In this document: positions 1-64,000 of the stretch, in pieces | How positions within the stretch are numbered: position 1 is the stretch's first letter | Layout: each line of letters starts with the position of its first letter | Assembly (NCBI RefSeq): GCF_037023745.1 | Contig: NZ_CP146101.1 | Location: forward strand, 4,332,001 to 4,396,000 | DNA: 64,000 bases | Direction of reading: 5' to 3' | Source of the DNA: Streptomyces sp. SCSIO 30461 | GTDB lineage: Bacteria; Actinomycetota; Actinomycetes; Streptomycetales; Streptomycetaceae | The notes under the pieces: model-generated | What the model was told of the DNA's origin: nothing | What the model saw: the letters and a program-made list of their open reading frames with translations, nothing else | Databases searched by the model: none | Translations under genes and position numbers: made by a program

Positions 1-154
1 CCCGGATACCGATGTCGGCGACCTCCACATGAGCCGGCAGCGGCCGACCGGTCAGCGCGCGCACGGTCTCCACTCCGAAGCCGTCGTCACCGAGGAAGAT
101 GTTGCCGGCACCCGCGACAAGGATCCTGGCGCCGCCTTGGGCGAGGGCGTTCAC
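1..154 (-). CDS. [NiFe] hydrogenase maturation protease (N-terminal part, cut by window edge)
   Basis: The first 51 residues are visible, reading leftward from a GTG at 154 that overlaps the stop of the upstream gene (GTGA). They contain the motif GAGNIFLGDDGFGVE, the nucleotide-fold start and nickel-sensing region of the HyaD/HybD/HupD endopeptidase family, which cleaves the C-terminal tail of the large subunit once nickel is inserted. The expected substrate is the large subunit at 3579-5354, which still carries such a tail after its last Cys-x-x-Cys-x-x-His. Family and position agree. The C-terminal part and any hyp genes lie outside the window. Confidence 0.9.
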   Translation of the reverse strand, partial: MNALAQGGARILVAGAGNIFLGDDGFGVETVRALTGRPLPAHVEVADIGIR

Positions 155-1593
155 GCGTCCTCCAGAGGTTCGACCTCGTCGGGCTGGAAGTACAGGAAGC
201 GGCCCTGCTCACGGCGGATGTCGGCGCCGGGGTCGCCCTCGACGGTCACCGCGATGTGCACCACCCCGTCGACGTCGTGGAGCACGGCCTCGACCTGCGC
301 GGTGTGTCCGTGGAGGAAGACGTCCTGGGCGTCCGTGCGGCGGAGGCCGGGCCGGAGCACCACCCTGCTGCCGGCACTCACCGGCCTTCCGCCGACCATC
401 ACATGGTCACGCGAGGGGTCGACGCTCGTGTCACCGCCCGGGTCCCACCAGGGTGTCTCAGGGCGCGGCACGCCGGCTCGGCCCCAATCGCCGGTCGGCT
501 CGCCGGTCGCGTCGCCGGTGATCTCGCGCAGTCCGCGCACTGCTCCGTGCAGCCGCTCCAGCACTTCGGGCGGCATCGTGTCGGCCAGCTCGATCACGGC
601 GGCGGCCCGGGCATCCGTCCCCCGTGCCTCGCGCTTCTCCTCGTCGGTGAGGGCGGCCGTGCGCAGTGCGAGGATCTCGTCGATCTCGGTGGCGTCGTAC
701 AGCGCACCAGGGCTCTCCGGCGCGATGGCCGGATGGTCCTCCAGGATGATCGGTGACGAGAGCACCAGATCGCCGCGCCCCTCCTCCCCCGCGAGAACCG
801 GCCAGGTGTGCAGATTGCGGCAGGCCGCGACCGCCCCGCGCGCCCACTCGGGCGGGTCGGTCATCGACAGGAACGCGCCCGCGTCCAGGCACAGCAGCAG
901 ATGACTTGCGACCAGCGAGTACGGCAGCGCCGCGTCGCGTTCGCCGCCCGGTGGCGGGACCCAGCGGCTGGTGTTCTCGATGACCGCCGTGAGCCGCAGG
1001 GTCCGGTAGGGGCCTTCCAGTTCGGCGGTGGAGAGGCGTACGACACCGCTGATCTCCTCACGGCGGCGCACCAGCCGGCCCACGGTCCGTCCGGCGCTGT
1101 CGTGAACCGGCTCGGTGTCCTCCCTGGCGGGCCGGGAGAAGGGGAACGAGACACCGTCACCGTTCAGTTCGGCGACGGGCGCGCCCAGTGCCACACGCTC
1201 CTCCACGCCTTCGTCCCAGGGGACGAGGATCCGGTCCTCCAGGCGCAGTTCGCGGACGGTCTCCCAGTCGCCGTCTGCCGTGGACCGCTGGACGGTGCGC
1301 CGCTGGGTGTGCAGGAAACGCACTTCGGCCGCCAGTACGGCGTCCCGCCTCGGTTCCATGAGGCATTCGGTGTGCTGGAACTCGTGCTCCTCGCAGCCGG
1401 CGCTCCAGGCGGGCGGCACCAGCACCCCGAACTGCCAGCGCAGCCGATTCTTGGCCGCCGACGCGCGGTACGGGTAGAGCACGTAGCCCTCGAAGAGCAC
1501 CGCGTCGGCCACCTGCCGCGCGGTGGCGAACCGGGCCTCGGTCGCCGGTGAGAAAGCAGGGAAGGTGGCGGCGGGTTCGGCTGCCGCGGTCAT
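151..1593 (-). CDS. conserved hypothetical protein of the hydrogenase operon (480 aa)
   Basis: I do not recognise a named domain. The protein is 480 aa, soluble, without signal peptide or membrane segments. Its first 100 residues include a region (VLFEGYVLYPYRASAAKN) that looks conserved in character, the middle is rich in beta-type sequence, and the C-terminal third holds an acidic helical stretch (residues about 325-375) followed by a Pro/Gly linker and a short beta-rich tail. The ATG at 1593 overlaps the stop of the upstream DUF6084 gene, and its own stop overlaps the protease start, so it is translationally coupled to maturation genes. From context I infer an accessory or maturation role in the group 1h hydrogenase; nothing in the sequence shows a catalytic function. 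Confidence 0.8.
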   Translation of the reverse strand: MTAAAEPAATFPAFSPATEARFATARQVADAVLFEGYVLYPYRASAAKNRLRWQFGVLVPPAWSAGCEEHEFQHTECLMEPRRDAVLAAEVRFLHTQRRTVQRSTADGDWETVRELRLEDRILVPWDEGVEERVALGAPVAELNGDGVSFPFSRPAREDTEPVHDSAGRTVGRLVRRREEISGVVRLSTAELEGPYRTLRLTAVIENTSRWVPPPGGERDAALPYSLVASHLLLCLDAGAFLSMTDPPEWARGAVAACRNLHTWPVLAGEEGRGDLVLSSPIILEDHPAIAPESPGALYDATEIDEILALRTAALTDEEKREARGTDARAAAVIELADTMPPEVLERLHGAVRGLREITGDATGEPTGDWGRAGVPRPETPWWDPGGDTSVDPSRDHVMVGGRPVSAGSRVVLRPGLRRTDAQDVFLHGHTAQVEAVLHDVDGVVHIAVTVEGDPGADIRREQGRFLYFQPDEVEPLEDA

Positions 1594-2321
1594 GTCGCCG
1601 CCCTCTCCCCGGATCCGCCGGACGGCCGCGGCTCATCCGCCGTATCCGCCGCGTCGTGGAGCAGTGCCTCCACGGCAGCCTCCCAGGAGGGCAGCGCCCG
1701 TCGTGAGCGGTAGGCGAGCAGGGCGTCCATGGTGTCGCGGGGCAGCTTGAGCCAGCCGCAGCCGGGGAAGTGCTGTTCGATCATCTCGCGCCACGTCCGC
1801 ACCGGCATCCGGCACACGGCCTCCAGGTCCCAAGGCACCGGCTCGACGTGGAATCCGCCGGCGCCGGTGAAGGCGGTACCGGAGAACAGCAGGAGCAGGG
1901 GTACCTCGCCCTCGTTCAGTGCCCCGAGATAGCGGGTCGCGGCGATGTCCATATCGTAGGTGCAGGGCACCACGAGGTCGGTCTCCGTCTCACCGGTGAA
2001 TCCGGGAACCATCACGGAGACGTGGGCGAACTGCACCGGATGCAGGGTGGTGCCCCAGCGTGTGCGCTCGCCGAAGAGATCGGTCAGCCCCCTCGCCTCG
2101 TCATCGCCGTATCCCCGCCGGGCGGGTTCGATCCGCAGCTGGCAGCGTAGGGCCATGGCATGCACCCGGGTCCCCGGTGACGCGGTGATCCGCAGCCGGA
2201 ACACGAGGGTGGGCCCGGCCGCGTAGGCATCGGCGCGTACGCCGACGCAGCCGAAGGTGAACCGGGTCGGCGGGGTCGTGGCGTCCTGCCGGGCGGTCAC
2301 GGTTGTGGTCTCGGCGGTCAT
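1590..2321 (-). CDS. DUF6084-like hydrogenase-associated protein (243 aa)
   Basis: A 243-aa soluble protein with no signal sequence. It has a beta-rich N-terminal half (FTFGCVGVRADAYAAGPTLV onward) and an alpha-helical C-terminus. I recognise it as the DUF6084 type found beside actinobacterial hydrogenase genes; that assignment is from memory and its biochemical role is not known to me. The start is the ATG at 2321, which overlaps the TGA of the preceding gene; a longer frame exists upstream but would run into the DUF5947 gene. Its fixed place between DUF5947 and the 480-aa protein suggests that the three work together in assembly, or as an electron-transfer partner, of the hydrogenase. Confidence 0.8.
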   Translation of the reverse strand: MTAETTTVTARQDATTPPTRFTFGCVGVRADAYAAGPTLVFRLRITASPGTRVHAMALRCQLRIEPARRGYGDDEARGLTDLFGERTRWGTTLHPVQFAHVSVMVPGFTGETETDLVVPCTYDMDIAATRYLGALNEGEVPLLLLFSGTAFTGAGGFHVEPVPWDLEAVCRMPVRTWREMIEQHFPGCGWLKLPRDTMDALLAYRSRRALPSWEAAVEALLHDAADTADEPRPSGGSGERAAT

Positions 2322-2986
2322 GGACGGCTCCCCTGAAGGTCCTTGGCCTGCTCCCGTACGTGAGCGAAGAAGGCGTCGAGCTCGGCCCTGGCCTCGGCTC
2401 CGCCGTCGAAGCCCTGCCAGTGCAGCCGCATGCGCCCGACCAGCTCGTAGCAGAGGTCGATCGGCACCAGATGGCACTCGGTGGTGCGGTCCTCGCCGCG
2501 GCGCAGCAGCAGCGCCTCCACGTCCGGTTCGAGCAGGGCGGCGAGCCGGGTACCGGCGAGTGCCGTCTGCCAGGTGACCGGGTCCAGCTCGCTCTCGGTC
2601 GCTCCGGCGGGGCTCGGGTAGATCGCGACGAGCCGGTCGAGTGCGGCATTGCGGAAGAAGAAGGCGACACCGACGGGGATCCGCAGCAGCTCCCAGGTGG
2701 TGTCGTCGATCCGGTGCCGGGGGTCGCTCAGGAAGCGTCCCGGGACGGCCCGGAACCGGCCCCTGGACGCACCCTGGCGTGCGAGCAGTTGGGCGCACGG
2801 CGCACAGGCGCAAGCCAGGGCCCGCTTCTCGGTGTCGACGAGGTGCCGGTGCCGCTCTGAGACCAGCGGCGTACCGCACAGTTCGCACTCCTCCTCGCGG
2901 GGAGGGCGCGGGGTGGTGAAGCGGCGCAGTCCTCTCGGCGCGGGGCCCAAGGGCGCCTGCCCCGGGCCGGGGAACGACACGCTCAC
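2318..2986 (-). CDS. DUF5947 protein with paired cysteines, hydrogenase operon (222 aa)
   Basis: Begins at a GTG at 2986 that overlaps the NifU-like gene's stop (GTGA). Near residue 35 there is CELCGTPL and about 25 residues later CACAPCAQLL, two paired-Cys clusters able to bind zinc, iron or an Fe-S centre in a rubredoxin-like way. The remainder is a helical/beta mix with no membrane segment. The family is the DUF5947 type typical of group 1h hydrogenase operons. The cysteine sets make an electron carrier or metal-delivery role plausible, but this is inference. Confidence 0.85.
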   Translation of the reverse strand: MSVSFPGPGQAPLGPAPRGLRRFTTPRPPREEECELCGTPLVSERHRHLVDTEKRALACACAPCAQLLARQGASRGRFRAVPGRFLSDPRHRIDDTTWELLRIPVGVAFFFRNAALDRLVAIYPSPAGATESELDPVTWQTALAGTRLAALLEPDVEALLLRRGEDRTTECHLVPIDLCYELVGRMRLHWQGFDGGAEARAELDAFFAHVREQAKDLQGSRP

Positions 2987-3582
2987 CGTGCCGCGACCGA
3001 CGACCGGTCCGACCCGCCTGACCGGGTTGCCAACCCCGGGGTGCCGAGCGCTTCGGGCGGGCGGGTGGCGATCTGGAGGAGCGCCGGTTCGCGGGAGGCC
3101 GCGGACGGCTCCAGTTCGACGGCCGTCACCTCGGGTGCGAAGCAGGCGAGGGCCTCCACAGCCGCCTGCCGGGCGACCTCCTGGGTACTGGGGCAGCCGC
3201 AGCCGGTCGAGCCGGTGATCCGCAGCCGCAGCACTCCCGTCGTCTCGTCGTATCCGGCGGACTCGACGGAGTGCCGCACGCCGTGCAGGGCTCGGGCGAT
3301 TCTGGTGGGGACGTCCTCGGGATGCAGATCGTGCAGGACCAGCAGCCCCGCGACCAGTTCGTCACCGAGCAGGTCGGAGAGCGGCGCGCCGCTCGACCCG
3401 GGGTCGGCGGGGCGCCGCCCCAGCAGTTCGACGGTACGGGCGAGTCCGGCTCCGTAGAACTCCACCAGGACCCGGACGAGTTCCTCGACTGCCGTGCAGG
3501 CCTGTTCGTCGCCGGAGGAGGCCAGCCGGTCGAGGATCTCCTCGACCCGCCGGCCCGCCTCTTCCGCGGTGACCGGGCTCAT
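2983..3582 (-). CDS. NifU-like C-terminal-domain protein (199 aa)
   Basis: The start is taken as the ATG at 3582, which overlaps the stop of the large subunit (ATGA); the longer frame to 3813 would lie inside hhyL. Residues 1-100 are helical and unfamiliar. The C-terminal part (about 120-180) has the NifU-domain pattern RLRITGSTGCGCPSTQEV followed by an amphipathic helix. NifU domains carry or transfer Fe-S clusters through a conserved CxxC; here the spacing reads C-G-C before P-S-T, so the pair is closer than usual. Next to a hydrogenase it probably supports cluster assembly or electron transfer for HhyS/HhyL. Confidence 0.85.
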   Translation of the reverse strand: MSPVTAEEAGRRVEEILDRLASSGDEQACTAVEELVRVLVEFYGAGLARTVELLGRRPADPGSSGAPLSDLLGDELVAGLLVLHDLHPEDVPTRIARALHGVRHSVESAGYDETTGVLRLRITGSTGCGCPSTQEVARQAAVEALACFAPEVTAVELEPSAASREPALLQIATRPPEALGTPGLATRSGGSDRSSVAAR

Positions 3583-5354
3583 CCTGCGAGACCGCTCAGT
3601 CCGGTGGGGACGTGCAGCGACTTCACGGTCTTCCCGCCGCCCACGTACATGTGGACCCCGCAGGGCAGACAGGGGTCGAAGCTGCGCACGGCGCGCATGA
3701 TGTCGATGCCCTTGAAGTTCTCCGGGGAGTTCTCCTCGAAGATGGGGGTGTTCTGCACGGCGTCCTCGTAGGGCCCGGGGGTGCCGTAGCCGTCCCGGAC
3801 ACTGGCGTTCCACGGGGTCGGCGGGTACGGGTGGTAGTTGGCGATCTTGCCGTCCCTGATGACCATGTGGTGGGACAGCACCCCGCGCACCGCCTCGGTG
3901 AAACCGCAGCCGATGGACTCGTCCGGGACCTCGAACTTCTCCCAGGTCTGAGTGCGTCCGGCACGGACCTCCTCAAGGCCCTTCTCGGCGCAGTGCAGGG
4001 CCACGGCCGCCGCGTACGCCTGGAAGTAGGTGCGGGCGCGATTGCGCTCCAGCGCGTTGCTCCACGGCGGGATCTTCCACTCGAACGTGGTCTCCGGCTT
4101 GGTGAGGGTACGCGGCAGGTTGATGATGACGCTGCGGCCCGTGGCCTTGACATAGCCGATGTCGACGAGCCCGGACAGGGCGGTGGACCAGAGGCGGGCG
4201 ATGGGGCCGCCTCCGGTGTCCAGCGCGAGGTGGTCCTTGCCGTCGAACCAGCGCGGGGACATCACCCAGCTGTACTTGTCGTCGAAGTCCCGCTTCTGCG
4301 GGGCCGGGATGGTGTGCTGGTTCCACGGGTGGCGCGGATCGACCGGGTTGCCGAGCGGGTCGTGGGTGACGAACTGCTCCTGGCCCTCCCAGTCCTCGTA
4401 GTACGAGCTGCCGAGCAGGATCCGGATGCCGAGGTTGATCTGGGTGAGGTCGTTGGTGACCAGTTTGCCGTCCACGACGACGCCCGGGGTGACGAACATC
4501 CTCCGACCCCAGTCGGTCATGTTGGCGTAGGTGAAGTCGCAGTACTCGGGGTCGTTGAGCGCGCCCCAGCAGCCGAGCAGGACCCTTCGGCGGCCGACCT
4601 CCTCGTAGCCGGGCATGGCCTCGTAGAAGAAGTCGAACAGGTCGTCGTGCAGCGGGACGACCCGCTTCATGAACTCCACGTAGCGCATGAGGCGGCTCAT
4701 GTAGTCCGTGAAGAGCTGGACGGACGCGACCGTGCCGACGCCGCCCGGGTAGAGCGTGGAAGGGTGCACATGGCGTCCCTCCATCAGGCAGAACATCTCT
4801 CTGGTGTAGCGGCTGACCTGCAGGGCTTCGCGGTAGAACTCGCCCTCGAGGGGATTGAGGGAGCGCATGATGTCGCCGATGGTGCGGTAGCCGTGCTCGG
4901 CGGCGTGCGGCGCCTCGGTGCGGTCCGCCTGCTCCATGACACCGGGGTTGGTCTCGCGGACCATCTTCTCGCAGTAGTCGACCCCGACCAGGTTCTCCTG
5001 GAAGATGTTGTGGTCGAACATGTACTCGGCCGACTCGCCGAGGTTGATGACCCATTCGCCGAGGTGCGGGGGCTTCACTCCGTACGCCATGTTCTGGGCG
5101 TAGACCGAGCATGTGGCGTGGTTGTCACCGCAGATGCCGCAGATGCGGCTGGTGATGAAATGGGCGTCGCGAGGGTCCTTGCCCCGCATGAAGACGCTGT
5201 AGCCGCGGAAGACCGACGAGGTGCTGTAGCACTCGGCGACCCGCTTCTGCTTGAAGTCGATCTTCGTGTGGATGCCGAGGCTGCCCACGATCCGGGTGAT
5301 CGGATCCCAGGACATCTCGACCAGGCCGTCGCCGGCTCGCGTCTTCGTTGCCAT
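3579..5354 (-). CDS. hhyL: [NiFe] hydrogenase large subunit, group 1h/5 actinobacterial type
   Basis: 591 aa, the usual length for this group. It carries the active-site nickel-iron centre. The N-terminal ligand motif RICGICGDNHATC is at about residues 63-75 and the C-terminal motif DPCLPCGVH is followed by a 23-residue tail, MYVGGGKTVKSL and onward, that the maturation protease should remove after the His. No signal peptide; the small subunit also lacks a Tat signal, so the enzyme acts on the cytoplasmic side. Enzymes of this type oxidise hydrogen at atmospheric concentrations in Streptomyces spores and mycobacteria. ATG at 5354 follows the small-subunit gene after a 150-bp spacer in which I see no convincing gene. 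Confidence 0.97.
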   Translation of the reverse strand: MATKTRAGDGLVEMSWDPITRIVGSLGIHTKIDFKQKRVAECYSTSSVFRGYSVFMRGKDPRDAHFITSRICGICGDNHATCSVYAQNMAYGVKPPHLGEWVINLGESAEYMFDHNIFQENLVGVDYCEKMVRETNPGVMEQADRTEAPHAAEHGYRTIGDIMRSLNPLEGEFYREALQVSRYTREMFCLMEGRHVHPSTLYPGGVGTVASVQLFTDYMSRLMRYVEFMKRVVPLHDDLFDFFYEAMPGYEEVGRRRVLLGCWGALNDPEYCDFTYANMTDWGRRMFVTPGVVVDGKLVTNDLTQINLGIRILLGSSYYEDWEGQEQFVTHDPLGNPVDPRHPWNQHTIPAPQKRDFDDKYSWVMSPRWFDGKDHLALDTGGGPIARLWSTALSGLVDIGYVKATGRSVIINLPRTLTKPETTFEWKIPPWSNALERNRARTYFQAYAAAVALHCAEKGLEEVRAGRTQTWEKFEVPDESIGCGFTEAVRGVLSHHMVIRDGKIANYHPYPPTPWNASVRDGYGTPGPYEDAVQNTPIFEENSPENFKGIDIMRAVRSFDPCLPCGVHMYVGGGKTVKSLHVPTGLSGLAG

Positions 5355-5504
5355 CGTGTGTACGGTGCCCTTCCTTGCTCTTCGAGCAGGTCTTCAAGCG
5401 GGTCGTTCAGCAGGTGTTCAGACAGGTGGGGGACGGTCGGTTCCGGTTCCGGTGCGTGGCACGGTCACGCACCGGGGGCGGCGCGACCGCGCGGTACTAC
5501 CGCG

Positions 5505-6596
5505 TCACCACGGCGGCCGGTAGCCGGTCGTGATCTTGTCGCCGGTGTGCCGCCACTTCGGCTCCTTGTCCACGGTCCTGGCCGTGATACTCCGCAGCCT
5601 GCGGATCACGGCGCCGTACGCGCCACTGGACGTGGTGGAGACCCGTGCGCCGGGCGGCTCGTCCATGAATGGCATGAACTTGTCGGGGAAGCCGGGCATG
5701 GTGCAGGCGATACAGATGCCGCCCACGTTCGGGCAGCCGCCGACGCCGTTGATCCAGCCGCGCTTGGGCACGTTGCACTTGACGACGGGCCCCCAGCAGC
5801 CCAGCTTGACCAGGCACTTGGGCGAGTCGTAGGCCTCGGCGAACTGCCCCTGCTCGTAGTAGCCGGCGCGGTCGCAGCCCTCGTGGACGCTGGCGCCGAA
5901 CAGCCAAGTCGGGCGAAGCTTGTCATCCAGCGGAATCATCGGCGCGGACCCGGCGGCCTGGTAGAGCAGATAGGTCAGGGTCTCCGCGAAGTTGTCCGGC
6001 TGGATCGGACAGCCGGGTACGCAGACGATGGGGATGCCCGCCTTGGACGTCCAGTCCCAGCCCAGGTAGTCGGGCACACCCATGGCACCGGTCGGGTTGC
6101 CCGCCATGGCGTGGATGCCGCCGTAGGTGGCGCAGGTCCCGATCGCGACGACGGCGAGCGCCTTGGGTGCCAGGCGGTCGATCCACTCACTGGTGGTGAT
6201 GGGCTGTCCGGTGCCGGGGTCGTCTCCGAAACCGCACCAGTAGCCCTCCTGCTTGATCGACTCGTTCGGCACGGAGCCCTCGACCACGAGCACGAAGGGG
6301 TCGATCTCGCCGCGCTCCCCCTTGAAGAACCACTCGATGAACGTGTCGGCCCCCCCGACCGGTCCGCACTCGAAGTCGATCAGCGGCCAGTGGACCTGGA
6401 TCTTCGGCAATCCCGGGAGCGCGCCGAGCACGATCTCCTCGATGCTGGGCTGCATCGCGGCGGTCAGCGCGACCGAGTCGCCATCGCAGCTGAGTCCCGC
6501 GTTGATCCAGAGGATGTGGATCGGCTTCTCGTCCGTGCCCACCGCCGCGCCGGACGGGTCCGCGGCGCCAGCCGTGGTCGGCGTTGCTGCATCCAT
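5505..6596 (-). CDS. hhyS: [NiFe] hydrogenase small subunit, group 1h/5 actinobacterial type
   Basis: The electron-transferring subunit, which binds three Fe-S clusters through cysteines seen in NAGLSCDGDS, AIGTCATYGG, CVPGCPIQ, and the C-terminal CWGPVVKCNVPKRG, GGCPNVGGICIACTMPG. I chose the ATG at 6596 (MDAATPT, 363 aa) because a purine-rich GGGAGA lies about 8 bases upstream; a TTG at 6626 would add 10 residues with no better ribosome site. No twin-arginine leader, consistent with the cytoplasm-facing group 1h enzymes. It lies directly upstream of hhyL and downstream of hypX in one operon. Confidence 0.97.
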   Translation of the reverse strand: MDAATPTTAGAADPSGAAVGTDEKPIHILWINAGLSCDGDSVALTAAMQPSIEEIVLGALPGLPKIQVHWPLIDFECGPVGGADTFIEWFFKGERGEIDPFVLVVEGSVPNESIKQEGYWCGFGDDPGTGQPITTSEWIDRLAPKALAVVAIGTCATYGGIHAMAGNPTGAMGVPDYLGWDWTSKAGIPIVCVPGCPIQPDNFAETLTYLLYQAAGSAPMIPLDDKLRPTWLFGASVHEGCDRAGYYEQGQFAEAYDSPKCLVKLGCWGPVVKCNVPKRGWINGVGGCPNVGGICIACTMPGFPDKFMPFMDEPPGARVSTTSSGAYGAVIRRLRSITARTVDKEPKWRHTGDKITTGYRPPW

Positions 6597-6653
6597 GAGG
6601 ACGTCTCCCGGAGAGGTGTGCGACAAAAGCCCGCATTCAGGCCTTTGTTCTTG

Positions 6654-8393
6654 CTAACAGGCGGTCGGTTCCCCTGCCACCGCACGGGGTTCCGCGCGCG
6701 TACGGGGCGGTTGCTCCTTCCGGGTGAACGCACGGCGCAGTGCGTGGTACGGGGCATCCGGGTCACGGAAGCTGCGCAGCATGCGGGCGAGTTCCTGTTT
6801 CCGGTAGGCGGCCAGTGGCCGAGCGGCCTCCCGCCGCTCGCTTTCCGCCTTCTTGGCGGCGATCCTCGACCGGGTCGCCGGGAACCCCGCGAGCCGGGCC
6901 GCCAGGGCGCCGACCTCGCCGCCGAACTCCTCCGGGGCGCAGTCGACGACCCGGTCCACCAGGCCGATCCGCAACGCGGAATCCGCGGTGACCGGCTGAG
7001 CCTGCCGGGTGAGGCACTCGGCGGTGGCCGCGCCGACTCTGCGCGGCAGTGAGTACGTCCAGTACTCGGAGCCGTACAGGCCCATCAGCCGGTAGTGCGG
7101 ATTCAGCACCGTGCCCGCCCGGCACCAGACCTCGTCGGCGGCCAGCGCCAGCATCACCCCGCCGGCCGCGGCGTTGCCGCCGAGCGCGGCGGCCACCAGC
7201 CGGTCGCTCGTGGTCAGGACGGCTTCCACCAGGTCGTTCATCGCGTTGATGTTCGCCCAGGACTCCGCGGCGGGGTCCTTGGACGCCTCGATGACGTGGA
7301 GGTGGATGCCGTTCGAGAAGAAGCCCCTGGTACCGCCCAGCACCAGCACGGTGGTGGGCCGGGCGCAGGCCGCCCGGTAGGCGTCGAGCAGTCGGCGGCA
7401 GTGGTCCGTGCTCATCGCGCCACCGGGGAACGAGAAGGACAGAAGGCCGACCTGGCCCTCCTCTCGGTACCGGATGTCGCTCCACGCAGCCCGCGGCCGG
7501 TGGTCACCCGCGAGAGGCCAGGCCGGAATCTCGGGCAGCGGCGGCAGCCTGCCCGCGAGTGCCAGGGCGCGAGTGGCGGGAAGCTTGAGGCCGGTGGGCT
7601 TGCCAGGGCTCCGGAGCCGACGCAACTCGGGGATCCACACCGCGCCGTCGGCGGTGGCCCGGCAGATCGCACCGGACCGGGTCGCCAGCAGCTCCCCTGG
7701 GCGGCCACGCAGCCCGTACTCGGGATGGCCGCCGTGCAGAAACCATTGGCTCCCCAGCAGTTCGTCCCGTACACCGGGCTGGGAGTCGGCGGCGCGCAGG
7801 GTGCGCAGCACGGTCTCGGTGGTGTCGTCCGCCCAGGAGATCCCGCGCAGCTCCTGGCGGAAGTACGGTCGGGTGCGCACCGCTTCCCGCAGCGCGGTCT
7901 GCGGGATGGGCTGGTAGCGGCCCGAGGCGAAGCGATCCACTGCCAGCAGCACGGCGGCGACGGCCGCGTCGGAGACCTCGCCCCGGTACAGCTCGCTCTT
8001 GGCCACGGGCGGCACTGAGGATGCGGAGGGCACGGCGACGTCGACCGTGGCCCAGATGTCGCCGGCGTCCATCTCCTCGCCCGCCTGCAGCACGGTGACT
8101 CCCCATCTGGTGGCCCGCTCGTGGATCGCCCAGTCGAGCGAGGAGGGGCCGCGGTCACCTGCGGGGCCGGGGTGCATGACGAGGCAGGTGCGGACCGACC
8201 ACACATCACGCGGGATGGCGGTCTTCAGCATCGGCGCCACGACCAGCTCCGGATCGTGTCCGAGCACCGCGTCACGCACGGCGTCGCCGTTCACGACCGT
8301 CTCGGCGGCGACCCGATGGCCGCGGTCGCGCAGTTCGGCGTGGACGCGCTGGGTGAGGCTGTTGTAGGCGCTGGCGACGAGCAGGATGTGCAT
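6654..8393 (-). CDS. hypX: HypX/HoxX, CO-ligand synthesis for [NiFe] hydrogenase
   Basis: Two fused domains in 579 aa. The N-terminal half is a formyl-tetrahydrofolate hydrolase/transferase-like domain (MHILLVASAYN start, catalytic-type motif HPGPAGDRGPSSLDWA near residue 80). The C-terminal half is an enoyl-CoA hydratase/isomerase fold (GLLSFSFPGGAMS, LGGTRGFFSNGIHLHVIE, LGGNAAAGGVMLALAADEV). HypX proteins make the active-site carbon monoxide from N10-formyl-tetrahydrofolate in aerobic hydrogenase producers. The start is the ATG at 8393, which matches the family N-terminus; ten extra residues are possible. It is the first hydrogenase gene of the operon in the window, 57 bp before hhyS. Confidence 0.95.
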   Translation of the reverse strand: MHILLVASAYNSLTQRVHAELRDRGHRVAAETVVNGDAVRDAVLGHDPELVVAPMLKTAIPRDVWSVRTCLVMHPGPAGDRGPSSLDWAIHERATRWGVTVLQAGEEMDAGDIWATVDVAVPSASSVPPVAKSELYRGEVSDAAVAAVLLAVDRFASGRYQPIPQTALREAVRTRPYFRQELRGISWADDTTETVLRTLRAADSQPGVRDELLGSQWFLHGGHPEYGLRGRPGELLATRSGAICRATADGAVWIPELRRLRSPGKPTGLKLPATRALALAGRLPPLPEIPAWPLAGDHRPRAAWSDIRYREEGQVGLLSFSFPGGAMSTDHCRRLLDAYRAACARPTTVLVLGGTRGFFSNGIHLHVIEASKDPAAESWANINAMNDLVEAVLTTSDRLVAAALGGNAAAGGVMLALAADEVWCRAGTVLNPHYRLMGLYGSEYWTYSLPRRVGAATAECLTRQAQPVTADSALRIGLVDRVVDCAPEEFGGEVGALAARLAGFPATRSRIAAKKAESERREAARPLAAYRKQELARMLRSFRDPDAPYHALRRAFTRKEQPPRTRAEPRAVAGEPTAC

Positions 8394-8564
8394 GGCGGCC
8401 TTCCACCGGTCACGTCTCCGCACTGCGGCCGGCGTCGGGCCGACCGGCTGCGATCATCGGACGCGCGAGGCCGTGGGCCGCGGTACGCAGCCGCCCGGGT
8501 CACTCGAAAGCGGCGGTCGGGAGGACCGATCGGCACAGGGGCGACGCGGATCGGGTCCCGCTGA

Positions 8565-8855
8565 TCAGAACGCGGTGTACCGCTCGGGCATGGGCATTTC
8601 CACCCCGTCCAGTTCGAGCGTGCAGCCGGGCTTCACCCGCACCAGATGCGGTTGGTACACCCGGATTCGGAAGCTGCGGACGGGATCATCGGGGAGTTCA
8701 CCGATCAGCACCGTCGTCCCGGTCCCGTGCTCACGCCGGTACGCGATGACCTTGCCGTCCACCAGGAGCTCGATGCCGCCGGTCCTGCCAGGGCCCACGT
8801 TCACGGTGATCGAGTGACGCCCACGGTCGAGGTGGAAGTGGTGGTTGCGCGACAT
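8565..8855 (-). CDS. small beta-rich hypothetical protein (96 aa)
   Basis: I do not recognise this protein. It is 96 aa, starts MSRNHHFHLDRGRHSITVNV, has no signal peptide or membrane segment, and alternates beta-strand-like hydrophobic residues with turns (VDGKVIAYRR, FRIRVYQPHLVRV). A purine-rich stretch precedes the ATG at 8855. It is co-directional with hypX across a 171-bp gap, so it might share its promoter, and divergent from the kinase gene at 9039. A hydrogenase connection is possible but unsupported by content. Confidence 0.65.
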   Translation of the reverse strand: MSRNHHFHLDRGRHSITVNVGPGRTGGIELLVDGKVIAYRREHGTGTTVLIGELPDDPVRSFRIRVYQPHLVRVKPGCTLELDGVEMPMPERYTAF

Positions 8856-9038
8856 GCCGCACCTCCGGGTGACTCCCGTGCGCCTCCGCGATCGCTTACC
8901 TCAGCGATTCGGCCGCTCTCCAGCCTAAGGGCGGCTCGCAGGGCCGGTCGGCACGTCACGAAGCCGTGACAGCACGGCACTGGCCGGGAACTGGCTGTGG
9001 CGGATATGTGTCTACGGTGAGGAGAGCAAGGGGGCGGG

Positions 9039-10685
9039 ATGAAGATGAACACGTGGGCGGTCCCTGGCTACACGGAGACCAGGGAACTCGGTGCGGGCGG
9101 CAGCGGGCGTGTGGTACTGGCCGTGCACGACGCGACGGGCATCCCGGTCGCCGTCAAATACCTTGGTGAGCGGCTGCGTCGGGACACCGCCTTCGTGCGG
9201 AAGTTCCAGGCGGAGGCACGGCTGCTCGGCGGACTGGAGTCGCCCTACGTCGTACAGCTGTACGAGTACGTCGAGGCGCCGGAGGGCGCGGCCATCGTCA
9301 TGGAGCTGGTCGACGGTGTGGCGCTGGGCGCGTTGCTGGCACGCGAGGGGCGGACCGGGCCGGAGGCAGCCCTGGCCGTACTCAAGGGATCACTCCTCGG
9401 ACTCGCCGAGGCCCACCGCGCCGGTGTGGTGCACCGGGACTACAAGCCAGGCAACGTCCTCGTGGCGGCGGACGGCACGTCCAAGCTGGTCGACTTCGGC
9501 ATCGCCACCGGCCGGGGCACCACGCCCGGGGTCGCGGGCACACCCGCCTACATGGCGCCCGAGCAGTGGAGCGGCGAGCCCGCATCCCCTTCGGCCGATG
9601 TCTACGCGGCGACCGCGACCTTCTTCGAGTGTGTGACCGGCCGCAGGCCGTACACCGGGCAGAACTTCGCCGAGCTCGCGCTCCAGCACACGAGTGCGCC
9701 GATCCCGGACGAGGAGGTACCACCGGCACTCCGTCCGCTGGTCCGGCACGGACTGGCCAAGACCCCGCAGGAGCGGCCCACGGACGCCGAGGCGTTCGTG
9801 GCCGAACTCGAACGGGTCGCCGTCGCCGCGTACGGCCCCGACTGGGAGGAGCGGGGCCAGCGGAAGCTGGCCGCGCTCGCCGCCCTGCTCCCGCTGCTCT
9901 TCCCCTCGGGCGGCGCCCCGGCGCCTGCCGGGACCACCGCGCTGGCCACGACCACCTTGCGACCGGCTCGCGGGCTGCGCGCCCTGTGGCCGGGGGGCCA
10001 GAGCCTACCGGCGGGGGTGCTCGCCCTGGTGCTGGGGCTGGTGCTGGCGCTCGCCGCACGTGCGGACGGCGACGATGCCGGGCGTACGGCGACCGGGGCG
10101 GTGGCCACGACCAGTGCGGTACCCGCCGGTGGGCAGGTGTCCACCGGGGCGGTGGAGCCCGGCGCGCCCGGGTCCGCGAGCCCTTCGGCGAGCCCGAGCG
10201 CTTCCGCGTCGCCCTCCCCGTCGGCGCCCACGACCACGCCGGACGCGTCGGTGTCCGCGTCTGCGACGGCGTCCGGCACACCCACGGTCACCGCTCCACC
10301 GGTCACTTCCGACCCGCCGGTCACCTCGGCTCCTCCCACGTCGGCGGACCCGGAACCGGTGAAGGTCGTGTCCGTGTCCGTCGGCTCGCTGCGCCAGACC
10401 GGAGCGGCGACCGCCCAGGCGGTGGTGGACGTCGTCACGGACGGCACCGGGCCGGTGACCATCACCGTGGACTGGACCACCAGCGACGACAAGGGGAGCG
10501 TCGGCTCCCCGGACGGTGGTGGCGACTCCTTCCAGCGCGAGGGCGCCACGCGCTACTCGCTGACCGTCGACCACACCTTCCGCGGCGGTGGCTGCTACTG
10601 GATCGCCCGGGCGAGCACCACCCCGACGGCCGGCAACGGCGGCTCCGAGCAGCGGATCCTGATCAGACGGTGCGTGATCGGATGA
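9039..10685 (+). CDS. transmembrane Ser/Thr protein kinase (PknB-like) with C-terminal extracellular domain
   Basis: Residues about 7-260 form a Hanks-type kinase: glycine loop ELGAGGSGRVVLA, VAVKYL lysine, catalytic loop HRDYKPGNV near residue 132, DFGIATGRG at 152, GTPAYMAPEQW. The usual Leu after HRD is Tyr, a tolerated position. A single membrane segment (GVLALVLGLVLALAARA) lies near 325-341, then a Ser/Thr/Pro-rich stalk, then about 105 residues of beta-type sequence ending with two cysteines (GGGCYWIARAS, LIRRC). The topology is therefore cytoplasmic kinase with an external sensor. The next gene overlaps by 4 bases and seems to carry a related outer domain. The ligand is unknown. Confidence 0.95.
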   Translation: MKMNTWAVPGYTETRELGAGGSGRVVLAVHDATGIPVAVKYLGERLRRDTAFVRKFQAEARLLGGLESPYVVQLYEYVEAPEGAAIVMELVDGVALGALLAREGRTGPEAALAVLKGSLLGLAEAHRAGVVHRDYKPGNVLVAADGTSKLVDFGIATGRGTTPGVAGTPAYMAPEQWSGEPASPSADVYAATATFFECVTGRRPYTGQNFAELALQHTSAPIPDEEVPPALRPLVRHGLAKTPQERPTDAEAFVAELERVAVAAYGPDWEERGQRKLAALAALLPLLFPSGGAPAPAGTTALATTTLRPARGLRALWPGGQSLPAGVLALVLGLVLALAARADGDDAGRTATGAVATTSAVPAGGQVSTGAVEPGAPGSASPSASPSASASPSPSAPTTTPDASVSASATASGTPTVTAPPVTSDPPVTSAPPTSADPEPVKVVSVSVGSLRQTGAATAQAVVDVVTDGTGPVTITVDWTTSDDKGSVGSPDGGGDSFQREGATRYSLTVDHTFRGGGCYWIARASTTPTAGNGGSEQRILIRRCVIG

Positions 10686-11344
10686 CCGAGCCGCGCGAAG
10701 TGCCCGGGGTATCCGGCGCACCCGGGGTCTCCGGGGCGTCCGGCGGGCCCGACGACGAGTACAGCGCCACCGTGCTGGCCAGCCACTGGATCGAATGTCC
10801 GGCGGACACGAGGCAGGAGGACGCGACGGTCCCGGACCGGACCGAAGGCGCGGTGCTCCGCTTCGGGCCCGGCGTCACGGCCACAACGGTCTGGCAGGGC
10901 ACCCTGCCGGGCGCTGCCAAGCCCCCGGCACCCGAGCGCCCCGTGTCCCGCTTCGCGGGACTGCGCCGCTACACCCTCGCGGCCGTGATCCTCGTCGCCG
11001 TGCTCTGCTACCTCGGCTGGGACAGGTACGGCTCCGGGGTCGAGGTGCGCGACCTGTCGGTGAGCACTGCTGCCGAAGGGCCCGGCTGCGACGGCACCGC
11101 GGTGATCACCGCGGTGGTGGAGACGAACGGGCGTCCGGGCGCCCTGGTCTACCGCTGGGTGCGGAACGACGGGACCGTCTCGGATGAACTGACCGAGCGC
11201 CTCGCCCGCGGGCAGCGGCAGGCGCGGTTGAAGCTGCGCTGGACCCTTCACGGGGAGGGCGTCTTCGACGCCCGCGCGGAGGTGCGGATCACCTCGCCTT
11301 CGGGGCGGTCGGCGGCGGCACGGTTCACGTACACCTGCGGGTGA
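10682..11344 (+). CDS. kinase-coupled single-pass membrane protein (220 aa)
   Basis: Starts in ATGA overlap with the kinase gene, so the two are made together. Cytoplasmic residues 1-100 are acidic/polar with no known domain, followed by one membrane segment (YTLAAVILVAVLCYLGW, about 100-117) and roughly 100 external residues. The outer part (VEVRDLSVSTAA to FTYTCG) has beta-strand periodicity and one Cys near each end, as in an Ig-like sandwich, and by eye parallels the kinase's own outer domain. I infer a co-receptor or substrate of the kinase. No enzyme motif is seen. Confidence 0.8.
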   Translation: MTEPREVPGVSGAPGVSGASGGPDDEYSATVLASHWIECPADTRQEDATVPDRTEGAVLRFGPGVTATTVWQGTLPGAAKPPAPERPVSRFAGLRRYTLAAVILVAVLCYLGWDRYGSGVEVRDLSVSTAAEGPGCDGTAVITAVVETNGRPGALVYRWVRNDGTVSDELTERLARGQRQARLKLRWTLHGEGVFDARAEVRITSPSGRSAAARFTYTCG

Positions 11345-11540
11345 GGCCGCGCGGCGTCCCCCTCGGCCCGCGGGGTCACTGCTGACCGAGCAGGGGCTTA
11401 TGCCCGGTGCGGCGCCTCGCGGCGGGGTCCGAGGTGCCCGCCGTCGAGCGCCGGACGGACCGGGCCGGTCGGCCGGGCACCCGCACGGAAGACCGTGCCC
11501 GTATGGCCGCACAGGGTCCCACGGTGCTAGAAAGAAGACC

Positions 11541-14243
11541 GTGATCAGGGCACTGATCAGAAAACGCCCCATGAGCGTCGCCGGGCAGGTCTTCGTCCTC
11601 CAGGTGGCGGTCGTCGCCCTGCTCGTGCTCGGGACGATTCTGGCCCTTGTCCTGCAGTCCACCCATGACACCGACCGCGAGGCAGAGAATCGTTCCGTCG
11701 CGGTCGCCCAGACCTTCGCGCACTCCCCGGGGCTCCAGGCGACACTGAAACTGCCCGATCCTTCGAAGGTGCTCCAGCCGATCACCGAGGAGACCCGCAA
11801 GGCCGCGGGTGTCGATTTCATCGTGGTGATGGACACCAAGGGCATCCGCTACACCCACCCGCTGCCCGACCGGATCGGGCACCGGTTCGTCGGCACCATC
11901 GAACCCTCGCTCAAGGGAGAGGTGCTCGTCGAGAGCGTCGACGGACCGCTGGGCCACGAGGTGCAGGCGGTGGTGCCGGTGACCGCGGCAGACGGCAAGG
12001 TGGTCGCGCTGGTGTCGGCGGGGCTCAAGGTCAAGAGCGTGACGGGCGCCGTATACCGGCAGCTGCCGGTGATCCTCGGTGCCGGAGCGATCGGGCTGGC
12101 CCTCGCCACGGCCGGTACGGCACTGACCACGCGGCGACTCAAACGCCAGACCCACGGCCTGGGGCCCACCGAGATGACCCGGATGTACGAGCACCACGAC
12201 GCCGTGCTGCACGCGGTGCGCGAGGGCGTCGTCATCGTGGACGGGGACGGACGCCTGGTCCTGGCGAACGACGAGGCGAAGCGGTTGCTGGACCTGGGCA
12301 CGGACCCCGAGGGTCAGCCGGTCCGCGAAATTCCGGGGCTCGACCCCGCCACCGCCGAACTGCTGGTCTCCGGCCGCGCCGCGACGGACGAGGTGCACTC
12401 GGCCGGTGAGCGGCTGCTGGTGGTCAACCAGCGTCCCACCGACGGGCCGGGCGGCCCGCTGGGCACGGTCGCGACCATCCGCGACTCCACGGAGCTCCAG
12501 GCCCTGACAGGCCGGGCGGAAGCGGCCCGCAAGCGCCTCCAGCTGCTGTACGACGCCGGCGTGGGCATCGGCACCACGCTCGACGTCACCCGCACCGCGC
12601 GGGAGCTGGCGCATGTCGCGGTGCCCCGCTTCGCGGACTTCGTGACCGTCGATCTGGCCGATCCGGTGCTGAACGGCGAGGAGCCGGACGGCGCGGGCAC
12701 CCCCCGGATGCGCCGCACGGCGGTGGGTGGCATCCGCGACGACCACCCCCTCTACGAGCTCGGCACCCTGATCGCGTTCCTGCCGTCGACTCCGCAGGCC
12801 AGGGGGCTCGGCACCGGGGTCGCGGAGCTCGTGCCCGACCTTTCTCAGGCACCCGGCTGGCTCGCCCAGGATCCGGAGCGGACGCAGGCCGTGGTCTCGT
12901 ACGGCATCCACTCGCTGATCACCGTGCCGCTCCAGGCGCGGGGCGTGGTGCTCGGTGTGGCCAACTTCTGGCGCTCCGAGAAGCCGGGTCCGTTCGAGGA
13001 CGAGGACCTGTCGCTGGCGGAGGAGCTGGTCGCACGGGCCGCCGTGTCCGTCGACAACGCCCGCCGCTACACCCGGGAGCACGCGCTGGCCGTGACCCTC
13101 CAGCGCAGTCTGCTGCCGCGTGCGCTGCCTGAGCAGAGCGCGGTCGAGGTGGCACACCGCTACCTGCCGGCCCAGTCGGGCGTCGGCGGCGACTGGTTCG
13201 ATGTGATCCCGCTGCCGGGCAGCCGAGTGGCCCTGGTGGTCGGTGATGTGGTCGGCCATGGGCTGCACGCCGCCGCCACGATGGGGCGGCTGCGCACCGC
13301 CGTGCACAACTTCTCGGCCCTGGACCTGCCCCCGGACGAGCTGCTGGGACACCTGGACGATCTGGTGGGGCGCATCGACCAGGACGAGCCCGGTGGCGGC
13401 GAGGGCCGTCCGTCGATGACCGGCGCCACCTGCGTGTACGCGGTGTACGACCCGGTCTCCCGTTCCTGTTCCATGGCCAGGGCGGGACATCCGCTGCCCG
13501 CCCTCGTCCACCCCGACGGCACGGTGGAGTTCCCCGAACTCCCGGCCGGACCGCCGCTCGGTCTGGGGGGTATGCCGTTCGAAGCGGCGGAGCTGACGCT
13601 GGCGGAGGGCAGCCGGCTGGTGTTCTACACGGACGGTCTGATCGAGGACCGCAGCCGGGACATCGACGTCGGGATCGAGCTGTTGCGCCACGCCCTCGCC
13701 CACGCCGACCGGACCCCGGAGGAGACCTGCCAGGACGTGCTGGACGCGCTGCTGCCGGCTCGCGCGAAGGACGACGTGGCCCTGCTGATCGCCCGCACCC
13801 GGCACCTCGGCCCGGACCGGGTCGCCGAGTGGGAGGTGCCGTCCGATCCCAGTCAGGTCGCGGGAATGCGGGCCAGAGCGGTCAGCACCCTGGAAGGCTG
13901 GGGGCTGCCGGACCTGGCCTTCGGCACCGAGCTGATCCTCAGTGAGCTGCTCACCAACGCCATCCGGTACGGCTCGGGGCCGATCCGGGTACGGCTGCTC
14001 CACGACCAGAGCCTGACCTGCGAGGTGGCCGACGGCAGCAGCACCTCACCCCATCTGCGATACGCGGCCACGACCGACGAGGGCGGCCGCGGGCTGTTCC
14101 TGGTGGCCCAGCTCGCCCAGCGCTGGGGCACCCGCTACATCCAAGGGGGGAAGATCATCTGGGCGGAGCTGCCGCTGCACGGCGGCGCGTCTCACGACGC
14201 CGCCACGTCTCTGCTCGGTTTCACCGACGACGAACTGCTCTGA
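11541..14243 (+). CDS. SpoIIE-family PP2C phosphatase with Cache-like sensor, PAS, GAF and anti-sigma ATPase domains (900 aa)
   Basis: The GTG at 11541 places a membrane helix at residues 15-38 (VFVLQVAVVALLVLGTIL); the frame stays open to 11400 but that extension looks non-native. Order: membrane helix, CitA/DcuS-like extracytoplasmic sensor (to about 175; VDFIVVMDTKGIRYTHP), second helix, PAS (about 210-320), GAF (about 330-510), SpoIIE phosphatase (about 520-750; VGGDWFDVIPLPG, VGDVVGHGLHAA, FYTDGLIED), and a HATPase domain (ELLTNAIRYG). Such proteins adjust the partner-switching of anti-anti-sigma factors, here in response to an external, perhaps carboxylate, ligand. It converges on the glutamate transporter genes with a 13-bp gap. 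Confidence 0.93.
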   Translation: MIRALIRKRPMSVAGQVFVLQVAVVALLVLGTILALVLQSTHDTDREAENRSVAVAQTFAHSPGLQATLKLPDPSKVLQPITEETRKAAGVDFIVVMDTKGIRYTHPLPDRIGHRFVGTIEPSLKGEVLVESVDGPLGHEVQAVVPVTAADGKVVALVSAGLKVKSVTGAVYRQLPVILGAGAIGLALATAGTALTTRRLKRQTHGLGPTEMTRMYEHHDAVLHAVREGVVIVDGDGRLVLANDEAKRLLDLGTDPEGQPVREIPGLDPATAELLVSGRAATDEVHSAGERLLVVNQRPTDGPGGPLGTVATIRDSTELQALTGRAEAARKRLQLLYDAGVGIGTTLDVTRTARELAHVAVPRFADFVTVDLADPVLNGEEPDGAGTPRMRRTAVGGIRDDHPLYELGTLIAFLPSTPQARGLGTGVAELVPDLSQAPGWLAQDPERTQAVVSYGIHSLITVPLQARGVVLGVANFWRSEKPGPFEDEDLSLAEELVARAAVSVDNARRYTREHALAVTLQRSLLPRALPEQSAVEVAHRYLPAQSGVGGDWFDVIPLPGSRVALVVGDVVGHGLHAAATMGRLRTAVHNFSALDLPPDELLGHLDDLVGRIDQDEPGGGEGRPSMTGATCVYAVYDPVSRSCSMARAGHPLPALVHPDGTVEFPELPAGPPLGLGGMPFEAAELTLAEGSRLVFYTDGLIEDRSRDIDVGIELLRHALAHADRTPEETCQDVLDALLPARAKDDVALLIARTRHLGPDRVAEWEVPSDPSQVAGMRARAVSTLEGWGLPDLAFGTELILSELLTNAIRYGSGPIRVRLLHDQSLTCEVADGSSTSPHLRYAATTDEGGRGLFLVAQLAQRWGTRYIQGGKIIWAELPLHGGASHDAATSLLGFTDDELL

Positions 14244-14256
14244 CGCGACGGGACGG

Positions 14257-15162
14257 TCAGTGGCTCTCCCGCCGCGGGTCGACATGCTCGCCCGGCCGGG
14301 CGAACTCCGCGATCGCGTCGGCGCCCAACACCGCTCCGGTGGACTTCCTGCCGCGCCTCAGCCGTCGCTCCAGCCACCCCGCGAAGGCGGTCAGGGCGAA
14401 GTTCAGCACGATGAAGACGACGGCGACGACGGTGAAGCTCGCGATGGTGTTGGCGCCGTAGTTGGCGCTCATCGGCCGGACCGAAGCCAGCAGCTCGGAG
14501 AAGCCGAGCACGGCCCCCCCGAGTGCGGTGTCCTTCACGATGACCACCAGCTGGCTGACGATCGCGGGGAGCATGGCCGTCACCGACTGCGGCAGCAGCA
14601 CATGGCGCATCGTCTGCCCCTTGCGCATGCCGATCGCCTTGGCCGCGTCCGTCTGGCCGGCGGGCAGGGACAGGATGCCCGCGCGCACGATCTCCGCGAG
14701 CACCGAGGCGTTGTAGAGCACCAGCCCGGTCACCACGGCGTACAGCGGGCGGTCGGCCGAACCGACGGCCGTGAACTCCGCGTACGCGGCGTTGGCGAAC
14801 AGCATCAGGACCAGCACGGGGATGGCGCGAAAGAACTCCACGAACACCCCCGCGACGCGCCGTACCCAGCGGTGCTGCGACAGCCTGGCGACACCGAACA
14901 GCGCGCCGAGCGGCAGGGCGATCGCCATGGACAGGGTCGCGCCGACGAGGGTGTACTCCAGGCCGGGGATGATGTATGTCGTCCAGACCCGGGGATCGGT
15001 GAAGAACGGCGCCCACTTGGACCATTCCAGCTGCCCCTTGGCGGCGAGGCTCGACACCACCCACCACACCAGGGCCGCGAGTGCGACGAGGAAGACGGCC
15101 GTGTACACCATGTTGCGCCGCCGGGCGCGGGGACCGGGGGCGTCGTACAGGACGGACGTCAT
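14257..15162 (-). CDS. gluD: glutamate-type ABC transporter permease, GluD-like
   Basis: 301 aa. A polar-amino-acid ABC permease of the HisM/GltK kind: five or so membrane helices beginning YTAVFLVALAALVWWVV, and the permease coupling signature with the conserved glycine around IGMRKGQTMRHVLLPQ. It overlaps the upstream permease gene by 4 bases. With GluC it should form the heteromeric channel for amino acid uptake driven by GluA. The gene order A-B-C-D matches the Corynebacterium/Streptomyces glutamate importer. Substrate is inferred from order and the binding-protein type. Confidence 0.88.
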   Translation of the reverse strand: MTSVLYDAPGPRARRRNMVYTAVFLVALAALVWWVVSSLAAKGQLEWSKWAPFFTDPRVWTTYIIPGLEYTLVGATLSMAIALPLGALFGVARLSQHRWVRRVAGVFVEFFRAIPVLVLMLFANAAYAEFTAVGSADRPLYAVVTGLVLYNASVLAEIVRAGILSLPAGQTDAAKAIGMRKGQTMRHVLLPQSVTAMLPAIVSQLVVIVKDTALGGAVLGFSELLASVRPMSANYGANTIASFTVVAVVFIVLNFALTAFAGWLERRLRRGRKSTGAVLGADAIAEFARPGEHVDPRRESH

Positions 15163-15824
15163 CGCCTCACCGCCACTTTTCCGGCCACCCAGCCGAGCAG
15201 CAGTCCCATGGGAAGCGTGAGGCAGATGAAACCGAACGCGAAGATGGCGGAGATCAGGATGAGCTGGGCTTCGTTCTCGATCATCTCCCGCATCAGCAGC
15301 GCGGCCTCGGCGACTCCGATGGCGGCGGCCACCGTCGTGTTCTTGGTCAGGGCGATCAGCACGTTCGCCAGTGGTCCGACCACTGAACGGAATGACTGCG
15401 GGAGCACGATGAGCCCGAGCACCTGGGGGAAGCTCAGGCCGATGGCCCGGGCCGCCTCCACCTGGCCGACGGGAACCGTGTTGATCCCGGACCGCAGCGC
15501 CTCGCAGACGAACGCGGCGGTGTAGGCGGTCAGCCCGAGTACGGCGAGCCGGAAGTTGATGCCCTCGAAGTCGTGCGCCCCCATCGTGACGCCCAGGGTC
15601 TGGAACAAGCCGAGTGAGGTGAACACGATGACGACGGTCAACGGGATGTTCCGCACGATGTTGACGTACGCGCCGCCGACCCCCCGCATCAGGGGCACCG
15701 GGCTGACCCGCATCGCCGCAAGTACGGTGCCCCAGACCAGGGCGCCCACGGCGGAGTAGACCGTGAGCCGGATCGTGGTCCAGAAGGCTCCGAGCAGGTC
15801 GTACCCCTCAAGGAAGTCGAACAC
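15159..15824 (-). CDS. gluC: glutamate-type ABC transporter permease, GluC-like
   Basis: 221 aa, from a GTG at 15824 (MFDFLEGYDLLGAF). A typical short polar-amino-acid permease with five helices and the coupling loop near IGLSFPQVLGLIVLPQSFR. The start follows the binding-protein gene by 30 bp and its stop overlaps gluD. It is the partner channel subunit of the importer. Confidence 0.88.
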   Translation of the reverse strand: MFDFLEGYDLLGAFWTTIRLTVYSAVGALVWGTVLAAMRVSPVPLMRGVGGAYVNIVRNIPLTVVIVFTSLGLFQTLGVTMGAHDFEGINFRLAVLGLTAYTAAFVCEALRSGINTVPVGQVEAARAIGLSFPQVLGLIVLPQSFRSVVGPLANVLIALTKNTTVAAAIGVAEAALLMREMIENEAQLILISAIFAFGFICLTLPMGLLLGWVAGKVAVRR

Positions 15825-15854
15825 GAACCACCGCCTTCCGCTGCGCCCGTGCCG

Positions 15855-16700
15855 TCAGCTCACGACGACGCCGATCTTCGGCGGAGGCTCGTTCCGGTAT
15901 GCGGCGGGTCCGAAGTTCTTCTTCACATACGCTTCCCAGGTACCGTCCGCGACCATCTTCTCCAGGGCCGAGTTGATCTTGTTCTTGAGCTCGTCGTCGC
16001 CCTTCGGGACCCCGATGCCGTAGTTCTCGTCGCTCAGCTTGAAGCCGCCGAGCTTGAACTTCCCCTCGAACTGGTCCTGCGCGGCGTACCCGGCGAGGAT
16101 CGAGTCATCGGTGGTCAGGGCGTCCACGGCCTTGTTCTCGAGTCCGGTGAGGCATTCCGAGTAGCCGCCGTACTCCTGGAGCTGGGCCTGCGGGGCGATC
16201 TTCGTCTTGATGTTCTGCGCCGATGTGGAGCCCGTGACGGAGCAGAGCTTCTTGTCGTTCAGATCGGACGGCTCGGTGATGGAGTCGTCGTCCGCGCGGA
16301 CCAGGACGTCCTGGTGGGCCAGCAGGTACGGGCCGGCGAAGTCGACCTTCTTGCGGCGCTCGTCGTTGATGGAGTACGAGGCCGCGATGAAGTCCACGTC
16401 GCCGCGCTGGAGGAGCGTCTCGCGGTCGGCGCTCTTGGCCTCCTTCCACACGATCCGGTCGGGCTCGTAGCCCAGCTGCTTGGCGATGTACGTGGCCACG
16501 TCCACGTCGAAGCCGGTGTACTCGCCGTCCGGGGTCTTGAGCCCGATACCGGGCTGGTCGTACTTGATGCCGACCGTGATCGTGTCCTTGCCGCCTTCGG
16601 TCTGCCCCCCGCCGTCGCCGTTCGCACCGCAGCCCGCGACAGCGGCGGTCAGGGGCAGCAACAGCGCGGCGGTCGCCGCGGTGGCCTTGCGTAGCTTCAT
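15855..16700 (-). CDS. gluB: glutamate-type ABC transporter substrate-binding lipoprotein, GluB-like
   Basis: 281 aa with a lipoprotein leader ending in the lipobox LTAAVAGC and a short Gly-rich linker, then a family-3 solute-binding fold: ITVGIKYDQPGIG, EYTGFDVDVATYIAKQLGY, DFIAASYSINDERRKKV, DDSILAGYA. This is the acidic/polar amino acid pattern. It is anchored outside the membrane and delivers substrate to GluC/GluD. In the third position of the transcript after the PAS gene and gluA, 18 bp downstream of gluA. Confidence 0.9.
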   Translation of the reverse strand: MKLRKATAATAALLLPLTAAVAGCGANGDGGGQTEGGKDTITVGIKYDQPGIGLKTPDGEYTGFDVDVATYIAKQLGYEPDRIVWKEAKSADRETLLQRGDVDFIAASYSINDERRKKVDFAGPYLLAHQDVLVRADDDSITEPSDLNDKKLCSVTGSTSAQNIKTKIAPQAQLQEYGGYSECLTGLENKAVDALTTDDSILAGYAAQDQFEGKFKLGGFKLSDENYGIGVPKGDDELKNKINSALEKMVADGTWEAYVKKNFGPAAYRNEPPPKIGVVVS

Positions 16701-16718
16701 GGTTGTCGTCCCTGGTGC

Positions 16719-17486
16719 TCAGTGGTGGAGGATCTTCGACAGGAAGTCCTTGGCCCGGTCGCTGCGCGGATTGGTGAAGAACTCGTCGGGCGGTGCCTCT
16801 TCCACGATCCGCCCGTCCGCCATGAACACCACGCGGTTGGCGGCCGAACGGGCGAAGCCCATCTCATGAGTGACGACGACCATGGTCATTCCGTCCCGGG
16901 CGAGTTGTCGCATGACCTCGAGCACTTCGTTGATCATTTCCGGGTCCAGTGCGGAGGTGGGCTCGTCGAAGAGCATGATCTTGGGGTCCATCGCGAGCGC
17001 CCGGGCGATGGCGACGCGCTGCTGCTGGCCGCCGGACAGCTGGGCGGGGTACTTGTCCGCCTGGCCGGCGACACCGACCCGGTCGAGCAGCGAGCGTGCG
17101 TGTGCCTCGGCCTCGGTCCTGCCCTTCTTGCGGACCTTGAGCTGCCCGAGGGTGACGTTCTGGAGCACGGTCTTGTGGGCGAAGAGGTTGAAGGACTGGA
17201 ACACCATGCCGACGTCGGCGCGCAACCGGGCCAGCTCCCTGCCCTCGGCCGGCAGGGGCCTGCCGTCGATGACGATCTCGCCTGAGTCGACGGTCTCCAG
17301 GCGGTTGATCGCGCGGCACAGGGTGGACTTGCCGGATCCGGACGGCCCGATGACCACGACGACTTCGCCGCGCTGAACGGTCAGGTCGATGTCCCGGAGC
17401 ACATGGAGGGCGCCGAAGTGCTTGTTGACCTTGTTCAGCTCGACGAGCGCCCTGCCCGCGCGCGCGGCGGGGTGCTGCTCGCTCAC
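16719..17486 (-). CDS. gluA: glutamate-type ABC transporter ATP-binding protein, GluA-like
   Basis: 255 aa. Walker A GPSGSGKST at about residues 43-51, Q-loop MVFQSFNLF, signature LSGGQQQRVAIARAL, Walker B IMLFDEPTSAL and H-loop THEMGF are all present, so it is a functional polar-amino-acid importer ATPase. The GTG at 17486 overlaps the stop of the PAS-domain gene. It energises GluC/GluD. Confidence 0.93.
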   Translation of the reverse strand: MSEQHPAARAGRALVELNKVNKHFGALHVLRDIDLTVQRGEVVVVIGPSGSGKSTLCRAINRLETVDSGEIVIDGRPLPAEGRELARLRADVGMVFQSFNLFAHKTVLQNVTLGQLKVRKKGRTEAEAHARSLLDRVGVAGQADKYPAQLSGGQQQRVAIARALAMDPKIMLFDEPTSALDPEMINEVLEVMRQLARDGMTMVVVTHEMGFARSAANRVVFMADGRIVEEAPPDEFFTNPRSDRAKDFLSKILHH

Positions 17487-17935
17487 GGTCGCTCCGCTCC
17501 TCGCCCGCCGGGCCGCCGGGGCGGCCCCTGCAGTTCCTGTTCCGTCCAGACGGTCTTGCCGCGACGGGCGGCAGCCGCACTGGCAGGCTCGTTGGGCAGG
17601 GTCCAGCAGCCGATGCGGTCGGGTCCGAGCACCCGGGTGCGGGCCAGCACGGGGCCTTCCGGGTCGCCGGTGCCGTGCAGCCGGCCCCGGTAGCGCAGGT
17701 CCCTGATCGGTTCACCGGTGCGGAGTACCTCGCGCACCCTTTCCTCGGTCTCCGCGTCGATCAGCCCGAGCTCCCGCCAGGTGCGGCCCTGCAGCGCGTT
17801 CGGGTCCAGGCCCCGGACTCCCGGCGCGGCGGAGTTGTACCGCACGACGCGCAGCCCGCGGTCCCTCACGTGCAGCCCGACCGGGGGCCGTGTGAAGGGC
17901 GCGTCGAGCACTGCCGCATCGAAGTCGGGATCCAT
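17483..17935 (-). CDS. PAS-domain protein translationally coupled to gluA (150 aa)
   Basis: ATG at 17935 is preceded by AAGGAGG ten bases upstream, which decides the start over the much longer open frame. Residues about 10-110 resemble a PAS fold (VGLHVRDRGLRVVRYNSAAP, TWRELGLIDAETEERVREVL), followed by a basic tail. No kinase, DNA-binding or membrane part is visible. It is the first gene of the transcript and overlaps gluA by 4 bases (GTGA). A free-standing PAS module heading an amino acid importer is unusual; a sensor or adaptor role is inference. Confidence 0.75.
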   Translation of the reverse strand: MDPDFDAAVLDAPFTRPPVGLHVRDRGLRVVRYNSAAPGVRGLDPNALQGRTWRELGLIDAETEERVREVLRTGEPIRDLRYRGRLHGTGDPEGPVLARTRVLGPDRIGCWTLPNEPASAAAARRGKTVWTEQELQGPPRRPGGRGAERP

Positions 17936-18756
17936 GCCGTACGGGCCTCCTTGCCGTACGGCTTTTCGGTCGTACGGCGCGGGTGTGCGCACCTTGGCTT
18001 CCATTGAGCCGCGCCGGACGGGGGCGCGCACCCCGACGCGGGACCGACCGGGTGACCATCCGGCTGCTTCGCGGCCGAACGCGGAGCGATCACGTTCGGT
18101 GACGTCGCTCGACCGTGCGCATCCCCGAGTCGTGCGGCGGGCACCGGATCGTGGCGCGGCGGCAACCGGCACCGGTTGCCTGTACCTGGGTGGGACCACG
18201 GGCGAAGTACCGAGCACAGCGTCATGAACACGCCATTGCCGGAGGGCACCCACGGACCGATCACTCTCGCCCCAGAGGCCACTCAGAACTCTCACACCCC
18301 CACCGAAACTCCGTCTCGCCCGCCCCATCTGCCCCTCTTGACCAGGCCATACTTCCCGCCGCAGCCGCATCACCACCGAGCAGGCAGCGCCCCAGTCCCG
18401 CCGACCGCTTGAGGGGGCGCAGCCCGGATCACGTGCATCGCATTGACTGAAAATCATCAATTCACTATCGACCGCGTTGTCTGAACCACTGAAGGAAGTA
18501 AGCGTTTACCTGCTACGCCCGCTTGGTCCCGATGCGGAGCGGGTCGATACGATCACCTTCGTTTTTACGTCAACTTTCACGTTTGGCGCACAGACCCCAC
18601 ACAGAAGGCACCACTATGTGATCGACAGGGCATGGCGACTCCGCGCTCGGGGGAGGGCATCGTCGTCGTGCCGGGGGTTGGGCCGTGTTTGAGAGTTCCC
18701 GCCGGGTCGCGACATCCGGTGCTCAAACACGGCCTGGGGGGAGGGACTTCACCCGC
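17936..18756. other. 820-bp intergenic region without a confident gene
   Basis: Divergent region between the glutamate operon (minus) and the exopolysaccharide locus (plus). Several open frames exist but none has convincing codon bias with a ribosome site; a Pro/His-rich frame from the ATG at 18224 to 18412 is the least bad and was not called. AT-richer sequence at about 18435-18480 and 18545-18610 probably holds promoters. A perfect inverted repeat is listed separately at 18681-18734. Confidence 0.6.
18681..18734. promoter_or_regulatory. perfect 13-bp inverted repeat upstream of the exopolysaccharide locus
   Basis: GGCCGTGTTTGAG (18681-18693) and CTCAAACACGGCC (18722-18734) are exact reverse complements separated by 28 bases. 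It ends 22 bases before the ATG at 18757, between it and a GGGGGAGGG ribosome site. It could be an operator or a leader hairpin that controls the downstream genes. There is no T-run, so it is not a typical terminator. Confidence 0.7.
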
Positions 18757-19125
18757 ATGAAGCGGAGCCGCTCTTCGCGGACCATACGCACGGCCATGCT
18801 CAGCACGGACGCGCTCATTCCCGCGCCCGGGTTGCCGTCGGCGCCCGTCCGGGCCGTGGTGCTGCCCGGCGCAGATCCGGTCCCGGCCGGAACCGGTACG
18901 ACGACCGCGTGGATGGCGCACGAGACGGCATACGCCATCCCGCGGGCCGACGCACGCACCTGCGCCCAGGCGGGCCCGGGCCACGCCGTGGACGGCGGCC
19001 GTGCGAGACCGGCCGGCGGCATCGCCACCACGGTGGCCGCGGAGGGCGAGGCAGGTCCCTTCGGCCGTCTCGGCGGCGCCCTCGCCTTCGAGGGCAACGC
19101 GCCCGCATACGTCCAGCGCAGCTGA
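18757..19125 (+). CDS. small hypothetical protein at head of exopolysaccharide locus (122 aa)
   Basis: Not recognised. The frame from ATG 18757 (MKRSRSSRTIRTAM) has the strong G/C third-position bias of real genes here and a GGGAGGG element 11 bases upstream. The product is basic at the N-terminus, Ala/Gly/Pro-rich, with no signal peptide, membrane helix or motif. It lies 128 bp before the PelF-like glycosyltransferase, in the same direction. It may be a genuine small protein or a chance frame. Confidence 0.5.
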   Translation: MKRSRSSRTIRTAMLSTDALIPAPGLPSAPVRAVVLPGADPVPAGTGTTTAWMAHETAYAIPRADARTCAQAGPGHAVDGGRARPAGGIATTVAAEGEAGPFGRLGGALAFEGNAPAYVQRS

Positions 19126-19253
19126 ACCGACGGCCCGGTCCGCCGGGCCGCAACGGCACGTCGCGAGACAAGGGGTTCCGGGCGCCCCCGTGTGCCAGGA
19201 ACACCCCGCTCGGCTCGCCTTCCGCACCACTCTTTCTGCCGTGGAGCTCATCC

Positions 19254-20768
19254 ATGCACGTTCAGCACCGCGCGCCGCGTTCGGGCGCGGCGCGGGTCAC
19301 CCTGCTCACCGAAGGCACCTATCCCCACAGCCATGGCGGAGTGAGTGTCTGGTGCGACCAACTCGTCGGCGGCATGCCCGACATCGACTTCGACGTGATC
19401 GCGGTGACCGGCACCGGCCGTGAATCGCTCGCCTGGGACCTCCCGGCACATGTGTCCGAGCCGGTGACGGTGCCCATGTGGGGACCGGCGCCGACGGGTG
19501 CGCCACCGCGTGGGCGGAGTGAGCGCCGGCTGATGGCCTCGTACGAGAGATTCCTTACCGCCGTTCTCGACCCGTCCGCGGAGCACGAGTTCGCCCCCGC
19601 GCTGTACGAGCTGGCACATGCCGCCCGGGACGGGCGGCTGAGTCCCGCCCTGCGCGGTGACCGCGCCCTGCGGATCCTCACCGGGGTGTGGAACCGTAGA
19701 GGCCTGACCGTATGCGAGGCCCGTCCCACCTTGCACGACGCCGTCACCGCCACCAGCCTGCTCGAACACGCCCTACGGCCGCTCAGCGCATCGCCGCCGG
19801 AGCTCGGTGTCGCCCACGCGGTCAGCGGGGGCGTCGCGGTGCTTCCGGGGCTGGCGGCCAAGGAACTGCACGGCGTACCACTGCTGCTGACGGAGCACGG
19901 GGTGTATCTGCGGGAGCGCTATCTGGGCTACCGCACGGGGCCGTACCGCTGGCCGGTGAAGGCGGTGCTGCTCGGCTTCTTCCGGCTGCTGGCCGAGGAG
20001 ACCTACCGTCAGGCAGCACTGATCACCCCCGGCAACCGCTACAACCGGCTCTGGGAGGAGGAGGGCGGCGCCGACCCGCAGCTGATCCGCACGGTCTACA
20101 ACGGGGTCGATCCCGCGGCCTTCCCGCCCGCGGGCCCGGAGCCGCAGAGCCCCACGCTCAGCTGGGCCGGCCGGGTCGACCCGATCAAGGATCTGGAGAC
20201 CCTGATCAGAGCGTTCGCCCAGGTCCGGGAGGTCGTTCCGGAAGCCGCACTGCGGCTGTTCGGCGGTACACCGCGCGGCGGTGAGGCATACCGGGAGCGG
20301 TGCGAGGCGCTGGCCGCCTCCCTCGGCCAGGGTGACGCGGTCACCTTCGAGGGCCGGGTGGAGGACATCCGGGACGCCTATGCGGCAGGCAGCGTGGTGA
20401 TGCTCTCCAGTATCAGTGAGGGATTCCCCTTCACCCTGATCGAGGCCATGTCCTGCGGCCGGGCGACCGTGTCCACCGATGTGGGCGGGGTGCGGGAGGC
20501 CGTGGGGGACGCCGGGCTCGTGGTACCGCCGCGCGACCCGGCGGCAATGGCCGCCGCCGCGTTGGAGTTGCTTGCCGACCCGGTGCGGCGCGCTGCCATG
20601 GGTGAGGCGGCCCGGCTGCGGGTCATCGAGCAGTTCACGCTCCGTCAGACCATCCGCACCTTCCGCTCCATCTATCTGGAGCTGTCCGTACGCGGCATGT
20701 TCCAGCTCGCCGACCCGTGGGGCGCGGACCTCGACGACACGGTGATGCTGAGGAGCGTGGCCGGATGA
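19254..20768 (+). CDS. PelF-like GT4 glycosyltransferase (504 aa)
   Basis: Retaining GT4-family enzyme of the PelF type: the N-terminal part begins VTLLTEGTYPHSHGGVSVWC, the hallmark of PelF (DUF3492), with the ELHGVPLLLTEHGVYLRER segment, and the C-terminal lobe holds WAGRVDPIKDLETLIRAFA and the nucleotide-sugar E-x7-E motif in SEGFPFTLIEAMSCG. PelF polymerises N-acetylgalactosamine-type sugars from UDP donors in the cytoplasm. ATG 19254 is used; it overlaps no gene upstream, while its stop overlaps the membrane-protein gene (ATGA). The GH135-like and GH114 proteins downstream agree with a galactosamine polymer. Confidence 0.92.
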   Translation: MHVQHRAPRSGAARVTLLTEGTYPHSHGGVSVWCDQLVGGMPDIDFDVIAVTGTGRESLAWDLPAHVSEPVTVPMWGPAPTGAPPRGRSERRLMASYERFLTAVLDPSAEHEFAPALYELAHAARDGRLSPALRGDRALRILTGVWNRRGLTVCEARPTLHDAVTATSLLEHALRPLSASPPELGVAHAVSGGVAVLPGLAAKELHGVPLLLTEHGVYLRERYLGYRTGPYRWPVKAVLLGFFRLLAEETYRQAALITPGNRYNRLWEEEGGADPQLIRTVYNGVDPAAFPPAGPEPQSPTLSWAGRVDPIKDLETLIRAFAQVREVVPEAALRLFGGTPRGGEAYRERCEALAASLGQGDAVTFEGRVEDIRDAYAAGSVVMLSSISEGFPFTLIEAMSCGRATVSTDVGGVREAVGDAGLVVPPRDPAAMAAAALELLADPVRRAAMGEAARLRVIEQFTLRQTIRTFRSIYLELSVRGMFQLADPWGADLDDTVMLRSVAG

Positions 20769-22147
20769 GCGGGCCTCTGGCACTCGAATCCCAAGACGGC
20801 CGTGACGACACACTGACCCTGCGGCTGAGCGCCGCGCCCGAGCGTACGCTCGCCCCGCGCACGCCGAGGGCTCCCGACGACCCGGTGGACCGGTTGGCGG
20901 CCGACATGGCCGATCAGATAGGACCCGCCGTGCATGCCTGGGAGGTGGCCGCCCTCCTGGAGTCGGAGGGGCTGACGGGAGAACAGATCCGGGAGCGCTA
21001 CCGCCATCAGGGGCTGTTCTCGCTCGCCAGGGATCTCTACGGGCGGGTGCCACGCAGTTTTCCCGAGCCCGCGCGTGGTCCTGATCCCTGGGCACCGGAC
21101 CATGTCCGGTGCGCCCTGCGCGGCATGCTGTTCGCGCTGCCGGGTCTCGCGTACGTGCTGACCGGGCGGCTGTGGCAGGGCGAGCGGGGCGTGTTCGCCC
21201 TGATCGCCGCGGGGCTGCTGTCCTGGGCCTGGGGGCAGGCGCTCAGTCACCGGGCGTATCTGCGACTGGTGGTGGGACGGCGGGAGGCGGGGCGGACACT
21301 GTTGCTCGGCGCCCCGGCAGGTGCGTTGATCTCCTCGGCCGCGGCGGTGGCCGTGGCCGGTCCTGGGCCGGCGACGCTGTTCGCCGTGGGCCAGTCGCTG
21401 TATCTCGCGGCGGCCGGGGTCCTGCTGGTGTGCGGCAGGGAACGGATACTGCTCGCCACACTCACTCCACTGCTCGCGGGCACCGCTGTGCTGCCGTGGT
21501 GGGAGCCGGGTGGCGCCCTGCGCATCGCCCTGCCGACGCTCACGGCGCTGCTGTCCCTCGCCGTCGCCGGGCACTGCGTGCGGGGGATGCTGCGGACCGA
21601 GGCCGTGCCGGGTGAGCGCGGAGCCGGGCCGCGGATCGTCGCATCCCTTCCGTACGGGGTGTTCGGACTGGCCGCCGGGACACTGGTCGTTCTCGTGGGC
21701 CGGAACGGCGCGCTCGCCGTGGTGGCGCTGACCGTGAGTATGGGACCCGCCGAATGGCTGCTGTACCGCTACCGGGGTCTGGCGCTCGCGGCACTGCGGG
21801 CGACCGCGGACGAGACCGGCTTCCGGCTGCGGTCCGCGGGGACGCTCACCGCCTGCCTCGGCGGCTATCTCATCCCGCTGGTACCGGCCGCGCTGATGAC
21901 GAGCGCGTCGCCCTGGCCCGTGGTCGCCGTGGCGGCCCTGCTGTGGACCGCGCTGCTCCTCCAGGCGTTCGGCATCGCCTGGATTCCGGCCGTCGTCAGT
22001 GCCGGCGCGGCGTCAGCGGCAATGCTCGCGGCGGCCGCGGCAGGACCACCGGACTCCGCTGTCCTGCTGCTCTGCACCGCAACCGCCGCGCTGCTCCTCA
22101 CCGCGAGCGTGCTGTGGCTGCTGGGGCGCCCCACCGCACACGCCTGA
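20765..22147 (+). CDS. polytopic membrane protein, possible polysaccharide exporter (460 aa)
   Basis: Begins in ATGA overlap with the PelF-like gene. A soluble N-terminal region of about 110 residues (including a helical stretch EGLTGEQIRERYRHQGLFSL) is followed by about ten to twelve hydrophobic helices to the C-terminus. The helices are spaced like a Wzx/MATE-type flippase, and the position mirrors PelG next to PelF, but I see no diagnostic motif. Export of the polymer is therefore inference from coupling and topology. Confidence 0.8.
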   Translation: MSGPLALESQDGRDDTLTLRLSAAPERTLAPRTPRAPDDPVDRLAADMADQIGPAVHAWEVAALLESEGLTGEQIRERYRHQGLFSLARDLYGRVPRSFPEPARGPDPWAPDHVRCALRGMLFALPGLAYVLTGRLWQGERGVFALIAAGLLSWAWGQALSHRAYLRLVVGRREAGRTLLLGAPAGALISSAAAVAVAGPGPATLFAVGQSLYLAAAGVLLVCGRERILLATLTPLLAGTAVLPWWEPGGALRIALPTLTALLSLAVAGHCVRGMLRTEAVPGERGAGPRIVASLPYGVFGLAAGTLVVLVGRNGALAVVALTVSMGPAEWLLYRYRGLALAALRATADETGFRLRSAGTLTACLGGYLIPLVPAALMTSASPWPVVAVAALLWTALLLQAFGIAWIPAVVSAGAASAAMLAAAAAGPPDSAVLLLCTATAALLLTASVLWLLGRPTAHA

Positions 22148-22335
22148 CCCCCGCCCATCGGCGCGGGCGCACGACCACACCCCCGATCCACTACGCATCG
22201 CACACGGACGATCACCCGAAGGCACCGCTCACGAGAGCGGCCAAGCAAGACCAGGCAACACCAAGCAAAGACCCGGACCGACCCGAACCGACCCGGATCG
22301 GTCCGGGGACGTCCCAGGAAAGGGAAAGACACATC

Positions 22336-23343
22336 GTGACCTCGACCTCAGCGCCTCTGGCCGCCGTCACCGGAGCCGAGGGCTTCATCGGCTCCCATCT
22401 GACCGAGACCTTGGTGGCCGCCGGCTACCGGGTCCGCGCCATGGCCCAGTACAACTCCTTCTCCTCCTACGGCTGGCTGGAGACTCTGCCGTCCGAGGTG
22501 CTCGACGAGGTGGAGATCGTCCTCGGCGACGTCCGCGACCCCGGTTCCGTGCGCGGACTCGTCCAGGGCGCCGACGCGGTCTACCACCTTGCGGCACTGA
22601 TCGCGATCCCGTACTCGTACCAGGCACCGCACAGTTACGTGGACACCAATGTCACGGGCACGCTCAACGTGCTGGAAGCGGTGCGGGCGCTGGACATCCC
22701 CCGGCTGGTGCACACCTCCACCAGTGAGACCTACGGGACCGCGCAGACCGTGCCGATCACCGAGGACCACCCCATCAACACCCAGTCCCCGTACGCCGCG
22801 TCGAAGGCGGGCGGGGACCGGCTCGCGGACAGCTACCACGCCAGCTTCGAGACCCCCGTGGTCACCCTGCGCCCCTTCAACACCTTCGGTCCCCGGCAGT
22901 CCATGCGGGCGGTGATCCCGACGGTCATCGGCCAGGTGGCGGCGGGAGCCAGGACGCTCACCCTCGGCGATCTGCGGCCGACCCGGGACTTCACCTTCGT
23001 CAAGGACACCGCGCGCGCCTTCCTGTCCGTGGGCACCGCTCCGGCGGAGGCGGTGGTGGGCAGGACCTTCAACGCCGGTACCGGCGGCGAGATCTCGGTG
23101 GGCGACCTGGTCCGGCTGATCGGCAAGGTGATGGACACCGACCTCGACGTGCAGGAGGACGCACAGCGCATCCGGCCCCCCGCCTCCGAGGTGATGCGCC
23201 TGGTCGCCGACGCCTCCCGGCTGCGCGAGGCGACGGGTTGGGCACCGGAACACGACCTGGAGCAGGGGCTCCTGAAGACCGTCGAGTTCTTCCGCGACCC
23301 CGCCAACCTCGCCCGCTACAAGACCGACATCTACAACATCTGA
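22336..23343 (+). CDS. NAD-dependent sugar-nucleotide 4,6-dehydratase/epimerase, LegB-like (335 aa)
   Basis: Extended short-chain dehydrogenase: cofactor motif VTGAEGFIGSHLTE, catalytic Ser/Thr and Tyr-x3-Lys in HTSTSETYGT and SPYAASKAGGD, then LRPFNTFGPRQSMRAVIP. The string YNSFSSYGW after the first strands is typical of the LegB group (UDP-GlcNAc 4,6-dehydratases). The start is the GTG at 22336 after AGGGAAAGA. It should supply a modified UDP-hexosamine for the polymer. Alternative: a UDP-GlcNAc/GalNAc 4-epimerase of the same fold. Confidence 0.88.
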   Translation: MTSTSAPLAAVTGAEGFIGSHLTETLVAAGYRVRAMAQYNSFSSYGWLETLPSEVLDEVEIVLGDVRDPGSVRGLVQGADAVYHLAALIAIPYSYQAPHSYVDTNVTGTLNVLEAVRALDIPRLVHTSTSETYGTAQTVPITEDHPINTQSPYAASKAGGDRLADSYHASFETPVVTLRPFNTFGPRQSMRAVIPTVIGQVAAGARTLTLGDLRPTRDFTFVKDTARAFLSVGTAPAEAVVGRTFNAGTGGEISVGDLVRLIGKVMDTDLDVQEDAQRIRPPASEVMRLVADASRLREATGWAPEHDLEQGLLKTVEFFRDPANLARYKTDIYNI

Positions 23344-23437
23344 CCGCGGACCGCCCGAGAACCGCCCGGAAACACACCGAACTGGACCCTCACCACCCCA
23401 TGTTCCATTCAACCTCCGTACCCGCAGGGGGCTCCTC

Positions 23438-24151
23438 ATGCACGCAGTGATTCTCGCCGGAGGCAAGGGCATCCGGCTGCGCCCTTACACCACCGCGCTT
23501 CCCAAGCCGCTCGTCCCGATCGGCGACCAGCACGCGATTCTGGAGATCGTCCTCAGGCAGCTCGCCGCCTGCGGCTTCACCAGCTGCACCATCGCGGTCG
23601 GCCATCTCGGGCAGATCATCCGCGCCTACGTCGGCAGCGGCTCGCGCTGGGGGCTGACGATCGACTACGCGATCGAGGAGAGCCCACTGGGCACCATGGG
23701 ACCGCTGCTGACCATGCGGGACCGGCTGCCCGAATCGTTCCTGGTGATGAACGGGGACGTCCTCACCGACCTCGACTACGCCGACGTACTGCGGCGGCAC
23801 ATGTCGTCCGAAGCCGCACTGACCATCGCCACCTACGCCCGCAAGGTCCACATCGACTTCGGTGTGCTGACCACGGACGACGACCGTGTGGTGGGCTTCC
23901 GCGAGAAGCCCAGCATGGACTACCGGGTCTCCATGGGCGTGTACGGGGTCTCCCTCGGCACCCTCGACGGATACACCCCGGGGCTGCCGCTCGGCTTCGA
24001 CGAGTTGGTGCTCGACCTGCTCAAGCACGGCAACCCCCCGCACGCCTACGAGTTCGACGGCTACTGGCTGGACATCGGACGCCCGGACGACTACGACCGT
24101 GCCAACGCCGAATTCACCACGCACCAGTCCCTGTTGCTCAAGGGAGCCTGA
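23438..24151 (+). CDS. sugar-nucleotide pyrophosphorylase (nucleotidyltransferase, 237 aa)
   Basis: Starts with the signature HAVILAGGKGIRLRPYT and continues ALPKPLVPIGDQ, MNGDVLTDLDY, VVGFREKP and YWLDIGRPDDYD, the NTP_transferase fold of RmlA/mannose-1-phosphate guanylyltransferases in a short form without a C-terminal domain. It activates a sugar-1-phosphate to an NDP-sugar. The 94-bp gap and shared direction place it in the locus operon. The exact nucleotide and sugar cannot be told from sequence. Confidence 0.9.
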   Translation: MHAVILAGGKGIRLRPYTTALPKPLVPIGDQHAILEIVLRQLAACGFTSCTIAVGHLGQIIRAYVGSGSRWGLTIDYAIEESPLGTMGPLLTMRDRLPESFLVMNGDVLTDLDYADVLRRHMSSEAALTIATYARKVHIDFGVLTTDDDRVVGFREKPSMDYRVSMGVYGVSLGTLDGYTPGLPLGFDELVLDLLKHGNPPHAYEFDGYWLDIGRPDDYDRANAEFTTHQSLLLKGA

Positions 24152-24158
24152 ACGTTCC

Positions 24159-25094
24159 ATGCGCATCATCATCCTGGGCTTCACCGGGTATCTGGGCGGA
24201 CACATCACCGGGCAGTTGCGTGCGCTGGGAGGCGTCCGGCTGTTCGGCGGTGGTCGGTCACCGGCCGCCGAACTGCGCGTCGACCTCGCCACGGCCGACG
24301 CGGGACGGCTGGCCGAAGTGCTTTCCGACTTCGCACCCGACGCGGTCGTCAACTGCGCGGGTGCCGTCGGCGGCGACTCGGTGAGGCTCGCGGAAGTCAA
24401 CGTCCGGGGCCCGGCCGTGCTGTGCGCGGCACTGCGGGAGGCAGCGCCGGGGGCCCGCCTGGTGCATCTGGGCTCAGCCGCCGAGTACGGGCCCACCGAA
24501 CACGGGGTACGGGTGGCGGAGACCGCACCCGCCGCACCGGTGGGCCCCTACGGGGCCACCAAGCTCGCGGGGACCCTGACCGTGGCCTCGTCCGGTCTCG
24601 ACGCGGTGGTACTGCGGGTGGGCAACCCGGTCGGCCCCGGAGCCCCTCCGACCAGCCTGCCAGGTGGCACCGTCGAGCGGATCCTGAAGGCGGGCGACGG
24701 TCCCGGGGCGGTGGTCCGGTTCGGCGATCTTTCGGCGTACCGGGACTTCATCGACGTGCGGGATCTGGCGCGGGCGGTCGCGCTGGCCGCCACCGCCAAG
24801 GGGCCGCTACCCCGGGTGCTCAACGTGAGCGGCGGACAGGCCGTTCCGATCCGCGACCTGGTGCACGGTCTGATGGCAGAGGCCGGTTTCCCCGGCCGAG
24901 CCGAGGAGGCTGCGGTGCCCGGCTCGACCCGCTCGGCCGGGGTGGGCTGGCAGTGCTCCGACATCACCGCGGCGTTCGAGTCACTGAGCTGGGAGCCGAG
25001 GCACCGGCTCGCGGACTCGCTGTCCGCGCTCTGGCAGTCGGTGTCACCGACGTCGTCGGTGACACCGAGGCCGAGAACGGACTCGCGTACATGA
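24159..25094 (+). CDS. NAD-dependent epimerase/reductase-type sugar enzyme (311 aa)
   Basis: Second extended SDR in the locus: RIIILGFTGYLGGHITGQL cofactor motif, VVNCAGAVGGDSVRLAEVNV, LGSAAEYGP and PVGPYGATKLAGT (Tyr-x3-Lys), FRDFIDVRDLARA-like segment. Closest in style to dTDP-rhamnose reductase/NDP-sugar 4-ketoreductases. It starts 8 bp after the nucleotidyltransferase and its stop overlaps the spherulin-4 gene. Likely completes the sugar made by the LegB-like enzyme. Confidence 0.85.
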   Translation: MRIIILGFTGYLGGHITGQLRALGGVRLFGGGRSPAAELRVDLATADAGRLAEVLSDFAPDAVVNCAGAVGGDSVRLAEVNVRGPAVLCAALREAAPGARLVHLGSAAEYGPTEHGVRVAETAPAAPVGPYGATKLAGTLTVASSGLDAVVLRVGNPVGPGAPPTSLPGGTVERILKAGDGPGAVVRFGDLSAYRDFIDVRDLARAVALAATAKGPLPRVLNVSGGQAVPIRDLVHGLMAEAGFPGRAEEAAVPGSTRSAGVGWQCSDITAAFESLSWEPRHRLADSLSALWQSVSPTSSVTPRPRTDSRT

Positions 25095-25753
25095 GCCTGC
25101 TGGTGCCGCTCTATGTGCACCCCTCCGAGGACCCGGACGCCTGGCGACTGCTGGTGTCGGCCGCCGACCGGATCTATGGCGTGGTGCTCAACACCGCCAG
25201 TGGGCCGGGCACTTCGCCCGACCCGGCGTTCGTCTCCGCCGCCCGCGCTCTGCGGGCGGCGGGGACCCGCGTCCTCGGCTACGTCGACCTGGACTACGGG
25301 GTACGACCCGATGACGAAGTGCTCCACGACATCGACCGGTACCGCGAGTGGTACGACGCCGACGGCTGCTTCTTAGACCAGGTGCCGGCCGACAGCTCCG
25401 CACTGTCCGGTTGCCGCCGCCTGGTGCGGGCGGCGCGGCAGCGGGGATCGGCGACCGTCGTGCTCAACCACGGTGTGCATCCCGCGCCGGGCTACGCGCG
25501 GATCGCGGATCTGCTCGTGACCTTCGAGGGCCCCTGGAACGTGTACCTGTCGTCGTTCACCCTTCCCCGGTGGACGTCCCGCCATCCGCCGGAACGGTTC
25601 TGCCATCTGGTCTACGAGGTCCCGCCCGCGCTGGCCCGGGTCGCCGGGAAGGCGGCATCCGAGCGTGGTGCGGCAGTGTCGTGCGCCGTCACGGATACGC
25701 TGCCCAATCCATGGCTCGCCCCGCCTCTCGCACTGTTCGAGGAAACCGCGTGA
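25091..25753 (+). CDS. spherulation-specific family 4 (GH135-like) protein (220 aa)
   Basis: The fold signature of Spherulin-4 is plain: LLVPLYVHPSEDPDAW, GVVLNTASGPG, LGYVDLDYGVR, IDRYREWY, GCFLDQVPAD, LLVTFEGPW. The fungal relative Sph3 (GH135) is an endo-alpha-1,4-N-acetylgalactosaminidase. Compared with its FDE pair this protein has D96-Q97, while the later acidic residue is kept as E146 in TFEGPW. There is no signal peptide, so the protein appears cytoplasmic. It overlaps both neighbours (ATGA, GTGA) and is thus co-translated with the GH114 lipoprotein. Confidence 0.88.
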   Translation: MSLLVPLYVHPSEDPDAWRLLVSAADRIYGVVLNTASGPGTSPDPAFVSAARALRAAGTRVLGYVDLDYGVRPDDEVLHDIDRYREWYDADGCFLDQVPADSSALSGCRRLVRAARQRGSATVVLNHGVHPAPGYARIADLLVTFEGPWNVYLSSFTLPRWTSRHPPERFCHLVYEVPPALARVAGKAASERGAAVSCAVTDTLPNPWLAPPLALFEETA

Positions 25754-26571
25754 CAGTTCGTACCCCACTGGATCGCAGATCCCGGTCCGCCGTACTGCTC
25801 GCCTTCGTCGGCCTGCTGCTGCTCGCGGGCTGCACAGCGGACCCGGTCCCGCGCCCTGGACCGGACCGTCCGCGTTGGGTGCCCGGACCAGGTACGCCCT
25901 GGCAGTGGCAGCTGAGCGGCGTGCTCGACCCCACGGCCGCCGACGCGCCCGTGTACGACATCGACGGCTTCGAGAGCACCGCTGATGATGTGGCCCGCCT
26001 GCACCGGGACGGCCGGAAGGTCATCTGCTACATCAACGCAGGCTCGTGGGAGGACTTCCGGCCCGACGCAGCCGACTACCCCGCTGCCGTGCGAGGCAAG
26101 TCGAACGGCTGGCCTGGCGAGCGCTGGCTCGACATCCGCAGGCTGGCCGTGCTCCGCCCGCTGCTCGAACGGCGCTTCGACATGTGTCGCGACAAGGGCT
26201 TCGACGCGGTCGAGCCGGACCTCATGGACGGGTACCTGAACGACACGGGCTTTCCGCTGACGGCGGAGCACCAACTGGCGTTCAACCGGATGCTCGCGCA
26301 CCTCGCCCATGAGCGCGGAATGTCGGTGGGACTGAAGAACGACTTGCCGCAGATCCCCGCACTGGTGCGGGACTTCGACTTCGCAGTCAACGAGGAGTGC
26401 GCCCAGTACGGTGAGTGCGCGCTGCTCACCCCGTTCGTCAAGGCGGGGAAGGCGGTATTCCACGTCGAGTACGCCCTGTCCACGGACGAGTTCTGCGCCG
26501 AGGCACGCCGTCTCGGCCTGTCGTCCATGCGCAAGAGGCTGGAGCTGGACGCCTGGCGTGACCCCTGCTGA
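25750..26571 (+). CDS. GH114 endo-alpha-1,4-polygalactosaminidase-like lipoprotein (273 aa)
   Basis: Lipoprotein leader with lipobox LLLAGC (Cys28), then the GH114 barrel: WQWQLSG, PVYDIDGFES, VICYINAGSWEDFRPDA, GFDAVEPDLMDGY, VGLKNDLPQI and AVNEECAQYGEC. Family members (Ega3 in fungi, Pseudomonas enzyme) cut partially deacetylated alpha-1,4-galactosamine polymers. The conserved Asp and Glu in DIDGF and EPD are present, so activity is expected, outside the cell on the membrane surface. The GTG at 25750 overlaps the previous stop. It is the last gene of the locus and converges on polX. Confidence 0.93.
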   Translation: MTVRTPLDRRSRSAVLLAFVGLLLLAGCTADPVPRPGPDRPRWVPGPGTPWQWQLSGVLDPTAADAPVYDIDGFESTADDVARLHRDGRKVICYINAGSWEDFRPDAADYPAAVRGKSNGWPGERWLDIRRLAVLRPLLERRFDMCRDKGFDAVEPDLMDGYLNDTGFPLTAEHQLAFNRMLAHLAHERGMSVGLKNDLPQIPALVRDFDFAVNEECAQYGECALLTPFVKAGKAVFHVEYALSTDEFCAEARRLGLSSMRKRLELDAWRDPC

Positions 26572-26606
26572 CCGCCTCAACGGCGTCGGCGGCGGCCGCC
26601 GGTCAG
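26568..26606. terminator. short dyad spanning the convergent stops of GH114 gene and polX
   Basis: CTGACCG (26568-26574) pairs with CGGTCAG (26600-26606) around a GC-rich loop with further pairing. It lies exactly between the two convergent genes and includes both stop codons. It probably serves as a bidirectional terminator; the stem is short. Confidence 0.45.
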
Positions 26607-28324
26607 TCAGCTGGGCGCAGGAATCGGCGGAGCCGGGTGAGCGACCAGGTGTTGACGATGTCGTCCTTGGTCAGCCAGCCGCGCTGTGCCGTGGCCACCC
26701 CATAGCGCATGTAGGGCAGGTGCGTGGTGGAGTGGGAGTCCGAGTTCACCGCGAACGCCACCCCGTACCGCTTGGCACGCAGGATGTCCTCATCGCACAG
26801 GTCGAGGCGCTCGGGGTGGGCGTTGATCTCCAGGGCGGTGCCGGTCCTGGCGCAGGCCGCGAAGACCGCGTCGAAGTCGGCGTCGATGCCGGGGCGTTTG
26901 CCGATGCGGCGGGTGGTGGGGTGTCCGATGATCGCGACATACGGATTCTCACAGGCGCGGATCAGGCGGCGGGTGAGCGCCTCCCGGCTCTGGTTGAAGT
27001 GCGAGTGGATGGAGGCGACGCAGATGTCGAATCCGGCGAGGAACTCGTCGGGCCAGTCGACGCCCCCGTCCGGTGCGATGTTGAGTTCGGTGCCGTGCAG
27101 CAGCCGCATTCCCTTGTGCTTGCGGTCGAGCGCGCGGACCTGCTCGCGCTGGGCGAGCATCTTCTCCTTGGTCATGCGCTGCATGGCGAGGTCAGGTGCG
27201 TGGTCGGTGACGGCGTAATAGGAATAGCCGCGTCCGGCGGCTGCGGCGACCATGTCCGCCAGCGAGGCAAGGCCGTCGGTGAGGTCGGTGTGGGTGTGCA
27301 GATCCCCGCGGATGTCCTTCTCGGTGACCAGCTCAGGCAGTTCGCCGCGCAGCCCGGCCGCGATCTCACCCCGGTCCTCGCGCAGGGTGGGCGGGATCCA
27401 GGGCAGCCCGAGGCGTTCGTAGATCTCCTCCTCGGTCCTGGAGACGACCCTCTTCCCGCTCTCGGCGTCGAAGAGTCCGTACTCGGAGAGTTTCAGCCCG
27501 AGGCGGACGGCGATCTCGCGGGTGCGGATATTGTGCGCCTTGGAACCGGTGAAGTACTGGAGGCCGCCGCCCCAGGAGTCGGGCGGCAGCACCCGCAGAT
27601 CGACCTGGAGGCCCCTGGTGGTACGGATGGACGTCTTCTTCTCGCCGTGTGCAATGACCTCCGCGGTGTACGGGAGGCGTCTGAGGGCCTCCATGAACGG
27701 CGCCGACTTCTTGGCGGCGACGAGGATGTCGATGTCACCGATGGTCTCGCGCATCCGGCGCAGCGACCCGGCGTAGGCGCAGCCCTCGCAGCCCTTGATC
27801 TCCGAAAGGGCGGCAACGATCTGCTCGGCAGAGTCCATCGCGGCGTTGAGAAGGATTCTGCTTCCGGCCCTCTGCATCAGGGCGATGCCGTGCAGGAGGT
27901 TCTCCTCGGTCTTCTCGCCGAAGCCCTTGAGTTCCCTGAGGCGCTCCTGGTGGATGGCGTCGAGGAGTTGGTCGACTGAGGCGACCTCCAGTTCCCGATA
28001 GAGGAGCAGGGCCCTCTTGGGTCCGAGCATGGGGATGGCCATCAGTTCCCGGACCCCGGCCGGGATGGACTGCCTGCGCTCCTCGACGACGGCGATCCGG
28101 CCGGTCGTCAGGTACTCGGTGACCTTGTCGGCGATCGACTTGCCGACGTTGGGGATCTCCTTCAGTCCCTTGGCGTCGAGTGCGGCGACATCGGTGTGGT
28201 AGCCACCGATGGCGCGGGCGGCCTTCTCGTAGGAGCGAGCCCGAAAGGCGTCACCGCCCGTGATGGCGATGAGGTCGGCGTACTCCTGGAGCAGCGCTTC
28301 GATCTCCTCGTTGGCCTTGGGCAT
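26603..28324 (-). CDS. polX: DNA polymerase/3'-5' exonuclease PolX
   Basis: 573 aa. N-terminal helix-hairpin-helix and family X polymerase core (FRARSYEKAARAIGGYH, LKEIPNVGKSIADKV, GSLRRMRETIGDIDILVA with the catalytic Asp pair, and the third Asp in LQVDLRVLP), then a PHP exonuclease domain (DLHTHTDLTDG, YAVTDHAP, ASIHSHFNQSREALT, INAHPERLDL). Bacterial PolX fills short gaps in base-excision repair. The start is the ATG at 28324 matching the family (MPKANEEIEALLQEY), not the longer frame. It stands alone. Confidence 0.95.
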   Translation of the reverse strand: MPKANEEIEALLQEYADLIAITGGDAFRARSYEKAARAIGGYHTDVAALDAKGLKEIPNVGKSIADKVTEYLTTGRIAVVEERRQSIPAGVRELMAIPMLGPKRALLLYRELEVASVDQLLDAIHQERLRELKGFGEKTEENLLHGIALMQRAGSRILLNAAMDSAEQIVAALSEIKGCEGCAYAGSLRRMRETIGDIDILVAAKKSAPFMEALRRLPYTAEVIAHGEKKTSIRTTRGLQVDLRVLPPDSWGGGLQYFTGSKAHNIRTREIAVRLGLKLSEYGLFDAESGKRVVSRTEEEIYERLGLPWIPPTLREDRGEIAAGLRGELPELVTEKDIRGDLHTHTDLTDGLASLADMVAAAAGRGYSYYAVTDHAPDLAMQRMTKEKMLAQREQVRALDRKHKGMRLLHGTELNIAPDGGVDWPDEFLAGFDICVASIHSHFNQSREALTRRLIRACENPYVAIIGHPTTRRIGKRPGIDADFDAVFAACARTGTALEINAHPERLDLCDEDILRAKRYGVAFAVNSDSHSTTHLPYMRYGVATAQRGWLTKDDIVNTWSLTRLRRFLRPAD

Positions 28325-28748
28325 GGTTCCAGCGTCACATGAGGTCCGGCGGCATGCGCTGAGCGGCGTGGCCCTGGAACACGCGGTCCTGCGGTGTCCG
28401 CCGGGTGGGAGACACGAGCGCGATCCCGAGCGTTGTCGCCGGATCACCGAGCTCCGCGAGACATCGTTCCGGTCCGAGCGCTCACTCGCCGAACAGCGGG
28501 CGGCGGTACCGGGAATGCCTGGGGAGCAGCCTGCGAAGGCGATGGTCACGATATCGATCTGCGCGACCCGGAGGATCACGCGGCGGGCAACCACTGGAGT
28601 GACGAGCAGGGGAATCCCGAGCGCAGTATCGGACCGGGTCGGGGTAATGGTGTCGGTCGGCAAGCCTGATGGCCGTGATGCGGGCGGGTACGGCCCGGCC
28701 TAGCCTCGAATGAGTGGTCCGTTCGGGGGAATCGAGAGAGAAGAGCCG
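28325..28748. other. 424-bp divergent intergenic region
   Basis: Separates polX (minus) from the esterase gene (plus). Open frames are present on both strands but are extensions of the neighbouring frames with no ribosome sites of their own. I see no gene, repeat or clear hairpin. A GAGAGAAGAG stretch before 28749 serves as the ribosome site of the esterase. Confidence 0.6.
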
Positions 28749-29717
28749 ATGTCAACCGCCTACATGTCCAGCTCGCCGGTGCTAGAGCCCGAGGCGTCGG
28801 AGCTCGCGGCGGCGACCAGCAACCACCCGTTCCTCTTCGAGATGCCTCCGGCGGAAGGCCGAAAGACCGTCGACGACGTGCAGTCGGGCGAGATCCCCAT
28901 GCCTGCGGTCGACGAGGAGTGGATCACGGTACACAGCGGCCCGACCGGCTCGGTGCGTGCCCGTATCGTCAGACCGGCCGGCGCCACCGGGAGCATCCCC
29001 GTGATCCTTTACATCCATGGCGCGGGGTGGGTGTTCGGTGACGCACACACCCATGACCGGCTGGTGCGGGAACTCGCCACCGGGGTGGGCGCCGCCGTCG
29101 TCTTCCCCGAGTACGACCGCTCGCCGGAGGCCCACTACCCGATCGCGATCGAGCAGAACTACGCCGTCGCGCGATGGGTGGTCTCCGACGGCGCGAACAA
29201 GGACCTGGACGCATCCCGGATGGCCGTCGCGGGCGATTCGGTGGGCGGGAACATGGCGATCGCGCTGACCCTGATGGCGAAGGAGCGCGGGGACGTCTCC
29301 CTGGTGCAGCAGGTGCTCTTCTACCCGGTGACCGACGCGAACTTCGACACCCCCTCGTACCACCAGTTCGCCGAGGGCTATTCCCTGCGGCGCGACGGGA
29401 TGCAGTGGTTCTGGGACCAGTACACGACCGACGAACGTGAACGCGCCCAGATCACCGCGTCGCCGCTGCGTGCGTCGCTGGACGAGCTCGCGGGGCTGCC
29501 TCCGGCGCTGGTGATCACCGGTGAGGCGGATGTGCTGCGCGACGAGGGCGAGGCCTACGCGAACAAACTGCGCCAGGCCGGCGTGCCGGTGACCTCCACG
29601 CGCTACCAGGGCATCATCCATGACTTCGTCATGCTGAACGCGCTGCGCTCGACCCAGGCCGCGAAGGCGGCGATCGCGCAGGCCACGACGGCACTCAGGG
29701 AAGCGCTGCACCCTTGA
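28749..29717 (+). CDS. alpha/beta hydrolase, HSL-type esterase (322 aa)
   Basis: Hormone-sensitive-lipase family: oxyanion motif YIHGAGWVFGD (HGAG instead of the commoner HGGG), nucleophile motif AGDSVGGNMA, acid in ITGEADVLRDEG, and catalytic His in GIIHDFVML. About 50 residues precede the core and may form the lid. No signal peptide, so it is cytoplasmic, acting on short acyl esters. ATG 28749 follows a purine-rich site. Its stop codon lies inside a 17-bp tandem repeat. Confidence 0.92.
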   Translation: MSTAYMSSSPVLEPEASELAAATSNHPFLFEMPPAEGRKTVDDVQSGEIPMPAVDEEWITVHSGPTGSVRARIVRPAGATGSIPVILYIHGAGWVFGDAHTHDRLVRELATGVGAAVVFPEYDRSPEAHYPIAIEQNYAVARWVVSDGANKDLDASRMAVAGDSVGGNMAIALTLMAKERGDVSLVQQVLFYPVTDANFDTPSYHQFAEGYSLRRDGMQWFWDQYTTDERERAQITASPLRASLDELAGLPPALVITGEADVLRDEGEAYANKLRQAGVPVTSTRYQGIIHDFVMLNALRSTQAAKAAIAQATTALREALHP

Positions 29718-29762
29718 CATCCTCTCCCCTCTGACATCCTCTCCCCTCGGCAACGGGGGAGG
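29715..29762 (+). repeat. 17-bp tandem repeat plus hairpin, IS200/IS605-like end relic
   Basis: TGACATCCTCTCCCCTC occurs twice in a row (29715-29731 and 29732-29748). The second copy can fold with GGGGGAGG at 29755-29762 around a short loop. TGACATCCTC..CCC..GGGGAGG hairpins mark the ends of IS200/IS605-type elements and orphan TnpB genes in actinomycetes. No transposase or TnpB frame follows, so this looks like a solo end, now serving as the stop codon and possibly terminator of the esterase gene. Confidence 0.65.
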
Positions 29763-29956
29763 TTCCCTCGTCACCGCGCCGGGGATCGCGCATCTGGAAC
29801 GCGGGCCGTGGGGTGTGCGCGACGACTGTGGGCGATCGTGTGGTCGGCCGGCGGCACGAGCGGCCGGCTACGGCCGTGAACACCTGGTCCAGGTCCTCTG
29901 GGCCGTCGCTCGGCCACGCGTCGCTGCCCGCACCCAGGACCCCGCGAAGGCGGCCG

Positions 29957-32257
29957 TCAGGCGACACCGGTCACCGTGTCCACCAGTCGGCGGCGCGACG
30001 CGCGGGCCGCGGGGAGCAGAGCGAGAGCGACCGCGCCGAGAACCGCAGCCGCCGCGACCGACACCGGCAGGGCCGGTGAGGATGCGTGCGCGATGCCCGA
30101 CCCGATGCCGCTGGAGCGGCCCTCCGCGTCGATGAGCCATCCGGCGAGCGGCACGCCCAGTGCCGTACCCACCACCGCTGCGGCCAGCGCGGTGAAGCCG
30201 ACGGCGGTCACCGTGACCGCCGTGATCTGGCGCGGTGACAGGCCGATCGCCTTGAGCGCGAGGAGGTCGCGCTCGCCTTCGCGCACCGTGCCGCCGATCG
30301 CCGTCGACACCTCGGTGAGCCCGATCAGGGCCAGCACGACGATCAGCCCGAGCACGACGCCGCGCATCGCCGACAGTCGGTCGGCGGGGCTGATGACCTC
30401 GTGGATGTCGAGCCTCCCCCCGGAGGCTTCGGAGAGTGCGGTGCGCACCTCGCCGGCGTCCGCGCCCGGATGCAGGCGCACCTGGTAGAGCGTGGCCCGC
30501 AGGGTGGGGTCGTTCTCGCGGAGGGTGTCCAGTGAGGTGGAGACGGTACGGCCGCCGTTCTCCGGTTCGATGCTGCGTCCGACGATGTGCAGCACCTGGG
30601 GGTGGCCGGCGACCGTGATCCTCACCCAGTCGCCGACCCGCACGTCGAGGAGGTCCAGCAGTCCCTGTCCGGCGACGGCCTCGTCGGGTCCTGTGGGGAT
30701 CCGGCCCTCGACGACGGAGTAAGGGTAGGGCTGATCGCGGGTGCCGAAGCCGCGTAGCGCGATGGTGCCGGTCTGGCCGGGTGCCAGCGCGGCGACCTCG
30801 ACCCCGGGGTGGGCCGCCGCGACCCGGGGCTCGCGCTCGATGAGGGCTTCCGTCTCGGCGTCGCCGACGCCCTTGTCTGCACGGACGGTGAGCGCGGCGG
30901 CGACACCGAGTTCCTGTGGGTCGCTGTCGAACCGGTCGAGTGTGGTCCATGCGCCGAGCGCGACCGTGATCAACAGCAGCGGCAGTGCGAGCCGGGCCAC
31001 TGTCGCCGGTGTGTGCCGGCCGCGCGCGAAAGCCCGGTGGAAACCGAGCACCAGCGCCGGGGGTACCCGTAGGCCCAGCGCGCGGCGGCCCGGGCCGGTG
31101 AGCCCGCCCCGGGCGCCAGGTGCGGCGGACACTCCGGGCACCGGGGGCACGCGTCCGGCACGCCAGGCGGCGAGTGCGGTGGTGGCGCCGATGAACAGCA
31201 CGGCCCCCGCGGGCACGGCCGGGAGCACCGCGGTGTGGGCGGGCAGCCCCTGCCAGACACCGACCGCTTCCCCGAGCCTGCCGGGGATACGGCTGCCGAG
31301 TGCCCCGATGAGAGCGGTGGCGACGACGGCACCGAGCACGGCGTACGCCAGGTGCTGGACCAGGAAGACGCGCACCACCTGGCCGGGGGTGAATCCGATG
31401 GCCTTGAGGATGGAGATGTCGCGTAGGTGCCCGCGCACCCGGGTGCTGATCGCTCCATGGACGGCGAGGGCGGCGGCGAGCAGGGCGCCGAGTCCGAAGA
31501 GCCCCAGCACCTGCCCGAGCAGCCGGGTGTCGCCCTGGGCCTCGGCGCGCGCCTGTCGCCAGTCGGAGACGTCCTTGACGGCTCCCGCGCCGATGCGGGT
31601 GACGGCGCGCTGGACGGCGTAGTCGGTGTCGTCGGGGTCGGCAAGGAGCAGGCCGACGACCTGGCCCGGGCGGTCCCCGGCAGCTGCGGCGCCCACGGCA
31701 CCGGCGTGCGCCCATGCGGTGCCTGCCCGCTCGCCGGGGCGGTACCGGGGCTCGGCGGTGTCGGCGATGCCGACGACGGTGAGGGTCCGCCCTGACCCGG
31801 GCAGGGTGAGGGCGTCGCCGGGGGCGGCGACCAAGGCGCGGGCGAGACTGCTCTCCAGGACCACACCGTCCGGGCTCCCGGCGGTCAGCCAGTGTCCCGT
31901 GGTGAGCAGGGGTCGGCCGGTGGCGGGCGGTTCGGTGCCGGCTCCGCGCAGTTCGACGGTGGCCCGTGCGCCCCGGGACTCCACCGTGGTGTGCGCGGTG
32001 CGGTAGGGGCCCGCGACGGCGTCGACGCCGTCGAGTGCGGTGAGTGCGCTCGTATCGGCGTCCGGGCCGGTGTGGATCCAGACATGGGCCCCGCGGGACT
32101 GGGTGAACACCCGCTGCCAGGGGTTGGTGGCATAGCCGAAGAGCGCGGCGGCCAGCAGCAGCGCGGCGACGATCCCGGCGGTGGCCGAGACGATGAACAG
32201 CGCCTCGCCCCGGTGTGTGCGCAGATCGGCGTGTGCCCAGCGTAGTGTGGCCCGCAC
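29957..32257 (-). CDS. FtsX/MacB-like ABC exporter permease (766 aa)
   Basis: Two FtsX domains in tandem, ten or so helices in all: an N-terminal anchor (ALFIVSATAGIVAALLLAAA), a large extracytoplasmic domain (about 45-260), three helices, a second external domain, and a last FtsX block (VVLGLIVVLALIGLTEVSTA, AVTVTAVGFTALAAAVVGTA). Start GTG 32257. It follows its ATPase by 2 bp. This is the layout of lipoprotein-release or peptide-resistance exporters controlled by a PadR regulator; the substrate is unknown. Confidence 0.9.
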   Translation of the reverse strand: MRATLRWAHADLRTHRGEALFIVSATAGIVAALLLAAALFGYATNPWQRVFTQSRGAHVWIHTGPDADTSALTALDGVDAVAGPYRTAHTTVESRGARATVELRGAGTEPPATGRPLLTTGHWLTAGSPDGVVLESSLARALVAAPGDALTLPGSGRTLTVVGIADTAEPRYRPGERAGTAWAHAGAVGAAAAGDRPGQVVGLLLADPDDTDYAVQRAVTRIGAGAVKDVSDWRQARAEAQGDTRLLGQVLGLFGLGALLAAALAVHGAISTRVRGHLRDISILKAIGFTPGQVVRVFLVQHLAYAVLGAVVATALIGALGSRIPGRLGEAVGVWQGLPAHTAVLPAVPAGAVLFIGATTALAAWRAGRVPPVPGVSAAPGARGGLTGPGRRALGLRVPPALVLGFHRAFARGRHTPATVARLALPLLLITVALGAWTTLDRFDSDPQELGVAAALTVRADKGVGDAETEALIEREPRVAAAHPGVEVAALAPGQTGTIALRGFGTRDQPYPYSVVEGRIPTGPDEAVAGQGLLDLLDVRVGDWVRITVAGHPQVLHIVGRSIEPENGGRTVSTSLDTLRENDPTLRATLYQVRLHPGADAGEVRTALSEASGGRLDIHEVISPADRLSAMRGVVLGLIVVLALIGLTEVSTAIGGTVREGERDLLALKAIGLSPRQITAVTVTAVGFTALAAAVVGTALGVPLAGWLIDAEGRSSGIGSGIAHASSPALPVSVAAAAVLGAVALALLPAARASRRRLVDTVTGVA

Positions 32258-32259
32258 GC

Positions 32260-33024
32260 TCAGTCCTTCAGTTCGAGGACGCCGGACAGTCCGCCGCCCC
32301 TGGACGGTGTGCCGCCGAGTTCGGCGTCGTCGGCTATGCGCCCGTCGAAGAAGCTGATGACGCGGTCGGCGGCGCTGGCCAGCCGGGCGTCATGGGTGAC
32401 CAGCAGGATCGTCTGACCGCGCTGGTGGAAGCGGGACAGCAGCCGCATCACCTCGCGGGTGGCCTTGCTGTCCAGGCTGCCCGCCGGCTCGTCGGCGAGC
32501 AGCAGCCGCGGGTGGTTGACGAGGGCGCGGGCGAGGGCGACCCGCTGCTGCTCACCGCCGGACAGCTCGCCCGGCATGCTGCGTGCCTTGCCCTCCAGGC
32601 CCAGTTCGGCCAGCAGTTCCTCACGCTCGGCGCGGGCCTGCCTGGGACGGGTGCCGGCGAGCAGCGCGGGCAGTTCCACGTTGTCGGCGACGGTCAGGTT
32701 GGACACCAGGTTGAAGAACTGGAAGACGATCCCGATCCGCCGCCGGCGCTCCATCGCCCAGCGGGCCTCGCTGTAGGAGTCGGTGCGTTCCCCGTCGAGC
32801 CAGATACTGCCGCTGTCCGGCTGCTGGAGTCCGCCGAGCAGGTGCAGCAGGGTCGACTTTCCCGCCCCGGACGGACCGGTGACGGCCACGAACTCGCCAT
32901 GGCGTACGGAGAGGTCCACACCCCGTACGGCATGCGCCGGGGCGCCTTCGCCGCGGTGCGTCTTGACCAGGCCCGCGGCCCGCAGCAGGGGGGTGGTCGG
33001 GGCGGGGTCCGCTGTGTCGCTCAT
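32260..33024 (-). CDS. ABC exporter ATP-binding protein (MacB/LolD-type, 254 aa)
   Basis: Walker A TGPSGAGKST near residue 55, Q-loop IVFQFFNLV, signature LSGGEQQRVALARAL, Walker B LLLADEPAGSLD and THDARLAS His loop are complete. The sequence is typical of ATPases that partner FtsX-type permeases. The ATG at 33024 overlaps the stop of the PadR gene (ATGA) and the permease starts 2 bp on, so regulator, ATPase and permease form one coupled operon. Confidence 0.94.
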   Translation of the reverse strand: MSDTADPAPTTPLLRAAGLVKTHRGEGAPAHAVRGVDLSVRHGEFVAVTGPSGAGKSTLLHLLGGLQQPDSGSIWLDGERTDSYSEARWAMERRRRIGIVFQFFNLVSNLTVADNVELPALLAGTRPRQARAEREELLAELGLEGKARSMPGELSGGEQQRVALARALVNHPRLLLADEPAGSLDSKATREVMRLLSRFHQRGQTILLVTHDARLASAADRVISFFDGRIADDAELGGTPSRGGGLSGVLELKD

Positions 33025-33536
33025 TCCAGCCCTTCCAGCTCCTCCTGGCAGCGCTCCAGCCAGTCGAGGTCGGCTTGGAGGTGCAGCATGGCTCCCTCGA
33101 TCAGCAGGTGCGCTATGCGGTTGTCCCGGTTCTCGGTGGCGGACAGCTTGGACAGATTGCGCATGGTGTTGAGGTACTCACGGCGCTGCCTGTTGATGAG
33201 GGCGATCTGGTCGGCGAGTCCCGTCCGGGGCGCGAGGGCGAGTTTCATGAAGAACTCGTCCCGCACCCGTGGCTCGTCCGCCGTCTCCTCGAACCAGGCG
33301 CGCAGCGCCTCCGTCCCGGCTTCGGTGAGGCGGTAGATCCTCTTGTTGGGCCTGCTCGACTGGGCGACGTCCTCGCCCTCGATGAGCCCCGACTTCTCCA
33401 GCCGGCCGAGGGTGACGTAGATCTGGCCGACGTTCGGCTGAGGGTACGCGGAGCCCAGCAGTTGCTCAAGGTCCTGCTTGAGCTCATAGCCATGGGCCGG
33501 TCCCCGGGAGAGCAGTGCCAGGAGAGGCAGGCGCAC
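33021..33536 (-). CDS. PadR-family transcriptional regulator (171 aa)
   Basis: The N-terminal winged helix is typical: LLALLSRGPAHGYELKQDLE, YPQPNVGQIYVTLGRLEKSG, RIYRLTEAG; the C-terminal half is helical for dimer formation. The start is the GTG at 33536 with GGGAGGAAGG just upstream. Such regulators normally repress the exporter genes that follow and are released by the exported compound. The operator candidate lies at 33592-33623. Confidence 0.92.
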   Translation of the reverse strand: MRLPLLALLSRGPAHGYELKQDLEQLLGSAYPQPNVGQIYVTLGRLEKSGLIEGEDVAQSSRPNKRIYRLTEAGTEALRAWFEETADEPRVRDEFFMKLALAPRTGLADQIALINRQRREYLNTMRNLSKLSATENRDNRIAHLLIEGAMLHLQADLDWLERCQEELEGLE

Positions 33537-33591
33537 GCGTCCTTCCTCCCTCGTACTGTTGTCCCGCGCTTCCCGATCGCCATACCGGTCG

Positions 33592-33623
33592 GCATGCGAT
33601 GTCCGCCCTAGTATCGCGCATGC
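33592..33623. promoter_or_regulatory. imperfect palindrome upstream of padR, candidate operator
   Basis: GCATGCGAT (33592-33600) and ATCGCGCATGC (33613-33623) are inverted with a 2-base interruption. The dyad sits in the divergent space between the PadR gene and the lipoprotein gene at 33697 and overlaps a promoter-like GATACTAG on the minus strand. It is a likely PadR site by position only. Confidence 0.45.
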
Positions 33624-33696
33624 CTAACGGGTATACATGCCGTTGACCGGGCGAGGAAGCCCGGACCCGGGTACGCCGAGGTACAGGGAGGAACCT

Positions 33697-34980
33697 ATGC
33701 GGTGGATACGTGCCGCCGGTAGGGGTCTCCTGATCGCGGCGGTGGTGATCGCGGGCTGTGTGTCGTCGGACGCCGGTCCCGGCGGATCGCCCCCGGAGGG
33801 TGCCGGCGGCAGCGGGCGCGGGCCGGTGACCCTGGCGACCGCCGGTGTGCTCACCGGTTATCTGGCGCCCCTGCTGGAGGACTGGAACCGGGGGCATCCG
33901 GACGAGAGGGTCACGCTGGTGGAGCTGCCGGACTCGGCGGACGAGACTCGTGCCCAGATGGCCACCGAACTGCGCTCGGGCGCGGGCCGGTTCGACATCC
34001 TCAACATCGACGTCGCCTGGACCTCCGAGTTCGCCGCTGCGGGCTGGATCACCCCGCTGAAGCGCGGACGCTTCCCGCTGGACAGCTTCCTGCCGCCGGT
34101 CGTGGACACGGGGACGTACGAGGGCAGGCTGTACGCGGTCCCGTATGTCACGGACGCGGGGATGCTCTACTACCGCAAGGACATACTCGACCGGGAGGGC
34201 GAGCAACCACCGGACAGCTGGGCGGAGTTGGAGCGGCAGGCCAGGACCATCGCCCCGCGCTACGGCATCGGCGGCTACGCGGGCCAGTTCCTCCCGTACG
34301 AGGGGCTCACCGTCAACGCGACCGAGGCGGTCTACTCGGCGGGCGGCACGGTGCTCGGCGGCGACGGCCGGGTGACCCTGGACTCCCCCGCGGCCCGTGC
34401 CGGCATCGGATTCCTCGCCCGCGGAGTGCGTGACGGCTGGATCCCGAAGGAAGCACTCGGCTACAAGGAGGAGGAGTCCCGGCATGCCTTCCAGGACGGC
34501 CGGCTGCTCTTCCTCCGCAACTGGCCGTACGCCTACGCGGGGGCATCCGGACCCGGCTCTCGCGTCGCGGGGAAGTTCGGCGCCGTGCCACTGCCGGGGC
34601 CCGACGGGACGGGTACGAGCGTGCTCGGCGGGTCCAATCTCGCGGTCGGCACCGGTACCCGCCATCCCGAGACCGCCGGTGATCTGATCGCGTACCTCAC
34701 CAGCGCCCCGGTGCAGCGGAAGGTGCTGGCAGACGGCGCGCTGCCGCCGGTGCGGGCGGACCTCTACCAGGACCCGGCTCTCATACGCGAGTTCCCCTAT
34801 CTGCCGGCACTGCGCAAGAGCGTGCTGGCGGCGGCTCCGCGCCCGAAGAGCCCGCGGTACGAGCAGGTGAGCCTGGCCGTGCAAGCGGTGGTGCATGACG
34901 TGATGGCGCAGCACCAGGCGCCGGACGCCGCCGTGCGCAGGCTGAGCGGCGAGCTGGCCGCGATCGCCCGACGTGACTGA
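33697..34980 (+). CDS. sugar ABC transporter substrate-binding lipoprotein without adjacent permeases (427 aa)
   Basis: Lipoprotein leader (LIAAVVIAGC), then a family-1 solute-binding protein: VTLATAGVLTGYLAPLLEDW, FDILNIDVAWTSEFAAAGWI, LYAVPYVTDAGMLYYRKD, AFQDGRLLFLRNWPYAY. This is the maltose/trehalose type. GGGAGG precedes the ATG at 33697. No permease follows; the next gene is a GH13 enzyme with its own promoter, and a full importer with another binding protein comes after. It may share those permeases or serve the same sugar with different affinity. Confidence 0.9.
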   Translation: MRWIRAAGRGLLIAAVVIAGCVSSDAGPGGSPPEGAGGSGRGPVTLATAGVLTGYLAPLLEDWNRGHPDERVTLVELPDSADETRAQMATELRSGAGRFDILNIDVAWTSEFAAAGWITPLKRGRFPLDSFLPPVVDTGTYEGRLYAVPYVTDAGMLYYRKDILDREGEQPPDSWAELERQARTIAPRYGIGGYAGQFLPYEGLTVNATEAVYSAGGTVLGGDGRVTLDSPAARAGIGFLARGVRDGWIPKEALGYKEEESRHAFQDGRLLFLRNWPYAYAGASGPGSRVAGKFGAVPLPGPDGTGTSVLGGSNLAVGTGTRHPETAGDLIAYLTSAPVQRKVLADGALPPVRADLYQDPALIREFPYLPALRKSVLAAAPRPKSPRYEQVSLAVQAVVHDVMAQHQAPDAAVRRLSGELAAIARRD

Positions 34981-35092
34981 CCCTCGGGCACTGGTTAACC
35001 GTTAGGTATTCGATCACCCCCTCACACCCTCTTTCAGGGCGGAGAAACGCGGACATTACACCCAACTCGCCGGTACAGCTCTGCACAAACCG

Positions 35093-35123
35093 TTGACACC
35101 CTCTTGGCATTTCTACTTAACAT
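35093..35123 (+). promoter_or_regulatory. promoter-like -35/-10 pair before the GH13-sugar importer operon
   Basis: TTGACA (35093-35098) and TAACAT (35118-35123) are spaced 19 bp apart in an AT-richer stretch, 85 bp before the GH13 gene. A GGTTAACC palindrome at 34993-35000 may be part of a LacI-type operator. No other promoter of this quality is seen here, so the GH13 gene probably starts a separate transcript. Confidence 0.5.
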
Positions 35124-35207
35124 GAATGCATAACCGATGGCCTTCGACGCTGGGCCACGGATGCTCCTTCATGAAGCAACCTTCGTGCAGAAACAGGTCC
35201 ACGGGTG

Positions 35208-36887
35208 ATGCTCAAAGCCCCGGCCGGCGACGGCCTCTCGCAGCACGGCGCACACCGCCACACACCGCACCACTGGTGGCGGGACGCGGTGATCTACCAG
35301 GTCTACGTCCGCAGCTTCCTCGACAGCACCGGCGACGGGATCGGCGATCTGGCCGGAGTGCGCGCCGGATTGCCGTACCTCAAGAAGCTGGGTGTCGACG
35401 GGATCTGGCTGAGCCCCTTCTACCCCTCACCTCAGCACGACCACGGCTATGACGTCGCCGACTACTGCGATGTCGATCCGGTGTTCGGCGATCTCACCGA
35501 GTTCGGGCTGCTGGTCGATGACGCACACCGACTCGGTCTGAAGGTGCTGCTCGACATCGTCCCCAACCACTGCTCAAGCGAGCACGAGTGGTTCCGCGCG
35601 GCCCTCGCATCGGGGCCGGGGAGCGAGGCACGAGCCCGGTTCCACTTCGCCGAGGGACGCGGCCCCGGCGGCGACGTACCGCCGAACAACTGGCACGCGA
35701 TGTTCGGCGGGCCCGCCTGGAGCAGGGTCACCGAACCCGACGGAAGCTCCGGGCAGTGGTACCTCCACATGTTCACGCCCGAGCAGCCCGACCTGAACTG
35801 GCGCGCCCCGGAGACGGCCGCGTACTTCGAGTACGTCCTGCGGTTCTGGCTGGACCGCGGGGTGGACGGCTTCCGTATCGATGTCGCCGCCGGGCTCTAC
35901 AAGCACCCCGAACTGCCGGACTCCCCCGACCCGGAGGCCGACGCCCGCACCCGTGACTCCGTCAACCCGCTGGCGTGGAACCAGCCCGAGGTGCACGAGG
36001 TGTGGCGCCACTGGCGGTCCGTGTGCGAGCAGTACACCCTGCGGGACGGGCGCGAGCGGCTGCTGGTGGGCGAGGTCTCGGTGCCCACCGCGCGGGAGCA
36101 CGCCCGGTATGTACGCCCGGACGAACTACACCAGGCATTCTTCTTCGATCTGCTCTCGGCTCCCTGGGACGCGGAGGTATTCCGCAAGGTGATCACCGAG
36201 GCGATGCAGGACATCGCCGGCACCGGCTCCACGGTCACCTGGGTGCTCAACAACCACGACCAGGTGCGCACCGTGACCAGGTACGGGGAGTCCGGCACCG
36301 AGGGCAGCGGCCTTGGCACGGCCCGGGCGAGGGCGGCCGCGCTGCTGATGCTGGCGCTGCCCGGGGCGGCCTACGTCTACCAGGGCGAGGAGCTCGGGCT
36401 GCCCGAGGTGGTCGATCTGCCGGACGAGGTCCTCACCGACCCGATCTTCCGGCGTACGGGCAGCCGGGCCCGGATCCGCGACGGCTGCCGGGTGCCGCTG
36501 CCGTGGTCCGGACATGCCTCGCCCTTCGGCTTCACCTCGGGTGCGGAGGGCGCCAAGCCCTGGCTGCCGCAACCCGGCTGGTTCGCCGCACACGCCACCG
36601 ACCGGGCGGTCGCCGACACGCGTTCGTTCTGGCACCTCTACCGCGACGGGCTGCAACTGCGCAGGGGCCTGCCGCAGCTCGGCGAGGGGACCATGCGCTG
36701 GCTGGAGCCGGCGCCCGGGGTACTCGCCTTCGTCCGCGGCGACGGGCTGGTCTGCGCCGTCAACTTCGGCACCGCCCCCGTGCCCGCGCCCGTGTCCGGT
36801 TCCCCGCTGCTCTCCAGCGAGCCCTGCCCGAACGGCGTACTGCCCGGATCCACAGCCGCCTGGTGGACCGGCGACGGCAGTCCCTGA
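35208..36887 (+). CDS. GH13 alpha-glucosidase, AglA-like
   Basis: Cytoplasmic GH13 enzyme: WWRDAVIYQVYVRSF at the N-terminus, DIVPNHCS, DGFRIDVAAGLY (nucleophile Asp), LLVGEVSVP (acid Glu) and LNNHDQVR (third acid) are all in place. The pattern fits an oligo-1,4/1,6-glucosidase that splits imported maltose-like sugars to glucose. The ATG at 35208 is chosen; a GTG three bases earlier is equally possible. The binding-protein and permease genes start 74 bp downstream, so uptake and cleavage are probably coupled, as in agl/mal operons. Confidence 0.93.
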   Translation: MLKAPAGDGLSQHGAHRHTPHHWWRDAVIYQVYVRSFLDSTGDGIGDLAGVRAGLPYLKKLGVDGIWLSPFYPSPQHDHGYDVADYCDVDPVFGDLTEFGLLVDDAHRLGLKVLLDIVPNHCSSEHEWFRAALASGPGSEARARFHFAEGRGPGGDVPPNNWHAMFGGPAWSRVTEPDGSSGQWYLHMFTPEQPDLNWRAPETAAYFEYVLRFWLDRGVDGFRIDVAAGLYKHPELPDSPDPEADARTRDSVNPLAWNQPEVHEVWRHWRSVCEQYTLRDGRERLLVGEVSVPTAREHARYVRPDELHQAFFFDLLSAPWDAEVFRKVITEAMQDIAGTGSTVTWVLNNHDQVRTVTRYGESGTEGSGLGTARARAAALLMLALPGAAYVYQGEELGLPEVVDLPDEVLTDPIFRRTGSRARIRDGCRVPLPWSGHASPFGFTSGAEGAKPWLPQPGWFAAHATDRAVADTRSFWHLYRDGLQLRRGLPQLGEGTMRWLEPAPGVLAFVRGDGLVCAVNFGTAPVPAPVSGSPLLSSEPCPNGVLPGSTAAWWTGDGSP

Positions 36888-36961
36888 CCCCCCGTCCCCT
36901 TGTCGTTCGCACCCGCAACTCCTTTTCCCTTCACCGCCCTTGTCACCAAGGAGACCCTGTC

Positions 36962-38284
36962 ATGAAGCGACGCCTCATACTCGCGGGTTGCACCGCGCTT
37001 ACCCTGGCACTCGGCGCCACCGCCTGCGGTGGTGGTCCCGTCACCACAGCGAGCGGCGGTGGCAAGTCGCTGAACGGGCAGACCCTCACCGTCGCGGGCG
37101 TCTGGTCCGGCGCCGAGCAGAAGAACTTCCAGAAGGTGCTCGACGCCTTCAGCGCCAAGACCGGGGCCAAGACCCAGTTCGTCTCGACCGGCGACAACGT
37201 CTCCACCGTGGTGGGCAGCAAGATCGAAGGCGGCAACGCCCCCGACGTGGTGATGGTGCCGCAGGTCGGCGTGCTCCAGCAGTTCGCGAAGAACGGCTGG
37301 CTCACCCCGCTCTCCGCGACCGCGGAGAAGTCCGTCGACGCCAACTTCGCCACGGTGTGGAAGCACTACGGAAGCGTCCAGAACAAGCCGTACGGGGTGT
37401 ACTTCAAGGCCGCGCACAAGTCCACCGTCTGGTACAGCCCGGAGGCGCTGGACCAGGCCGGGGTCACACCGCCCAGGACCTACGCGGAGCTTCTCAAGGC
37501 CGGGCAGGCGGTGTCCGACTCGGGGCTCGCGGCGTTCGCGGTCGCCGGTGAGGACGGCTGGACCCTCACCGACTGGTTCGAGAACATCTACCTCTCCCAG
37601 GCGGGACCCCAGATGTACGACCGGCTCGCCGGGCACGCCGTACCGTGGACCGATCCGAGTGTGGTCAAGGCCCTCACCACACTCGGCAGGCTGTTCGCCG
37701 ACAAGCAGCTGATCGCGGGCGGCCAGAAGGGCGCCCTGAGCACGGACTTCCCCGGATCCGTGGAGAAGGTCTTCGGGCCCGAGCCCGAGGCCGGGATGGT
37801 CTACGAGGGTGACTTCGTCGCCGGTGTGGCCAAGGACCAGTTCGGCCGGAAGATCGGCGAGGACGCCGCCTTCTTCCCCTTCCCCTCGGTCGACGGCGGC
37901 GACGCGCCCGTGGTCAGCGGTGGTGACGCCGCGGTCGCCCTGGAGGACGGCAAGAACAAGAAGGCGGCCATGGCCTTCGTCGAGTACCTGGCGACGCCGG
38001 AGGCGGCGGCCGTGTGGGCCGAGGCGGGTGGCTTCCTGTCCCCCAACAAGGCGCTGGACCTCAAGTCGTACGGCGACGACACCACCCGGCGGACGGCCGA
38101 GTCACTGGTCGGCGCGGGGGACTCCGTCCGCTTCGACATGTCCGACCAGGCGCCCGCGGCGTTCGGCGGCACCAAGGGCGCGGGCGAGTGGAAGCTGCTC
38201 CAGGACTTCCTGCGCGACCCGTCGGATCCGAAGGGCACGGCGGCGAAGCTGGAGGCAGCGGCGGCCAAGGCGTACCAGGGCTGA
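36962..38284 (+). CDS. alpha-glucoside-type ABC substrate-binding lipoprotein (440 aa)
   Basis: Lipobox LALGATACGGG, then a family-1 solute-binding fold (LTVAGVWSGAEQKNFQKVLD, GGNAPDVVMVPQVGVLQQFA, VYFKAAHKSTVWYSPEAL, GMVYEGDFVAGVAKDQF). This resembles AglE, the alpha-glucoside binding protein. ATG 36962 follows AAGGAG. The two permease genes follow at once (5-bp gap). Confidence 0.92.
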   Translation: MKRRLILAGCTALTLALGATACGGGPVTTASGGGKSLNGQTLTVAGVWSGAEQKNFQKVLDAFSAKTGAKTQFVSTGDNVSTVVGSKIEGGNAPDVVMVPQVGVLQQFAKNGWLTPLSATAEKSVDANFATVWKHYGSVQNKPYGVYFKAAHKSTVWYSPEALDQAGVTPPRTYAELLKAGQAVSDSGLAAFAVAGEDGWTLTDWFENIYLSQAGPQMYDRLAGHAVPWTDPSVVKALTTLGRLFADKQLIAGGQKGALSTDFPGSVEKVFGPEPEAGMVYEGDFVAGVAKDQFGRKIGEDAAFFPFPSVDGGDAPVVSGGDAAVALEDGKNKKAAMAFVEYLATPEAAAVWAEAGGFLSPNKALDLKSYGDDTTRRTAESLVGAGDSVRFDMSDQAPAAFGGTKGAGEWKLLQDFLRDPSDPKGTAAKLEAAAAKAYQG

Positions 38285-38289
38285 CCGGC

Positions 38290-39675
38290 ATGATGACCAC
38301 CAAAGCCCCCGCACCCGCGGCGGGCCCCGCGACGGGGCCCGCCGGGGCCGCGGAATCCCGGCGCAACCCCCGCCGGCGCGCCCGCCGCCGCGGGCGGGTC
38401 ATCGCCGCGGCGTTCGTGCTGCCCGCGCTGCTGCTGCTCGGCGCGCTCGTCGTCTATCCCGTGCTGTTCTCCGTGGGACGGAGCTTCTTCGACGCCGGTG
38501 GCACGCGATTCGTCGGCGGTGGGAACTACGCTGAGATGTTCCGCGACCCCGCCACCCTCAAGGCCGTCCGCAACAGCGCCATCTGGGTCGTCGTCGCCCC
38601 CACCCTGCTCACCGGGCTCGGCCTGATCCTGGCCGTGCTGGTCGAGAAGGTCCGCTGGGCCACGGCGTTCAAGCTGCTGCTGTTCATGCCCATGGCGGTG
38701 TCCTTCCTCGCCGCGGGCATCATCTTCCGGCTCGCGTACGAGGAGGACCCCGACAAGGGTGTGCTGAACGCCGCCGTCGTGGGGGTGCACGACGCCGTCG
38801 AGGGTTCCTCCCCGTATCCGACCGCCCGCGCCCGGGACGGTCAGGGGCTGACGAGGGGACCCGACGGCTCGTACTCCACGTCGGACACGACGTCCCCGGG
38901 CGGGCGGACCCTCACCCTCGGCCTGGTCGGTGTGGCGCCGAAGGAACTGCCTGCCGGTGCGGCGCACGCACGCCCGGCGGCGGGCCTCTCGGCAGGGCCC
39001 GGTGAACTGCTGGGCGTGGTCTATCTGGACTTCGCTCCGGGGGGCGGCGGGAAGCAGGGCGCGGTGGACGCCGAGGAGAGCGGACTGCCGGAGATGACGG
39101 TCGAGGCCGTACACGACGGGCGTCCGGTCGCCACCGCCACCACCGCGTCCGACGGCTCCTTCCGCTTCCCGGGTCTGACGGCCGGTTCGTACACCGTGCG
39201 GCTGCCGGCACAGAACTTCGCCCCGCCCTACGAGGGCGTGTCCTGGCTCGGGCCCGCGCTGGTCACCCCGGCGATCATCGGGGCGTACCTGTGGATCTGG
39301 ACCGGCTTCGCAATGGTGCTCATCGGCGCGGGCCTGTCCGCCCTGCCGCGTGACACCCTCGAAGCCGCCCGGATGGACGGTGCCAACGAGTGGCAGGTGT
39401 TCCGCAGGATCACCGTGCCGCTGCTCGCCCCGATCCTGACCGTGGTCTTCGTGACCCTGGTGATCAATGTGATGAAGGTCTTCGACCTCGTCTACATCAT
39501 CGCCCCCGGTCCCGTGCAGGAGGACGCCACCGTACTGGCCACCCAGATGTGGCTGGTGTCCTTCGGCGGCGGCAACAACCAGGGGCTCGGCAGTGCGCTG
39601 GGCGTGCTGCTCCTCCTGCTCGTGATCCCGGCCATGGTCTTCAACGTCCGCCGCTTCCGCAGGAGCCAGTCATGA
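38290..39675 (+). CDS. sugar ABC permease (MalF/AglF type) with inserted extracellular beta-domain (461 aa)
   Basis: Six-helix permease with the coupling motif EAARMDGANEWQVFRRITVP (about residue 357). Between helix 3 and helix 4, residues about 150-315 form a large extracytoplasmic insert. Its second half (GVVYLDFAPGG..., GLPEMTVEAVHDGRPVATAT, DGSFRFPGLTAGSYTVRLP) has the look of an SdrD-B/carboxypeptidase-regulatory beta-sandwich. Ordinary permeases of this family are near 300 aa, so the extra length lies in this insert. MalF of enteric bacteria also carries an external loop domain, but of different sequence. The stop overlaps the next permease. Confidence 0.9.
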   Translation: MMTTKAPAPAAGPATGPAGAAESRRNPRRRARRRGRVIAAAFVLPALLLLGALVVYPVLFSVGRSFFDAGGTRFVGGGNYAEMFRDPATLKAVRNSAIWVVVAPTLLTGLGLILAVLVEKVRWATAFKLLLFMPMAVSFLAAGIIFRLAYEEDPDKGVLNAAVVGVHDAVEGSSPYPTARARDGQGLTRGPDGSYSTSDTTSPGGRTLTLGLVGVAPKELPAGAAHARPAAGLSAGPGELLGVVYLDFAPGGGGKQGAVDAEESGLPEMTVEAVHDGRPVATATTASDGSFRFPGLTAGSYTVRLPAQNFAPPYEGVSWLGPALVTPAIIGAYLWIWTGFAMVLIGAGLSALPRDTLEAARMDGANEWQVFRRITVPLLAPILTVVFVTLVINVMKVFDLVYIIAPGPVQEDATVLATQMWLVSFGGGNNQGLGSALGVLLLLLVIPAMVFNVRRFRRSQS

Positions 39676-40589
39676 GCGCCGCCGTCACCGAACCGACCGT
39701 CGCGAAGGGCTCGCCGCCGACCGGCCGCCGTACGGCCCACAGACGCCCGGGGAGCAGGCTGGGGAGGTGGCTCGGCAACGGAGTGGTGCAGGCGTTCCTC
39801 ACCGTCGTCGGTTTCGTGTGGATCACTCCGCTGGCGGGTCTGCTGCTCTCCTCGCTGCGCTCGGCGCAGGACAACGCGGGCAGCGGCTGGTGGACCGCGC
39901 TGACCTCGCCCGGGCAGTTGTCGTTCGAGAACTACTCCGCGCTGCTGGGCAACGCGGGCATGACCCGGGCCTTCTGGAACACCGTCATGATCTCGGTGCC
40001 CACGACGGCCCTGGTCATCGTGATCGCGGCGCTGGCGGGCTATGCCTTCGCCTGGCTGGACTTCCCGGGCCGGGACTGGCTGTTCCTGCTGGTGGTGGCG
40101 ATGTTGGTAGTGCCCGTCCAGGTGGGGCTGCTGCCGGTGGCCAAGCTCTTCGGCCAGTTGGGGCTGTTCGGCACCATCCCGGGTGTGGTGCTCTTCCATG
40201 TCGCCTACGGGCTACCGTTCGCCATCTTCCTGTTGCGCAACTACTTCGCCGACATCCCACGCGAGATGCTGGAGGCCGCGCGGATGGACGGCGGCGGCGA
40301 GTGGCGGATCTTCACTCGGCTGGTGCTGCCGGTGGGCCGTCCGGCGATCGCGAGCCTCGCCATCTTCCAGTTCCTGTGGGTGTGGAACGACATGCTGGTG
40401 GCACTGCTCTTCGCGGACAGCTCGTCCCAGCCGCTCACCGTGGAGCTCCAGTCACAGGTGAGGCAGTTCGGAAGCAATATCGACGTGCTTGCGCCCGGCG
40501 CATTCCTCTCACTGACCGTGCCCGTGGTGGTCTTCTTCGCCTTCCAGCGGCACTTCGTGCAGGGGGTGATGGCGGGTTCGGTCAAGTAA
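39672..40589 (+). CDS. sugar ABC permease (MalG/AglG type, 305 aa)
   Basis: Second channel subunit. Six membrane helices and the coupling loop EAARMDGGGEWRIFTRLVLP near residue 200. Starts in ATGA overlap with the first permease. No ATPase gene is present in this operon; Streptomyces sugar importers of this type usually share the MsiK ATPase made elsewhere, which I infer here too. A strong terminator follows at 40609. Confidence 0.93.
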   Translation: MSAAVTEPTVAKGSPPTGRRTAHRRPGSRLGRWLGNGVVQAFLTVVGFVWITPLAGLLLSSLRSAQDNAGSGWWTALTSPGQLSFENYSALLGNAGMTRAFWNTVMISVPTTALVIVIAALAGYAFAWLDFPGRDWLFLLVVAMLVVPVQVGLLPVAKLFGQLGLFGTIPGVVLFHVAYGLPFAIFLLRNYFADIPREMLEAARMDGGGEWRIFTRLVLPVGRPAIASLAIFQFLWVWNDMLVALLFADSSSQPLTVELQSQVRQFGSNIDVLAPGAFLSLTVPVVVFFAFQRHFVQGVMAGSVK

Positions 40590-40608
40590 CCGCACCGGGC
40601 GGTGGCAG

Positions 40609-40659
40609 CCGTCCGCCCCGTCGGTGCCTCACGGGGGTGGGCACGGGCGGGGCGGACGG
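40609..40659. terminator. bidirectional hairpin terminator between sugar operon and FAD hydroxylase
   Basis: CCGTCCGCCCCG (40609-40620) pairs perfectly with CGGGGCGGACGG (40648-40659); inside, GTGCC and GGCAC pair again. It stands between convergent genes and can end both transcripts. Confidence 0.8.
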
Positions 40660-40685
40660 TGCTGTGCGCCGGGTACCGCTGACCG

Positions 40686-42383
40686 CTAGCGGTACAGCAG
40701 CGACTTCATGGCCTTCATGAGGGCGGCCTCGGGATCGGCCTCCATCCCGGTCGAGCGCCATGCCATGAACCCGTCCGGGCGGACCACGACCGCACCGTCG
40801 GGGGCCGCGCCGTGCGACTCGGCCCAGTCGAAGCCGGCCTCGGGGATGAGATCGGCGTCCGGACCCTCACCCACGAGGTAGGCGTCGAGCGGGCAGGAGA
40901 GCCGGTCCGCCACAGTGCGCGCCGCCGCGCACCACGCCGCGCCGCCCGGTCCTGTCAGCAGCACATAAGAGCGCTCGAACAGGTCCAGCGTGGAGATCCG
41001 ACGCTGGGTGCCGGGCTTGTGCAGCCACATGTGCGGTGACCTGGCACCGGGTTCCCCGACCGGCTGGATTCCCTTGGGAACCACGGGCATGTCGGGGTCG
41101 GCCCCGATGACGGCGCCGTGCGGATAGCTGTAGCCCATCGCGACGGCGAGCATCCCTCCCGGACTGCCGCCCGGGCCACCGGCGATGCTGGGGCCGCCCG
41201 GACCACCGGGACCACCGGGACCGCCTTCGCGGCCCGCCACGGATGACGGGTCGTAGCCGGGGTGGCTGTGCTCCTCGGACCTGCTCGACGCCCGCATACC
41301 CGTGGCCCTGGCCACCGGAAGTCGCTCCGTCTCGTAGCTGTCGAGCAGCCCGGGGCCCGCTGCGCCGTCCAGCACCATGGCGAGCTTCCAGGCGAGGTTG
41401 TGCGCGTCCTGGATGCCTGTGTTGGATCCGAACGCCCCGGTGGGCGACATCTCGTGGCAGGAGTCGCCGGCGAGGAACACCCGGCCCGACGCGTAGTGCT
41501 CGGAGACCCGCTCGGCGGCGTGCCAGGGGGCCTTCCCGGTGATCTCGACGTCGATGTCCGGGGCACCGGTCGCCTTGCGGATGTGCGCGATACAGCGCTC
41601 CTCGGTGAAGTCCTCCAGCTTCTCACCCTTGTCGGGCTGCCAGGGCGCATGGAAGACCCAGTTCTCCACATTGTCCACGGGAAGCAGGGCACCGTCCGCC
41701 TCGGGGTTGGTGAGGTAGCAGACGATGAAGCGGCGGTCGCCGACGACATCCGCGAGCGCCCGGGACTTGAAGGTGACGCTGACGTTGTGGAACAGGTCGC
41801 CGAGGCCTGTCTGACCGATGCCGAGTTGCTCGCGTACGGGGCTGCGGGGGCCGTCGGCCGCCACGAGGTAGTCAGCCCGCACGACGCGGGTCCGGCCGCT
41901 GTCGCGGTCCTGGATCACCGCGGTGACGCCGTCGGCGTCCTGTTCGAACGACTTCATCTCGGTGGAGTAGCGAAGGTCGCCGCCGTTCTTGCGGGCGCAC
42001 TCCACGAGCACTGGCTCCAGGTCGTTCTGACTGCACACACACCAGCCGGAGGGGCTGATGCGGGTCAGCCCGTCGCCGGGGTCGATCTCCTTGATCAGCC
42101 ACTCGCCCTCGTCTCCTACCAGTGACGGGGTCTGGAGGATGCCGTGGTTGCCGGCGAGTGCGGACGCGGCCTCGTGGATGAGCGGTTCGGCACCCGCCAC
42201 CCTGAACAGCTCCATGGTGCGTACGTTGTTGCCGCGACCGCGCGGATGCCTCGAGGTGCTCGCGTGCCGCTCGACGAGCATGTGCCCGACGCCGAGCCGG
42301 CCCAGGAACAGCGATGTGGACAGGCCCACCAGCGAGCCGCCCACGATCAGGACCGGTACGCGGTCGTCGAAGTTTTCTTCCAT
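40686..42383 (-). CDS. FAD-dependent aromatic polyketide hydroxylase, WhiE-ORFVIII type
   Basis: 565 aa from ATG 42383, preceded by GGAGCTGGAGC. Class A flavin monooxygenase: PVLIVGGSLVGLSTSLFLGRL (FAD), AADGPRSPVREQLGI, GDSCHEMSPTGAFGSNTG (second FAD motif), and a thioredoxin-like C-terminal domain (YVLLTGPGGAAW) as in PgaE/TcmG. It should hydroxylate the polyaromatic spore-pigment scaffold using NAD(P)H and oxygen. Between the catalytic part and the C-terminal domain (about residues 385-405) lies a Gly-Gly-Pro repeat linker. It is divergent from the core genes, as whiE ORFVIII is. Confidence 0.92.
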   Translation of the reverse strand: MEENFDDRVPVLIVGGSLVGLSTSLFLGRLGVGHMLVERHASTSRHPRGRGNNVRTMELFRVAGAEPLIHEAASALAGNHGILQTPSLVGDEGEWLIKEIDPGDGLTRISPSGWCVCSQNDLEPVLVECARKNGGDLRYSTEMKSFEQDADGVTAVIQDRDSGRTRVVRADYLVAADGPRSPVREQLGIGQTGLGDLFHNVSVTFKSRALADVVGDRRFIVCYLTNPEADGALLPVDNVENWVFHAPWQPDKGEKLEDFTEERCIAHIRKATGAPDIDVEITGKAPWHAAERVSEHYASGRVFLAGDSCHEMSPTGAFGSNTGIQDAHNLAWKLAMVLDGAAGPGLLDSYETERLPVARATGMRASSRSEEHSHPGYDPSSVAGREGGPGGPGGPGGPSIAGGPGGSPGGMLAVAMGYSYPHGAVIGADPDMPVVPKGIQPVGEPGARSPHMWLHKPGTQRRISTLDLFERSYVLLTGPGGAAWCAAARTVADRLSCPLDAYLVGEGPDADLIPEAGFDWAESHGAAPDGAVVVRPDGFMAWRSTGMEADPEAALMKAMKSLLYR

Positions 42384-42554
42384 CAGTTGCTCCAGCTCCA
42401 GCCGCAGGTTGGGGGGATTGGAGTTTCCATGCCCTTGCGGGAGCGCCTCGATCTCCCCTTCACCCGCATGGTTCACACATCTCGCACCATTCGTGATGCC
42501 AGTGCATGATCGAGGCCAGGCAGCTACACCGTGTGATTGGCCTTCCATATTTGA

Positions 42555-42593
42555 CTGACGGCGTCTCCGAGGCCGGAGAAGCGACTCCGTCAG
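42555..42593. promoter_or_regulatory. compound dyad in the divergent spore-pigment promoter region
   Basis: Outer arms CTGACGG (42555-42561) and CCGTCAG (42587-42593) and inner arms TCTCCG (42564-42569) and CGGAGA (42574-42579) are nested inverted repeats. The element lies 40 bp before the first core gene and 172 bp before the hydroxylase start. It may be an operator or a leader hairpin for developmental control. Confidence 0.55.
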
Positions 42594-42632
42594 AAGTATG
42601 ACGGCCTTCGTGTCAAAGGAGATGCATAGAGC

Positions 42633-43763
42633 ATGACAACTCTCTCGGAACGGGTCTCTCAATCGGTTTTCGACGGCTCCAGGCTGCGCGTCGTACTGCT
42701 GGTGGATCTGCACGAGGCCGCGCAGCAGGATTTCCTCGCTGCGTACGAGCACATGCGGAACCAAGTCGCGTCAGTACCGGGCCATCTCAGTGACCAACTG
42801 TGCCAATCAATCGAAAACCCGTCGCAGTGGCTAATCACCAGCGAGTGGGAAAGCGCCCCACCATTCATCGAGTGGGTTAACAGTGAGGAGCACGCCGAAT
42901 TGGTACGACCACTGCATAGCTGCCTCCGGGACACGCGCTCCCTGCGTTTCAGCATCTTGCGTGAAACGGGCAAAATCCACACCGAATCCCGCCCGGCGAA
43001 ACTGGGAGGCGCCCTGCAACCCTCCCCGCGGATGGGTGATGGCAAGGTTCGCCACGCACTCACGTTCACCGTCAAGCCGGGCAGCGAGGCTACGGTTGCT
43101 CAAATCCTGGCAAACTACAAGTCACCCGAGTCACGGGTGGACGAGCATACTCGGCTACGCAGGACCACGCTGTTCATGCACGGAAATCGTGTCATTCGCG
43201 CCGTCGAGGTGGAAGGCGACCTCTTCGCTGCGCTGCGCCACGTGGCCCGTCAGCCCGAGGTCCGGGCCCTCGAAGAGGCCATCAACCCGTATCTGGAGCA
43301 ACACCGCGACCTCACCGATCAGGAATCGGCGCGAATGTTCTTCACTCGCGCGTCTCTTCCTGCGGTGCACCACTTGGCCGCCGTGGAGGAATCGAGCCCA
43401 GACACGAAGCGGCACGCATTGTACTACCCGGCTAAGCCGGGCTGCGGCATGGCGCTGGCCAGACTTCTTGCCCGCCAGGATGAGGAGGCGGCAGCCGACA
43501 CATCCTCAGCCGTCATCAGCAGTACCATCTTCCTACGTGATGACATCGTCATCAGGCTCGTCGATGTACGCGGAGGGCTCCATGCCAACCCTCTACTGGC
43601 AGGAGGAGCGCGCGGGCCCCGCAAGTTGGAGACGCTCGCACGCCTAATCGACGAACGCGCCTTCGGCTGCGATACCTCCGTGACCGAGGCGGACATGCTG
43701 CGTTTCCTCGCCAATGCCGACATGCGCTTGCTCACTGACCGCGGTGGGCCCACTCCCCAGTGA
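42633..43763 (+). CDS. fused antibiotic-monooxygenase / SchA-CurD domain protein, WhiE-ORFI type (376 aa)
   Basis: Two parts. Residues 18-110 look like an ABM monooxygenase-type ferredoxin-like domain ([38 protein letters not shown]). Residues about 135-365 match the SchA/CurD-like domain of spore-pigment clusters ([37 protein letters not shown]). Its exact role in pigment making is not known to me; the family is seen with whiE/cur/sch clusters. AAGGAGA precedes ATG 42633. Base use is less GC-rich than in flanking genes. Confidence 0.88.
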
Positions 43764-43854
43764 ACCGCCCTTCCCGACACAGGGCGCCAACTTGCACACG
43801 CGCCCGTGTGCACACCGCGGCCTGACCTCACACGGCCACGAGGAGGAATCACTC

Positions 43855-44295
43855 ATGACTGCACGGAAACTCATCGTCGACCTCAGCGAGACTCAGCCCA
43901 ATCGGAAGCGCGGCGGCGACCTGCGCGCGATGCTGACTCCCACCACCGTGGGAGCCACAAGTGGCTTCATGGGACTCGCCATCGTGGAGCCGGGGGATCG
44001 TGTCGCTGAGCACTACCACCCGTACTCCGAGGAGTTCGTATTCGTCGTCAGTGGGACCCTCGAGGTGGACCTAGACGATGAGACATACGCGCTGCGTCCA
44101 GACCAGGGGCTGCTGATTCCCACGAACGTACGACACCGGTTCCGCAATGTAGGCAGCACTCAGGCGCGGATGGTGTTCCACCTAGGCCCGCTGGCCCCGC
44201 GCCCCGAGCTCGGACACGTAGACACCGAGGCCCCCCCGGTCAAGTTGAAGGCCGCGGAGCATCAGCCGCCCGAGCGGAGTGGGACGACTTCATGA
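43855..44295 (+). CDS. cupin protein of the spore pigment cluster, WhiE-ORFII type (146 aa)
   Basis: Single-domain cupin: [20 protein letters not shown] and [19 protein letters not shown] give the two cupin motifs with His/Glu metal ligands in place. Cupins in whiE clusters act early in pigment assembly, probably in cyclisation or oxygenation. The start is ATG 43855 after GAGGAGG; its stop overlaps the KS alpha start (ATGA), which couples the two. Confidence 0.9.
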
Positions 44296-45560
44296 GGCGC
44301 CGGGTAGCAGTCACCGGCCTAGGCATAGTAGCACCGGGCGGCGTGGGTATACCGGCATTCTGGGACCTTCTGGCCAACGGCCGTACGGCAACACGGGGCA
44401 TCACGCTCTTTGATCCCACCGGATTTCGTTCCCGCATCGCAGCAGAATGCGACTTCGACCCGGTCGCCCTCGGCCTGAAGCCGGAGGAAATCCAACGTGC
44501 CGACCGGTACGTCCAGTTCGCGTTGGTGGCAGCCAGGGAGGCATTGCGGGACGCAGATCTCGTTCCAGATCACGACGATGCGTGGCGCGTCGGCGTTTCC
44601 CTCGGCACGGCTGTGGGTGGTACCACCCGGCTGGAGCATGATTACGTCAAAGTCAGCAGCTCCGGTCAGCGCTGGGACGTCGACCACAATCAGGCAGATC
44701 CGCACCTGCATCGCGTGTTTACCCCTTGTGCCCTGGCTGCCGAGGTAGCAGAACAAGCACGTGCCCGGGGGCCGGTGCTGACGGTGTCCACTGGATGCAC
44801 CTCAGGTCTCGACGCCATCGGCTACGCCCTGCATGCGATAGAGGAAGGTAGAGCCGACGTGTGCATTGCGGGGGCGTCGGACTCGCCGATCTCACCAATC
44901 ACGATGGCTTGCTTCGACGCGATCAAGGCGACCTCCGCGAACAACGACGATCCAGCTCATGCCTCCCGCCCCTTCGACGCCAAGCGGGACGGATTCGTGA
45001 TGGGCGAGGGTGGAGCGGTACTCGTCCTAGAGGAACTTGAGCACGCCTATGCTCGCGGAGCCAACGTGTACTGTGAGATAGGCGGCTACGCCACCTTCGG
45101 CAACGCCTTCCACATGACGGGCCTTACCCGAGATGGTTTGGAAATGGCCCGAGCCATCGACACAGCGCTTGCCCAGGCTCGCCTCGACGGTCAGGACATC
45201 GACTACGTCAACGCGCACGGCTCGGGCACCTTGCAGAACGACCGCCATGAGACAGCGGCGGTCAAGAGGTCCCTGGGGGCACACGCCTACAAAGTGCCGA
45301 TGAGTTCCATCAAATCCATGGTGGGACACTCCCTGGGCGCCATCGGCGCAATAGAAATCGTCGCCTGCGTATTGGCTATGACCAACCAGGTGGTACCGCC
45401 CACGGCAAACTACGAGATCCCCGATCCCGAGTGCGATCTCGACTACGTGCCTCGCACCGCGCGCCCCCTCAAGCTGCGCAACGTGCTCTCGGTCGGAAGT
45501 GGCTTCGGAGGATTCCAGTCCGCCATGGTCTTGACCCGTCCAGGAGGGAGGGTCGCATGA
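44292..45560 (+). CDS. type II PKS ketosynthase alpha subunit, WhiE-ORFIII type
   Basis: 422 aa. [17 protein letters not shown] at the start; active-site Cys in [16 protein letters not shown]; catalytic His residues in [14 protein letters not shown] and [14 protein letters not shown]. It condenses malonyl units on the ACP to build the octaketide-or-longer chain, with KS beta setting length. Overlaps both the cupin and KS beta genes. Third codon positions carry visibly more A/T than in the flanking operons. Confidence 0.97.
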
Positions 45561-46807
45561 GCCCTCAGCAACACCGGCGCCCGGTGATCACTGGAATCGG
45601 TGTCATCGCTCCCAACGGCGTGGGCACTGATTCCTTCTGGAAGGCCACCCGAGCCGGCCTCAGCGTCCTCGGCCCCATCACCAGAGAGGGCTGCGACCAC
45701 CTACCAGTGCGTGTAGCTGGCGAAGTACATGAGTTCGTCCCTAGCTCACTGGTGGAGGAGCGCTATCTTGTCCAGACCGACCGCTTCACACATTTCGCCA
45801 TGTCTGCGGCCGACATGGCACTAGCCGACGCACGGCTTTCCCCGCAGGTCTACACCGACTCGCCATTCAGTGTCGGCGTAGTGACAGCCGCCGGGGCAGG
45901 AGGCTGTGATTTCGGCCAGCATGAGATGCAGCGGCTCTGGGGGCAGGGATCACGCTTCGTGGGCCCCTACCAGAGTATCGCCTGGTTCTATGCCGCAAGT
46001 ACTGGTCAAATTTCAATCCGCGGCGGGTTCAAGGGTCCCTGCGGCGTAGTGGCCAGTGATGGGGCGGGGGGCTTGGACGCCGTCGCGCACGCTACCCGGG
46101 CAGTCAACCGCGGTACGAACACCGTGGTCACCGGAGCTGCTGAAGCGCCGCTCGCACCGTACTCACTCGTCTGCCAACTGGGGTTCGAAGAACTCAGCCT
46201 GAGTGAGAACCCGGAACAGGCATACCTGCCGTTCACATCCGCTGCTTGTGGGTTTGCACCTGCTGAAGGGGGCGCGATTCTCGTGATCGAGGCGGAGGCC
46301 ACGGCTCGCGAACGGGGCGCCACGGTGCGCGCGGAAGTCGCTGGTCACGCCGCCACTTTCACCGGCGCCTCACGCTGGCAACAGTCCCGCCAAGGGCTCG
46401 CCTACGCGATCCGCGGCGCGCTCGCGGACGCGGAGTGCGCACCCGAAGAGATCGACGTCGTGTTCGCGGACGGCCTCGGGGTGCCCGAGGCCGACTGGGC
46501 CGAAGCAATGGCGATCGCCGACGCATTGGGCCCGCATGGCACACGAGTACCAGTGACGGCCCCCAAGACCGGAACGGGCCGAGCCTACTGCGGAGCACCC
46601 CTGCTCGACACAGCCACCGCGGTGCTCGCACTCCAAGAAGGCCTCATCCCGCCGACACCCAATGTGTCCGACATCTGCCACGACCTGGAAGTGGTCACCG
46701 ACAAAGCCCGCCCCGCCGAACTGCGGACAGCCCTGGTCCTCAGTCGAGGACTGATGGGCTCGAATGCGGCGCTCGTGCTTAGGCGCGCCGCCGACAACCC
46801 CTCGTAA
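45557..46807 (+). CDS. type II PKS chain-length factor (ketosynthase beta), WhiE-ORFIV type
   Basis: 416 aa, homologous to KS alpha but lacking the Cys: the matching segment reads [19 protein letters not shown]. In most chain-length factors that position is Gln; here it is Gly by my eye alignment. Forms a heterodimer with KS alpha and fixes chain length. Start ATG 45557 overlaps the KS alpha stop. The first two thirds have relaxed third positions, the last third returns to high GC. Confidence 0.95.
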
Positions 46808-46820
46808 GGAGGACTCTCAC

Positions 46821-47568
<748 letters not shown>

Positions 47569-47778
47569 CACCACCAAACGAGAGCCTCCTCTGACGCGCT
47601 AAGGGGCTGAGAACCACTCGCATTTCAGCGGGACTACCGCTCTGGCTTGCGACTCAAATTCGCAGACCCCAGGCGAGCTCCCCCGGGACATGGCGTCAGC
47701 TGCCACAAACTCGGGAGCTCCGAAGCATCCCCGGGACTGTCGGAAAGAGTTGAACAAACAGATACCCAGGAGGGCAAA

Positions 47779-48153
47779 GTGCACCGTACACTTATCGTCG
47801 CGAGGATGGGTGTTGCCGATGCCGAAAATGTCGGCAAAGTATTCGCGGACTCGGACAGCACTGAGCTGCCGCAGATGGTGGGAGTTTCCCGTCGAACCTT
47901 GTTCGCGTTTCACAACTTGTACTTCCACCTAGTCGAGGCAGAAAGCGACATCGGTCCGAACCTCTACAGAGCGCGTAGTCACCCGCTGTACAGTGAGATC
48001 AACACCCGTCTGCAGGAATTCATTTCCCCGTACGACCCGCACTGGCGCGAGCCGCGCGACGCGATGGCGGTGCCCTTCTACTCGTGGACCCGGCAGAGTG
48101 GCCCAGTCATCACTCCGGTCTCCGCGCCTAACCTAGGGGGGAATGGCCATTAG
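47779..48153 (+). CDS. TcmI-family polyketide cyclase, WhiE-ORFVII type (124 aa)
   Basis: Starts at GTG 47779 with CAGGAGGG in front; the N-terminus HRTLIVARM and the segment VGVSRRTLFAFHNLYFHLVE with PLYSEINTRLQEFISPYDP are typical of TcmI-like cyclases, which close a late ring. The 210-bp gap after the aromatase holds no gene I can support. It is the last cluster gene; a terminator follows at 48169, then transposase debris. Confidence 0.93.
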   Translation: MHRTLIVARMGVADAENVGKVFADSDSTELPQMVGVSRRTLFAFHNLYFHLVEAESDIGPNLYRARSHPLYSEINTRLQEFISPYDPHWREPRDAMAVPFYSWTRQSGPVITPVSAPNLGGNGH

Positions 48154-48168
48154 CCTCGATCTTTCGTG

Positions 48169-48197
48169 ACGGGTCGTCGGACTCTCCGGCGACCCGT
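48169..48197 (+). terminator. hairpin terminator ending the spore pigment operon
   Basis: ACGGGTCGTCGG (48169-48180), loop ACTCT, CCGGCGACCCGT (48186-48197), followed by TTTC. Twelve pairs with one G-T. It ends the cluster 16 bp after the last stop. Confidence 0.85.
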
Positions 48198-48429
48198 TTC
48201 GGGTAATCGCCTGTTCGCGGGCATGGTGCGTAAACATTCAGCTGGTGCACGCTGGGTGATGGATCCGGCCGGGCGCGTGGTGACGGCCGATGACCGTTGC
48301 GGGCGCCGGGCCGGGTGTTGTCGTCCAGGCGCTTGGTTGCGGCGAGGCCGATGCGGACGGCGGCGCGCAGGCCGCGCAGGCCCAGGCTCTTGATCCGCTC
48401 GGGCAGTGAGGTCTAGCCGCGTGTGCGGG

Positions 48430-49190
48430 CCTGGTTGGCGCGGTGGAGGATCAGCTCCCGCAGCTCGTCGGCGAAAAAGAGGGTGGGCCTCCAGCAGGTC
48501 GCTGATCTGGGCTTCCAGGGCCCGGCGTTGTTCGTGCACGGCCGCGAGCGAGCGGGCCAGGGACGGGATGACCACGTCGAGGGTGCCGGTGCCCGGAACG
48601 ACGACGGTCTGTTCGTCGAGCGCGTCGAAGACGTCGTCGATGAGCCGGGTGGCCATGCGCGGGGCCCTGGGGCGGATCAGCTCGACGAGTCTGCGGCGTC
48701 CGGCTCTGCGCAGGGCGGCCGGGGATCCGTAGCGTTCGAGCAGCCAGGTGACGGCCTGGTGATCGAGGCGGGGGCCGAGGACGCGCTCCAGGCTGGGGTG
48801 GAACTGGGTGAGCAGGCCGCGTATCCGGTTGGAGGTGCGGGTGGCCTCGGCGGCGAGGTCTTGGTCGAAGCCCATGAGGACGGTGAGTTCGGCGCTGATC
48901 TCGTCAGTCAGCTCCAGGGAGCGCAGGGTGTGCGGCATCGTGCGAACGGGCGTCTGCGGTCACTGCGGCGTCCTTGGCGTCGGTCTTCGCCTCGGCGATC
49001 CGTCGCATGGCCAGTCCGGGCAGAGATAGGCGACCTGGCAGCCCGCGTCGCGGGCGACGGTCACAGCGGCAGGGCGCCGATCGAGGCGGGCTGGTCCACG
49101 ACGACGAGGACGGTGCCGAACTTCGCTGCCAGTTTCTCGAACACGGCCCGAAGTTTCGGCTCGCTGTTGGGCAGGGCTTATCACGATGGC
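48430..49190 (-). pseudogene. IS110-family transposase relic (frameshifted, C-terminus lost)
   Basis: Read leftward. Pieces in different frames match an IS110 transposase in order: PKLRAVFEKLAAKFGTVLVV and DQPASIGALPL (about 49080-49180), ARDAGCQVAYL, GLAMRR and EAKTDAKDAAV (about 48950-49060), then one long intact frame from MPHTLRSLELTDEISAELTV to SDLLEAHPLF (48938 to about 48475). The DEDD part is broken by at least two frameshifts and the Ser-containing C-terminal domain is absent. Not functional. Confidence 0.85.
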
Positions 49191-49712
49191 TTTGCGGCCG
49201 AGCTGGGTGACCGGCGGGTACCAGTCGGCGCTGGTGGCGCCCTGGGGGCAGCGGACTTCGCGGGCCTTCCAGTCGACACAGAACGCGCTCTTGTCGAATG
49301 CCTCGGCGGCCTTGGCCTGGGGTGAGTATTCGGCCAGGAGCGGGGCATGCTGATGCCCCGGCCTGCCGGCTTCCACGACCAGGTCGACGGAGGGGGTATC
49401 GGGCGTCGAGGGTAGTCGCCCGGTGCGACCTGCCGCTCGGCCAGGTTCTGCTCGATGGGCGGCCCGCACGCGCTCTCCCCCGGCCAGTTCGGCGCGGTTC
49501 AGGTCACGGACAGCGCGGAAAGTTGAAGCCCGCATCGGAGAGCTCCGTGCCCAGCGTGTATCTCCACACCAGACGGTCCCACCACGCGTCCGCGGCCTGC
49601 CGGTCGGTGAGGTTCTCAGTAGTGAACTGCAGCACCGTCACCAGGGAGAGCAAGGCCGGGACTGGGCGGGAGCCCCACGATCGGGAACACAGCGGCGAAC
49701 AAGCTCTTTGAA
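49190..49712 (-). pseudogene. IS1182-family transposase relic (internally deleted, truncated)
   Basis: Reading leftward from 49712: LLSLVTVLQFTTENLTDRQA and AGFNFP (N-terminal IS1182 signature), AVRDLNRAELAGGERVRAA, then after loss of the central part LLAEYSPQAKAAEAFDKSAF, CVDWKAREVRCPQGATSADW and VTQLGRKAIV. The order is that of IS1182 transposases but several hundred residues are missing and frames change. It abuts the 3' end of the MFS gene and the IS110 relic. Confidence 0.85.
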
Positions 49713-51344
49713 TCAGCCCTGCCATACTGGCCCCGTAGCCGACTTGGCACCATGCTCCTCCGGGGGCAGTGTGTCGCCGGGGGCGGGCTTCATCCGCCCG
49801 GGCAGGTGCATCGCCACGACCGCCGCGCCCACGACGGTCGCCATGGCCGCCGCGAGAGCCGTCAGGTGCATGGCGAAGACGAAGGCCTCGTTCGCCGGAC
49901 CGACCAGCAGCTTCCCGGCGGGACCGAGCTTCGCCGCAGCCCCCATGGTGGCCTCGATCGACTCCCCCGCCGCAGCCCTGACACTGTCCGGCAGACCCGC
50001 CGTCCTGGCCAGGGTGGACTCGATGCCGCCCCGGTACGCCGCCGAGAGCAGCGAGCCGAGCACCGCGACGCCCAGCGCTCCGCCCACCTGCCGGAAGGTG
50101 TTGCTGATCGCCGAACCGGCCCCGGCCTTCTCCCGGGGCAGCGCCTGCATCACCGCCACCGTCACCGGTGGCATCACATGGGCCATCCCCGCGCCCTGGA
50201 CGAAGAAGGCGGCCTCGATCAGCCACAGCGGGGTCGAACCGTCGAAGAAGGCGAAGGCCGCGAGACCGGTGGTGATCATCAGCATGCCCGCCGTGCAGGT
50301 CGCCTTGGCCCCGAACCGGCCGATGGCGAGCCGTGCGCGCGGGGCGAACGCCGACTGCGCGATGGCGAGCGGCAGCAGCAGCAGTCCGGCCGCCAGCGGG
50401 CTGAAGCCGCGCACGCTCTGCAGATAGAACACGGACAGGAAGGCCACGCCCATCATCGCGAAGAAGCCCAGCGCGGTCGCCACGATCGCCGACGAGAACA
50501 CCGGGTTCCTGAAGTACGAGAAGTCGAGCGCCGGATGGTCGCTGCGCACCTCGTAGACCACGAACACCGTCAGCACGCCGATCCCGCCGAGCAGCGGCAC
50601 CAGCACCGCCTGATCGGTGAGTGAGGCGAGCTCGCCGCCCCGGATGATCCCGTACACCAGCAGCACGAGACCGACGATCGACAGCAGCACGCCGACCGGG
50701 TCGAGCCGACCGGGGGCGGGGTCCCGGGAGTCGGGGATCAGCACCACCATGGCGACGAAGCCGATCAGCACCACGGGGACGTTGACCAGGAAAATCGAGC
50801 CCCACCAGAAGTGTTCGAGCAGCAGCCCACCGGTGAGCGGTCCGAGGGCGATCGACACACCGACCCCGCCCGCCCAGATGCCGATCGCCTTGGCCTGCTC
50901 GTCCCGCTCGAACACGTTCATCAGGATGGCGAGCGTGGCGGGGATCACGAACGCGGCGCCGACCCCCATCACCGCGCGGTAGGCGATGAGCTCGGCGGAC
51001 GATCCGGAGAACGCGGCCAGCGCCGAGCCCACTCCGAAGACGGCCATACCGAACAGCAGCGCGTTGCGGCGGCCCGTGCGGTCGCCGATCAGGCCCGCGG
51101 TGAACAGCAGGGCGGCGAGGACCAGGGTGTAGGCGTTGATGGCCCATTCCAGCTCGCCCTGGGTGGCCCCGAGGCCGACGGGCGCCGGAGTGGCGATGGT
51201 CTTTACCGCGACGTTCAGCACCGAGTGGTCGAGCACCACGATGAGCACGCTGAACATGAGGACGGCGAGGATGGCCCAGCGGCGGCGGTGCACGGCTTCC
51301 GGGACGCGGGGTGGGGCGGGTGGCGCCCCAGGGGGTGTGGACAT
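49713..51344 (-). CDS. DHA2-type MFS drug exporter (14 helices, 543 aa)
   Basis: ATG 51344 ([18 protein letters not shown]). Motif pattern [15 protein letters not shown] and [20 protein letters not shown] is EmrB/QacA-like, with about 14 membrane helices to the C-terminus. Proton-driven export of a hydrophobic compound is expected. It lies between transposase relics on both sides; the stop at 49713 is at the edge of the IS1182 relic, so its C-terminal tail may be changed by insertion. Confidence 0.92.
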
Positions 51345-51499
51345 GACCCAGAGGTTCCCGGATTCGATACGAGAAGGGACCCCAATATGAAACAATCACC
51401 AAGATGGTGGTGCGTGCTCGCCCTGCCCGCGTCCGAGGAACATTCACCGTACCGCGTTGTGTAATGGTTAGGTGCAGCGGGACCTAGGCGGTGGTTTGT

Positions 51500-51850
51500 T
51501 GGCATGGGGGATCTGCTACTTTTCGTCGACGCAGAGCACGAGGGTGAGCTCGGACGGGATCCAGGTACAGACCCCGGGGCTGGACCGCTCGGCACCAGTG
51601 CCGCCGATGATGCCTGGCATGCCAGAACGGCGCACCCACGACTACCTGCGCGGCGGCGTCACCACCTTGTTCGCGGCGCTCAACGCCGCCACGGCGAGGT
51701 CATCGGCTCCCTGCACCGCCGCCACCGTGCCGTCGAGTTCAAGAATTCCTCGCCAAGCTCGACAAGGAAGTCCCCGCCGAGCTCGACGTGCACCTCATCT
51801 GCGACAACTGTGCGGATCATGGGGTGCCGTCGAGGGCCGGAGCTTGACCC
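51500..51850 (+). pseudogene. IS630-family transposase relic
   Basis: Pieces in shifting frames on the plus strand read FVDAEHEGELG, TPGLDRSAPVPPMMPGMPER, RRTHDYLRGGVTTLFAALNA, EVIGSLHRRHRAVEF and LDVHLICDN, in the order of an IS630 DDE transposase. N- and C-termini are missing and frameshifts are present. It lies upstream of the MFS gene, on the opposite strand. Confidence 0.85.
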
Positions 51851-51881
51851 GTGCGACAACTGGCCTCGGCTGCCTTGGAGT

Positions 51882-52099
51882 GGAACTGTCGGCTCCGGCT
51901 TCCTGCGGTGCGCACTGCCGCCGGCCCGGTGAACGTGTCCCGATAGGGGCTTTGCTGCACAAAGCACCGTCACAGTTCTGACCGTCCGCCGGACCGGCGT
52001 CAGCCACCAGACCCAGTCCAAGGTGAACCGCCCCGGTTGTCGTGGACGAGATTCGCCAGTGGGAATGAGGACCTGGGACTCTGCGGAACTGTCGGCTCC
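51882..52099. repeat. 16-bp direct repeat pair in IS debris
   Basis: GGAACTGTCGGCTCCG occurs at 51882-51897 and again at 52084-52099 in the region between the IS630 relic and the methyltransferase gene. The 51898-52083 segment contains no gene I can support; a GGGGCTTTGCTGCACAAAG string (51948-51966) looks like another worn transposon end. The repeats may mark an excised or decayed element. Confidence 0.5.
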
Positions 52100-52160
52100 G
52101 CGCAGCAAACGCGAAGCCGACGAGCGCGAGGTGGCATCTTCCTCCCCGAAAGGGACTGAG

Positions 52161-53207
52161 TCAGGCAGGTGTGATGCTCTCGATGGCGTGCAGATAAGGG
52201 TTGACCGGGCGGATGTCGCCGACGATGAGTCCGGCGTCGGCCATCCGGGTGACCATGCTGTGCTTGGTGTGCTTGGCGCCGCCGACGTTCAGCAGCAGCA
52301 TGAGGTCCATCGCGGTGGTGAAGCGCATGGACGGCGTGTCGTCCACCAGATTCTCGATGACCACCACCCTGGATCCCGGGCGGGCCGACTCGATGACGTT
52401 CCGCAGGGTCCTGCGGGTGCTCTCGTCGTCCCACTCCAGGATGTTCTTGATGATGTAGACATCGGCTTCGACGGGAATGGCCTCACGGCAGTCGCCGGGG
52501 ATGACGCGGACCCGGTCGGCGAGTGCGCCGCCCTCGCGCAGCCGGGGGTCGGCGTTCGCGACGACCCGGGGGAGGTCGAGCAGCGAGCCCCGCATATGCG
52601 GGTACTTCTCCAGCAGGCTGGCGAGCACGTGGCCTTGGCCGCCGCCGACGTCCGCAACGGTCGCCACCCCGGTGAGGTCGAGGAGTTCGGCCACCTCACG
52701 GGCGGACTGCATGCTGGACGTGGTCATGGCCCGGTTGAAGACCTGGGCCGACTCCGGCGCGTCCGCGTGGAGGTAGTCGAAGAAGCCTTTCCCGTAGATC
52801 TGCTCGAACACGCCCGCGCCGCTGCGCACCGCCTCGTCGAGCAGCGGCCAGGCGTTCCAGGTCCAGGGCTCGGTGCACCAGAGCGCGATGTTCTTGAGAC
52901 TGTGCGGGTCGTCCTCACGCAGCATCCGGGACATCTCGGTGTGGGCGAATCGCCCGTCGGCCTGCTCCTCGAAGACGCCGTAACAGGACAGGGCCCGCAG
53001 CATCCGCCGCAGTGCCCGGGGGTCGCAGCGCACGGCCGCCGCCAGTTCCTCGGCGGTGGCCGGGTCGTCGCCGAGGGCGTCGGCGACGCCCAGCCTGGCG
53101 GTGGCACGTACTGCGGCGGCGCACGCCGCCCCGAACACGAGCTCCCGCAGACGCATGGACGGTGGGGTGGTGGCCTCGGGTGAGGGTGTGGTGCTTACGG
53201 TCGTCAT
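52161..53207 (-). CDS. O-methyltransferase of the aromatic polyketide/acetylserotonin type (348 aa)
   Basis: Winged-helix dimerisation part (about 20-105: LGVADALGDDPATAEELAAA, RRMLRALSCYGVFEE) and a Rossmann SAM part (VADVGGGQGHVLASLLEKYP, LLDLPRVVANA, VYIIKNILEWDDE). It transfers methyl from SAM to a phenolic OH, commonly on aromatic polyketides. ATG 53207 has a purine-rich site. It is separated from the pigment cluster by IS relics and the MFS gene, so a pigment-tailoring role is possible but unproven. Confidence 0.92.
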   Translation of the reverse strand: MTTVSTTPSPEATTPPSMRLRELVFGAACAAAVRATARLGVADALGDDPATAEELAAAVRCDPRALRRMLRALSCYGVFEEQADGRFAHTEMSRMLREDDPHSLKNIALWCTEPWTWNAWPLLDEAVRSGAGVFEQIYGKGFFDYLHADAPESAQVFNRAMTTSSMQSAREVAELLDLTGVATVADVGGGQGHVLASLLEKYPHMRGSLLDLPRVVANADPRLREGGALADRVRVIPGDCREAIPVEADVYIIKNILEWDDESTRRTLRNVIESARPGSRVVVIENLVDDTPSMRFTTAMDLMLLLNVGGAKHTKHSMVTRMADAGLIVGDIRPVNPYLHAIESITPA

Positions 53208-53258
53208 GCCGCCTCGTTTCTCATGGTGTGTGCTCCCACGGACTGCCCCCGGCCGGCG

Positions 53259-53289
53259 CGGGTGGGTCCCCCCGAAGGGGACCCACCCG
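53259..53289 (-). terminator. hairpin terminator downstream of the beta-helix gene
   Basis: CGGGTGGGTCCCC (53259-53271), loop CCGAA, GGGGACCCACCCG (53277-53289): thirteen perfect pairs between the beta-helix gene stop and the methyltransferase start, both on the minus strand. It separates the two transcripts. Confidence 0.8.
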
Positions 53290-53304
53290 GCCCGAGCGCA
53301 CGTG

Positions 53305-54363
53305 TCAGCACATGCCCGCGGGTTCGGATGCCTTGCAGAAGTTGCCGCCGAAGGTGTTGCCCTGGCCGGTGTCGCGGTTGGCGAGGTCGGGAACGGTGTT
53401 GCCCACCAGCACGTTGTTGCTGATGTCGTTGCCGCTGCTGGGCGTGCCGACGATGCTCTTGAACAACACGATCCCACCGGCGAACGGCGACTTTCCGGTG
53501 TGGCCCCAGACCACGTTGGACGCGATGGTGGTCCGCTCCACCCCGGTGAGCACGATTCCGGCACCCTGGATCTCCGGCAGCCGTGCGGTCTTCGGGCACT
53601 GCTTGTTGTTCTGGAAGACGCTGTTGCTGCGTACGGCGAGGTCACCGGTGCGCGGAACGCCCTCGTCACCGACGACGAACACGCCGGCACAGTTCCCGGT
53701 GACGGCGTTGCCCTCGACCACCAGGTTCCTGAGGCGGCGGATGGTCACCCCGATGCGGTTGCCCACGAGGTAGTTGCCGCTGACCACGGCGCCCTTGGTG
53801 TCCAGGGCTCCGGCCTCCGTGTCGGTCGTGTTGGACAGGAAGATGCCGGCCTCGGCGTTGTCGCGGGCGATGTTGCCCCGGAACTCCCCGCCGGTCGAGC
53901 GCTCCTGGGCGATCCCCCAGTTCCCGTTCTTCTCGACGACCACCTTGCGCACGGTCAGATCGTCGGTGCGGGAGGCCCAGATGCCGTTCTTCTTGAAGGC
54001 CCGCACCGTGAGCGAACCGATCTCCACACCTTCGATGGGCTTGGCGTCGGTTCCGATGACGCAGATCCCGTTTCCCTTCTGGGCACAGGCGTCCCTGCCT
54101 GGCGTCGCCGGGGGCGCGATGACGGTCCGCTTGCCCGCACCGCGCAGGGTCAGGTCCGAGGTCGTGATCGTGACGCTCTCGTGGTAGGTCCCGGCGGCGA
54201 TGTTGATGACATCGCCGGGTTTCGCCGCGTTGACCGCGGCCTGGATCGATTGTCCCGGCTGGACATTGCGGGTGACCGCGGCATGGGCGGGCACGGCGGC
54301 GCTCACGCCGGAGGCGGCCATAAGGGCGACGCATCCGAGATAAGTGATCTGTCGTTTCGTCAT
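53305..54363 (-). CDS. secreted right-handed parallel beta-helix protein (352 aa)
   Basis: A 28-residue signal peptide ending AVPAHA is followed by repeated beta-helix coils: QSIQAAVNAAKPGDVINIAAGTYHES at the start in typical fashion, then successive turns with N-x-V and G-I-x patterns (NGNWGIAQERS, NAEAGIFLSN, NRIGVTIRRLRNLVVEGN). This is the fold of pectate lyases and NosD-like proteins. No catalytic site can be assigned. Cys pairs (DACAQKGNGIC, NFCKASEPAGMC) suggest disulfides outside the cell. Confidence 0.88.
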   Translation of the reverse strand: MTKRQITYLGCVALMAASGVSAAVPAHAAVTRNVQPGQSIQAAVNAAKPGDVINIAAGTYHESVTITTSDLTLRGAGKRTVIAPPATPGRDACAQKGNGICVIGTDAKPIEGVEIGSLTVRAFKKNGIWASRTDDLTVRKVVVEKNGNWGIAQERSTGGEFRGNIARDNAEAGIFLSNTTDTEAGALDTKGAVVSGNYLVGNRIGVTIRRLRNLVVEGNAVTGNCAGVFVVGDEGVPRTGDLAVRSNSVFQNNKQCPKTARLPEIQGAGIVLTGVERTTIASNVVWGHTGKSPFAGGIVLFKSIVGTPSSGNDISNNVLVGNTVPDLANRDTGQGNTFGGNFCKASEPAGMC

Positions 54364-54710
54364 GAGTCGAAATTATGGTGGCTTATGATAATTCGCCACA
54401 TACTGTGCCGTTAGGGTCGCGTGTCGCGATCCAAACGGGGACCGCCTCGGCGTGTCGCCTGCCGGGTGCTGCTCCACACCGGGTACCGGAGAGTCCGGGA
54501 GCACACGGCGCCCATGGTCTGCCCATGACGACAGCGGCCATGAGCGATCGACACCCTCGAAGCAGTCACGGAATGTGCTCGACGGCGGGAGTGCCGCAGC
54601 GGCGACGACTCCCCCTCTGCGAAACCCGTCCGACCTCTCTACTGTCGGACCGAAGGACTCAAACCTGACGAAAGTCACTTCGGGGCGCTCATCTGAATCC
54701 GGAGGTCCCC
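54364..54710. other. divergent promoter region, beta-helix gene and aldehyde dehydrogenase
   Basis: The AT-rich 54371-54410 stretch carries TTATGATAA inside GTGGC/GCCAC arms (54378-54399) and probably holds the promoter of the beta-helix gene. The rest has no convincing gene; a 97-residue frame lacks a ribosome site. The dehydrogenase ATG at 54711 is preceded by GGAGGTCC. Confidence 0.5.
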
Positions 54711-56180
54711 ATGGTAGAGCTGTTCATCGGCGGCGAATGGACCGCGGCCGCCGACGGCGGAGTGCGGGAGATCCGCTGTCCGGCCGACGGCACGCTGGTG
54801 GCGACCGTGGACGAGGCCGGACCGAAGGACGCGTCGGCGGCGGTCGCCGCCGCCCGGGACGCGTTCGACCGCGGACCCTGGCCCGGCACCCCGGCGGCCG
54901 AGCGCGGGGCGCTGCTGCTGCGGGTCTCCGCTCTGCTGGAACGGGACAAGGACGCGCTCGCCCGCGCCGAGTCTCTGGACACCGGCAAGCGACTGGTCGA
55001 AAGCGTGTACGACATGGAGGACATCGCCCGCTGCTTCCGCTACTTCGGCAGCCTGGTGGCGACCGGCGGGCACGGCCGGGTCGTGGACACCGGTGACCCG
55101 GGCGTGGACAGCAGGGTGGTCCACGAGCCCGTCGGTGTCTGCGCGCTCATCACCCCGTGGAACTACCCCCTTCTGCAGACCGCCTGGAAGGTGGCTCCCG
55201 CGCTGGGAGCCGGGAACACCTTCGTCCTCAAACCGAGCGAGCTGACCCCGCACACAGCCGTCATGCTGATGCGGCTGCTCGCCGAGGCCGGGCTCCCCGC
55301 GGGAGCGGCCAATCTGGTACTCGGCGCGGGAGCCACCGCGGGCGCGCCGCTCACCGAAGACCCCCGGGTGGACATGGTGTCGTTCACAGGCGGCCTGGTC
55401 ACCGGCCGCCGCATCATGGCCGCGGCGGCTCCGACCGTGAAGAAGGTGGCCCTTGAGCTCGGTGGCAAGAACCCCAACATCGTATTCGCCGACGCCGCCT
55501 TCGACGCCGCCGTCGACTACGCGCTCACCGCGGTGTTCCTGCACGCCGGCCAGGTCTGCTCGGCGGGGGCCAGGCTGCTCGTCCAGGAAGAACTGCACGA
55601 CGCGTTCGTCACCGAACTGGTCAGACAGGCGGGGGCCATCCCCCTCGGCGGACCGTTCGATGACGACGCCAGGGCCGGACCGCTGATCTCCGCCGCGCAC
55701 CGCGAGAAGGTGGAGGCCTATGTGGCTGCCGGACTCGCCGAAGGGGCGGTGCTGCGCTGCGGAGGTGAGCGGCCCGACGATCCCGCGCTGCGGGACGGCT
55801 TCTACTACCTGCCGACCGTGCTCGACGAGTGCACCCCCGGGATGTCCGTGGTCACCGACGAGTCGTTCGGACCGGTGCTCACCGTGGAGCGGTTCCGTGA
55901 CGAGGACGAGGCTGTCGCCCTGGCCAATGACACCGTCTACGGGCTCGCCGGGGCGGTGTGGACCTCGGACGCCGCCCGCGGGCACCGGGTCGCCTCGCGG
56001 GTGCGTGCCGGGACCGTGTGGATCAACGACTTCCACCCCTACGTGCCCCAGGCGGAGTGGGGCGGGATGAAGCAGTCCGGCTTCGGCCGCGAACTCGGCC
56101 CGACCGGACTGGCCGAGTACCAGGAGGCCAAGCACATCTGGCGCAACCTGTCGCCCAGCCCGCAGAGGTGGTTCGCGTGA
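54711..56180 (+). CDS. betB: aldehyde dehydrogenase, betaine-aldehyde type
   Basis: 489 aa, NAD(P)-dependent ALDH fold: ITPWNYPLLQTAWKVAPALG, FTGGLVTGRRIMAAAA, ELGGKNPNIVFADA (catalytic Glu), and the nucleophile Cys in HAGQVCSAGARL. The closest use by context is oxidation of betaine aldehyde to glycine betaine, since a choline-dehydrogenase-like GMC enzyme and an APC permease follow in the same operon. GTGA overlap with the permease. The symbol is by context; substrate was not read from sequence. Confidence 0.88.
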   Translation: MVELFIGGEWTAAADGGVREIRCPADGTLVATVDEAGPKDASAAVAAARDAFDRGPWPGTPAAERGALLLRVSALLERDKDALARAESLDTGKRLVESVYDMEDIARCFRYFGSLVATGGHGRVVDTGDPGVDSRVVHEPVGVCALITPWNYPLLQTAWKVAPALGAGNTFVLKPSELTPHTAVMLMRLLAEAGLPAGAANLVLGAGATAGAPLTEDPRVDMVSFTGGLVTGRRIMAAAAPTVKKVALELGGKNPNIVFADAAFDAAVDYALTAVFLHAGQVCSAGARLLVQEELHDAFVTELVRQAGAIPLGGPFDDDARAGPLISAAHREKVEAYVAAGLAEGAVLRCGGERPDDPALRDGFYYLPTVLDECTPGMSVVTDESFGPVLTVERFRDEDEAVALANDTVYGLAGAVWTSDAARGHRVASRVRAGTVWINDFHPYVPQAEWGGMKQSGFGRELGPTGLAEYQEAKHIWRNLSPSPQRWFA

Positions 56181-57745
56181 CGACGAACACCGGCCCCGCG
56201 CCCCGGTCGCCCGGCCCTGCCCCGGGGCCCGGCGGCCGGAACGACGACGAGGCCATCGCCGAACTCGGCTACAAGCCGGAGCTCAAACGCACCCTCGGCA
56301 ACTTCCACACCTTCGCCGCCGGGATCAGCTACATCTCAATCCTCACCGGGACCTTCCAGCTGTTCTACTTCGGTGTCGCCTTCGGCGGCCCCGCCTACTG
56401 GTGGTCCTGGCCCATGGTCTTCGTGGGGCAGCTGATGGTCGCCCTCTGCTTCTGCGAACTGGCCGCCCGCTATCCGGTGGCCGGTTCCGTCTACAACTGG
56501 GCGAAGAAGATGGGCGGCCCCCACACGGGCTGGCTCGGCGGCTGGATGATGCTCACCGCGACCATGGTGACGCTGGCCGCCGTGGCGCTGGCCTACCAGA
56601 TCACACTGCCCCGGATCGACCCGGTCTTCCAGTTCATCGGCGACGGCAGCGGCTCGACCGCCGCCGCCAACGCCGTCCTGCTGGGCTCGGTGCTCATCCT
56701 GTTCTCCACCCTCGTGAACGCCTTCGGCGTCAAACTGATGGCGCAGATCAACTCCGGCGGTGTCTTCATCGAGCTGATCGCCGCCGTCGCCCTGGTCATC
56801 TGCCTGGCCGTGAACATCACCCGCGGCCCGGGCGAGGTGCTCACCCAGACCTACGGACTGGGCGCGGACTACACCTGGGGCTACTTCGGCGCGTTCCTGA
56901 CCGCCTCGCTCGCCTCCGCCTATGTGATGTACGGATTCGACACCGCCTCGTCACTCGGAGAGGAGTCGCACGACCCGGCGCGCAACTGCCCCCGCGCGAT
57001 CCTGCGGGCCCTGATCGCGTCCTTCGCACTGGGCGGGCTCATCCTGCTCTTCGCTTTGATGGCCGTACCGGACCTGTTCGCGAAGCAGCTCTCCACCGAG
57101 GGCCTGCAGTACGTGGTGCTCGCGACCCTCGGTCCGACCGTCGGCGAGGTGTTCCTGTGGTGCGTGGTGATCGCCATCACCGTATGCGTACTGGCGGTAC
57201 AGGCCGCGGGCATCCGGCTGATGTTCGCCATGGCGCGCGACAACAACCTGCCCGCCGGCTCGAAGCTGGCCAGAGTGAGCCCGCGCTTCAAGACTCCGGT
57301 CGTGCCCGCCATCGTGATGGGCGTGATCGGTGTGCTGGTCCTGGTCGTCAACGTCAACCAGCCGCAGATCTTCTCGGTGATCACCAGCATCGCGATCATC
57401 ATGATCTACGTCGCCTATCTGATGGTCACCACCCCCATGCTGGTCCAGCGGCTGCGCGGGCGGTGGAAGCCGGCAGAAGGCCGCTTCTCACTCGGCAGGT
57501 TCGGGCTGCCGATCAACATCCTCGCGGTGCTGTGGGGCACCGCGATGTCCCTCAACCTCGCCTGGCCGCGCGCCGAGGTCTACAACGCGACCGGCCCGCA
57601 GCACTGGTACCTGCGCTGGGGCGCGTTCCTGTTCATCGGCATCGTCGCGGTCGGCGGGTTCACCTACTACTGGTTCGTGCAGCGGCACCGTACCGGTGTG
57701 CTGGCCGAGCACGCGGCACGGACCGCGGACCCCACCGCCCCCTGA
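56177..57745 (+). CDS. APC-superfamily amino acid/amine permease (522 aa)
   Basis: Twelve membrane helices after a 60-residue cytoplasmic start; GISYISILTGTFQLFYFGVAFG and CELAARYPVAGSVYNWAKKMGG are the APC motifs. The GTG at 56177 overlaps the dehydrogenase stop. Placed between the two oxidising enzymes it should bring in their substrate, choline or another amine/amino alcohol, but APC proteins of this kind also take GABA and amino acids. Confidence 0.9.
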   Translation: MTTNTGPAPRSPGPAPGPGGRNDDEAIAELGYKPELKRTLGNFHTFAAGISYISILTGTFQLFYFGVAFGGPAYWWSWPMVFVGQLMVALCFCELAARYPVAGSVYNWAKKMGGPHTGWLGGWMMLTATMVTLAAVALAYQITLPRIDPVFQFIGDGSGSTAAANAVLLGSVLILFSTLVNAFGVKLMAQINSGGVFIELIAAVALVICLAVNITRGPGEVLTQTYGLGADYTWGYFGAFLTASLASAYVMYGFDTASSLGEESHDPARNCPRAILRALIASFALGGLILLFALMAVPDLFAKQLSTEGLQYVVLATLGPTVGEVFLWCVVIAITVCVLAVQAAGIRLMFAMARDNNLPAGSKLARVSPRFKTPVVPAIVMGVIGVLVLVVNVNQPQIFSVITSIAIIMIYVAYLMVTTPMLVQRLRGRWKPAEGRFSLGRFGLPINILAVLWGTAMSLNLAWPRAEVYNATGPQHWYLRWGAFLFIGIVAVGGFTYYWFVQRHRTGVLAEHAARTADPTAP

Positions 57746-57791
57746 TGAGCCCCCTCAAGAAGACCGGCCCGCCCTCGATCCTGGAGCTCCG

Positions 57792-59351
57792 ATGACCTCA
57801 GACAGGCCCCTGGCGGAGTTCGACCATGTCGTGGTCGGCGGAGGCACGGCCGGAGCCGTGATCGCCGCGCGGCTGACCGAGGACCCGGAGGTCACGGTGT
57901 GCCTGGTGGAGGCCGGGCCGTCAGATGTGGGCGAGGACGGCATCCTCAGGCTGGACCGCTGGATGGCGCTGCTGGAGTCGGGCTTCGACTGGGACTACCC
58001 GGTCGAGCCCCAGGAGAACGGCAACAGCTTCCTGCGGCACGCCCGTGCCAAGGTGCTCGGCGGTTGCTCGTCGCACAACTCCTGCATCGCCTTCTGGGCA
58101 CCGGCCGAGGACCTCGACGAGTGGGGCGCCATGGGCTGTACGGGCTGGAGCGCCGCGGACTGCTTCCCGCTCTACCGGCGCCTTGAGACCAACGACGGCC
58201 CCGGCGAGCACGGCCACTCGGGGCCCGTCCATCTGCGCCAGGTGCCACCGCTCGATCCCTGCGGACGGGCCCTGCTCGAGGCGTGCGCCGCGGCCGGCAT
58301 CCCGCGTACCCCGTTCAACACCGGCACCACCGTGGTGCGCGGGGCCGACTGGTTCCAGATCAACTGCTTCCCGGACGGCACCAGGGCCTCCGCGTCCGTT
58401 TCGTATCTGCATCCGGTGCTCGGCAGGCGCCCCAATCTGGAAGTGCGCACCGGCCGTCAGGCCCGCAGGCTGCTCTTCGCCGAGGACGGGCGCTGCACCG
58501 GGGTCGAGTACCTGGAACCGGACGCGGTCCACACCGGAGCCGTCTCCGCGCGCCGCGAAGTGATCGTGTGCTGCGGTGCGATCGACTCGCCGAAGCTGCT
58601 GATGCTCTCCGGCATCGGGCCGGCCGACGAGCTGCGGGCGGTGGGGGTCGACGTGCGCGTGGACTCGCCCGGTGTCGGCTCCAACCTCCAGGACCACCCC
58701 GAGGGGGTGATCATGTGGGAGGCGAAGCAGCCCATGGTCACCAGCTCGACGCAGTGGTGGGAGATCGGGATCTTCACCGACACCGAACCCGGTCTGGACC
58801 GGCCGGATCTGATGTTCCACTACGGGTCGGTGCCCTTCGACATGAACACCTATCGGCGCGGTTATCCCACGACGGACAACGCCTTCTGTCTGACGCCCAA
58901 TGTCACCCGGGCCCGATCGCTGGGCACGGTGCGGCTGCGCAGCCGGGACTTCCGCGACAAGCCGAAGGTGGACCCGCGCTACTTCACCGACGAGCACGAC
59001 ATCCGGGTGATGACCCACGGCCTGCGGCTGGCGCGCGAGATCGTGGCGCAGTCCCCGATGGCCGACTGGGCGGGTGACGAGCTGGCTCCCGGGCCGGGAG
59101 CACGGAGCGACGAGGAGTTGTTCGCGTATATCCGCGAGACGCACAACACCGTCTACCACCCGGCCTGCACGGTACGGATGGGCGCCGACGACGACCCACG
59201 CGCGCCGCTCGACGCCCGGCTCCGGGTCAAGGGGGTCCGGGGGCTGCGGGTGGCCGACGCCTCGGTGATGCCGTTCCTCCCCGCGGTCAACCCCTGTATC
59301 ACCACGATGATGATCGGCGAGAAGTGCGCCGATCTGGTCCGGGAGGGCTGA
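57792..59351 (+). CDS. betA: GMC-family oxidoreductase, choline-dehydrogenase type
   Basis: 519 aa. FAD motif FDHVVVGGGTAGAVIAARLTE, GMC signature ARAKVLGGCSSHNSCIAF, second signature GAIDSPKLLMLSGIGP, and the C-terminal catalytic His/Asn pair in TVYHPACTVRMG and FLPAVNPCITTMMIGEK. Members oxidise choline and other alcohols to aldehydes. Together with the aldehyde dehydrogenase it would give glycine betaine, an osmoprotectant. ATG 57792 after GGAGCTCC. A perfect terminator hairpin follows by 5 bp. Confidence 0.9.
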   Translation: MTSDRPLAEFDHVVVGGGTAGAVIAARLTEDPEVTVCLVEAGPSDVGEDGILRLDRWMALLESGFDWDYPVEPQENGNSFLRHARAKVLGGCSSHNSCIAFWAPAEDLDEWGAMGCTGWSAADCFPLYRRLETNDGPGEHGHSGPVHLRQVPPLDPCGRALLEACAAAGIPRTPFNTGTTVVRGADWFQINCFPDGTRASASVSYLHPVLGRRPNLEVRTGRQARRLLFAEDGRCTGVEYLEPDAVHTGAVSARREVIVCCGAIDSPKLLMLSGIGPADELRAVGVDVRVDSPGVGSNLQDHPEGVIMWEAKQPMVTSSTQWWEIGIFTDTEPGLDRPDLMFHYGSVPFDMNTYRRGYPTTDNAFCLTPNVTRARSLGTVRLRSRDFRDKPKVDPRYFTDEHDIRVMTHGLRLAREIVAQSPMADWAGDELAPGPGARSDEELFAYIRETHNTVYHPACTVRMGADDDPRAPLDARLRVKGVRGLRVADASVMPFLPAVNPCITTMMIGEKCADLVREG

Positions 59352-59356
59352 TGTAC

Positions 59357-59398
59357 GCCGTCTGCCGTGGTCCGGGGAGCCGGACCACGGCAGACGGC
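59357..59398 (+). terminator. perfect 19-bp terminator hairpin
   Basis: GCCGTCTGCCGTGGTCCGG (59357-59375), loop GGAG, CCGGACCACGGCAGACGGC (59380-59398). It stands between convergent genes, 5 bp after the GMC gene and 20 bp before the stop end of the small gene at 59419, and can end both. Confidence 0.9.
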
Positions 59399-59418
59399 GG
59401 GGGCCTCGGGGGGGTGCG

Positions 59419-59721
59419 CTACCGAGCCGAGGTCCCGGTGATCCAGCGCCGAAGTGTGGCGTTCGTGGTGTCATCGAGCAGGCACAGGGCCTCGATGGCC
59501 TCCAGATCACCCGGCAGCGGAGCGATCCCCGCCGAGGTCAGCGCGGCGTGAAGGTCCAGACGCCGTGAGTCCGCCGGGTTCAGCGGGAACGGCAGCCGCT
59601 GCTCCGGCTCGGGCGGCGGCAGGAAGAAGTCGCCGGTGTACGTACCGGTGTACGCGCCGCTGCCGTCGCCCAGCCCGCCGATGAAGTCGGTACCGGGAAA
59701 GCGGTAGAGATCAACAGCCAT
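59419..59721 (-). CDS. small hypothetical protein (100 aa)
   Basis: Not recognised. ATG 59721 is preceded by GAGGCTC. The product (MAVDLYRFPGTDFIGGLGDG) has a Gly/Tyr/Thr-rich start, a Pro-rich centre, and a helical end (LHAALTSAGIAPLPGDLEAI). No signal or membrane segment. It is followed by the shared terminator at 59357-59398. The end resembles a small regulatory helical module but no family is claimed. Confidence 0.6.
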   Translation of the reverse strand: MAVDLYRFPGTDFIGGLGDGSGAYTGTYTGDFFLPPPEPEQRLPFPLNPADSRRLDLHAALTSAGIAPLPGDLEAIEALCLLDDTTNATLRRWITGTSAR

Positions 59722-59967
59722 GAGAGCCTCCTCAGTGGTGTCCTGATTGCCAGGAGGCGCAGGCCACTGGGAGCGGTTGCACGAGGGGACGACGACCACC
59801 CGTTTGGCCCTGTCGAACCCGCCCGGGGAGAGACGGGTCGCCCCGTCTCCGGCACCCGCCGTGCGCTGGTCATCGGCTTCTGAGTCGCCCCCTGGCCCTG
59901 AAGCGGGACAGCATGGAGTGGTGAGGCCGTCGGCGGTGGACGCCCGCTCAGGCAGGAGCTACAGACA

Positions 59968-62421
59968 GTGACCAGGCAGAGCTTTGCGTTCTGTGGGGCT
60001 GAGCTGGCCGCTGTATACGTGCTGGCCGAAGGGGGCCGGGAGCTCCATCTGGCCGAGTTGACCGGTGATCGCAGTGTGTTGTATGGGCTCCCGGCGATCC
60101 TCGCGGTGGAGGGCCACTCCCCCGCCGCCGACGCCTTTCGCGCCGGTGCCTCCCTGTGGCTGAGCCCGAAGGAGCTGGCCGCCTACATCGAGAGCGACCC
60201 CCACCACTTCCCCGGCCGGATCATGCGGCACACCAGCGGGTCCTCCCCTGCCAAGGTCTCCCTGGGGGCGGTGCCGCTCGGGCGCGGAGCCAAGGAACTG
60301 GGTTGTCTGGTGGTGGCGGGAGAGGTCCCGGACGGCTTCAGCCCCGACCGGCGCGCCCTGCTGGAGTTGTACGCGGACCAGGTCGCCGCCTCACTCGAAT
60401 CGGTCGCCGCCCACGCCCCCGGGCGCGCCGCCCCCCGGCCCCAGCTGGGCCAGAGCCTGGTGCCGTTGCGCGGCGGTGCGTTCATCCTGGAGCTGGCCAC
60501 GGGGCGCATGGAGGCACACGAACACGTACTGGACCTGCTGGGCATCGCGCCCGACCACTTCGACGGCCGGGTGGAGACCCTGCTGGCCTGCGCGGTGCCG
60601 GACGACATTCCGGCCCTGATGGCCGTCGTGGAGCCGGACCGGCTGTCCGCCACCGCCCAGCAGTTGGCGTTCCGTATCCGCCGTCCCGGCGGTGAGCTGC
60701 GCTGGCTGGGGCTGCGCTGCCGGGTCGAGGTGGACGCGGAGGGAACTCCCGAGCGGGTGCTCGGGGTGGTCGCCGACGCCGCGTATCTGCGTCCCAGCGA
60801 GGACGATGTGTCGATCGTGCAGCGGCTCTCGGCGACCTTGGCCCGCGCACGGACCATCAAGGACGTCAGCCAGCTCGTGGTGGACTCGCTGCGGGACCCG
60901 CTGCGGGCCAGCCGGGTCGCGCTCGCCGAGTTGGAGTCCGACCGGCTCGTGGTGACCCTGCTCGATCCTCCGGAACCGGACGCCTGGCCCGACCTCTGGC
61001 GGTCCGAGTGGCGGTCCGAGTGGCCCGACGCACCGGTGCACGCGCTGCCCACGCTGCAGAGCGCGCTCCGCGAGGGCCATGTGAGCCTGTGGCCACCGGG
61101 AGCCGACCTCGAACCCGCTCTGGGCGGTATCGGACCGGGCGGTCTGGCGGTGCTGCCGCTGCCGTCCGACGGGCGCATGGTCGGGGTGTGCCTGGTGGGG
61201 TGGGACGAGGACCACCGCTTCGGGCCCGAGGAGCGCTCACTGCTGACGGCGACGGCGGGGCTCACCGGTCAGGCCCTGATGCGGGCGCACGCGATGGACG
61301 CCGGTCATGAGCTGGCCACGATGCTCCAGCGCAGTCTGCTGCCCCGGAAGCTGCCCGAACTTCCGGGCGGGGAGGCCGTGGCCCGCTATCTGCCCGCGAC
61401 GGCCGGACTCGAGGTGGGCGGCGACTGGTACGACGTGATCCCGTTGCGCGACGGGCATGTGGCCCTCGTGATCGGGGACGTCCAGGGGCACAGCGCCGGT
61501 GCCGCCACCATCATGGGCCAGATGCGCACCGCAGTCCGGGCCTACGCGGTGGAAGGCCATCCGCCCGACGTGGTGATGGCCCGCGCCAACCGGCTGCTGG
61601 TGGGCATGGAGACCGATCTGTTCGCCACGTGTCTCTATGTCGACCTGGACATGGAGGAGGGCATCGCACGGCTGGTACGGGCCGGCCATCTGCCACCGGT
61701 CATCCGCCATCCGGACGGCGGCACCGAGGTGATGGACATCTACGGCGGTCCCCCGCTGGGCGTACTGGCGGACGAGGAGTTCCCCCTGAACGAGGCCGGC
61801 CTGGCGCCCGGCACCCTGCTCATCCTGCTGACCGACGGACTGGTCGAGTCGTCGACGCTCCATGTCGAGGACGGCATGCGGCGGGTGTGCGACGTGCTCG
61901 CCGCGGCCGACCCCGAGGAGCCGGGGCGGGTGGCCGACGAGCTCCTCGTCAGCGCCAGCAGACGCGATGACGACGTGGCCGTGCTGATCCTGCGCTACGA
62001 CGGCACCCGGATGCGCCCCCTCCGGACGCACTGGACGGTCTGGCGGCTGCCCAACGCGGTCCTGCACGCCCGCCGTTACACGGCGCGCACCCTGCGCTCC
62101 TGGGGTGTGGTGGAGGAACTCGACGCAGCCCTGCTGGTCGTCTCGGAGTTGGTGACCAACGCGATCGCCCACACCCAGGGCGAGGTGCGACTGGAACTGA
62201 CGCTGTCCGCCGACCGGCTGCGCATCGCCGTCAACGACGCCTCCCCCCGCAGCCCGGTCAAACCGGCCGCCGTGGACTGGGAGGCCACCGGCGGCCGTGG
62301 ACTGCTGATCGTGGAGGCGAGTTCGGCATCCTGGGGCTCGGTGCCACTCAGTGGCGGGAAGCAGGTCTGGTCCGAGATCCCGCTGGCGCCACGTGAGCGG
62401 CTGGCCAGACCCGGGAAGTAG
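59968..62421 (+). CDS. SpoIIE-family PP2C phosphatase with PAS, GAF and anti-sigma ATPase domains (817 aa)
   Basis: Starts at GTG 59968 after CAGGAG. No membrane segment, so unlike the 11541 gene it is soluble. Order: GAF-like region (1-150), PAS (about 165-270; RIRRPGGELRWLGLRC), GAF (about 275-435), SpoIIE phosphatase (about 445-680; VGGDWYDVIPLRDGHVALVI, GDVQGHSAGAATIMGQMRT, LLTDGLVESS), HATPase (about 690-810; LVVSELVTNAIAHT). It should dephosphorylate anti-anti-sigma factors and also bind anti-anti-sigma partners. A 12-bp in-frame duplication gives W-RSEW-RSEW at about residues 348-352. Its stop lies in the operator of the next gene. Confidence 0.93.
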   Translation: MTRQSFAFCGAELAAVYVLAEGGRELHLAELTGDRSVLYGLPAILAVEGHSPAADAFRAGASLWLSPKELAAYIESDPHHFPGRIMRHTSGSSPAKVSLGAVPLGRGAKELGCLVVAGEVPDGFSPDRRALLELYADQVAASLESVAAHAPGRAAPRPQLGQSLVPLRGGAFILELATGRMEAHEHVLDLLGIAPDHFDGRVETLLACAVPDDIPALMAVVEPDRLSATAQQLAFRIRRPGGELRWLGLRCRVEVDAEGTPERVLGVVADAAYLRPSEDDVSIVQRLSATLARARTIKDVSQLVVDSLRDPLRASRVALAELESDRLVVTLLDPPEPDAWPDLWRSEWRSEWPDAPVHALPTLQSALREGHVSLWPPGADLEPALGGIGPGGLAVLPLPSDGRMVGVCLVGWDEDHRFGPEERSLLTATAGLTGQALMRAHAMDAGHELATMLQRSLLPRKLPELPGGEAVARYLPATAGLEVGGDWYDVIPLRDGHVALVIGDVQGHSAGAATIMGQMRTAVRAYAVEGHPPDVVMARANRLLVGMETDLFATCLYVDLDMEEGIARLVRAGHLPPVIRHPDGGTEVMDIYGGPPLGVLADEEFPLNEAGLAPGTLLILLTDGLVESSTLHVEDGMRRVCDVLAAADPEEPGRVADELLVSASRRDDDVAVLILRYDGTRMRPLRTHWTVWRLPNAVLHARRYTARTLRSWGVVEELDAALLVVSELVTNAIAHTQGEVRLELTLSADRLRIAVNDASPRSPVKPAAVDWEATGGRGLLIVEASSASWGSVPLSGGKQVWSEIPLAPRERLARPGK

Positions 62422-62453
62422 ACACTGTCTACGGAGCTTTGGTAGACACTGTC
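62418..62453. promoter_or_regulatory. tandem palindromic TetR operator
   Basis: GTAGACACTGTCTAC (62418-62432) is a perfect 7-1-7 inverted repeat. A second copy of its core, GTAGACACTGTC, lies at 62442-62453 immediately before the TetR ATG. The two are 24 bp apart, over two helical turns. Typical of TetR auto-control; the first copy overlaps the stop of the phosphatase gene. Confidence 0.85.
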
Positions 62454-62454
62454 C

Positions 62455-63066
62455 ATGAGCGAACGGGAAACGGGGCTGCGAGCCCGTCTGGTGGATGCCG
62501 GAGTCGAACTGCTCGAAAGGGAAGGGGCGCAGGCCCTGTCCCTGCGCGAGATCGCAAGGCAGGCGGGGGTGTCGCACGGCGCCCCACGGCGCTACTTCCC
62601 GACCCACCTCGAACTGCTGTCGGCCATCGCCCGCCGCGGCTTCGCCGACCTCACCGACCTCGCAGTAGAGACGACGGCGAAGGCACCAGCGGACCCACGG
62701 GAGCAGTTGGCCACGCTGTCCCGGGCATATCTCGACTTCGCGCTCACCCGTCGAGGCATGTTCGAGCTGATGTTCCGTCACGATCTACTGGAGAGCAATC
62801 GACTGGGCCTGCGGGACACATCACTGCCGCTCTTCTCCCTGCTCGCCGACCTCACCGCGCAGGCCTGCCCGAACACTTCCGCGGAGCCCGGCACGAACGC
62901 GGGGCAGGCCGCCCCGGCGGTGGTAGCCGCGGCTCTCTGGGCGAACCTGCACGGGATCGCCCAACTGTGGCTGTGGGGCAGCCTTCCGCTCGCGGCCGGT
63001 CTCGATGAGATCGAGCCACTGCTGCAAGCCGCACTCGACGCGCACCTCGGACCGGTGCGCCGATGA
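62455..63066 (+). CDS. TetR-family transcriptional repressor (203 aa)
   Basis: N-terminal helix-turn-helix: EREGAQALSLREIARQAGVS, HGAPRRYFPTHLELLSAIAR; C-terminal helical ligand part fits the TetR_C_33-like group. It should sit on the operator just upstream and control itself and the MFS gene, which overlaps it (ATGA). ATG 62455 starts almost inside the second operator half-site and no clear ribosome site is seen, so this mRNA may be leaderless. Confidence 0.92.
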   Translation: MSERETGLRARLVDAGVELLEREGAQALSLREIARQAGVSHGAPRRYFPTHLELLSAIARRGFADLTDLAVETTAKAPADPREQLATLSRAYLDFALTRRGMFELMFRHDLLESNRLGLRDTSLPLFSLLADLTAQACPNTSAEPGTNAGQAAPAVVAAALWANLHGIAQLWLWGSLPLAAGLDEIEPLLQAALDAHLGPVRR

Positions 63067-64000
63067 GCCCCGGCCCACGGCACACCGCCACGCTGTTGTG
63101 CAGCATCGCCGGTGCGGCGGTCGTCGCCCTGGACGGGACCGTGCTCACCATCGCCCAGCCCGCCATGCAGCGGGATCTGCAGGCGTCGTTCCAGCAGGTG
63201 CAGTGGACCAGTACCGGCTATCTCGTCGCCGTGGCGAGCCTGCTGGTCTTCGCGGGGCGGCTCGGCGACCGCTATGGCCACCGGCAGATGCTCGCCCTGG
63301 GCACCATCGGGTTCGGGGCGACATCGGCGGCGATCTGCCTGGCCCCCGGCATCCGCTGGGTGATCGGGCTTCGGGTCGCCCAGGGGATCTGCGGCGCCCT
63401 GCTCCAGCCCGCGACGCTCGGAATGCTGCGCGCCGCCTATCCGCCCGACCGGCTGGCTTCGCCGATCGCCCTGCGCACCAGCGCGATCGCCGCCGCGGCG
63501 GCGGTCGGTCCGGTCATCGGCGGGGCCCTCACCACGCAACTGGGCTGGCGGGCCGTGTTCTTCCTCAATGTCGTGCCCGCACTGCTCATCGGGGTGCTCG
63601 CGCTCGCCTCCCGCCCACTCATGACCCGGGACTCCGCGCAGCCGGAGCGGACCGAAGGTCTCGACCTGCCCGGCGCCGGTCTGCTCGCGGTGGCACTGGT
63701 GTGCCTGGTGTATACGCTCTCGGCTGTGCCACGGTCGGTCTTGAGCCCCGCGACCGTGGCGGCGGCCGGCCTGGCCGTGCTGGCGACGGGCGCGTTCGTA
63801 CGGCGTGAGCGGCGCACGGTGGACCCGCTGATACCCGGGGAAGTGATCGGCTCGACGGCGATCTCCTCCGCACTCGCCGTGTTGCTGGCCGCTTCGGCGG
63901 CGATGTTCGGTGCCGTGTTCGTGGGCACCTATCTGCTTCAGGACATCCTCGGTATGGATCCGTTCCGCTGCGCTCTGGCCGGACTGCCGGGCCCGGCTGC
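63063..64000 (+). CDS. MFS drug exporter, EmrB/QacA type (cut by window edge)
   Basis: The first 312 residues, about eight membrane helices: AAVVALDGTVLTIAQPAM, FAGRLGDRYGHRQMLALGTI (motif A), GGALTTQLGWRAVFFLNVVP (motif C type). Translationally coupled to the TetR gene, so probably induced by its own substrate. The C-terminal part is outside the window. Confidence 0.92.
   Translation, partial: MSPGPRHTATLLCSIAGAAVVALDGTVLTIAQPAMQRDLQASFQQVQWTSTGYLVAVASLLVFAGRLGDRYGHRQMLALGTIGFGATSAAICLAPGIRWVIGLRVAQGICGALLQPATLGMLRAAYPPDRLASPIALRTSAIAAAAAVGPVIGGALTTQLGWRAVFFLNVVPALLIGVLALASRPLMTRDSAQPERTEGLDLPGAGLLAVALVCLVYTLSAVPRSVLSPATVAAAGLAVLATGAFVRRERRTVDPLIPGEVIGSTAISSALAVLLAASAAMFGAVFVGTYLLQDILGMDPFRCALAGLPGPA

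What the first reader, a model, noticed from the sequence alone, without database searches (positions are those of the whole stretch)
19254..26571. Pel/galactosaminogalactan-like exopolysaccharide locus pairing spherulin-4 (GH135-like) with GH114
A coupled set of PelF-type GT4, polytopic membrane protein, two SDR sugar enzymes, a nucleotidyltransferase, a spherulin-4 protein and a GH114 lipoprotein. In Aspergillus the galactosaminogalactan cluster also joins a GT4, an epimerase, Sph3 (GH135) and Ega3 (GH114); bacterial Pel uses PelF with PelA. Seeing the two fungal hydrolase types with PelF in an actinomycete operon suggests a distinct galactosamine-type polymer pathway. No deacetylase, PelD/E, or classic PelG is visible, and a LegB-like dehydratase and pyrophosphorylase hint at a modified sugar.
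Basis: partly seen in the sequence, partly recalled or inferred. Interest (0 to 1): 0.85.

Follow-up and report, generated by a model that had tools for sequence, protein, structure and literature searches.

The report
Streptomyces galactosaminogalactan-like sugar polymer operon
A block of seven genes in this soil bacterium looks like a machine for making a sticky amino-sugar polymer related to one made by moulds and one made by Pseudomonas, probably with an altered sugar; the general type of gene cluster has been noticed before, but this form of it deserves testing.

Summary
In detail: 19254-26571 encodes PelF (GT4), a polytopic protein, a LegB-like SDR, a nucleotidyltransferase, a second SDR, a GH135 (Sph3-like) and a GH114 (Ega3-like) lipoprotein. 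All 65 fetched Streptomyces loci with enough contig keep the set through Sph4; 49 also have GH114. Here it is a remnant at 18829-19110, but an intact paralogue stands 1.7 Mb away. Genomes with a strong PelF all have a deacetylase (52/52; 116/116), and all 7 PelF loci lacking one in cis have one elsewhere. This places the locus among the bacterial agd3-type operons reported in PMC7229062; its membrane protein shows no detectable PelG homology. Not described in the text I read: the dehydratase/nucleotidyltransferase/reductase trio, also found in order on Deinococcus plasmids and pointing to a 6-deoxy(amino)sugar; a GH135 without a hydrophobic export signal (0 of 68); and a sister locus, seen in 79 of 119 genomes, whose GH135 lost its catalytic Glu in 23 of 23 copies read. 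New variant of a known kind.

The parts
18829..19110 (+). Remnant of an Agd3-family (CE18/CBM87) deacetylase gene, about 95 residues of the N-terminal part; the catalytic part is missing; the open frame 18685-19125 ends in TGA
   Evidence: tblastn of a relative's intact protein, 42.6% over 94 aa, E 3.7e-14; profile A2 positions 3-98 of 593, E 1.7e-14; sequence read
19254..20768 (+). PelF-type GT4 glycosyltransferase, 504 aa, the only glycosyltransferase among the seven genes
   Evidence: PF11997 6.8e-60 and GT4 domains; NCBIfam NF038011 PelF 170.9 bits, cut-off 100
20765..22147 (+). Polytopic membrane protein (MemP), 460 aa, hydrophobic segments after a non-hydrophobic N-terminal stretch of at least 100 aa; no named family; presumed synthase partner or exporter
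   Evidence: no Pfam or NCBIfam hit; hydropathy only; hhalign against 8 PelG probability 0.1%; 836 relatives, the 120 listed without a Pfam domain
22336..23343 (+). SDR1, LegB-like NAD-dependent SDR with TSTSETYG motif, 4,6-dehydratase type by that motif
   Evidence: TIGR04180 457.1 bits, cut-off 475; motif in 7 of 7 type A copies and 3 of 3 Deinococcus copies examined; best PDB sequence match 6wjb 3.8e-38
23438..24151 (+). NTP, sugar-1-phosphate nucleotidyltransferase, closest in sequence to mannose-1-phosphate guanylyltransferases
   Evidence: PF00483 6.2e-38; NF052502 129.5 bits, cut-off 440; PDB 7d72 1.3e-27
24159..25094 (+). SDR2, nucleotide-sugar reductase/epimerase family
   Evidence: PF01370 2.6e-37; best PDB match 2pk3 GDP-6-deoxy-D-lyxo-4-hexulose reductase 1.1e-19, next 6wjb 1.8e-19
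25091..25753 (+). Sph4, GH135 (Sph3-like) hydrolase, 220 aa, starts directly at the barrel without a hydrophobic N-terminus; D96 and E146 align with the catalytic positions
   Evidence: PF12138 1.7e-34; PDB 5c5g spherulin-4 2e-9; D96/E146 in the window and 67 of 67 relatives aligned; no hydrophobic N-terminus in 68 of 68 relatives by a simple hydropathy test, nor in the window
25750..26571 (+). GH114 (Ega3-like) endo-alpha-1,4-galactosaminidase family protein with lipoprotein signal (LLAGC); D157 and E215 align with the catalytic positions
   Evidence: PF03537 5.9e-85; PDB 6oj1/6ojb 1.7e-56 and 2.1e-56; D157/E215 in the window and 50 of 50 relatives, lipobox with hydrophobic stretch in 48 of 50 relatives

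Best explanation
The locus makes and trims a galactosaminogalactan/Pel-like, partly de-N-acetylated amino-sugar exopolysaccharide. Inferred steps: (1) NTP, SDR1 and SDR2 supply an activated 6-deoxy sugar, most likely a 6-deoxy-N-acetylhexosamine, alone or beside housekeeping UDP-GalNAc; (2) PelF polymerises on the cytosolic face and MemP passes the chain through the membrane; (3) a secreted Agd3-family deacetylase, now encoded elsewhere in this genome because the local gene is a remnant, makes the chain cationic; (4) the GH114 lipoprotein cuts deacetylated stretches outside the cell; (5) Sph4, which lacks an export signal, acts on acetylated chain in the cytosol or at the synthase mouth as an editor or clearing enzyme. 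Shown here: family membership, residues at catalytic positions, gene coupling, co-occurrence, the remnant and the intact paralogue. Not shown: any activity, the sugar, export, or that the distant deacetylase serves this locus.
For: Families; GH114 matches Ega3 at 1.7e-56, Sph4 matches Sph3 at 2e-9, residues at the catalytic positions kept. Of 69 strong PelF in 119 genomes, 62 have a full-length deacetylase 48-474 bp upstream, 62 have Sph4 downstream, 55 both, 34 these and a GH114 above 265 bits. Genome sets with strong PelF and with the deacetylase coincide, 52 and 52; in a draw of 257 genomes 116 of 116 strong-PelF genomes have it and 7 have only the deacetylase. All 7 PelF loci lacking a cis deacetylase have one in trans, against 29 of 62 others, Fisher p 0.012. 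The deacetylase is Agd3 family: profile-profile 100%, E 7e-40, to a group in which 10 of 10 match PF25115 and PF25116, whose first member hits Agd3 6nwz at 8e-13. All 65 type A loci with room keep the order. Three of four Deinococcus plasmids have PelF-MemP-SDR1-NTP-SDR2-deacetylase followed by an annotated polygalactosaminidase.
Against: No polymer, enzyme activity or expression was tested. The cis deacetylase is gone in this strain, so the locus may be decaying. GH114 is missing from 16 of 65 type A loci with room, and 31 of 70 strong GH114 places and 23 of 116 Sph4 places have no partner row nearby, so neither hydrolase is exclusive to PelF. Type B loci lack the sugar trio; D. grandis lacks SDR2 and its SDR1 is annotated UDP-glucose 4-epimerase. 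The Deinococcus polygalactosaminidases tested do not align significantly with the window's GH114 and the QL22 one lacks the NE motif. A GH135 without an export signal does not fit the fungal model. MemP has no detectable relation to a known exporter and its fold was not predicted. The direct Pfam match of a type A deacetylase to Agd3_CE is 18.7 bits, cut-off 27.6. Co-occurrence is not corrected for phylogeny.
Confidence: 0.72

Rival explanations
1. A true Pel system in which MemP is only a very diverged PelG and the sugar genes are accessory.
For: PelF passes the NCBIfam equivalog cut-off; MemP occupies the PelG position right after PelF; in G158 a real PelG, a GAF/GGDEF protein and a TPR protein stand with PelF and an Agd3-family deacetylase, and G129 has the same layout and a PelG hit.
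Against: MemP has no Pfam or NCBIfam hit, hhalign against 8 PelG gives 0.1%, PelG has no hit in this genome, no PelD/PelE-like protein is among the seven.
Confidence: 0.2
2. A catabolic cluster used to degrade fungal galactosaminogalactan.
For: GH135 and GH114 are the enzymes needed; in G003 the same two families stand in a cluster with binding proteins, permeases and a GH4 family enzyme, which looks catabolic; G009 has a like layout (domains not called).
Against: The window locus has a synthase-type GT4 and three nucleotide-sugar genes and no importer among its genes; Sph4 has no export signal.
Confidence: 0.06
3. The trio plus PelF glycosylates something other than an exopolysaccharide, such as a cell-wall polymer or secondary metabolite, with a deoxysugar.
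For: A nucleotidyltransferase, a 4,6-dehydratase type SDR and a reductase are the usual deoxysugar set.
Against: No aglycone genes among the seven; close link with an Agd3-family deacetylase and GH135, and often GH114, families that act on alpha-1,4 amino-sugar polymers.
Confidence: 0.1
4. In this particular strain the locus is a decaying leftover without a product.
For: The deacetylase is truncated, and the locus lies at 0.459 of the chromosome while 17 of 18 other type A places measured lie within 0.141 of an end.
Against: The seven remaining frames are open, the two hydrolases keep their catalytic positions, and an intact deacetylase remains at the type B site.
Confidence: 0.2

Closest known systems
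Bacterial agd3-containing putative exopolysaccharide operons (Bamford et al. 2020, PMC7229062; section 13 and passages read, Fig. 8c not held)
   Same: Agd3-family deacetylase with a cytoplasmic glycosyltransferase, a multi-spanning membrane protein, GH114, and Spherulin-4 in some Actinobacteria
   Different: The window has lost the cis deacetylase; the text read does not mention the dehydratase/nucleotidyltransferase/reductase trio, the missing export signal of Sph4, or coexisting type A and type B loci (the figure could not be viewed, so it may show some of this)
Aspergillus galactosaminogalactan cluster (Uge3, Gtb3, Agd3, Sph3, Ega3; as described in PMC12054363, section 4 read)
   Same: GH135, GH114 and, in relatives of the window, an Agd3-family deacetylase
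   Different: Separate PelF and MemP instead of one membrane synthase; an SDR with a dehydratase-type motif instead of the Uge3 epimerase; Sph4 without export signal
Pel systems (P. aeruginosa; Gram-positive pelDEADAFG, PMC7112168, passages read)
   Same: PelF glycosyltransferase family, partly deacetylated alpha-1,4 GalNAc-type polymer expected
   Different: No PelD, PelE, PelA-type protein or detectable PelG among the seven; deacetylase of the Agd3 family; GH114/GH135 hydrolases

Membership tests
Pel system | PelF glycosyltransferase | tested here: met
   NF038011 170.9 bits, cut-off 100
Pel system | PelG exporter | tested here: not met
   No PF16933 hit in MemP or in the genome; hhalign 0.1%
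Pel system | PelD/PelE/PelA in the locus | tested here: not met
   None of the seven proteins matches such families; the rest of the genome was not searched for them
Fungal GAG cluster | GH135 Sph3-type hydrolase | tested here: met
   PF12138 and 5c5g matches, D96/E146 kept
Fungal GAG cluster | GH114 Ega3-type hydrolase | tested here: met
   6oj1 1.7e-56, D157/E215 kept
Fungal GAG cluster | Uge3-type UDP-hexose 4-epimerase | tested here: inconclusive
   SDR1 has Thr-Ser-Glu where 6wjb (recalled as the Pel epimerase PelX) has Ser-Ala-Ala, and scores LegB 457 against GalE 148 bits, which argues against; activity untested
Fungal GAG cluster | Single membrane synthase Gtb3 | tested here: not met
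   PelF and MemP are two genes; homology of MemP to Gtb3 not tested
Bacterial agd3-type operon | Agd3-family (CE18/CBM87) deacetylase gene in the operon | tested here: not met
   Only a remnant in the window; present in 62 of 69 strong-PelF loci and in trans in this genome
Bacterial agd3-type operon | Cytoplasmic glycosyltransferase and multi-spanning membrane protein | tested here: met
   (hydropathy only)
Bacterial agd3-type operon | GH114 and Spherulin-4 genes | tested here: met
LegB 4,6-dehydratase (TIGR04180) | Score above the curated cut-off | tested here: not met
   457.1 against 475 bits; the Deinococcus QL22 copy 467.6
Any of these | Production of a partly deacetylated alpha-1,4 GalNAc-type polymer | not testable with these tools
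   Needs chemistry

The most novel reading that the evidence does not exclude
Type A is a third branch of the Pel/GAG polymer family: a synthase that builds a partly deacetylated 6-deoxy-hexosamine polymer (for example N-acetylfucosamine/fucosamine) from its own GDP- or UDP-linked precursor, with a new class of membrane partner replacing PelG and a cytosolic GH135 that edits or clears chain before export, sharing one deacetylase pool in trans between the type A and type B loci of a genome.
Probability: 0.27. Interest if true: 0.8.

Novelty: new variant of a known kind. Interest (0 to 1): 0.56.

Why it matters
PMC12054363 (passage read) leaves open why bacteria carry four families of endo-galactosaminidases; this operon ties two of them to a PelF synthase and an Agd3-family deacetylase in a genetically tractable genus. 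It would give a bacterial model of the galactosaminogalactan machinery, suggest a deoxysugar version of the polymer, and make the old reports of galactosamine polymers and a galactosaminidase in Streptomyces (cited in PMC7229062, passage read) testable by gene deletion.

Tried and rejected
Catabolic reading rejected for the window because the catabolic-looking cluster L047 has importers and a GH4 enzyme and no PelF hit. PelG identity of MemP tested by Pfam, NCBIfam and hhalign without support. Direct sequence search of the type A deacetylase against solved structures found no Agd3; the link was made through intermediates. No Rfam family at the gathering score in 17400-27200, no tRNA in 17000-29000, no sigma-70-type consensus promoter in 18200-26900, only two-copy repeats around the truncation. 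MemP coupling across all 119 genomes could not be counted because the search failed twice; it rests on fetched loci.

Rows dropped before counts: the PF03537 rows of 193 bits and below (70 rows above 265 bits were used); PF11997 matches not listed (150 rows listed and used); two PF11997 rows of 150.7 and 167.4 bits (type D) belong to neither class; 8 fragmentary or distant deacetylase rows (G057:C34, G092:C14, G103:C4:6372210, G070:C168, G000:C1:4350829, two of G074, G042:C55; 69 full-length rows used). In one search, 15 of 80 loci were cut by contig ends. The positions are the 18 type A and 11 type B places whose contig length was at hand, not all.
Full report
What is there. The window lies in a Streptomyces genome (G000, one contig of 8,047,498 bases, position 4332001-4396000; the genus is inferred from the named relatives). 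The seven genes of the finding are real, on one strand, at 19254-26571, with 4-bp overlaps between PelF and the membrane protein, SDR2 and Sph4, and Sph4 and GH114. Pfam and NCBIfam confirm PelF/DUF3492, two SDR proteins and a nucleotidyltransferase, Pfam also Spherulin4 and Glyco_hydro_114; neither finds anything for the membrane protein, called MemP here. GH114 matches the fungal Ega3 structures 6oj1/6ojb at about 2e-56 and Sph4 matches Sph3 (5c5g) at 2e-9.

How it is conserved. PF12138, PF11997 and PF03537 were searched in the same 119 genomes of the order (76, 103 and 104 genomes with hits). Of the 150 PelF rows listed, 69 are strong (over 180 bits), 79 weak (60-130 bits) and 2 between. 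Of the 69 strong ones 62 have Sph4 downstream on the same strand within 9 kb, and the gap is bimodal: 37 at 4.7-5.3 kb (type A, like the window) and 25 at 2.1-2.8 kb (type B); 36 of the 69 have both Sph4 and a GH114 above 265 bits. The link is not exclusive from the hydrolase side: 23 of 116 Sph4 rows have no listed PelF upstream, and 31 of 70 strong GH114 rows have no PelF or Sph4 row within 10 kb. Fetched loci show type A as PelF-MemP-SDR1-NTP-SDR2-Sph4, with or without GH114, and type B as PelF-MemP-Sph4, with or without GH114. Of the 7 strong PelF without Sph4, 6 were fetched: four lack Sph4 in the stretch (one of these also lacks MemP and GH114) and two are cut by contig ends.

The missing gene. 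In each of the 18 fetched type A or B loci from other genomes a gene called at 553-716 codons (one cut by the end of the stretch) stands directly before PelF. Its product matches Agd3_CE (PF25115) weakly in 10 of 10 members scanned (best E 1.1e-4) and Agd3 CBM87 (PF25116) in 3 of 10 (best 3.2e-4), and does not find Agd3 among solved structures. Intermediates settle it: the type D relative in G315 hits Agd3 6nwz at 8e-13; 10 of 10 members of a group around it match both Agd3 families; and profile-profile comparison joins the Streptomyces family to that group with probability 100%, E 7e-40 over 535 columns. The invariant stretches HVDD, NHTY-x-H and HQSN look like the Agd3 catalytic motifs described in PMC7229062 (passages); that correspondence is my reading. 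In the window only about 95 N-terminal residues remain, at 18829-19110, upstream of all these stretches.

In cis or in trans. A full-length deacetylase stands 48-474 bp upstream of 62 of 69 strong PelF. Genomes with a strong PelF and genomes with the deacetylase are the same 52 of 119. In a second draw of 257 genomes, 12 of whose positive genomes were already in the first, 116 have a strong PelF (E up to 1e-52), all 116 have the deacetylase (E up to 1e-100), and 7 have the deacetylase only. The 7 PelF loci of the first draw without a cis copy, the window among them, all lie in genomes with a copy elsewhere, against 29 of 62 loci with a cis copy (Fisher p 0.012). In G000 that copy is an intact 716-codon gene with all three stretches at C1:6069164-6070945, next to a CobS gene, where relatives carry type B; PelF, MemP, Sph4 and GH114 are not found there. 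So this genome keeps a type A operon without deacetylase and a type B site reduced to its deacetylase. That one serves the other is inference. These counts are not corrected for shared ancestry.

Named relatives. A scan of genome contigs with the deacetylase alignment found 381 relatives, of which the best 80, all titled Streptomyces, were kept. All 65 loci with at least 9 kb of contig after the deacetylase carry deacetylase-PelF-MemP-SDR1-NTP-SDR2-Sph4, and 49 of the 65 also GH114; 15 of 80 are cut by contig ends. The sample is biased to type A by the query. Type A also sits on a linear plasmid of S. californicus, and a type B set sits between two copies of one transposase gene on a mobilizable plasmid of Kocuria rosea. 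Among the places whose contig length was at hand, 18 of type A lie 0.023-0.318 of the length from an end (17 within 0.141) and 11 of type B at 0.235-0.305; the window locus, at 0.459, is unusual.

Beyond Streptomyces. In 346 genomes across the phylum 11 carry the deacetylase at E 1e-5, 6 of them outside Streptomyces. Their surroundings: G417 has deacetylase-PelF-membrane protein-Sph4-GH114; G315 has type D (deacetylase-PelF-MemP-NTP-SDR2 and more); G404 has PelF, a MemP-like protein, a broken deacetylase and a GH114; G119 has a distant relative with no PelF hit nearby; G158 has a GAF/GGDEF protein, a TPR protein, PelF, a true PelG (PF16933 2.6e-142) and an Agd3-family deacetylase (PF25115 3.8e-24), with a Sph4-like protein on the other strand, and G129 has the same layout and a PelG hit, which links Pel and GAG-type parts in one place. 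On the four Deinococcus plasmids found, QL22, D. aquaticus and D. ficus have PelF-MemP-SDR1-NTP-SDR2-deacetylase and then one or more annotated polygalactosaminidases (in D. aquaticus after one more gene), and D. grandis has PelF (annotated as a lipopolysaccharide glycosyltransferase), an unnamed protein, SDR1 (annotated UDP-glucose 4-epimerase), NTP, deacetylase and an unnamed protein, without SDR2 (the D. grandis proteins were placed by order and annotation only). In the first three SDR1 is 64-67% and NTP 59-62% identical to the window's, SDR2 38-39%, MemP only weakly alike (E 1e-15 to 7e-11), and the polygalactosaminidases tested do not align significantly with the window's GH114.

The sugar. 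SDR1 is nearest to LegB (457.1 bits, cut-off 475) and far from dTDP-glucose dehydratase (169.8), GalE (147.7) and GMD (90.8). Its best solved relative by sequence is 6wjb, which I recall as the Pel epimerase PelX, but where that protein has Ser-Ala-Ala SDR1 has Thr-Ser-Glu, the pattern I recall for 4,6-dehydratases, in 7 of 7 type A and 3 of 3 Deinococcus copies examined. NTP is nearest to mannose-1-phosphate guanylyltransferases and SDR2 to a GDP-6-deoxy-4-hexulose reductase, with 6wjb almost level. Together they suggest an activated 6-deoxy sugar; because the system has an N-deacetylase, a 6-deoxy-N-acetylhexosamine is my preferred guess. Against this, type B lacks the trio, D. grandis lacks SDR2, and PelF is the only glycosyltransferase of the set. 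On a PelF tree the presence of sugar genes needs two changes, type A and a weakly supported Deinococcus/type D group.

Where the enzymes act. GH114 has a lipoprotein signal in the window, and a lipobox with hydrophobic stretch in 48 of 50 relatives. Sph4 starts inside the SDR2 stop codon in 67 of 68 loci, and none of the 68, nor the window, has a hydrophobic N-terminal stretch by a simple test, so it is probably cytosolic, unlike the fungal model in PMC12054363 (section 4). The Asp and Glu at its catalytic positions are kept in the window and 67 of 67 relatives, those of GH114 in the window and 50 of 50; the positions come from sequence alignment and from the residues named in PMC12054363 (passages), not from a structure. 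A cytosolic GH135 next to the polymerase could clear unexported chain; this is inference.

Relation to what is printed. PMC7229062 (section 13 whole, other passages; [quoted passage not shown] The kind of system is therefore known in outline. PMC7112168 (passages) covers Gram-positive pelDEADAFG, a different gene set. PMC9135694 and PMC12345266 were seen in passages only. Searches listed no paper whose listing or read passages describe the type A trio, the unexported Sph4 or the deacetylase in trans; for most papers only the listing was seen, subscription papers are not held, and Fig. 8c of PMC7229062 could not be viewed.

Verdict. An operon of the bacterial agd3/GAG-like kind in a distinct, widespread variant with its own sugar genes, here with the deacetylase decayed in cis. 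The polymer and every activity remain to be shown, and the fold of MemP could not be predicted.

Noticed in passing
L044 (G000:C1:1533000-1549000), PelF2 at G000:C1:1538323, Sph4 at 1542367; relatives L045, L046, L183-L202: A second, weaker PelF locus (type C: PelF-MemP-SDR2-Sph4-ThiF/rhodanese in the three loci read whole); weak PelF rows occur in 79 of 119 genomes and 31 of these 79 have a PF12138 hit downstream. Its GH135 has lost the catalytic Glu in 23 of 23 copies read, so it looks like a pseudo-hydrolase.
   Followed up: partly
L047 (G003) and L048 (G009): In another family of the order, GH135 and GH114 genes stand with ABC importer, SIS-domain and GH4 genes, as if for eating a galactosamine polymer (domains called for L047 only).
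   Followed up: partly
L165, L166 (G158, G129): PelF and a true PelG stand with GAF/GGDEF and TPR proteins, an Agd3-family deacetylase and, on the other strand, a Sph4-like protein with a hydrophobic N-terminus in L165: a Pel/GAG hybrid (domains called for L165).
   Followed up: partly
L173:5480-14548 (Kocuria rosea plasmid): A type B operon lies between two copies of the same transposase gene on a plasmid typed as mobilizable.
   Followed up: no
L051 (G018), L054 (G000) and the orphan places: A GH114 (L051) or a deacetylase (L054) can stand alone where relatives carry type B, as if the other genes were lost; 7 of 69 full-length deacetylases have no strong PelF directly downstream.
   Followed up: partly
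L062, L063, L164: Type D operons carry deacetylase-PelF-MemP-NTP-SDR2, GH114-like proteins that are divergent, and a different SDR with a TSE motif.
   Followed up: partly
3579-8423: On the minus strand a [NiFe] hydrogenase large and small subunit and a formyltransferase/enoyl-CoA-hydratase protein that resembles HypX (name recalled).
   Followed up: no
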